Assembly: GCA_021845645.1 (NCBI GenBank)
Contig: JAJZVM010000045.1
Span: 1 to 27,825 of the forward strand
Reading direction: 5' to 3'
Source of the DNA: Bacillota bacterium
GTDB lineage: Bacteria; Bacillota_E; JAJZYS01; JAJYTV01
Length of the DNA: 27,825 bases
Part shown: positions 1-27,825 of the stretch, piece after piece
Position numbering within the stretch: the stretch's first letter is position 1
Layout: each line of letters begins with the position of its first letter
Translations under genes and position numbers: made by a program
The notes under the pieces: generated by a model
Database searches by the model: none
What the model was told of the DNA's origin: nothing
Seen by the model: only the letters and a program-made list of their open reading frames with translations

Positions 1-86
1 AAAATCCCAGGCCGTCACGAGACCACCCCTGCACTAGCATGACCAGGGCCGGCAGCGACTAGCGACCTCTGGGCGTCGCTCCGCGG

Positions 87-1331
87 TCAGCCTTGCAGCG
101 GCGTGGCCCACCTGCCCTGGCGGAAGACGGGCGCCTCTGCCCCTTGGGTGGTGGTCGCCATGATCTCGAGTTCCGGCGAGCCGATCATGAAGTCCATGTG
201 GACGAGGCTCGCGTTGCCGCCCTTGGCCAGGAGATCCTCATCGGACTGAACCTCGCCGCCATCGGTGAGGCAGGTGGGGTAGGCAGCGCCGATGGCGAGG
301 TGGCACGAGGCGTTCTCGTCGAAGAGGGTGTTGTAGAACAGGATGCCGGACGTCGAGATGGGGGAGTCCACAGGCACCAGAGCAACCTCGCCGAGATAGT
401 GCGACCCCTCGTCGGTCTCGATCACGTCGCGCAGCGCGGCTTCGCCGGAGCTGGCGCGGAAGTCGGCGATGCGCCCCGCCTTGAACGTGAACTCCATGCC
501 GTCGATGAGCTGTCCGGCGTAGGACAGGCTGCGCGTGCTGCGCACCGTGCCCTCGACGCCGCCGCGCAGCGGCAGGGTGAAGGTCTCCTCCGTCGGGATG
601 TTCGGCGACGTGGGATAGCCGACGGCCCGGGCTTGGCCCGAAGCGACCCATTGGTGCGTCGGAGGGAGCTCGATCGTCAGGTCTGTGCCTGGCGCCTTGT
701 AGTGCAGGCTGCGGATGCCGAGGCCGTTTAGCCAGCTCTTGCGCGCCTGGAGGTTGCGGATGTGGGCGTGCCAGGCCCCGACAGGGTCCGGTCCGTCGGC
801 GCGGCTCGTGCGCAGGATCGCCTGCCAGAGCGCTGCCTCGGCCTCCGCCTGCGGCAGGTCGGGGAAGACCTTGCGGGCCCAGGCCGGCGTGGGAGCGGCA
901 ACGATGGACCAGGCGACGCGGTGGGACATCTGCAGGCGCATGAAGGACTGCAGGGCCTTCTGGGCGGCGCGCCGCGACAGCGTGACCCGCTCGGGCGGGA
1001 TGCCCTGCAGGTTGTCAGGATCGCCACCGATGATCGACAGGAAGGCGGAGCCCCGCTCGGCCTCCTGCGTCAGGCCATCGGCGAGCCACTGGGGGAACTC
1101 GCTGAGCGCCTCTTCGGGTGCCATCTCGAAGCCTATCCGCTCCAGGCCCTCGTCGCTGAACAGCGTCCGGACGCTGCGGGCTCCGGCGGCGTATGCCGCT
1201 CTGGTGACCGCCCTGGCGGCAGCTGCCTGCGTCGCGGGAGCCAAGATAACGAGGTTCTGGCTGGGTTGCAGGTTCACTCCCACGTGGACTCCAACCTGCG
1301 CGAGGGAGCTGAAGTCCTCTTCGCTAAGCGT
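87..1331 (-). CDS. M29-family metallo-aminopeptidase (AmpS/PepS-like)
   Basis: Likely removes N-terminal residues from peptides in the cytoplasm using two metal ions. The family block [13 protein letters not shown] is present. C-terminal metal-ligand segments [26 protein letters not shown] and VHMDFMIGS carry the expected Glu, His, Tyr and Asp residues. The frame is open to a TTG at 1544, but the first ~70 residues of that reading are not protein-like and exceed the usual ~410 aa. Family alignment puts the start near GVNLQPSQ. The best-placed codon is ACG at 1331, with a GGAAGGAG ribosome site about 10 nt upstream, giving 414 aa. A CTG at 1340 is closer to that site. No ATG, GTG or TTG lies between 1331 and the implausible extension. 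The gene is divergent from the MFS/lyase/kinase unit. Family call is firm; the start is uncertain. Confidence 0.85.
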
Positions 1332-1567
1332 CTCGACCAGACTCCTTCCAGGAACTGAGCTTTGGATGCTATTTGGCAGAAGCGGCTCTGGTACCTGCCT
1401 CCCGTACGGCCCGCGCGCGCAAATCCGGCCGCATCCGCTGGCTCCGGATGAGGTTCGCTGCCACTCGACGAGGTATAGGGACGGGAGAGGCGAAAACACC
1501 CAAGGCTTGGCTGCATGCCCGCCCCGTGCCATTCCAGATGCCAACTCAGCGATGGAGGAGGAGAGCC

Positions 1568-2764
1568 ATGAAAAGTCGCTGGGCGATTCTCGCGGCGTAC
1601 GGTCTGCTCGCCGCGGCCACCCAGATGCTCTGGATCACGTTCGCGCCGATCACGACGCAGGTGGCGGGGGTGCTACACGCCGGTGTCGGAGCGGTCGGAA
1701 ACCTGGCGGCGATCTTTCCGCTCATCTACGTCGTGCTTGCCCTGCCAACCGGCCGCTGGCTGGACCGCAGCTTCGCCGCCGCCCTGCGCACAGGCGCCAT
1801 GCTCACGGGCCTGGGCGGTCTCATGCGTCTAATCATGCCGCACTCTTTCGACTGGCAGATCTTTGCGCAGGTTGTCATCGCGGCGGGACAGCCGCTCGTG
1901 CTGAACGGCATCACGAAGCTCGCCGCCCGCTATTTCCCCGAAGCAGAGCGGGCGACGGCGATCGGCCTCGGCACGGTGGCGCTGTTCCTCGGCATCATGA
2001 TCGCGATGGCTCTCGGACCCCTCCTGTTCTCGGTCGGCGGCATTTCGCTGCTGCTCTGGGTGGAAGGGCTCTTCGGCGCAGTCGGCGCGCTGGCGCTCGT
2101 GCTCGCTGTCGCCCGCCCGCCCTCCTTCGCCGATCCGGCACCCGCGCAGGGGAGCGTCTGGCTGCCCAAGGAGCCCCTGCTCTGGAAGCTCGGAGCGCTG
2201 CTCTTCGTCGGCATGGGCATCTACAACGCATTCGCGACCTGACTCCAGCCCATTCTGGCGCGCTTTGGCCAAGGTGCCCTGGCAGGGGACCTCCTGGCTC
2301 TGATGACGCTCACGGGCATCGTCGGCGCAGGCGTTCTGCCGCCGATCGTCGCGAAGCGGTCGCTGCGCCGGCCGATGCTGGCGTTCGCGGTCCTGTGGAC
2401 CCTGCTGACGGCGCTTGCGATCGACTGGCGCCAGTCCGCCTACTGGCTCGTCTTCTGGCTGGGGGTCGAGGGTCTCGTGCTGCTTGCGAGCCTGCCCGTT
2501 GTGCTCGACTGGGCGGAGGTGCACGTGGGACAGGGCAACCAGGGACACGCCGTGGGCTTCCTGATGCTTGCGGGCAACCTGGGCGGCTTCGTGCTCGTCG
2601 TTGCCATGACACCCATGGTGGCAAGTCCGCATCTCGCCCTCGGTTTCGTCGCGGTCGTGGCCCTGCTCGGACTGGCGGTCGCCTGGCTGCTGCCCAGGCA
2701 GGCGCAGGCGACTCCCCGCGCGGGCACGGCTCTTTCCGACGCATCTGGAGGAGGCATATCGTGA
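1568..2764 (+). pseudogene. MFS permease interrupted by an in-frame TGA
   Basis: A major facilitator superfamily transporter of about 398 codons, resembling the CynX/NimT-like group. The ATG at 1568 follows a GGAGGAGGAGAG ribosome site. The N-terminal half has several hydrophobic helices and the loop [10 protein letters not shown]. Reading stops at TGA 2240-2242 after GIYNAFAT, but the same frame continues without a gap as [18 protein letters not shown] and further helices to 2764. The context (FAT-stop-LQPIL) suggests a TGG tryptophan changed to TGA. This is therefore a nonsense mutation, a sequencing error, or a readthrough site. General TGA recoding is unlikely because neighbouring genes end normally at TGA. 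The last codons overlap the next gene by GTGA, so loss of translation here could reduce translation downstream. The substrate is unknown and presumably feeds the next two enzymes. Confidence 0.8.
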
Positions 2765-4167
2765 GCGGAGAGGACATCCTGGGGCAGCTCGAGAGGCAGC
2801 TCAAGCCGTACCGCGGCTCGGTGGAGACATTCGCTGCGATGCCGCGGCAGGGGCGGGGAGAGGGGGAGATCCTGGCCCTGCTCGATAGCCTGCAGGCGCG
2901 GGAGGAGCCGCGCTGGCGCAACGGCTACGCGTCGGGCGCCGTCTACCACGGCGGCGTCGCGCATGCCGAGTTCCTGGCGAAGGCCTACGCCCTGCACGCC
3001 CAGAACAATCCGCTGCACCCGGACCTCTGGCCGAGTTCCACCAAGTTCGAGGCCGAGGTCGTGGCGATGACGGCCCACATGCTGTCGGGCGACGAGGTGG
3101 CCAAGGCGCGGCGCGGCAGCCGGGTGGTCGGCGCGGTCTCGACCGGCGGGACCGAGAGCATCCTGCTCGCGATGCTGGCCTATCGCGACTGGGGCCGGGC
3201 AAACGGCATCGCCGAGCCCGAGGTGATCGCGCCCGTCACGGCGCATGCCGCCTTCCGCAAGGCGGCCCACTTTTTCGGCATCCGCCTGGTGGAGGTCGGT
3301 GTGGACGAGGGGTTCCGCGCCGACGTCCAGGCGATGCGGGCCGCCCTCACGGAGCGGACGGTGGCCCTCGTCGGTTCGGCCCCGTCGTTTCCGCATGGCG
3401 CGATCGACCCGATCCCCGAGATCGCCGCGCTGGCCGAGGAGAAGGGCGTCGGCTGCCACGTCGACGCCTGCCTCGGCGGCTTTCTGCTGCCCTGGGCGGA
3501 GCGGCTCGGCTACCCGGTGCCGCCCTTCGACTTCCGCCTGCGGGGCGTCACCTCGATCTCGGTCGACACCCACAAGTACGGCTACGCGGCCAAGGGCACG
3601 TCGGTGATCCTCTACCGTTCCGAGGAGCTCTTCCACCACCAGTGCTACGCCGCCACCGACTGGCCGGGAGGGCTCTACGTCTCCTCAACCTTGCTCGGCA
3701 GCCGGCCGGGTGGCCTGATCGCAGCCGCGTGGGCATCGCTCGTGGCGACGGGCGAGGAGGGCTACCTGGCGGCCGCGGAGCAGATCCTTTCCGCCGCCGG
3801 GCGCATCAAGGCCGGGGTGCGGGCCATCCCCGACCTCAAGTTGCTGGGCGATCCGCTGTTTGTCGTGGCGGTCGGGTCCGACAGCCTCGACGTCTACAGG
3901 GTGATGGACCGCATGGCGGAGCGCGGCTGGAGCCTCAACGGCCTGCACCGCCCAGCCGCGTTCCACATCGCAGTTACGCGCCGCCACGCCGAGCCGGGCG
4001 TGACCGACCGCTTCCTCGAGGACCTGCAGCGGTCCGTGCAGGAGGTGCGCCAGAATCCGGTAGCGGAGGGCGGCATGGCGCCGCTCTACGGACTCGCGGC
4101 GGTTGCGCCGGGCGAGCTGGTGCAAGGCCTGCTCGAAGCCTATATCGACGTGCTCTACGAGGTGTGA
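2761..4167 (+). CDS. PLP-dependent sphingosine-1-phosphate lyase-like enzyme
   Basis: A group II PLP-dependent lyase of 468 aa. The closest pattern I recognise is bacterial sphingosine-1-phosphate lyase, which cleaves a phosphorylated 2-amino-3-hydroxy compound to an aldehyde and phosphoethanolamine. Visible landmarks are [11 protein letters not shown] (cofactor phosphate binding), [50 protein letters not shown] with the Schiff-base lysine at about residue 272, WPGGLY and GSRPGGL. There is no N-terminal membrane anchor, as expected for bacterial soluble forms. The GTG start at 2761 follows AGGAGG and overlaps the permease stop. The end overlaps the kinase start in the same way. With a permease and a sugar-type kinase beside it, the true substrate may be an amino polyol or amino-sugar phosphate instead of a sphingoid base. 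That last point is inference. Confidence 0.87.
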
Positions 4168-5741
4168 CGGTGGGCAGGAAATGCGTGCTCGCGATCGATC
4201 TGGGCACCTCGGCTTGCAAAGTGGCGCTTGTCTCCCTCGACGGCCAGGTGCTCGACGTGGCGTCCGGCGAGTATCCCCTGTCGCTCCTGCCAGGCGGTGG
4301 GGCGGAGCAGGATCCTGAGCTCTGGTGGTCGGCCATTCGCGGCGCGACGGGCAAGCTCTGGGCTCGCGGCGCGGCCGCGCCCCAGGATGTGCAAGGGATC
4401 GGTTGCACCGCGCAGTGGTCCGGCACGCTTGCGGTCGACGCCACGGGCCGGGCCCTCCGGCCGGCGATCATCTGGATGGACGCGCGCGGCGCCTCCCGTG
4501 TGCGGGAGAAGACGGGCGGCTGGCCAGCCGTCGCCGGCTACGGCCCTTTGCCGCTCGTGCGCTGGCTCGGGCGCACGGGCGGCATCCCGGCGAGGTCGGG
4601 CAAGGACTCGATCGCGCACATCCTGTATTTGCAGGCCGAGGAGCACGCCATCTACGAGAGGGCGGCGTGCTTCCTCGAACCGAAGGACTACCTGAACGCC
4701 CGCCTCACGGGGCGGCTCGCGGCCACCTTCGACTCGATCGCCCTGCACTGGGTCACCGACAACCGCGCCCCCGCGAACATCCGCTACGACAGGGCTCTCA
4801 TCGGTCTGCTCGGCGTGGACGGACGCAAGCTGCCACCGCTTCTGCGCTCGACCGACGTAGTCGGCAGCCTGTCCGAAGCGGCGGCGCAGGATCTTGGCCT
4901 TTCCCCGGGTCTGCCGGTCGCGGGTGGATCTCCCGATGTGCAGTCGGCCGCGATCGGCTCCGGAGCGACCCGCGACTACGAGCCGCACCTCTACCTCGGC
5001 ACGTCTTCCTGGCTCACCTGCCACGTGCCGCGCAAGAAGACCGACATCGCCCACAACATGGCGACCCTGCCGTCCGCCATCCCAGGCCGGTACTTCGTCG
5101 CGAACGAGCAGGAGACTGCGGGCGCGTGTCTCACCTTCCTGCGCGACAACATGCTCTACCACGTCGACGAACTCGAGACCCCCAGCGCGCCGGAAGACGC
5201 GCTGCAACGCCTCGACAGGGTGGCGGAGAGCGCCCCGCCGGGGGCCGGTGGCGTGCTCTTCACGCCCTGGCTGTACGGTGAGCGCACGCCGATCGAGGAC
5301 CACCAGGTGCGGGGCGGTTTCTACAACATTTCCCTCACCACGAGGCGCCCCGAGATGGTGCGCGCCGTTCTCGAAGGCGTCGCGCTGAACAGTCGCTGGC
5401 TGCTCGAGGCGATGGACGGCTTCACGGGGCGCACCCTGGACCCGATCCGCTTCATCGGCGGCGGCGCCCGCTCCGAAGTGTGGTGCCAGATCATGGCCGA
5501 CGTGCTCGGACGGCGCATCGACCAGACGGAATCGCCTTTGCAGGCCAATGTGCGGGGAGCGGGGGCGATTGCCCTGGTTGCCCTTGGCCGCGCGACGTTT
5601 GAGGAGATGGCGCCGCGGGTGCGCATCAGCCATTCCTACACGCCGCGCTCCGAGGCGAGACAGGTGTACGACCGTGCCTACGCGGCGTTCCGCGAGATCT
5701 ATCGGCGCAACCGCCCTATCTACCGCCGTTTGAACGGCTGA
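4164..5741 (+). CDS. FGGY-family carbohydrate kinase (xylulokinase-like)
   Basis: An ATP-dependent sugar or polyol kinase of 525 aa. The N-terminal FGGY domain begins with [18 protein letters not shown], the phosphate-binding loop. The catalytic-base region is [14 protein letters not shown], with Asp near residue 258. The C-terminal domain has [26 protein letters not shown] and [20 protein letters not shown], typical of xylulokinase-like members. The GTG at 4164 overlaps the lyase stop (GTGA); a GTG at 4170 is an alternative. The usual length for the family is ~500 aa, so this appears full length. In context it probably phosphorylates the compound that the adjacent PLP lyase cleaves, or a product of it. 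The exact sugar cannot be read from sequence. No convincing terminator follows. Confidence 0.9.
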
Positions 5742-5867
5742 GAAATGGTCTTGGGTCGCTGCCGCTGATGCGACGGCACCGAGACTGGGGCTCGAGCGCC
5801 AGGTGGACTGCCTTCTCTGCGCGCAGCAGCGTTGTGGCGTAGAGGTGTCCCGATGTCGGACTGCCTT

Positions 5868-6044
5868 GCCCAGACAGATCTCGGTGCAACCGACGACCAC
5901 GCCCTGCACCCCCTGCAGGGCGTGGTCGTCCATGATCCGCAGGAAGGCTGCGCGCGACTCGATCAAGCGGAGGCTGGCCGCCGCGAGCCCTTCGCGATCG
6001 AACAGCTGCTCCAGCGTGTAGATCGTGCCGAGCAGGGCCGGTCC
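5868..6044 (-). pseudogene. Remnant of an Asp/Glu/hydantoin racemase-family gene
   Basis: Minus-strand translation gives GPALLGTIYTLEQLFDREGL, then ESRAAFLRIMDDHALQGVQG and VVVGCTEICLG. The first part matches the LLGTxxTMEQxFY block of aspartate racemases. The second matches their C-terminal region around the catalytic Cys in GCTEI. In intact enzymes these blocks are separated by roughly 30 more residues. Those are missing here, and neither the N-terminal half nor a start codon can be found. I read this as a decayed, internally deleted racemase gene lying between two active transcription units. It explains much of the otherwise gene-free stretch 5742-6248. A chance resemblance is unlikely given two blocks in the right order, but this rests on recall of the family pattern only. 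Confidence 0.6.
5892..5930. repeat. Perfect 17-bp inverted repeat with 5-nt loop
   Basis: The left arm 5892-5908 (GACGACCACGCCCTGCA) and right arm 5914-5930 are perfect reverse complements around a CCCCC loop. It lies inside the racemase remnant and downstream of the kinase. No T-tract follows on the plus strand within 10 nt, so it is not a classic terminator. It could still stop or stabilise the upstream mRNA, or have arisen from a local inverted duplication within the decayed gene. Confidence 0.85.
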
Positions 6045-6240
6045 TGCCCAGGGGACCTTGGGCGTGCTGCCTTCACGCTTCGCGTTTCCCGGGCCCGGCC
6101 GCGGGCCGCGCATGGTGTCGAATTGCCGACAGCCCCTTGCGGCGGGGGTGTAAGAGAGTAAAACGACCGCAATCGACAGAGATCGACAGGAAAGCCAAAA
6201 GCAAGCGCGTTTGAAAACTACCTGGGTCAGCGGAAAAGGA

Positions 6241-6289
6241 TTGACAGAATGGTTGCAGAATGGCATACAGAATACAAAATACGGCATAC
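6241..6289 (+). promoter_or_regulatory. Candidate promoter with tandem GGCATAC repeats
   Basis: TTGACA at 6241-6246 is a perfect -35 hexamer. A weak -10 (CATACA or TACAGA) follows at 17-19 nt. GGCATAC occurs at 6262-6268 and again at 6283-6289, a 21-bp period that places both on the same helix face, as expected for a dimeric or tandem regulator. The A/T-rich stretch 6200-6290 stands out from the GC-rich surroundings. If this promoter is used, the cupin would start at GTG 6309 and not at ATG 6249. Confidence 0.4.
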
Positions 6290-6914
6290 CAAGGGGGCAA
6301 CGACCAGCGTGGCTGATACCTACGAGAACGACCCGTACAAAGACCATCCGGAAGACGACCCGCGTCGCCAAGGAAAGATGCACTATCACGAATACGAGGT
6401 GCGGCCGATCGAGGTGGCCCGCATTGTGCACCAGAACCCGGTGGGTGACCTCTTCGAGCTCAAGGAGCGCCACCACAAGGGCGCGGACGTCCAGCTGCCA
6501 TTGCGCACGATTCAATTGCACGTGTCGCAGCTGCTCGCCGGCGAGATGACGCGGATGCACAAGCACCACAACGAGGCTGCGATCTATGTCATCGAGGGGA
6601 AGGGATACTCCCTGGTCCAGGGCGTGAGATACGACTGGCAGCAGGGCGATTTCCTCTACATGCCGAGCATGACCTGGCACCAGCACTTCAACGAGGGGCC
6701 CGACCGAGCGGTCTATCTCGGCATCACCAACAAGCGGATGCTGGACTGGCTTGGCCTCGACCGCCGGGTGGAGGCGGGCATCAACATGACGGACGAGCAG
6801 GTGCAGAAGGAGATCGAGACGGTGCAGCCGTCGCCCTACTCGTGGTACAGCATCACACCCGAAGGCGGTGTGCGCTTCGGGCCGCCCGGCTTCATCAAGC
6901 ACGAAGGCGACTGA
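6249..6914 (+). CDS. Cupin-domain protein (gentisate dioxygenase-like fold)
   Basis: A 221-aa single-cupin protein. Cupin motif 1 is GEMTRMHKHHNEAAIYVIEG (about residues 98-117), with metal-binding His and Glu. Motif 2 is GDFLYMPSMTWHQHFNEG (133-150), with His143/145. Cupins of this type bind Fe, Mn or Ni and may be dioxygenases, isomerases or carboxylate-binding proteins; which one cannot be told here. Two starts are possible. ATG 6249 has AAAGGA 8 nt upstream. GTG 6309 (then MADTYENDPYKD..., 201 aa) has AGGGGG 11 nt upstream, and its N-terminus looks more natural. It heads a plus-strand run with TctA 46 nt downstream, so a role in metabolism of the carboxylate imported by TctACB is likely (inference). 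Confidence 0.82.
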   Translation: MVAEWHTEYKIRHTKGATTSVADTYENDPYKDHPEDDPRRQGKMHYHEYEVRPIEVARIVHQNPVGDLFELKERHHKGADVQLPLRTIQLHVSQLLAGEMTRMHKHHNEAAIYVIEGKGYSLVQGVRYDWQQGDFLYMPSMTWHQHFNEGPDRAVYLGITNKRMLDWLGLDRRVEAGINMTDEQVQKEIETVQPSPYSWYSITPEGGVRFGPPGFIKHEGD

Positions 6915-6960
6915 CCGGCACACTGAAGCCCCACGGGGCAGGATGACGAGGTAGCCGCCG

Positions 6961-8514
6961 ATGCTGCACGCCGCATGGCTCGGGTTCATGTCCCTCTGGG
7001 CGCCGATGTCGATCGCCATGATGGTCATCGGGGTGGTTGTCGGCTTCGTTTTCGGTGCCACGCCAGGACTTGGCGGCAACATGTACCTCGCCGTGCTGCT
7101 GCCGTTCGTGTACAAGCTGAGCCCTCCAGCGGCCTTCGCCTTGCTGCTGGGGGGCCATTCGGCCATCACGTTCGGCGGCGCGGCGAGCGCGATCCTGATC
7201 AACACCCCTGGCACAGGGGACTGCATCTCCACCACCTGGGACGGCTATCCGCTGTCTCAGCAAGGACACGCCGGACGGGCGATTGGCGCCGCGAGCACCG
7301 CTTCCGCTCTTGGCGGACTGTTCGGCGTCGCGGTGCTGATCGTTGTGATCCCGCTCGTGAGCCGCATCATCAGCGCTTTCGGCCCGCCCGAGATGCTGTC
7401 GATGGCCCTTGTCGGCATCGCCATGGTCGGGTTCATCTCGCAGGGCTCGTTGTCGAAGGGCCTGATCGCCGGCGGTCTCGGCCTGCTTCTGTCCTTCATC
7501 GGAACCGATCCGATCACAGGCGAGACGCGCTTCACGTTTGGCAGCCTGTTCCTGCAGGACGGACTCGATTTCGCGGTCGCCATCATCGGCCTCTTCGGCA
7601 TCGCCGGTGTCCTGGACCTCTTGATCAGCGGGCGGAAGTCGGTTGCGGAGACCGACGTCCCCTCGAGTGGCGACAGCACCCTGAGCGGCATCGGCGATGT
7701 GCTGCGAAACTGGCGGCTACTGCTGCAGAGCAGTTCGCTCGGGGCTCTGCTCGGCCCGATACCGGGAGTGGGCGGCAGCATCACGAACGTTATGGCGTAC
7801 GCCCTCGCCCAGCGCACGTCCAAAGTGGGCCACCTGTTCGGCACGGGCCGGATCGAGGGGGTCATCGCGCCGCAGAGCGCCGACAATTCGAAAGAAGCGG
7901 GCGCGATCATACCGACCGTCGCCTTGGGTATTCCCGGATCGAGCGCCATGGCGATCTTCCTCGGCGCCTTCTACATTCTCGGCCTGCAGCCTGGGCCGCA
8001 GATGCTGACCACCCACGCGGACATCACGTTCTCGCTTGTGTGGATCCTCGCGGTGGCCAACGTGCTGACCGGCATCCTGGCGCTCGCCGCGGGCGGTCAG
8101 CTGGTGCGCATCACGCGGATGCGCACGGCCTATCTCGCCACGGTGGTCCTGGTGATCGCCTTCGTCGGGGCGTACAGCCTGACCAACAGCTTCGACAGCG
8201 TCATCGCGGCCCTCGCGTTCGGTGTCGTCGGCGTCGTGATGAAGCGCTACGGCTTCTCCCGGCCAGCCCTCCTGATCGGGCTTCTCCTGGGATCCACGGC
8301 CGAGACCAACTTCATGGTCTCCTACCACGTGTGGGGCCTCGCGTTCCTGCTCAGACCGATCACCGTGATCATCCTCCTGGCGGGGATCGCGGGCCTGACG
8401 TACCCGACGCTCAAGAGCGCGGGCGGTCGATTGGTCGGCGCGGCGCGGCGCTCTTTAGGAGCCACGCGTGCAGTCGGTGCGACGGAAGGGAGTGACGACG
8501 GGGGATCGCCCTGA
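6961..8514 (+). CDS. tctA: Tripartite tricarboxylate transporter, large permease TctA
   Basis: The large membrane subunit of a TTT secondary carboxylate uptake system, 517 aa with about 11-12 hydrophobic segments. Signature regions are FGATPGLGGNMYLAVLLPF, GGHSAITFGGAASAILINTPG and the second-half repeat LLGPIPGVGGSITNVMAYALA with GIPGSSAMAIFLGAF. These two conserved loops are typical of TctA. ATG 6961 has GAGGT 8 nt upstream. It works with TctB and the periplasmic TctC encoded just downstream. The gene order A-C-B differs from the common C-B-A order. Family membership is certain; the substrate (citrate, tartrate, aromatic acid or other) is unknown. Confidence 0.95.
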   Translation: MLHAAWLGFMSLWAPMSIAMMVIGVVVGFVFGATPGLGGNMYLAVLLPFVYKLSPPAAFALLLGGHSAITFGGAASAILINTPGTGDCISTTWDGYPLSQQGHAGRAIGAASTASALGGLFGVAVLIVVIPLVSRIISAFGPPEMLSMALVGIAMVGFISQGSLSKGLIAGGLGLLLSFIGTDPITGETRFTFGSLFLQDGLDFAVAIIGLFGIAGVLDLLISGRKSVAETDVPSSGDSTLSGIGDVLRNWRLLLQSSSLGALLGPIPGVGGSITNVMAYALAQRTSKVGHLFGTGRIEGVIAPQSADNSKEAGAIIPTVALGIPGSSAMAIFLGAFYILGLQPGPQMLTTHADITFSLVWILAVANVLTGILALAAGGQLVRITRMRTAYLATVVLVIAFVGAYSLTNSFDSVIAALAFGVVGVVMKRYGFSRPALLIGLLLGSTAETNFMVSYHVWGLAFLLRPITVIILLAGIAGLTYPTLKSAGGRLVGAARRSLGATRAVGATEGSDDGGSP

Positions 8515-8610
8515 GCAAACGCTGCGTCACATGCGTCCTGTTCGTTGGCTGAAGAACTTCACGCAAGGGAGGGTAGCGACGCCGGGAAGATTCCGACGTC
8601 GTCGCACGAC

Positions 8611-9675
8611 ATGCGCATCGTCAGGAACGGACTCGGGCCTGCACTATCGGCGGTCGCGATCAGCGGACTCCTGCTTTCCACGGTGGCGCCGACAGCCTCC
8701 GCCGGGAAGAGGGAGAACCCTGCGGCGTTCTACAAGGGGAAGACCATCCAGTTCATCATCCCGCACGGAGTCGGGGGCGGCTTCGACTTCTACTCCCGCG
8801 AGCTCGCCCTGTACATGGCGAAGTACATGCCCGGCACCACCATCGTCCCGATCAACAAGCCGGGGGCCGGTGGCCTTACGGGCACGGACCTGATCGCGTC
8901 CTCGAAGCCGGACGGACTCACCATCGGCATCATCGACGTGACCGGCACCTTGACGGACCAGGCGCTTTCGCCCAAGACGGTCGGCTACAACGACATGACC
9001 CTAAGCTGGCTCGGACGCGTCAGCGCCGACACGCCCGTCATGGTCGTGAGCATGAACTCGCCCATCAAGACCATCGTCGACTGGCAGAAGTCCAGCAGCC
9101 CGGTATCGTTCTCCGTGAGCGGCGCGGGCAGCGACGACGACATCACGATCAACCTGATCGGGAAGCTGCTCGGCCTGCCGGTCGACACCGTTCCCGGCTT
9201 CTCTGGCACAAGCGCCACGGTCGCCGCCGTGATCAACGGCACGGTCATGGGCACCGAGACCACGTTCGGCAGCATCGCGCCGGAGATCAAGAGCCATGAG
9301 GTGCGGCCGCTGATGGTCGTCGGTATGGACCGCCGCTCGGAGATCCCAGGCGTGCCTACCGTCGCGCAGGACGCCTGGCTGATGGGCGCCAGCAAACAGG
9401 CCCAGAGCGAGGTCGCGGACTGGGCCATGATCCAGGGGCTCAACAGGGCGATCGCCGGGCCGGCGAGGATCCCATCCGACCGCCTCGCCTACCTGCGCAC
9501 GGCGATGCAGAAGGCGATGAAGGATCCCGGCTTCATCGCGACGATGAAGAAGGCCAACCGCGAGATCTCGTACCTGCCTGGGGCCACGGTCGGCAAGGAC
9601 GTCAGGCAGGCGCTCAAGGACATCAAGCCGCTCCTGCCGGTCTTGAAGAGCCTGCCCGGAGTGGGCGTGAAGTAG
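8611..9675 (+). CDS. tctC: TTT-family periplasmic substrate-binding protein TctC
   Basis: The extracytoplasmic solute receptor of the TTT system (Bug family), 354 aa. Starting at ATG 8611, the first ~31 residues form a Sec signal peptide: basic MRIVRNG, a hydrophobic core and cleavage near PTASA. The mature start FYKGKTIQFIIPHGVGGGFD and NKPGAGGLTGTDLIASSKPD are typical Bug motifs for the carboxylate-binding loop. The frame is open further upstream to a TTG at 8545, but that would bury the signal peptide. The ribosome site in front of 8611 is weak. There is no lipobox. It lies 96 nt after tctA and is followed by a strong hairpin before tctB. Confidence 0.92.
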   Translation: MRIVRNGLGPALSAVAISGLLLSTVAPTASAGKRENPAAFYKGKTIQFIIPHGVGGGFDFYSRELALYMAKYMPGTTIVPINKPGAGGLTGTDLIASSKPDGLTIGIIDVTGTLTDQALSPKTVGYNDMTLSWLGRVSADTPVMVVSMNSPIKTIVDWQKSSSPVSFSVSGAGSDDDITINLIGKLLGLPVDTVPGFSGTSATVAAVINGTVMGTETTFGSIAPEIKSHEVRPLMVVGMDRRSEIPGVPTVAQDAWLMGASKQAQSEVADWAMIQGLNRAIAGPARIPSDRLAYLRTAMQKAMKDPGFIATMKKANREISYLPGATVGKDVRQALKDIKPLLPVLKSLPGVGVK

Positions 9676-9680
9676 GAACC

Positions 9681-9724
9681 GTCCGGTCCCGCGGCGCCGG
9701 GTGACCAGCGTTGCGGGACCGGAC
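9681..9724 (+). promoter_or_regulatory. 12-bp intercistronic hairpin between tctC and tctB
   Basis: GTCCGGTCCCGC at 9681-9692 pairs perfectly with 9713-9724 across a 20-nt GC-rich loop. It begins 5 nt after the tctC stop and has no T-tract. Such a structure may protect the 3' end of an upstream tctC message or partly attenuate into tctB. That would allow more binding protein than membrane subunit; this role is inference. Confidence 0.7.
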
Positions 9725-9762
9725 ATCGTGATGCCCTACGTCTGCGCCGGTGGAGTGAAGAC

Positions 9763-10200
9763 ATGAACAGGCTGGCCGGAGAGCGCATATTCGACGTCTT
9801 CATCCTAGTCGTCTCCGTCGTATTCGTGAGCCTCGCGGCGGGCTATTCGAGCGCCGGCAGACTGGCTCCTCTGATCGTCGGCATCCCGACCGCGCTCCTG
9901 GCCCTCTACCGCATCGTGCGCGGACTTGTACGGCCGCGCGAGGCCCCCTACGCCGTTCCGGAGAAGGCGTTCTGGCTGCGCCTCGCCACGATGTACATGT
10001 GGGTGGTCGGGTTCCTGATCCTTTCCATGCTCGCGGGGTTCCTGATCTCCATCCCGCTGTTCGCACTGGGGTTCCTGCTGATCCAGAACCGGACCCCCAT
10101 CCGGGTCGCCGTCCTGCTGACGCTCGGCATCGAAGTCGTGGTGTACCTCTTCTTCGTGCGTCTGGTCGGGGTTCCGTTTCCGACTGGCCTTCTCTTCTGA
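9763..10200 (+). CDS. tctB: Tripartite tricarboxylate transporter, small subunit TctB
   Basis: A 145-aa protein with four hydrophobic helices (roughly residues 9-30, 33-50, 73-98 and 112-133), the size and topology of TctB. The opening ERIFDVFILVVSVVFVSLA and the PLIVGIPTALLALY segment fit the family. ATG 9763 has GGAG with a 7-nt spacer. Sequence conservation in TctB is low, so position between tctC and the NiCoT gene in a TTT cluster is part of the evidence. It forms the membrane complex with TctA. Confidence 0.85.
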   Translation: MNRLAGERIFDVFILVVSVVFVSLAAGYSSAGRLAPLIVGIPTALLALYRIVRGLVRPREAPYAVPEKAFWLRLATMYMWVVGFLILSMLAGFLISIPLFALGFLLIQNRTPIRVAVLLTLGIEVVVYLFFVRLVGVPFPTGLLF

Positions 10201-10271
10201 TGCGCTGAGGCAACCCCGGTGGTCCGCACAGGGTGCCCGCCGGTCTATCCACGGATGGACGGAGGCCGAAC

Positions 10272-11321
10272 ATGCGCTACGGTTTGCTGACGAGAGGGTC
10301 TCTCGGTATCCTGGGCGGCCTCGGGGTCGCCAACGTCGCGATGTGGATATGTCTGCTCGCCGCGTCGCGGCACGCCGCCTTCCTGCTGCCGCTCGGAGCT
10401 CTCGCCTACGTGTTCGGACTACGCCACGCCGCAGACGCCGACCACATCGCGGCCATCGACAACACGACGCGCAAGCTGCTGGCCGATGGCAAGCGCCCGG
10501 GCGGCGTGGGTCTCTTTTTCGCGCTCGGCCACTCCACGATCGTCTTTGTCCTGGCGGCGCTGCTCCTGGTTGCGACCCGCAGCGTCAAGTCGGCACTGCC
10601 TGCCCTCGCGTCTGTCGGCGGTCTGCTTGGCATGGGCGTTTCGGCGGGCTTTCTCTACCTCCTGGCCCTGCTCAACCTCATGGTTCTGCTTGAGGTCCTA
10701 CGGGCGTTCAGGCAGGCGAGGCGGCAGCCGGACCTCGATCCGGAGCGGTGGCAGGCGATCGAGAGAGGCCTGCTTCAGCGCGGCTTCATGAACAGGTTTT
10801 TCGGCCGGGTCTACCGGAGCATCCATTCCGATCGCCAGATGTATTGGGTAGGGTTGCTCTTCGGCCTGGGTTTCGACACCGCGAGCGAAGTCGGGTTGCT
10901 GGCGCTGGCGGCTGTAGCGGCCGGCCGCAGTGTTTCCGCACTGCAGGTGCTGATGCTGCCTCTCATGTTCGCCGCCGGCATGACCCTGGTGGACGCCCTG
11001 GAAGCCGTTGTGATGCAGTACGCCTATGCGTGGGCCTTCATCACCCCGCTCAGGAAGCTGTATTACAATCTTGCGGTGACAGCCATTTCGGTTGCGGTGG
11101 CCCTTGGCATAGGAACGCTGGAGTGGCTCAGGGTCCTCGCCGTCGACATCCCGCTGCGGGGCCGGGTCTGGGATCTCATCAAGTCCTTCGATCTTGGAAA
11201 TTTCGGATACGTCATCATCTCGATCCTGCTGTTGGGCTGGCTCGGTTCGGTTGCCGTCTTCAAGCTCCTGCGCCTCGACGCGCCCCTGCGGGACGTGACA
11301 AAGACGGCGCAGGGGGACTGA
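10272..11321 (+). CDS. NiCoT-family nickel/cobalt permease (HoxN/NixA-like)
   Basis: A 349-aa inner-membrane Ni2+/Co2+ uptake protein with about eight helices. The family signature is present as RHAADADHIAAIDN (residues 51-64), containing the HX4DH metal motif (His52, Asp57, His58). The other three conserved blocks are also visible: LFFALGHSTIVFVLA, the GLLFGLGFDTASEVGLLAL stretch and LMFAAGMTLVDALE. ATG 10272 follows GGACGGAGG. The gene lies 71 nt after tctB on the same strand. Co-transcription with the cupin/TTT genes is plausible and would suggest a Ni- or Co-dependent step. No cobalamin riboswitch fits in the 71-nt gap. Choice between nickel and cobalt cannot be made from sequence. Confidence 0.93.
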   Translation: MRYGLLTRGSLGILGGLGVANVAMWICLLAASRHAAFLLPLGALAYVFGLRHAADADHIAAIDNTTRKLLADGKRPGGVGLFFALGHSTIVFVLAALLLVATRSVKSALPALASVGGLLGMGVSAGFLYLLALLNLMVLLEVLRAFRQARRQPDLDPERWQAIERGLLQRGFMNRFFGRVYRSIHSDRQMYWVGLLFGLGFDTASEVGLLALAAVAAGRSVSALQVLMLPLMFAAGMTLVDALEAVVMQYAYAWAFITPLRKLYYNLAVTAISVAVALGIGTLEWLRVLAVDIPLRGRVWDLIKSFDLGNFGYVIISILLLGWLGSVAVFKLLRLDAPLRDVTKTAQGD

Positions 11322-11619
11322 AGGCGGGAGGGGTTGGCTGGAGTCGGCCGAGGAAACGGGAAAGTACGTGTCCGCGAAGTGAAGGGGCGGCGTCTCCCTG
11401 GACGCCCTGGAACTGGCTGTGCCAGGGCAAGCGACCGGTCCCTTCGCGCAGACCGCGCCCGGCACCGTTCGGGTGCGGGCGAGCGGGGACGGAACGCATC
11501 AGCCGCGCGTGCGCGCAGGTGTCCGGGGCAGAGCAGGGATGGCCCGTTCGCATGGCGGCCACGGAAGCCGGGTCTGGACGGCCGCAGGCCAAAGCTGATC
11601 GGGACCAGCCACGCGCAGG
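11322..11619. other. Convergent intergenic region without a gene
   Basis: Lies between the NiCoT gene and the response regulator, whose 3' ends face each other. A 9-bp hairpin with one bulged G and loop GTTCG is at 11457-11480 (arms GCCCG-CACC / GGTGCGGGC). It has no T-tract and may serve as a weak terminator for either gene. No protein-like reading frame was found. Confidence 0.4.
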
Positions 11620-12294
11620 CTAGCGGGCGAGCCGCGCCGCCTGCATGCGCGCCTCGAGCCGGCTCTGCACGTGCAGCTTCGAATAGATGTTGTTGATGTG
11701 GTTCTTGACCGTCTTCTCCTGCAGCCCTAGGCGGGCGGCAATCTCACGGTTCGAATAGCCGTCGCCGATCAGGCGCAGCACCACGACCTCCCGCTCCGTA
11801 AGGGGGCTCTGCGGGGCGCCGGGAAAGTTGAGCTGCTCCTGCACCGCGCGCAGCAGCGCCGGTACCACCGCGGGCGTGATCAGTCCGCCGCCCTGGTGCA
11901 CCGTGCGCACCGCTTCGACAAGTTCGTCCGGTGTGAAGTGGCCGTGCAGCAGGTAACCCTTGGCGCCCGCCAGCACCGCCTGTATCAGGTCGTGCGGCTC
12001 GTCCGACCAGGTGACGACGAGGACGCGGCAGTTCGGCACGCGGGCGCTGATGCGCCGGCACGCCTCGATGCCGTCCATCGCCGGCATGCGCACGTCGAGC
12101 AAGGCCACGTCGGGTAGAAGTTCCTGCGCGAGCGCAACCGCCTCGCGCCCGTCCTTGGCCTCGCCACAGACGCGGATGCTGTCCGCCGCCTGCAGGGCGG
12201 CGGACATGCCCGCGCGCACGATGAAGTTGTCGTCGGCGATCAGCACGTCGATCTCCGGCGGCGCGAAGATCGAGGGCCTTGGCTCTTGGCTCAC
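11620..12294 (-). CDS. NarL/FixJ-type response regulator with LuxR HTH
   Basis: A 224-aa two-component transcription regulator. The receiver domain (residues ~15-130) has the acidic pair Asp21-Asp22, the phospho-acceptor Asp67 in LLDVRMPAMDG and the conserved Lys112 in AGAKGYLL. The C-terminal LuxR-type helix-turn-helix (about 160-220) begins SPLTEREVVVLRLIGDGYSN and has REIAARLGLQEKTVKNHINN. The start is GTG 12294, overlapping the kinase stop by GTGA, so the pair is translationally coupled. The kinase upstream is its evident partner. Targets are unknown; the divergent PrsW-like gene is a candidate because the shared upstream region holds palindromes. Confidence 0.95.
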   Translation of the reverse strand: MSQEPRPSIFAPPEIDVLIADDNFIVRAGMSAALQAADSIRVCGEAKDGREAVALAQELLPDVALLDVRMPAMDGIEACRRISARVPNCRVLVVTWSDEPHDLIQAVLAGAKGYLLHGHFTPDELVEAVRTVHQGGGLITPAVVPALLRAVQEQLNFPGAPQSPLTEREVVVLRLIGDGYSNREIAARLGLQEKTVKNHINNIYSKLHVQSRLEARMQAARLAR

Positions 12295-13613
12295 GTTCCG
12301 CCCGCTGCGCGTGGCAGCTGCACCTCGATGCGACAGCCTCCGAGCGTTCCGGTCCGGTCGAAGCGCGCGCGGCCGCCGTGCCGCTCGACCCGCTCCGAGA
12401 TGCCGAGCAGGCCGTAGCGGCCCTCGCCGCGCAGGGCATGCCAGGACCAGCCGTCGTCGAGGCCCCGCCCGTCGTCCTCCAGCACCATCCCGAAGCCACC
12501 CGCCGTGGGCTCGAGTCGGATCCGCGCGCGTGTCGCGGCGCTGTGGCGCTGCACGTTCTCGAGTCCCTCGAGCGCGATGCAGCGCAGGTCATACCACATT
12601 TCCGGCGAGAGTTCCGGCAGTTTCGCGTCCGCCTCCACATCGACCGGAATGCCGGTGCGCGCCGTGAAGTCGTAGGCGAGTCGCGACAACTGCGCGGCGA
12701 GGCCACCGCAGCCAAGCTCTGAGCGGACTTCCGAAAGCGCCCGCCGGGCCTCCAGCGCCAGCTCGTTCGCGGTCTGGGAGATCTCCTTGAGGTCGGCCGC
12801 CATCTCGGGCTGGCCCTTCCACTTTCCGGCAAGCACCTGCAACTGCAGCGCGAACCCGGCGACCGACTTCGCGAGGCCGTCGTGCAGATCCTCGGCGATG
12901 CGCTGGCGCTCCCGCAGCGCGGCCTGCTGGGCGATCGCGGCATGTAGCCGGTCCGTGCGCTCGCTGACGCGCTGCTCGAGTTCCTGCGCGATCGCCGTGA
13001 GCGCCTGCTCGCGGCGGTGCGCCTCCTCCGCCTGATACTCGAGCAGGGATCGCGCGGAGCGGACCACATACCAGAGGAAGGCCACAATCATCAGCAGCAG
13101 GCCGGCGCGGAGGAACTCCGGCAGGGGGGGTATCGTCCCGACTTGGGTCGCGCGGCTCATGCGCAGAAGGCCGAACAGGAAGATCTCCACGGAATAAAGG
13201 ATGCCGGCGGCCGCCGTGAGGCTGGGCTGCAGGCGCAGGCTGTGCAAGCCGACCAGGACGATGAAGGCGATGAGTGCGATGCCCGGCTGATCGGGCGTGA
13301 CCTGGCCGACAAACCAGCCGACGACCAGGCCCTGCAGCCCGGCCGAGCCGTAGGCGAACCAGCGCGGGCACGCGCTGCCTTGGACCAAGTGCCAAAGGCG
13401 TGCCGCCCAAAGGCCCAGGAACACGGTCCCGAGCGCAACGCCCACCAGGGCGTGGGCCGGCTCCCCGTCGGTCAGCAGCGCGGCAGCCGCGATCAGCACG
13501 GCAGCCACCAGAACAGTCTCGACCGCGAAGCCCCACTGCTCCCCGCGCCGCTCGGCGCGGGTGACGAGGCCCGCGATCGTTTCCCCGACCGAACGAGGCT
13601 GCAGGGCCAGCAT
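12291..13613 (-). CDS. Membrane sensor histidine kinase (HisKA_3/NarX-like)
   Basis: A 440-aa sensor kinase. About six hydrophobic helices occupy residues ~28-180 with no large periplasmic loop, so it may sense the membrane or a small molecule within it. A coiled-coil linker (~185-235) leads to the HisKA_3 dimerisation box RQRIAEDLHDGLAKSVAGFA, with the phospho-acceptor His near residue 244. The ATPase domain has the N box LENVQRHSAATRARI (Asn ~353), the G1 box EDDGRGLDDG and GLLGISERVERHGG. ATG 13613 has GGAGGT 7 nt upstream; a GTG at 13622 overlaps that ribosome site and is less likely. It is coupled to the response regulator and divergent from the PrsW-like gene. Confidence 0.93.
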   Translation of the reverse strand: MLALQPRSVGETIAGLVTRAERRGEQWGFAVETVLVAAVLIAAAALLTDGEPAHALVGVALGTVFLGLWAARLWHLVQGSACPRWFAYGSAGLQGLVVGWFVGQVTPDQPGIALIAFIVLVGLHSLRLQPSLTAAAGILYSVEIFLFGLLRMSRATQVGTIPPLPEFLRAGLLLMIVAFLWYVVRSARSLLEYQAEEAHRREQALTAIAQELEQRVSERTDRLHAAIAQQAALRERQRIAEDLHDGLAKSVAGFALQLQVLAGKWKGQPEMAADLKEISQTANELALEARRALSEVRSELGCGGLAAQLSRLAYDFTARTGIPVDVEADAKLPELSPEMWYDLRCIALEGLENVQRHSAATRARIRLEPTAGGFGMVLEDDGRGLDDGWSWHALRGEGRYGLLGISERVERHGGRARFDRTGTLGGCRIEVQLPRAAGGT

Positions 13614-13927
13614 GTCTTCCACCTCCAGCTTTCACTTGCTGGCGACATCATTCGCCGGGGCGCGACAAAAGCCTGCCACACGGCCGTGTCCGTCTGGGCC
13701 TGCCTTGCACCCGAGAAACCGCATTGCGGAGCCTTGGCGGCCTTTTTTGGTCCCCGCGGTGCCAGGTGCCCTGGTCTGGGCCCCCCTGGACCCCAAGTTG
13801 CCGTACCCCGCGCGCATGAGGGCCCCGGGGCCCTGCCCGTCTGGGCCCTGGGGCCCTTGGCTGCATGGGTGCGCCGGACCATTAAGGTAGCCAGGGGAAG
13901 CCGCCAGGCGACTCCAGAAGGAGGTTT
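13614..13927. promoter_or_regulatory. Divergent control region with palindrome and repeats
   Basis: This 314-bp stretch separates the kinase from the divergent PrsW-like gene and carries no convincing gene. It holds a perfect 16-bp palindrome at 13819-13834 (AGGGCCCCGGGGCCCT). GTCTGGGCC occurs three times in the same direction, at 13692-13700, 13774-13782 and 13839-13847. A T6 tract lies at 13743-13748. These are candidate regulator sites, possibly for the adjacent response regulator. Very high GC makes some of this expected by chance. Confidence 0.4.
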
Positions 13928-15163
13928 ATGCCCACCGTGTACTGTGCGCATTGCGGAACGCAGAACGAGGAGTCCGCGGGCACCTGCCGCAGCTGCGGCG
14001 CCGCGCTCGCCCCGGACGCTGCGTCGCCCCCCGCCGCGGCTCCCGGGCGCCTGCCCACCGCGGCGAACCAGCACTGGGCCGTGCCCGACTTCGTCTCCAC
14101 GATGCTGCCGGGCGCCGCACCCCATCGCCGTCGGACGTTCTGGCTCGCGCTCTTGATCGGCGCCGCGATCTTCGGTGCCTGGGCCCTGCTTGCGGGCGCC
14201 TTCTCGGATCCGAGCGTCGACATCCGCGTCCTCGTCTTCGGTGCCTTCTTCGTCCCGGTACTCTTTGTCTTCTTCATGGCCAGCGAGGGTCTCACGGAGG
14301 AGCCGCCGGCGCTCGTGCTGATCGAGGTGTTCGTCGGCGTCGCCCTCGTCGGCAACCTCGTCGCATGGTTGCTGAACAGCTTCGTGTTCCCGTTCCCCTG
14401 GGCGGTCGGGTTCGTCGAGGAGGGCACGAAGTTCCTCGCCGTCGTCTGGCTGCTGCGCCGCCGCAAGTTCGCGTCCATCATGGACGGCATCCTGTTCGGC
14501 GCCGCCGCCGGCATGGGCTTCGCAGCGTCGGAGAACCTCAGCTACTTCTTCAACGTCTACACAACCTCCGGTCTCGCCGCCGTGGTCAATGCGCTACAGG
14601 CGAACCAGATCAGCAACTTCGACCAGGTCATGTACATTTTCAACCATGTCGGCATGCACGGCCTCTTCGGCAACTTCATGCTGCGGTCGTTCCTCGGGCC
14701 GTGGATGCACGGGTCGTGGACCGCCATCATCGCCGGCACTGCCTGGCGCGAGTCAGCCGGCGGCAAGATGCGCCTCGACCTGCGCTTCTTCGCGACCTAC
14801 ATCTTTGTCGCCCTGACGCACTCCGCGTGGGACAACACGAGTGGTACGCTGCAGTGGATCCTGCTCGTCGTGATCATCGCGGTCGACATCTACCTGCTGC
14901 GCAGCCTGATCCTCGCGGCGCACCGGCAGGAGCGCGGCGAGCCGATCGAGGCCCCGGCGCGCGCGGCGGCGCCCGGAGTGGCCGTACTGCAGCGGGCCCG
15001 CGCCGTGGCACCCGCCCGCAGGCAGGCGCGCTTCTGCGCGCAGTGCGGCGAGGGACTGAAGCCCGGCGCGAAGTTCTGCGCCCACTGCGGCAGCCCGGCA
15101 GGCCCTGCGGTGGTTGCCGCGCAACCGGTCGGTGCCCCTGGCATCCCTACCCCTACAGCCTGA
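13928..15163 (+). CDS. PrsW-like intramembrane metalloprotease with two zinc ribbons
   Basis: A 411-aa polytopic membrane protein. The PrsW/CPBP-like protease motifs are present in order: VEEGTKF (Glu164-Glu165, Lys168), FAASENLSYF (Glu202), then a His-containing helix NHVGMHGLFG and HSAWDN. PrsW-type proteases cleave anti-sigma factors or other membrane substrates. Unusually, the catalytic core sits between two double-CxxC zinc ribbons: CAHCG...CRSCG at residues 6-24 and CAQCG...CAHCG near 370-390. Both should face the cytoplasm. A ribosome site AAGGAGG lies only 3-4 nt before ATG 13928. GTG 13937 (start VYCAHCG) is an alternative with 12-nt spacing. The polytopic protein downstream lies 97 nt away on the same strand. 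Confidence 0.87.
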   Translation: MPTVYCAHCGTQNEESAGTCRSCGAALAPDAASPPAAAPGRLPTAANQHWAVPDFVSTMLPGAAPHRRRTFWLALLIGAAIFGAWALLAGAFSDPSVDIRVLVFGAFFVPVLFVFFMASEGLTEEPPALVLIEVFVGVALVGNLVAWLLNSFVFPFPWAVGFVEEGTKFLAVVWLLRRRKFASIMDGILFGAAAGMGFAASENLSYFFNVYTTSGLAAVVNALQANQISNFDQVMYIFNHVGMHGLFGNFMLRSFLGPWMHGSWTAIIAGTAWRESAGGKMRLDLRFFATYIFVALTHSAWDNTSGTLQWILLVVIIAVDIYLLRSLILAAHRQERGEPIEAPARAAAPGVAVLQRARAVAPARRQARFCAQCGEGLKPGAKFCAHCGSPAGPAVVAAQPVGAPGIPTPTA

Positions 15164-15260
15164 GCTACCCGGGCCCTTTGCTCCTGCGGCGGCGGTGCGC
15201 CGGCCTGCGAGGCGTCGCAGCCGCCGCCATCCCTTGCGCACTTGGCAGGAGGTGGTTTTG

Positions 15261-16856
15261 TTGCCCGATGCGCCGCGTGATGCGGTCCTGCTGCCGGAGG
15301 CACGCCCGTACTGGTTGCGCTACGCGGGTCACCTGGTCGAGTTCGGCAGCTTGCCTCGTCCGTTCCGCCTGATGGCCCAAGTTGCCACCGCGCTCGCCCT
15401 GCTCGGTCTCCTGACGCTCACCCTGCCGCTAGGGCACCTGTCGGCTGTCCCGTTGCCGGCGGCCGCGCACATGCGGGTGCCCGACCTGGTGCTCGCCGTC
15501 GGCACGGTCCTGCAACTTGGCGGCTGGTGGTACCTGCTTGCCGGCTCCGCGACCGTCTCCGCTGCGCTGCGCTGGCCGGTCGTGCTCGCATTCATTCTGT
15601 TTCAGCTGCAAGGCCTGTTCGCCTCGCCGCTTGCGGTCCTGACGATGATCCTGACGGTCGTCTATGCGATCTTCACCAGCGTGCGCCGCATCGACGGGCG
15701 GCGCAGCATGGCCCTGGCGGCCGGCATCGTGCTGCTTTACTATCTGCTCGCGCTGCGCGCGGGATCGGCGACCTTCACCGTGCTGACGCTGTCCCAGGTC
15801 GCCATGTTCTATCTCCTGTTCCTGCCTGTGCTGTTCTACTCCGGCTTCGACCTTGGCGAGACGGGCCTCTTCTTCACGCGGCTCGGCCTCTGGCACCTGC
15901 ATCCGCGCATGTCCGCCGCCGGTGTCTGGTGGCTGGCACTTCTGCTCATCGTCGCGAAAGCGGCCTGGATCATCCACTACTGGCACCCTTACTCTTGGAA
16001 CCTGCCGCTGAGCCTCGTCCTGCTCGTGGTGGGGGTCTGGCTCACGCACCGGCTCACGACGCACGCGGAACCGCCCGAATTCCTGCCGTTCGCCTTCTCG
16101 CTGCTCATCTTCGCCGCGCTGTTCGGCACGGCCGCCGGCGACCTGATCTGGAGCGTGGTCGCCTTCGGGGCGCTCCTGGCCGGGGTGGTGATGGCACTTG
16201 TGGCGCGCACGCGGCGCCACCTCGCATCCTCCGCCATCTTCCTGCTGCTGTTCGGGCTGTGGAACCTCTTCAGCATCTCCGATCGCATCGGCAGCCCCGT
16301 CTACGCGTTCGGCGTACCCGCCATCACAGAGCCCTCGCTCGACGCGGCGATCACGATCGGCGCCTTGGCCTACCTCATCTACCTCCGTCTGCGCGGCGAC
16401 CTCCGCGTCGAGCGGGTTATGCTGATCATCTTCTGGATCGTCGGCTTCACGCTGATCCTGGGCACCTGGAACTTGCTCGAATCCCTGCATTCGCTGACGC
16501 ACGGCCTGGTCACGGCCGAGGCGCTTCTGCTCCTGGTCGGTATCGCCCACGAGGTGGCGGCGAGCGGGGGCATGCTGAACCGCGGCTCGCCCTCCCTGCC
16601 GCGCACGGCGCGCGTGCTGCTCTACCTCGGCTATCTCCTGCTGCTCAGCGGTGCGACGGTGCTTGCGGCAGGAACCCACGGGGCGATCTCCCAACTGGCG
16701 AACATCGACGACTACCAGCAGGCTGGCCTGCTGATCATCGGCATGCCGCTCTTCCTGCAGCAGTTCCTGCATGCGTTCGCGTTCGGCCATCGCAGCCACC
16801 CGGAAGGCGAAGCGCGCACGGAAGGCGACGCGGGCCCGCACCCTGCGCAGGTGTGA
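15261..16856 (+). CDS. Large polytopic membrane protein of unknown function
   Basis: A 531-aa protein dominated by about 14-15 hydrophobic helices from residue ~35 to the end, with short loops. I do not recognise a family. A conserved-looking segment is GFDLGETGLFFTRLGLWHLHPRM (in pieces), and aromatic residues are frequent in the helices. The frame is open upstream into the preceding gene, but the best start is TTG 15261, with AGGAGGT 7 nt before it; a TTG at 15258 and GTG at 15252 crowd the ribosome site. This start removes the apparent overlap with the PrsW-like gene. The C-terminus is hydrophilic. Linkage suggests work with the protease at the membrane, which is inference only. A GC-rich hairpin follows 5 nt after the stop. 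Confidence 0.8.
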   Translation: MPDAPRDAVLLPEARPYWLRYAGHLVEFGSLPRPFRLMAQVATALALLGLLTLTLPLGHLSAVPLPAAAHMRVPDLVLAVGTVLQLGGWWYLLAGSATVSAALRWPVVLAFILFQLQGLFASPLAVLTMILTVVYAIFTSVRRIDGRRSMALAAGIVLLYYLLALRAGSATFTVLTLSQVAMFYLLFLPVLFYSGFDLGETGLFFTRLGLWHLHPRMSAAGVWWLALLLIVAKAAWIIHYWHPYSWNLPLSLVLLVVGVWLTHRLTTHAEPPEFLPFAFSLLIFAALFGTAAGDLIWSVVAFGALLAGVVMALVARTRRHLASSAIFLLLFGLWNLFSISDRIGSPVYAFGVPAITEPSLDAAITIGALAYLIYLRLRGDLRVERVMLIIFWIVGFTLILGTWNLLESLHSLTHGLVTAEALLLLVGIAHEVAASGGMLNRGSPSLPRTARVLLYLGYLLLLSGATVLAAGTHGAISQLANIDDYQQAGLLIIGMPLFLQQFLHAFAFGHRSHPEGEARTEGDAGPHPAQV

Positions 16857-16861
16857 CGACA

Positions 16862-16891
16862 GAGAGGGCCGCGGGTCGCCGCGGCCCTCTC
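16862..16891. terminator. 13-bp GC-rich hairpin, probable terminator
   Basis: GAGAGGGCCGCGG pairs perfectly with 16879-16891 around the tetraloop GTCG. It lies between the ends of two convergent genes (stops at 16856 and 16906). The following plus-strand bases CTCTTCG are only weakly T-rich, so termination strength is uncertain, but position and stem support it. Confidence 0.65.
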
Positions 16892-16905
16892 CTCTTCGCG
16901 ACGGG

Positions 16906-17296
16906 TCAGGCGGATGGCGGCACTGCGCCTAAGCGGTGCGGCGTGGCGAGCGGCGCGATGGTGTCCGGTGACAGGACATGCAGGGCGACGAGCCCGAAGG
17001 CGAGCACCCGGGCCGTCTCAAAGAGCGGTGCGATCGGCTCCCCAAACCGACCGAGGCCGTAGAGGAAACCGTCGATCACGACAAGGCCGGCGAGCGCGAT
17101 CCCGAGCACCCGGATCTGGCCCTGGCCGGCGAGCAGGGTGGCGGCTGGGCCCGAACGACGCGCCGCGGCGTAAGCTACGAAAGCCAGCACCACCCGACCA
17201 TGAGGCCCGCGATGGCGGGCAGGTAACTCAGTGCGAACGATGCCCAAAAACACGCGGCACCCGCGACGAACGTCCGCTGCCGATCCGGTGCGTCGA
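16906..17296 (-). pseudogene. Small membrane protein split by a one-base frameshift
   Basis: Two frames join to give one protein of about 130 aa with three or four hydrophobic helices. The first frame reads TIDAPDRQRTFVAGAACFWA...LSYLPAIAGLMVG and then stops. The second continues VVLAFVAYAAARRSG...GIALAGLVVIDGFLYGLG to the stop at 16906. Adding one G to the GGG run near 17197-17200 joins them cleanly as LMVGVVLAFVAY, so a single-base loss in a G run explains the break. The N-terminal frame also lacks ATG, GTG or TTG. The well-spaced codon after GAAGGGG is ATC (17296). The gene is either dead or mis-sequenced. No family is recognised. Confidence 0.55.
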
Positions 17297-17356
17297 TGGT
17301 GAGGCCCCTTCAGGCCATGGCTTGGGCCGTTCGCGTCCGTATTCCGTCCGGACACC

Positions 17357-17599
17357 TCAGCTGGTGAAGTCCTGACTGTCCATCAGGTTGTCGAGGCCAG
17401 GCGAGTCGAAGTCGTCCGATGAGCTCGTGGTCTTGGAGATGAGCGGCTGTCCACGGCTCGCGCGCCAGAATGAGCTTGTAACCCCGAGCAGCAGCACAGC
17501 CTGCCACCAGTCCTTCGAGAGCGCCAGAGCGATGCAGAGCAATGCCGCCACCACGGCCAAGGTGCGGTAGATCCATGTGCGAGCTTTCAGCCGAGACAC
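17357..17599 (-). CDS. Small two-helix membrane protein, unknown function
   Basis: An 80-aa protein with a basic N-terminus, a hydrophobic hairpin (about residues 11-38: YRTLAVVAALLCIALALS, then WWQAVLLLGVTSSFW) and a polar, acidic, Ser-rich tail. GTG 17599 is the first standard start, but a GGAGGT ribosome site overlaps it. The CTG codon three positions later (17590) has ideal 7-nt spacing from that site. The gene lies upstream of the frameshifted membrane gene on the same strand with a 60-bp gap. I do not recognise a family. Clear membrane periodicity and the ribosome site support a real gene. Confidence 0.55.
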   Translation of the reverse strand: MSRLKARTWIYRTLAVVAALLCIALALSKDWWQAVLLLGVTSSFWRASRGQPLISKTTSSSDDFDSPGLDNLMDSQDFTS

Positions 17600-17891
17600 C
17601 TCCAGGTGGGTTCCCTGCCTTCATCAATAGCCAGTCCCGAGCGGCAAACAAGGGTCCCAGCCCAGAGTTGCCTAGGTCCCCCTGCCAAGGTGCGCGAGGA
17701 ACGCCTCGCTGAACCTGGCGCACGGTGTGGCCGTGAGTTCCGCGAACACGCGAAACGCCTATGGAGGACGTGGGTTTCAAGGGGTCAGAGGAGCAGGAAT
17801 CTAGAAAAGCACAACCTGCGCAGAACAGAGCGGATTTGTGTAGAGTGAAAGGGACGGAAGTGCAGCGTGACGGCACGGAGGTGAACCGGCC
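17600..17891. other. Intergenic region between divergent small genes
   Basis: No convincing gene. A GGAGGT ribosome site at 17877-17882 serves the thioredoxin-like gene. Local base composition from 17790 to 17860 is less GC-rich than the surroundings and probably contains the promoter, but no clear -35/-10 pair can be assigned. Confidence 0.4.
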
Positions 17892-18188
17892 ACGGACATC
17901 GAGATCGTCTACTTTGACGGTTGCCCGAACTGGAAGCTGGCCCACGAGCGGGTGCTGATGGCTCTCAACGCGACAGGCCATGCCGACGCCAAGGTGCGAC
18001 TCCATCTCGTGGAGAACCCCAGCGAGGCACTGGAGGCTGGCATGCACGGATCGCCGACGATCCTCGTGGACGGTATGGACCCCTTCCCGAATGCGCCGGA
18101 TGCCATCTGGTCATGCCGCATCTACCGGGGCGATTCCGGCTTCGAGGGCGCCCCGAGCGTGGCGGCGCTGGCTGCGCTGCTGCGATAG
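17892..18188 (+). CDS. Thioredoxin-like fold protein (single-Cys, GCPNW motif)
   Basis: About 98 aa, reading TDIEIVYFDGCPNWKLAHER, then PSEALEAGMHGSPTILVDGM, then DPFPNAP, SCRIYR and a short C-terminal helix. This matches small thioredoxin-like proteins often seen near mercury-resistance and sulfur genes: a beta strand, a Cys turn and the cis-Pro strand GSPTILVDG. The redox motif is CPNW, so the second Cys of CXXC is missing, as is usual in this group. The reading frame opens after TGA 17868-17870 and contains no ATG, GTG or TTG before the conserved first strand. The ribosome site GGAGGT at 17877-17882 is 9 nt before ACG 17892, where ATG would be expected. A GTG at 17952 would remove the motif. 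Function unknown beyond fold. Confidence 0.65.
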   Translation, partial: TDIEIVYFDGCPNWKLAHERVLMALNATGHADAKVRLHLVENPSEALEAGMHGSPTILVDGMDPFPNAPDAIWSCRIYRGDSGFEGAPSVAALAALLR

Positions 18189-18563
18189 ATCAACGCAACA
18201 GGCGAAGGCATACGCGCTGGCCGCCGGAGAAAAGGCGGCGATGTGTGGCATACTGACCTATGCCACGTTCGTCCAGGCCGCCCTGCCGGATTGGCCCGCA
18301 TGGTCCGCCTCAACGCCCGACGTATCCGCCGCGACGGATGATCCTCGCGCGCAAAGTCCTCACGCTTCACCTGCTGGACAAGCCTTCGGCCGTGGGCCGT
18401 CTCTACATAAAGCACGCCGGCGTGCTACACTAGGTGAAGAGTTCGGTAACCACGGGGCGTGGACGATTTCGTCCATGCCCCTAATGTTTGGATTCGCAGC
18501 CTTGTCGGCAACAGTTCCACATGGACGGGACTCTAGCCGTACCCTAGAGGGGACGTGGTCGAG
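18189..18563. other. Gene-free region with palindrome, upstream of flavoprotein
   Basis: This 375-bp stretch has no convincing gene; open frames here have no recognisable protein character. It holds a perfect 16-bp palindrome AGCACGCCGGCGTGCT at 18411-18426. Complementary 8-mers CTTCACCT (18365-18372) and AGGTGAAG (18432-18439) flank it. TACACT at 18426-18431 could be a -10 element beside the palindrome. The arrangement suggests an operator-promoter for the flavoprotein gene, or a structured leader. Confidence 0.4.
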
Positions 18564-20048
18564 ATGCCGTACCTGCGGATTAGCATGGACAGAGTGGGCT
18601 GCACTGCCCCTTCCGCATCTGGGTGGCCAGCTATCATCCAGGGTGGAATGGGTGTTGCCGTTTCGCATTGGCCTCTCGCTCGCGCGGTAGCCTTGGCGGG
18701 ACAACTCGGGGTGGTGTCAGGAACCGGTATCGACACCGTCGTGGTGAGGCGCATGCAGGATGGCGACATCGGCGGGCACGTCCGCCGAGCCCTCGCAGCC
18801 AGCCCGTGGTCCGCGCTTGCCGAGCAGTTCGTGGCGCGTTACTTCTGCCCGGAGGGACGCGCAGAAGGTCAGCCCTACGCCAGACTGCCCATGTGGACGC
18901 TCAAGTCGAACCAGTGGCGCAAGGCGGTCGCGATGCTGTCGGGATACGTCGAGGTATGGCTGGCAAAGCATGGCCACAGGGGGCGTGTCGGGATCAACCT
19001 GCTGACCAAGGTCCCTCTGCCAAACCTTGCCATACTGTACGGCGCGATGCATGCCGGCGTCGATGTTGTGCTGATGGGAGCCGGAATCCCGCGGGACATC
19101 CCGGGAGCCCTCGACCGCATGGCGATGAATGAACCGGCAGCGCTGAAGATGGATGTCGCCGGTGCGCGTGGCGGGGACCCGGAGCAGTGGATGCGCTTTG
19201 AGCCAGCCGCCTTCGAGTCCTCCGCGCGGTATCCTTTGGCCCGTCCAGCGTTTTTCCCGATCGTGGCCGCGCACAGTCTGGCGAACATGATGGCCAAGAA
19301 GGCAAACGGCTCGATCCAGGGTTTCGTGATCGAGGGGCCGATAGCCGGCGGTCACAACGCTCCACCGCGCGGGCCGGAACATCTCGATGAGACAGGCCAG
19401 CCGGTCTATGGTGAGCGCGACGTCGTCGACCTTGACGAGGTTGCGAAGCTTGGCTATCCGTATTGGCTCGCCGGCGGGTTCGGCGTTCGCGGTGGCGTTG
19501 CGCTGGCACAGGAGATGGGCGCGGCGGGAGTTCAGGTAGGCACGCTCTTCGCATTCTGCGAGGAGTCCGGGTTGTCGGCCGATCTGCGCCGGCAAGTCAG
19601 ATCCAAGGTCAAAGAGGGAGAGATCTCCGTTCGCACCGACCCGCTCGCCTCGCCGACCGGATTTCCGTTCAAGGTCGTGGAGCTGGCGCAGACGCTCTCG
19701 CAAGCCGAAGTGTACACGGAGCGCCGCCGCGTTTGCGATTTAGGGTACCTGCGCGAGACGTACCGCCAGGAAAGTGGGCGTATCGGCTATCGCTGTCCAG
19801 CGGAGCCCGTCGCCGACTACGTGGCGAAGGGCGGAACCGCTGCGCAAACGGAAGGGCGCAAGTGCCTTTGCAACGGTCTGATGGCATCGGCAGGTGTTCC
19901 GCAGCGACAGAAGGACCAAACGCTGGAGCCACCGATCATCACGAGCGGCGACGAGATCCTGCGCATCCGCGAACTGCTCGGGGACCGTGACGCGTATTCG
20001 GCGCAGGATGTCATCGACTACCTCCTGGAACGACCGAGGGACGACTGA
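18564..20048 (+). CDS. Nitronate monooxygenase-like FMN oxidoreductase
   Basis: A 494-aa TIM-barrel flavoprotein of the 2-nitropropane dioxygenase/nitronate monooxygenase superfamily, also related to the PfaD-like enoyl reductases. Typical pieces are PAIIQGGMGVAVSHWPLARA at the N-terminus, GQLGVVSGTGID, VGINLLTKVPLPN, GFVIEGPIAGGHNAPPRG (FMN phosphate site and the His region), YWLAGGFGVRGGVALA and GAAGVQVGTLFAFCEESGL. It is longer than classical ~330-aa enzymes, with an extra C-terminal Cys-containing region (VCDLGYLRETY, RKCLCNGL). ATG 18564 lies about 10 nt after GAGGGGA; GTG 18555 and ATG 18585 are alternatives. Likely uses FMN with O2 or NAD(P)H; the substrate is unknown. Confidence 0.85.
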   Translation: MPYLRISMDRVGCTAPSASGWPAIIQGGMGVAVSHWPLARAVALAGQLGVVSGTGIDTVVVRRMQDGDIGGHVRRALAASPWSALAEQFVARYFCPEGRAEGQPYARLPMWTLKSNQWRKAVAMLSGYVEVWLAKHGHRGRVGINLLTKVPLPNLAILYGAMHAGVDVVLMGAGIPRDIPGALDRMAMNEPAALKMDVAGARGGDPEQWMRFEPAAFESSARYPLARPAFFPIVAAHSLANMMAKKANGSIQGFVIEGPIAGGHNAPPRGPEHLDETGQPVYGERDVVDLDEVAKLGYPYWLAGGFGVRGGVALAQEMGAAGVQVGTLFAFCEESGLSADLRRQVRSKVKEGEISVRTDPLASPTGFPFKVVELAQTLSQAEVYTERRRVCDLGYLRETYRQESGRIGYRCPAEPVADYVAKGGTAAQTEGRKCLCNGLMASAGVPQRQKDQTLEPPIITSGDEILRIRELLGDRDAYSAQDVIDYLLERPRDD

Positions 20049-20338
20049 ACTCGGTCCAAACCCCGCAGGCGAAGGACTGAGGGCAGTGCGCCTCTTCAGC
20101 GCGCCCGTGCACTGGCAGGAGGCGGCTGTCGCAGATTTGTGGGGCGCCGGGATGCGCGGCACAACGGCGCGGATCGCCCGGGCGCACGTCGCTGGAACAA
20201 TTTGCCTTCCGGTTTTACTTGCGTTGGCTCCCAACGACGTGGTACCATCAGTCTGTCGTGTAGGGACTGTTATGGATCCTCCAGCTGAAAAGCGGATGCC
20301 TCCGTGCACTTCCAGACGAACGTTCCTAAGAGGGGTGC
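20049..20338 (+). promoter_or_regulatory. Leader and promoter region of the RRM gene
   Basis: The 290 bp between the flavoprotein and the RRM gene hold no gene. A candidate promoter has TTGCGT at 20219-20224, an 18-nt spacer and TACCAT at 20243-20248. This would leave an untranslated leader of about 80 nt, a length common in cold-induced RNA-binding protein genes. AAGAGGGG just before ATG 20339 is the ribosome site. Confidence 0.4.
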
Positions 20339-20611
20339 ATGGAGTTGCAGAAGACCATCTACGTTGGTAACCTTCCGTGGTCGGTTACAAACGAGGACTT
20401 GGAGAAGACTGTTTCACAGTACGCTGAAGTCCTGACGGCTCGGATCGCCACCGACCGCGAGACCGGCCGCTCACGCGGGTTCGGTTTCGTTGAGGTTCCG
20501 GCTGACAAGGCCGAGGCCGTCATCGAGGCGCTAAACGGTTCGACTTGGGAGGACCGCCAGTTGACCGTCAACGAGGCGCGTCCGCGCGAAGAGCGCCCTC
20601 GTCGCTACTAA
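20339..20611 (+). CDS. Small RRM-domain RNA-binding protein
   Basis: A 90-aa protein made of one RNA recognition motif. RNP2 is IYVGNL (residues 7-12) and RNP1 is RGFGFVEV (46-53), with the expected aromatic residues for stacking on RNA bases. The short basic tail EARPREERPRRY matches bacterial single-RRM proteins of cyanobacterial Rbp type, which are often cold- or stress-induced and bind RNA in the cytoplasm. ATG 20339 follows AAGAGGGG. It is monocistronic: its own upstream region and a strong terminator 14 nt after the stop. Codon use is slightly less GC-rich than neighbours, as expected for a highly expressed gene. Confidence 0.95.
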   Translation: MELQKTIYVGNLPWSVTNEDLEKTVSQYAEVLTARIATDRETGRSRGFGFVEVPADKAEAVIEALNGSTWEDRQLTVNEARPREERPRRY

Positions 20612-20625
20612 GAACTAAGCCGGGA

Positions 20626-20667
20626 GAACCGGGATCGGCGTTTTCGCCGGTCCCGGTTCCTCGTTTT
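20626..20667 (+). terminator. Rho-independent terminator of the RRM gene
   Basis: A 15-bp stem (one T-G wobble), arms 20626-20640 and 20645-20659, with loop TTTT. It is followed by TCG and a T5 tract at 20663-20667. This is a textbook terminator 14 nt after the stop codon. Confidence 0.93.
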
Positions 20668-20901
20668 TCTGCGCTTTCGGGGTAGACATGGCGGGCGTGC
20701 GCTACCGGGCTGCGGCGCGCACGACAACTTGCCAAGCTGACCCTGACCTGGCCCGGTTGGGTCCTTTTTCGCCTGAACCTTCAATCGTGTATTGAAGCGC
20801 GACAGGTCATGGGTGTCGAATGCTGGTGGACCGCAACGTTGTATGGTGTACTAGACTCGGGTCATTCGACCGATGACCATGTCGAAAGTGTGGGTTAGCG
20901 C
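20668..20901 (+). other. Intergenic region before the DprE-like operon
   Basis: 234 bp without a gene. A 7-bp perfect hairpin CTTCAAT/ATTGAAG with loop CGTGT is at 20779-20797. A T5 run at 20765-20769 may be a minor second terminator. The relatively A/T-rich stretch near 20835-20865 (GTTGTATGGTGTACTAGACT) is the likeliest promoter zone for the following operon, but hexamers are not clear enough to assign. Confidence 0.35.
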
Positions 20902-22647
20902 TTGTCGTCTCACCGCGCAGGCTCCAGCCGCAGTATTGGCCCCGCGCGCAGGCGGCGGATCCGCCCGCTGCGCTTAATCGGGGTGGTTCTTGTTGCCTTG
21001 GCGATCGTCGCAGCGCTTACCGTGCACCCGACCCCGGCATTGCATGCGGTGCACCGGGCCGACCCGCGTCTCGCCGCCAGCGTCGCCAGATCGTTGCGAC
21101 CGCACCTTTCGGTGCTGCGGGATGCATCCGGGGCGCTCGACGTCTTCAGCCTCTCGCCTGGAGCCTGGCCGGATTCGGTCCTCGTGGACGGGTATCGGCC
21201 GGGGCAGGTTCCGCGGGTCTATCGTGCCGGACTTGCCTGGTCGGGCGGGGAACTGAGCGCCGCAAGCCTCGGCAAGCCACTGGCGAGTTCGATTGCGTCC
21301 GCGGGCGACTACGACCTGGGCTGCGCAGGAAGTTTCGTCTTCTACGCCACGGCGGTTTCCGGCCAGTTCCAAACGATCAGCGTCCTGCGCGACTCCCTGT
21401 CGCAACGCTGGCTCTTCGCTCTGCCTTCACCCGCAGCGAAGGTCCAACTGACGGAAGCGGGCGGCGTGCTCGGCGTCAGGTACCTCATCAGTGGTAGTTG
21501 GGGCAGCGCAAAGATCGCGCTCGCTTCCTCCGGACCGCATGTCGTCTCCGGCGGACTTGCCCGTGTCTCCACGGGGCAAAACCACAACTCCCTCTTCATC
21601 CAGGTCGTCGAAGGCGTGCGCCAATACCTCGGATCCGCGGTGGTCGCCACGGCCGAGAACGTCTTCTACCAGTTTTCGGACGCCTTGCAAAGGCTGTTCT
21701 ACCATGCTGCGGGTCTCAAGCCGCAGACACCGTCCATGGCGACATCCACCGGGCCGAAGCCGCGCATTGGCGGGGCGCAACTCGGAGACCTGCCGCACGA
21801 CATCGTGCCCTCCGGATGGCCGAAATCGCCAGGAGAAGGCGTGTGGACTCCGGTCGGTCCCGTGGTCGGCGGTGCCCCTGCGATGGAGGAGACGTTTCTC
21901 CATCCGGATCCGCAGCGCCCGTGGGCGACGGCGTACCTGGTCTGGATCAACCCCGCCGCTTTGCGCCTGCACTACGTGGCGGGCACCGAGGAGCCCACCT
22001 CCCTTTCGGGCATCCATGGAACCGGTCTCCTGCCGTCCGGTCCCGCAGCGGCATCCGTGGTTGCCGCCTTCAACTCCGGGTTCAAGAGCGACACCGTCTA
22101 CAATGGCCAGGAATTCAAGACAACGTTCGGCGCTATGGTGGACGGTGAGTTGTACTCGCCGCCCGTCAGAGGCATCGCAACCCTCGCGATCTACAAGAAC
22201 GGCCGCGTGGCGCTCGGAGCCTGGGGCACGCGGAGCGTCCCGCAGGCCGGGTTGCTGTCATACAGGCAGAACCTGCCCCTGATCGTCGAGAACGGAGAGC
22301 TCAACCCTCTGATCAACGATGCCAGTGCGTGGGGCATCGTGGTTGGGAACTCGACGTACGTCTGGCGCTCCGGCATCGGCATCACGCAGCGTGGCGATCT
22401 GGTCTACGTCGGGGGAGGGCCGCTTTCCGTCAGCACGCTTGCGCAGTCGCTGCAGGCGGCGGGCGCGGTGCGCGCCATGCAGCTCGACATCAACTCGTAT
22501 TGGGTCACGTTCAACTTCTACCACTGGGTGGGGAGCGGCAGTGCGGGATACCTGGCTGGGGAGAAGCTCGCCTCGGCCATGACCAGACCGGCTGATCGCT
22601 ATCTCTCCCCGGACACGAGGGACTTCTTCTACCTGACAAGGCCCTAG
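20902..22647 (+). CDS. Membrane-anchored phosphodiester glycosidase (NAGPA domain)
   Basis: A 581-aa protein. An Arg-rich N-terminus (RRRRIRPLR) precedes one hydrophobic helix (about residues 24-41), giving an uncleaved anchor or signal, so the rest is outside the cytoplasm. The C-terminal ~200 residues are the NAGPA/DUF2233 phosphodiester glycosidase fold: AAFNSGF near 388, TFGAMVDGELYSPP, IVENGELN, GITQRGDLVYVGGGPLS near 500 and AMQLDINSYW near 527. Relatives remove sugar-1-phosphate groups from phosphodiesters. The middle ~300 residues have no family I can name. The start is TTG 20902 directly after an in-frame TAG; its ribosome site is poor. It is 47 nt upstream of the DprE1-like gene and probably co-transcribed, pointing to a role in a surface glycan or its lipid carrier. 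Confidence 0.82.
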   Translation: MSSHRAGSSRSIGPARRRRIRPLRLIGVVLVALAIVAALTVHPTPALHAVHRADPRLAASVARSLRPHLSVLRDASGALDVFSLSPGAWPDSVLVDGYRPGQVPRVYRAGLAWSGGELSAASLGKPLASSIASAGDYDLGCAGSFVFYATAVSGQFQTISVLRDSLSQRWLFALPSPAAKVQLTEAGGVLGVRYLISGSWGSAKIALASSGPHVVSGGLARVSTGQNHNSLFIQVVEGVRQYLGSAVVATAENVFYQFSDALQRLFYHAAGLKPQTPSMATSTGPKPRIGGAQLGDLPHDIVPSGWPKSPGEGVWTPVGPVVGGAPAMEETFLHPDPQRPWATAYLVWINPAALRLHYVAGTEEPTSLSGIHGTGLLPSGPAAASVVAAFNSGFKSDTVYNGQEFKTTFGAMVDGELYSPPVRGIATLAIYKNGRVALGAWGTRSVPQAGLLSYRQNLPLIVENGELNPLINDASAWGIVVGNSTYVWRSGIGITQRGDLVYVGGGPLSVSTLAQSLQAAGAVRAMQLDINSYWVTFNFYHWVGSGSAGYLAGEKLASAMTRPADRYLSPDTRDFFYLTRP

Positions 22648-22693
22648 GGCCGCGGATCCGGGCGCGAACTACGCAAGACAGGTGGGCGGCTGG

Positions 22694-24028
22694 ATGGGCA
22701 AGCAGATCGAGGTCGCGGGCTGGGGCCATCAGATGCGCGTCGCTGCGGATGTCGAGCGCCCTGAGACGGTGCGCGCGCTCGAGTCCTCATGCCATGGGCA
22801 AGGCATTGCGCGTGGGCTTGGCCGCAGCTACGGCGATGCAGCGATCGCGCCGGAGCGGGTCTGGATGATGACGCGGCTAAACCGCATGCTGTCCTTTCGC
22901 GACGGTGTTCTGACGGCCGAGGCCGGTACAAGTCTTGGCGACATACTGCGCGTGTTTCTCCCCCGCGGCTACACACTTCCCGTCACGCCCGGCACGCAGT
23001 GGGTCACCCTGGGCGGCGCCGTCGCCGCGGACGTGCACGGGAAGAATCACCACACCGCAGGCACCTTCTCCCGGTACGTCGAGGAGATCACGCTCTGCAC
23101 GGCAGACGGCGAAATGCGCCGGATCGGTCCCGGGCGCGACCCGGATCTCTTCTGGGCCACGGTAGGAGGCATGGGGCTCACCGGTCTCATCCTGGAGGTC
23201 TCGCTGCGTTTGCAGGCGATCGAGACCGGTTACATCTCCGTTGACTACTTCCGAACGAGGGACCTGGAGGAGACGCTCAACTGGTTCTCCGTGCACGATG
23301 CGTCGTACCCCTTCACGGTGGCATGGCTGGACTGCCTGGCATCCGGACGATCGCTCGGGCGAGCGGTCTTGATGGGCGGGCGGCCGACCGAGCGCGCGGA
23401 ACTTTCGGGTCGCCAGCCGGCCTTCCCGATGCCGCACCGGACCCTCCGCATGCCGTTCTCGCTACCATCGGGCATGCTCAGCAGGAGCGTGGGCGTCGCC
23501 TTCAACGCCGCCTACTACGGTGTCCACCGGCCAGGCGCCCAGCAAATCGAGCCGTGGTGGAAGTTCTTCTATCCGCTCGACGTGGTGGACGACTGGCACC
23601 GGCTTTATGGGCGGCGGGGTTTCGCCCAGTACCAGGCGGTCTTCCCGGCTGAGGTCGGGGCGCAAGAGCTCGCCGCTTTGCTCGGGCGTATCCAGAATGC
23701 GCGCCACCCGAACTTCCTCGGGGTGCTCAAGCGGATGGGCCCCAGTTCCCCCGGCATGCTGTCGTTCCCGCGGGCTGGACTTACGCTTGCTCTGGACCTG
23801 CCCATGCAGGGAGAAGGCACGTCGCGGCTGTTCAGGGAGCTGTACGCGCAGACGGCGGATCTCGGTGGGCGCGCCTACCTCGCAAAGGACAGCTTTCTTA
23901 CGCCAGACCTCCTGCAGCGCATGTACCCGCGCCTTTCGGAATTTCGCGCGGTGAAGAAGCGGGTGGATCCCGCGGGGCGCTGGCGTTCCGCGCTTGCCTT
24001 GCGCCTCGGATTGGCAGGTGGATCGTGA
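22694..24028 (+). CDS. dprE1: DprE1-like FAD-dependent oxidase
   Basis: Resembles decaprenylphosphoryl-beta-D-ribose 2'-oxidase, which with DprE2 epimerises DPR to DPA, the arabinose donor. 444 aa; the Mycobacterium enzyme is 461 aa. FAD-domain motifs are ARGLGRSYGD (39-48), TPGTQWVTLGGAVAADVHGK (98-117) with HGKNHH (115-120), and FWATVGGMGLTGLI. The substrate domain has AYYGVH, FFYPLDVVDDW, FAQYQAVFP and YLAKDS with the catalytic-region Lys at about 398. The cysteine that benzothiazinones attack in mycobacteria (Cys387) aligns with Ala366 here (LTLALDLP in place of NICVDFP). ATG 22694 is preferred; GTG 22682 is possible. The stop overlaps the reductase start (TGATG). Confidence 0.88.
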   Translation: MGKQIEVAGWGHQMRVAADVERPETVRALESSCHGQGIARGLGRSYGDAAIAPERVWMMTRLNRMLSFRDGVLTAEAGTSLGDILRVFLPRGYTLPVTPGTQWVTLGGAVAADVHGKNHHTAGTFSRYVEEITLCTADGEMRRIGPGRDPDLFWATVGGMGLTGLILEVSLRLQAIETGYISVDYFRTRDLEETLNWFSVHDASYPFTVAWLDCLASGRSLGRAVLMGGRPTERAELSGRQPAFPMPHRTLRMPFSLPSGMLSRSVGVAFNAAYYGVHRPGAQQIEPWWKFFYPLDVVDDWHRLYGRRGFAQYQAVFPAEVGAQELAALLGRIQNARHPNFLGVLKRMGPSSPGMLSFPRAGLTLALDLPMQGEGTSRLFRELYAQTADLGGRAYLAKDSFLTPDLLQRMYPRLSEFRAVKKRVDPAGRWRSALALRLGLAGGS

Positions 24029-24756
24029 TGGCCAACGGCGTGCTGGTGCTCGGGGCCACGTCCACCATCGCCCGCGCGCTCTCGGCTCGCTGGGCACGCG
24101 ACGGCGTGCCTCTGCACTTAGTCGGGCGCGATACCCCGGAGCTTGAGCGCATTGCCCAAGACCTTCGGATCCGCTACGGCAGCGATGTTTCGGTGCTCGG
24201 ATGCGACATCGCGGCGGGCGACTTTCCGCAGGCAACCGTGACGGCGATGGGCCAGCATGCGCCACTGCGGGGCATCGTCTGGGCGTTTGGGACGATGGTC
24301 GCCGCGGCCGGTGCCGCCGACGCACAGAGCCTGCGGGCCGGCGCGTGGGTGAATTTCGGCGCGGCCCCGCCGTTGATCGAGGCACTTTTGCCCCTCGTTG
24401 ACCGCCAGGGTTTCATCGCGTTTCTTTCCTCGGTCGCGGGAGACCGCGGCAGGCAGTCCAACTACGTCTACGGCGCGGCGAAGGCGGCGCTTTCCGTCTA
24501 TGGGCTGGGCCTGCGCCACAGGCTTCGTGGCGCGGGACCCAGCGTGACAGTCCTAAAGCTCGGCGTCGTCGACACGCGGATGAGTTGGGGGATGGGGGTA
24601 CCCGGAGGCGCCGCGGACCCCGAGGCCGTCGCGGCTGAGGTGCAGCGGGCGATTGGGGCCGGTAAGGCAGTGGCCTACGTACCTCGCCGCTGGGCCCTGG
24701 TGATGGCGGTCATCCGCCATCTGCCGGAGCCGCTGTTCAATCTGCTTCGCATTTAA
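24028..24756 (+). CDS. dprE2: DprE2-like short-chain dehydrogenase/reductase
   Basis: A 242-aa SDR that likely reduces the 2'-keto intermediate made by the DprE1-like enzyme, using NAD(P)H. The nucleotide loop is VLGATSTIARALS (7-19), the GATSxIA form typical of DprE2 rather than GxxxGxG. The catalytic set is SSVAGDRGRQSNYVYGAAKA with Ser135, Tyr148 and Lys152; the SSVAGxRxRxSNxVYG string is characteristic of the DprE2 group. VVDTRMSWGM follows. A hydrophobic C-terminal helix (RWALVMAVIRHLPEPLFNLL) may contact the membrane or DprE1. ATG 24028 shares its A with the upstream TGA; GTG 24025 is an alternative. Tight coupling to the oxidase supports joint function. Confidence 0.88.
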   Translation: MANGVLVLGATSTIARALSARWARDGVPLHLVGRDTPELERIAQDLRIRYGSDVSVLGCDIAAGDFPQATVTAMGQHAPLRGIVWAFGTMVAAAGAADAQSLRAGAWVNFGAAPPLIEALLPLVDRQGFIAFLSSVAGDRGRQSNYVYGAAKAALSVYGLGLRHRLRGAGPSVTVLKLGVVDTRMSWGMGVPGGAADPEAVAAEVQRAIGAGKAVAYVPRRWALVMAVIRHLPEPLFNLLRI

Positions 24757-24780
24757 GGCCCTCGTCTGGAGGTTTCGCGG

Positions 24781-25704
24781 GTGGGCAATCAGGAGATGCC
24801 ACTGATGGAGGCGCCGGGGGAAGTCTCGAAGCTGCGTGCGCTGTGGCGGCTGATGCGACCCCGGCAGTGGCTGAAGAACCTGCTCGTTTTCGCCCCCCTC
24901 GTCTTCACGGAGAGTTTCCTGCGGCTGGCGGCCTGGCCGCCGGCCCTGATCGCGTTCGCCAGCTTCTGCCTGCTCTCGAGCACCGTGTATACGCTGAACG
25001 ACCTGCACGACGCTGCAGAGGACAGGCTCCACCCGAAGAAGCGCCACCGCCCGATCGCAAGCGGGCTCGTGGCGCCGACCAAGGCCACGGCGCTTGCCGC
25101 CGTGCTCGGGGTTCTTGGCCTGCTCCTGGCGGCGTCGGTCAACCCGCTGGTGGCCGTGATCGCCGTCGGGTTTCTCGTCGTCAACGCGCTCTACACGCTC
25201 GTTCTGCGCAGCCGGGTGCTCGTGGATGCCTTCGGCATCTCGGCTGGCTTCCTTCTGCGCGCTGCCGCAGGCGCGGCCGCCCTTCATGTCAGCATGTCCC
25301 CTTGGCTTTTCGTCCTCGTCTTGCTGCTCACGCTATTCCTGGCGCTCGGGAAGCGGCGCAGCGAACTGCGCGCACTGCAAGGTGCGACCGGCAGCCATCG
25401 GGGCGTGCTTGAACGCTATACGGCGACGCTTCTCGACCAACTGCTCGCCGTCACCGTGTCAAGCACGATCGCACTATATGCCGTATACAGCTTCTATCAA
25501 CCCATGCATGCCCACTCATTCATGCTGACGATACCATTCGTCGTCTACGGGCTGTTCCGCTACCTTTACCTGCTGGCGGCAAACGACAAGGTGGAGAATC
25601 CTGACGAGATGCTCGTTGCGGATGGCCCGACGCTGGCGAACCTGGGGCTGTGGGCGGTTTCGGTGGTCGCGCTGCTGCTCCTGAACCGGCAGGGAATCCT
25701 GTGA
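24781..25704 (+). CDS. UbiA-type decaprenyl-phosphate phosphoribosyltransferase-like protein
   Basis: A 307-aa polytopic prenyltransferase; the mycobacterial counterpart (UbiA/Rv3806c) is 302 aa. It would transfer phosphoribose from PRPP to polyprenyl phosphate, the first step toward DPR and DPA. Motifs: RLMRPRQWLKNLLVFAPL near the N-terminus, NDLHDAAEDRLHPKKRHRP from residue 73 with the Asp residues 74, 77 and 81 for Mg-PRPP binding, and YTLVLRSRVLVDAFGISAGF. A second acidic region includes LGKRRSEL. About eight helices follow. GTG 24781 has TGGAGGT with 7-nt spacing and is 24 nt after the reductase. The phosphatase that would remove the 5-phosphate is not in the window. Confidence 0.88.
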   Translation: MGNQEMPLMEAPGEVSKLRALWRLMRPRQWLKNLLVFAPLVFTESFLRLAAWPPALIAFASFCLLSSTVYTLNDLHDAAEDRLHPKKRHRPIASGLVAPTKATALAAVLGVLGLLLAASVNPLVAVIAVGFLVVNALYTLVLRSRVLVDAFGISAGFLLRAAAGAAALHVSMSPWLFVLVLLLTLFLALGKRRSELRALQGATGSHRGVLERYTATLLDQLLAVTVSSTIALYAVYSFYQPMHAHSFMLTIPFVVYGLFRYLYLLAANDKVENPDEMLVADGPTLANLGLWAVSVVALLLLNRQGIL

Positions 25705-25710
25705 GAGCCA

Positions 25711-25746
25711 TGGCCGCAGGGTACCGGAATCTCCGCCCTGCGGCCA
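25711..25746. terminator. Stem-loop after the UbiA-like gene
   Basis: TGGCCGCAGGG at 25711-25721 pairs perfectly with 25736-25746. A 4-bp inner stem (CGGA/TCCG) extends it past a 3-nt bulge. There is no T-tract, so it may be a Rho-linked or weak terminator marking the end of the operon. A second hairpin (GCCGGCA/TGCCGGC) at 25854-25874 lies near the end of the convergent gene. Confidence 0.5.
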
Positions 25747-25885
25747 AGAGCGCTGACGCACGGCGGTGCGGGCCGGACCCCCGACCTTCACAGCATGCCA
25801 GAAGCGGAGCGGAAGGGCCCAGGCACACGAAGCTTTTCTTTGCATCGCACCGCGCCGGCATGGCTTCTGCCGGCTGCAACAAGTC

Positions 25886-26764
25886 TCACCCCTGGTTCAG
25901 TGAGCCTTCATCCCCCTGCTCGGTCTCGCCCTGCACATCCGCTCGCGTAAGAGCGAGCCAGAGGACAATGATGGCGATGCTGACGGTAAGCCCGAGGGCG
26001 ACCCAACCCGAGCCCCAGCCCAGCCCACCGTAACTGACCGGCTTGCCGAATCCGTCGGCAAACGACGCACCGAGCGGCCGCGTAAGGACGTATGCCAACC
26101 AGAAGGTGAAGACTTCGTTCCAGTGCAGCATCCGGCGCCCGGCGATCGGCAGGATAAAGAGCAGCGCGAAGAGCAACAGCGAGCCAAAGTACCCCAATTG
26201 CAGGGTATAGGCCGTCAGGTCTCCGAGAGCGGTGCCCATGGCGAATGTCGCACACACCGTAGCCCAGTAGAAGGCCTCGCGGTGCGGCGTGTTGATGGTG
26301 TGGATCGAGAGCGTCGATTCGGTTCGACCCCATGTAAAGAACACCGCTCCCAGGATCAGGGCGAACAGAATGGACGACGCGACATACGGAACGCCGAGAA
26401 CGACATGGAGGACGTCCGCTGCCATGGTTCCGAACACACCCACCATGACGACGGCGAACCAGTAGGTCCAGGCAACATAGCGACCCATCCTGAATTGAAG
26501 AAAGAGTGCTGTGACAAAGACGACGAAACTGAGGATCACAGCGACATAAGGGTTGATCGCGTGGACCAAGTAATCCGACGTTGACTCGCCCATCGCGGTG
26601 GAAAGACCCTTGACTATCCAGAAGTAGACGGTGACTTCGGGTACCCGGAGCGAACGGGTTTGGCTGATCCACGAGCTACGTGGGCTTCGGCTGCTCCGGG
26701 GCTGCAGCTGGCGCTGTGCCCCGCGTTGTGCTCCGCCGTCGAAAGTGCGCCGAACTACAACCAC
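25886..26764 (-). CDS. COG4705-like integral membrane protein
   Basis: About 250 conserved residues beginning VPEVTVYFWIVKGLSTAMGE (near 26644), followed by TSDYLVH, INPYVAVILSFVVFVTALFL and HREAFYWATVCATFAMGTAL. LTRPLGASFADGFGKP comes next and GWVALGLTVSIAIIVLWLAL near the end. The internal repeat of ...TxGE.xxDxL / TxLGDLTAY / RPLGASFADG patterns matches the uncharacterised membrane-anchored family COG4705, with about eight helices. Function unknown. The frame is open to a GTG at 26764, but the first 40 residues are Arg/Ser-rich and unlike the family. No ATG, GTG or TTG lies between that GTG and the conserved start. It is convergent with the DprE-like operon. Confidence 0.75.
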   Translation of the reverse strand: MVVVRRTFDGGAQRGAQRQLQPRSSRSPRSSWISQTRSLRVPEVTVYFWIVKGLSTAMGESTSDYLVHAINPYVAVILSFVVFVTALFLQFRMGRYVAWTYWFAVVMVGVFGTMAADVLHVVLGVPYVASSILFALILGAVFFTWGRTESTLSIHTINTPHREAFYWATVCATFAMGTALGDLTAYTLQLGYFGSLLLFALLFILPIAGRRMLHWNEVFTFWLAYVLTRPLGASFADGFGKPVSYGGLGWGSGWVALGLTVSIAIIVLWLALTRADVQGETEQGDEGSLNQG

Positions 26765-27080
26765 CCCTCAAACCGGCTGCTGGGATAAAGAACGCCAGAC
26801 GCGGCGTTCCGACCGGGTCTCATGGCTTCATTCCATACCTCGTTAGCGATACGCGAATTCTGCCGCGACTTCCTCCCTGGCGCAAGACAGATCGTCGTCC
26901 CGACCTTCGCAACCAGCGCGAAAAGCGTTCCCTCGGACAGGCAGCCAAGCCATCGAAAGGCGGCTCGTCCTGATGCGCCCGCCGGATGCTTTGGTACGAA
27001 GTTGCGAATGCGCTTTGGCTGGCCATTCGCAGAGAGCGCCTGTCGTACGTTGATGCCCACCGGGCTCGGACGCCCTGCAG
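26765..27080. other. Gene-free stretch next to an insertion sequence
   Basis: About 316 bp between the COG4705-like gene and the IS end. Short open frames on both strands (for example 26822-27088 plus) show no family pattern. I see no RNA gene or clear promoter. It may contain the promoter of the COG4705-like gene and possibly decayed sequence left by insertion. Confidence 0.35.
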
Positions 27081-27825
27081 TGGAGTGACCCCGCTTTAGT
27101 GGACAGGTCAGGGGCTTGGCTACGAAGCGCGTGATTGGCGATCGGTAACCGTAGTGACCCACCTCCTCTCGAACTCATCAGGGGTGAGCATGCCGAGGCT
27201 GGAGTGCAGCCGTCGGCGGTTGTAGAAGCCCTCGATGAACCAGAAGATCTCCGAGCGCAAGAGGGCTCTTGAGGGCCAGTGGCGCTGGCGATCGAGGAGT
27301 TCTGTCTGGAGCGTGGCCCAGAAGCTCTCCATCATCGCGTTGTCGTAGCAGTCGCCGATTGAGCCCATGGAGCCGACGAGGCCCGCTTCGCGGAGGCGCT
27401 CACCGAAGGCGATCGAGGTGTACTGTGCGCCGTGGTCGGAGTGGTGGATCGTCCCCGGCTCGGGCTTGCGGGTACGCATCGCCATGTTGACGGCGTCGAT
27501 CACGAGCTCCGTGCCGATCTGCTCACCCATGGCCCAGCCGACGATCCGACGGGAGAAGGCGTCCATGACCGTGGCGCAGTAGAGCCAGCCCTCCGCAGTC
27601 GGGTGCTGGGTGATGTCCGCGACCCAGAGGAGGTTCGGGGCCTCGGCGGTGAACTCGCGCTGCACCAGGTCCGGGGCGAGCGGATCCTTGGGGTTGCGAT
27701 GGGTGCAGCCAACCGGCCTGCGCCGGCTGACGCCTTGGATGCCAGCCTCGCGCATCAGGCGCGCCACACGTTTGCGTGAGCAGCGCACGCCGCGCCCAGA
27801 GCGGAGTTCGGCGTGTACGCGGGGG
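27081..27825 (-). mobile_element. IS3-family insertion sequence, one end, cut by window edge
   Basis: Contains the transposase described separately. About 10-35 nt beyond its stop is TGGAGTGACCCCGCTTTAGT (from 27081) followed by GGACAGGTCAGG, which resembles IS3-type terminal repeats (TG...GACCCC...GGACA). The exact end is uncertain because the other terminal repeat and the first transposase frame lie beyond 27825. No target duplication can be examined. Confidence 0.7.
27120..27825 (-). CDS. IS3-family transposase OrfB (partial, DDE integrase)
   Basis: The catalytic OrfB frame, open through the window edge, so its N-terminus is missing. It begins in the window with an HTH-like stretch (HAELRSGRGVRCSRKRVARL). 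The DDE core follows: PNLLWVADITQHPT (first Asp), HHSDHGAQYTS (second Asp) and NAMMESFWATLQTELL (Glu), then FIEGFYNRRRLHSSLGMLTP at the C-terminus. These are diagnostic of IS3 OrfB. The usual OrfB length is ~280-300 aa; about 235 are visible. In intact elements it is made as an OrfAB fusion by -1 frameshifting; OrfA would lie to the right, outside the window. Confidence 0.95.
   Translation of the reverse strand, partial: PRVHAELRSGRGVRCSRKRVARLMREAGIQGVSRRRPVGCTHRNPKDPLAPDLVQREFTAEAPNLLWVADITQHPTAEGWLYCATVMDAFSRRIVGWAMGEQIGTELVIDAVNMAMRTRKPEPGTIHHSDHGAQYTSIAFGERLREAGLVGSMGSIGDCYDNAMMESFWATLQTELLDRQRHWPSRALLRSEIFWFIEGFYNRRRLHSSLGMLTPDEFERRWVTTVTDRQSRAS

Follow-up and report, generated by a model that had tools for sequence, protein, structure and literature searches.

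The window, a stretch of 27,825 nucleotides, carries a compact four-gene operon on the plus strand. Its genes encode a NAGPA-fold protein, a DprE1-like oxidase, a DprE2-like SDR and a polyprenyl-P-ribose synthase (PPPRS) of the UbiA superfamily, with the following features.

20902..22647, plus strand: NAGPA-fold protein (TTG start, 581 aa)
20965..21018, plus strand: predicted membrane-anchor helix, residues 22-39 (helix in the model and hydrophobic sequence, after an Arg-rich N-terminus)
21055..21555, plus strand: N-terminal antiparallel beta region, residues 52-218, partly beta-propeller-like
21787..22644, plus strand: NAGPA catalytic-type domain, residues 296-581
22483..22494, plus strand: L-D-I-N motif, residues 528-531, replacing the canonical N-L-D-G-G-[GS]-S
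22682..24028, plus strand: DprE1-like polyprenylphosphoryl-ribose 2'-oxidase (FAD), 448 aa
24025..24756, plus strand: DprE2-like SDR 2'-keto reductase, 243 aa, with the YxxxK motif as YGAAK
24781..25704, plus strand: PPPRS/DPPR synthase (polyprenyl-phosphate 5-phosphoribosyltransferase, UbiA superfamily), 307 aa, with the motif NDxxD...DRxHPxKRxRPIA

The gap between NAGPA and DprE1 is 46 nt from the ATG at 22694 or 34 nt from the GTG at 22682, DprE1 and DprE2 overlap by 1 nt (ATG 24028) or 4 nt (GTG 24025), and 24 nt separate DprE2 from PPPRS; the spacing given in the preliminary description (46 nt, a 1-nt overlap and 24 nt) is correct if the ATG starts are taken. The four-gene neighbourhood with a membrane-anchored NAGPA-domain protein that it reported is real, with open reading frames and Pfam families in agreement, and goes beyond chance because it is found again across phyla. 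The stretch 18000-26000 had no match in PLSDB (near mode only), leaving a plasmid origin unsupported.

Pfam domains are FAD_binding_4 and ALO in the second gene, adh_short in the third and UbiA in the fourth. For the second gene, DprE1 is both the best NCBIfam model (NF053785; 420.9 bits, under the cut-off of 500, with the runner-up at 56 and thus a 365-bit margin) and the closest solved structure (E 2.7e-85). K121 and K402, the active-site lysines of HGKN and AKD, align to 4aut and are invariant in 17 of 17. The third gene scores higher with PRK07102 (199.7 bits, cut-off 267) than with DprE2 NF053786 (128.9 bits, cut-off 250), both under the cut-off, and its sole PDB match with E < 1e-10 is DprE2 (E 2.4e-19). 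The fourth gene reaches the cut-off of NF008977, decaprenyl-phosphate phosphoribosyltransferase (248.5 bits against 234); the best solved structure is the same enzyme, 8j8j (E 9.2e-34), with 8j8k also matched, and N73, D74, D77, D81, K87 and R90 are invariant in 17 of 17. The earlier naming of the three genes is supported, with the oxidase and the SDR scoring below the NCBI equivalog cut-offs. A position of these two outside the DprE1/DprE2 clades, which the preliminary description held would refute its proposal, is not clearly indicated as far as score margins go.

The NAGPA-fold protein

The first gene product has an N-terminal membrane anchor, a partial beta-propeller-like region and a C-terminal phosphodiester-glycosidase domain, and belongs to a divergent 'LDIN' clade. 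A Pfam profile search gave 32.3 bits for PF09992 (NAGPA; cut-off 25), and a fold search with the predicted model found the NAGPA fold in the C-terminal domain, with 13-17% identity to solved NAGPA-fold structures over the aligned part. Searching solved structures by sequence alone, with either the protein or its profile, returned nothing meaningful. Propeller matches of the N-terminal part in the fold search stayed at background level, and the beta region is missing from most actinobacterial relatives of ~340-460 aa. From the predicted topology, the C-terminal part is expected outside the membrane.

D529, I530 and N531 of LDIN are conserved in 94 of 94 aligned relatives. The canonical NLDGG[GS]S motif is absent from the clade and present in the L069/L065 paralogues and in solved vertebrate chains. 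Three residues aligned to the canonical motifs, Asn (N391), Arg (R489) and Asp (D529), are invariant in all 94; their roles are assigned by alignment, and the invariance fits a retained active site. To our knowledge, the characterised NAGPA-fold enzymes are hydrolases, and the names of the solved vertebrate ones point to cleavage of GlcNAc-1-phosphodiesters. Sections of two reports on other NAGPA-domain proteins (PMC11488536, PMC9862828) have no bearing on the present question.

The protein may no longer be a sugar-phosphate enzyme, serving instead in binding, as a scaffold or in other chemistry, or its linkage to the neighbouring genes may reflect shared wall-gene regulation with no shared pathway. 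Loss of function would agree with LDIN in place of the canonical motif, with the low identity to solved structures, and with PF09992 scores that are weak, below threshold or absent in some members (G004 and the DprE-linked genes of G002 and G003 among close relatives). The invariant Asn, Arg and Asp argue against it, however, and shared regulation sits poorly with a linkage that survives different gene orders, so that we consider these explanations unlikely.

Linkage to PPPRS and DprE1 in relatives

Among 80 NAGPA loci of relatives, DprE1 lies within 5 kb in 28 and PPPRS only in six more; 23 have neither despite at least 3 kb on both sides, and 23 are on contigs too short to tell. The glycosidase is thus tied to the set in three phyla (Bacillota, Actinomycetota and Chloroflexota), which answers in the affirmative the earlier question of whether the adjacency is conserved. 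The linked loci show at least four gene orders, divergent and collinear, with gene borders that are approximate and come from a home-made codon-usage ORF caller. In the tree, which holds 94 of 98 rows after four duplicates (L142, L144, L147 and L148) were dropped, linkage is spread over Bacillota, Ktedonobacteria, Acidimicrobiia and Solirubrobacterales.

A class sample of 150 genomes contained NAGPA in 17, DprE1 in 12 and PPPRS in 42. NAGPA and DprE1 occur together in eight of the 150 (p 1.8e-6, or 1.1e-5 without the centre genome G069), and NAGPA and PPPRS in 12 (p 1.3e-4, or 3.3e-4 without G069), all four values ignoring kinship. In all 12 genomes carrying both NAGPA and PPPRS the gap between them is 77-2213 bp. 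The steadier partner of NAGPA is PPPRS, and the epimerase is optional. PPPRS describes the partnership better than the DprE1/DprE2 pair because four of these 12 genomes (G134, G146, G170 and G213) show no DprE1 match, with NAGPA near PPPRS in each. Two Ktedonobacterales loci (L077 and L088) likewise have NAGPA near PPPRS with no DprE1 at the locus, the L077 genome having DprE1 elsewhere. That the pairing recurs in three phyla points to the lipid-linked sugar as the substrate of the secreted enzyme.

The association has exceptions on both sides. In the 150-genome sample, five of the 17 NAGPA genomes have neither DprE1 nor PPPRS, and 30 of the 42 genomes with PPPRS lack NAGPA, as do the PPPRS carriers G008, G026, G048 and G055; a strong DprE1 is missing from five of the 23 genomes with unlinked NAGPA loci. 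G008 holds a DprE1-DprE2-UbiA set without NAGPA. Absence of the glycosidase from syntenic clusters, which the preliminary description held would refute its proposal, was found for a minority: the gene is mostly present, and is absent in one of nine DprE1-bearing genomes of the window's class sample (G008) and in four of the 12 in the 150-genome sample.

The NAGPA protein might alternatively be a wall-glycan hydrolase acting on the completed polymer, where cleavage of a sugar-1-phosphodiester would release or edit the pentofuranose glycan. The linkage unit GlcNAc-1-P ties wall glycopolymers to peptidoglycan, and this link would be an example target in keeping with the family's known reaction, cleavage of GlcNAc-1-phosphodiesters. 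In three Bacillota loci (L065, L066 and L069), a NAGPA protein with the canonical motif is encoded at a distance of 3-7 kb from DprE2, so that more than one NAGPA type can neighbour the cluster, and one NAGPA-free DprE cluster (L162, G131) adjoins a gene of the GH172/DUF2961 family, described as including D-arabinofuranosidases (PMC10115798), which also favours action on the product. Against this, the canonical NLDGG[GS]S is missing from the clade, G003 and G031 have their strong PF09992 matches on contigs other than that of the DprE cluster, and the steadier tie to the donor synthase, even without DprE1, fits a donor-level step better. We regard action on the finished polymer as a serious alternative, although on balance unlikely. 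Trimming, editing or recycling of a sugar phosphodiester by the glycosidase, as proposed earlier, is possible; in the literature collection searched, we likewise found no paper on a role of such a glycosidase with this set.

Flippase, phosphatase and transferase genes

By Pfam, the operon contains no 5'-phosphatase, flippase or glycosyltransferase, and calling the set complete was therefore an overstatement. DprE1/DprE2/UbiA are best studied in mycobacteria for arabinan synthesis, where the DPA pathway comprises Rv3806c, Rv3807c, DprE1, DprE2 and Emb/Aft. Synthase, oxidase and reductase are homologous in the two systems, whereas Emb has no match in 14 and AftA none in 11 related genomes and the NAGPA protein is added here. 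Extracytoplasmic pentofuranosylation in Citrobacter youngae O1/O2 uses PPPRS, a MATE flippase and a GT136 GT-C enzyme, in variants with an epimerase or DprE1/DprE2; according to sections of that report, the pathway needs a synthase, a flippase and a GT-C transferase, and the described systems end in a multi-spanning GT-C enzyme (PMC11127046). Its main text never names NAGPA, a glycosidase or a hydrolase. The present loci share with these systems the PPPRS entry step, the optional DprE1/DprE2 epimerase and, in L066, L205 and L206, a flippase-like gene; the window operon, in contrast, has no recognised GT-C or flippase and carries a NAGPA-fold extracytoplasmic protein instead. The order is PPPRS - flippase-like TIGR00374 - DprE1 - DprE2 - NAGPA in L066 (Desulfosporosinus) and flippase-like (PF03706) - PPPRS - DUF362 - NAGPA in L205 and L206, and a TIGR00374/PF03706 protein lies within 4 kb in L132 (= L181).

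The GT-C arabinosyltransferases that the preliminary description suggested looking for were not found in the nearest genome (G001, 99% complete), which gave no match in the four GT-C families covered by the search: Emb, AftA, GT87 and PMT_2 (PF04602, PF12250, PF09594 and PF13231). The control, C. glutamicum, was positive for all four and had no PF09992 match. With the same control, Emb PF04602 was found in none of 14 related genomes and AftA PF12250 in none of 11. PMT_2 matches occurred in 10 of 11 genomes searched (six over the cut-off; not G001) and GT87 matches in three of 11 (two over the cut-off). Rv3796, beside the emb genes, we took to be a possible mycobacterial NAGPA case. It was dropped, being described as a type III sulfatase (PMC3675115); C. 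glutamicum again lacks PF09992.

One further protein of the window may be a candidate transferase.

15114/15252-16856, 4 kb upstream of the operon: unclassified ~15-helix protein (~15 hydrophobic stretches)

It has no Pfam match and no solved relative, its 14 homologues besides itself carry no precomputed Pfam domain, and its model (low confidence, pLDDT 66) gave no PDB fold match under E 0.001. None of the other 207 loci has this protein near the cassette.

Proteins of at least 7 TM within 4 kb were counted around 38 distinct NAGPA-bearing clusters (40 rows, with L074/L186 and L132/L181 as duplicates) and 19 NAGPA-free ones, leaving out L142, L144, L147 and L148 and the NAGPA loci without DprE1 (L109, L134, L093, L092, L075 and L079); the window's own polytopic protein, just beyond the 4-kb limit, falls outside the count. 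Such proteins are present in 12 of 38 and seven of 19, respectively. All were put to Pfam and some also to NCBIfam; GT-C-like or unclassified ones left after Pfam number two of 38 (L103, an unclassified 8-TM protein, and L120, a YfhO-type protein ~2 kb away) versus four of 19 (L162, L163, L164 and L172), a hint at most of GT-C replacement. In L207, the neighbours of PPPRS-NAGPA include a PMT_2 match that is weak (E 2.8e-4, short of the cut-off) and a further multi-TM protein.

These data also bear on whether the NAGPA protein only hydrolyses lipid-linked ribose or arabinose that has piled up outside the membrane, freeing polyprenyl phosphate while GT-C enzymes encoded elsewhere in the genome use the donor. 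C. glutamicum has the pathway and no PF09992 match, which speaks against such a role, as do the negative GT-C searches in G001; a dedicated hydrolase co-made with the synthase would moreover be futile unless regulated. The PMT_2 matches in 10 of 11 genomes, the window's polytopic protein and the hydrolysis known for the fold point the other way. A release enzyme would also be useful given that, in Corynebacterineae, a pathway block is described as lethal through stopped decaprenyl-phosphate recycling (PMC3937683). We judge this role improbable; it is the hydrolysis half of the donor-level reading below and is counted within it.

A proposed step on the lipid-linked donor

The gene identities, the fold and the conserved linkage to PPPRS are established. 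We propose, at a probability of about 0.42, that a lipid-linked pentofuranose is the extracytoplasmic substrate of the NAGPA protein, which would break its sugar-phosphate bond as a transferase or a hydrolase. The operon would make a polyprenyl-phosphate pentofuranose for use outside the membrane. A phosphatase encoded outside the operon would remove the 5'-phosphate, DprE1 and DprE2, going by family membership, would invert C2 to give a D-arabinofuranosyl lipid, and the lipid-linked pentofuranose would be flipped across the membrane. The anchored protein would then attack the anomeric sugar-phosphodiester, here sugar-1-P-polyprenol, the type of bond cleaved by the fold family. We infer the substrate, the topology, the flipping and the final transfer or hydrolysis.

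In the leading version, the pentofuranose would be passed to a surface acceptor and the carrier freed, filling the slot of the GT-C enzymes in described systems; in the second, the lipid-linked sugar would be hydrolysed and the carrier freed. Taken singly, transfer is unlikely and hydrolysis slightly more so. Two observations slightly lowered our confidence in the donor-level step: the window holds an unclassified polytopic protein, and three Bacillota have canonical NAGPA genes close to the cluster. That the LDIN-clade proteins form a new kind of polyprenyl-phosphate pentofuranosyltransferase, with a soluble domain, a single anchor and no GT-C architecture, taking D-ribo- or D-arabinofuranose from the carrier on the outer side of the membrane, is put forward as a long shot.

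With a donor-level step, lipid-linked pentofuranose would have a second route of use or recycling, through a small secreted NAGPA-fold enzyme, and an uncharacterised NAGPA clade would gain a function. D-arabinose/ribose surface glycans would then be expected also in acidophilic Bacillota, soil Actinomycetota and Ktedonobacteria. If the protein is a transferase, the clade would found a glycosyltransferase family on a hydrolase fold, one that Bacillota, Actinomycetota and Chloroflexota use together with PPPRS. An enzyme able to turn over the lipid product of DprE1 and DprE2 would also be of interest as a reagent, these two proteins being mycobacterial drug targets.

Compared with the NAGPA/mannose-6-phosphate uncovering enzyme and the DUF2233 protein BACOVA_00430, the window protein differs in having LDIN for NLDGG[GS]S, an extra N-terminal propeller-like part and a PPPRS/DprE neighbourhood.

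Genes of the window operon

ORF calling recovered the four adjacent plus-strand genes of the preliminary description at their proposed positions:

20902-22647, +, gene 1, NAGPA protein (phosphodiester-glycosidase type, PF09992 fold), 581 aa, NAGPA domain at the C-terminus
22682-24028, +, gene 2, DprE1-like protein (family comparison)
24025-24756, +, gene 3, DprE2-like protein (family comparison)
24781-25704, +, gene 4, decaprenyl-phosphate phosphoribosyltransferase (PPPRS; UbiA in gene orders), over the NCBI cut-off

Gene 1 has a predicted anchor helix at residues 22-39 and a beta-rich N-terminal half preceding the catalytic-type domain. Gene 4 scored above its NCBI equivalog cut-off and genes 2 and 3 below theirs; because of these scores, genes 2 and 3 are, judged by sequence, wider-family members of DprE1 and DprE2, short of certified equivalogs. 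Another SDR model outscored the DprE2 model for gene 3, the DprE2-like identity of which leans on its position after gene 2. The cysteine of the WNVCVDFP motif in the solved DprE1 4aut, the benzothiazinone target, aligned with alanine in the window protein (22682-24028).

Recurrent linkage of NAGPA with DprE1 and PPPRS

The NAGPA protein was found in 8 of 61 relatives' genomes: six of one genus, G007 from a second genus of the same family, and G031, a more distant genome of the class. Strong DprE1 matches (E below 1e-100) occurred in nine, namely these eight and G008, and PPPRS-type UbiA (E below 1e-50) in the nine DprE1 genomes plus G026, G048 and G055, in which this 61-genome search matched no window-type NAGPA. 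NAGPA adjoins DprE1 in seven of its eight genomes and is followed in G031 by PPPRS and then DprE1; the conservation beside dprE1/dprE2/ubiA that the preliminary description proposed to check is seen in 8 of 8. Absence of the glycosidase from relatives' clusters, named there as counter-evidence, was encountered in G008, which has DprE1-DprE2-UbiA without NAGPA; the other eight DprE1 genomes carry it. The named relatives that share this gene set are Bacillota MAGs (L060-L063), of which L062 stops inside DprE1.

A NAGPA-alignment scan of genome contigs matched at least 592 stretches, and the best 80 loci were analysed. Among these 80, DprE1 lay within 5 kb of NAGPA in 28 and PPPRS without DprE1 in 6; neither was present in 23 despite at least 3 kb visible on both sides, and 23 were on stretches too short to judge. 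Among the 23 genomes that contain the unlinked loci, 18 have a strong DprE1 (E below 1e-90) elsewhere, and six of these 18 (G065, G069, G070, G071, G081 and G085) have a different NAGPA gene at the DprE1 cluster. On a tree of 94 NAGPA domains, the DprE1-linkage label changed 13 times, against 27.9 with labels shuffled. The gene order varied as follows.

NAGPA-DprE1-DprE2-UbiA: Bacillota family f1
NAGPA-UbiA-DprE1-DprE2: G031; Acidimicrobiaceae loci L108 and L120
UbiA-DprE1-DprE2 divergent from NAGPA: many Solirubrobacterales
UbiA-x-DprE1-DprE2-NAGPA: Desulfosporosinus locus L066
NAGPA-UbiA alone: Ktedonobacterales loci L077 and L088

We drew 150 genomes evenly (completeness of at least 80 requested) from Thermoleophilia, the class to which the Solirubrobacterales MAG G069 belongs; G069 was itself part of the sample. 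The NAGPA clade was present in at least 17, DprE1 in at least 12 and PPPRS in at least 42 genomes, counts that are possibly too low because only up to 9, 11 and 15 candidates per genome, respectively, were scored. NAGPA and DprE1 co-occurred in 8 genomes (Fisher p 1.8e-6, kinship ignored), in all 8 on a single contig with gaps below 1.7 kb. NAGPA and PPPRS co-occurred in 12 (Fisher p 1.3e-4, kinship ignored) with gaps of 77-2213 bp in all 12; DprE1 was not matched in 4 of these. Removal of G069 gave p = 1.1e-5 and 3.3e-4, respectively, kinship likewise ignored. Five of the 17 NAGPA genomes had neither DprE1 nor PPPRS. NAGPA is dispensable for the pentofuranose-lipid pathway, since it is missing from 4 of the 12 DprE1 genomes (G131, G169, G182 and G202) and 30 of the 42 PPPRS genomes.

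In Conexibacter sp. DBS9H8 (L097, 2632-9077), UbiA-DprE1-DprE2 is flanked on each side by a different NAGPA gene, and L074 likewise has two. In Acididesulfobacillus acetoxydans (L069, 4646-8981) the gene is seemingly split into a 226-aa N-terminal-like and a 322-aa catalytic piece, with IS66 transposase and DruA-domain genes between them. In three related Bacillota another NAGPA-type protein, this one with the canonical NLDGG[GS]S motif, is encoded a few kb away from the DprE cluster:

L065, 10634-11608, canonical-motif NAGPA protein
L066, 14709-15674, canonical-motif NAGPA protein
L069, 10235-11209, canonical-motif NAGPA protein

In L170 and L179, UbiA-DprE1-DprE2 has a gene of about 713-715 aa on either side; the one scanned, from L170, matched sucrose-phosphate synthase/phosphatase-type domains.

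Probable operon replacement in the nearest genome

G001, the genome nearest to the window, with which it has 100% of sampled words in common, has two operon sites, with the window-type copy on contig C68 and the resident site on contig C46:

L141 (G001:C46:8001-28000), about 9500-12100, decaying resident operon copy, flanks syntenic with the genus
Window, 27120-27824, rve/HTH_21 integrase-core transposase near the right end (Pfam)

By flank synteny, the C46 site is the genus's usual place for the operon. There a second NAGPA frame is still open, DprE1 is a weak stub (residues 2-58 matched, E 7e-4), DprE2 is a stub (residues 215-240, E about 1e-5), and UbiA has an internal deletion (about residues 146-246 missing). 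The C68 copy is closest to G007, from the other genus: its DprE1 is 80% identical to that of G007, versus about 65-67% to its own genus. The simplest reading is that the whole operon, glycosidase included, entered from a source outside the genus as the resident copy decayed. The transposase lies about 1.4 kb beyond the window operon, with a DUF347 membrane protein in between. In the genus operons of L143-L146 and L141, the gene following UbiA and abutting or overlapping it (e.g. L145, 4352-4879) encodes a HAD-family phosphatase of 163-175 aa, a candidate for the missing 5'-phosphatase; none was seen beside the window operon.

Proposed place of NAGPA in the pathway

In the pathway described in PMC11127046, PPPRS makes lipid-linked ribose, optional epimerases follow, a flippase exports the product and a GT-C enzyme spends it; compared with that account, the window operon has the PPPRS and epimerase steps plus NAGPA. 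A flippase-like TIGR00374 protein lies between PPPRS and DprE1 in L066, and the order flippase-like-PPPRS-DUF362-NAGPA occurs in L205 and L206 (flippase-like gene broken by the contig end in L206), where DprE1 was not found. DUF362 proteins stand beside PPPRS and NAGPA in L205, L206 and L208, all loci where DprE1 was not found, and are possibly an alternative modification enzyme. The preliminary description proposed a search for GT-C arabinosyltransferases. The four GT-C families profiled, PF04602 (Emb), PF12250 (AftA), PF13231 (PMT_2) and PF09594 (GT87), were all without match in G001, and all matched in the C. glutamicum control, in which PF09992 was unmatched. The presence of NAGPA in cassettes with a flippase-like gene and PPPRS, together with the lack of matches to these four families in G001, suggests that NAGPA fills the terminal, transferase slot.

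Several observations count against that placement. The search spanned four of the many GT-C families; PMT_2 matched in 10 of 11 genomes searched and GT87 in 3 of 11; PPPRS-NAGPA adjoins a weak PMT_2 match in L207; and multi-TM gene counts near clusters did not clearly separate NAGPA-bearing from NAGPA-free ones. So does a polytopic protein with about 15 helices, 4 kb upstream of the window operon:

15114/15252-16856, +, polytopic protein, 534-580 aa, about 15 hydrophobic stretches; immediately preceded by a PrsW-type gene

It had no match in Pfam or PDB searches or in a fold search made with a low-confidence model (pLDDT 66), and the protein database contains 14 further members of its family; the protein lies near the cassette in 1 of 208 loci, the window's own copy (L140).

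The most likely reading, to which we give a probability of roughly 40%, is that NAGPA acts at the donor level on the sugar-phosphate bond of prenyl-P-pentofuranose, by transfer or hydrolysis. Each predicted activity taken singly is improbable, transfer of the pentofuranose being placed barely before hydrolysis of the prenyl-P-pentofuranose. Trimming of a finished phosphodiester-linked glycan, ranked after the donor-level role as a whole, is a rather doubtful alternative. The polytopic protein and the canonical-motif NAGPA neighbours shift both estimates slightly, that for the donor-level role downwards. In the literature covered, which takes in few subscription papers, we found none that places the NAGPA glycosidase family in one bacterial pathway with DprE1, arabinofuranose or prenyl phosphates. 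Flanking the NAGPA-free DprE cluster of G131 (L162, 4283-8039) are a GH172/DUF2961 gene and a protein weakly matching the WsfD glycan transferase.
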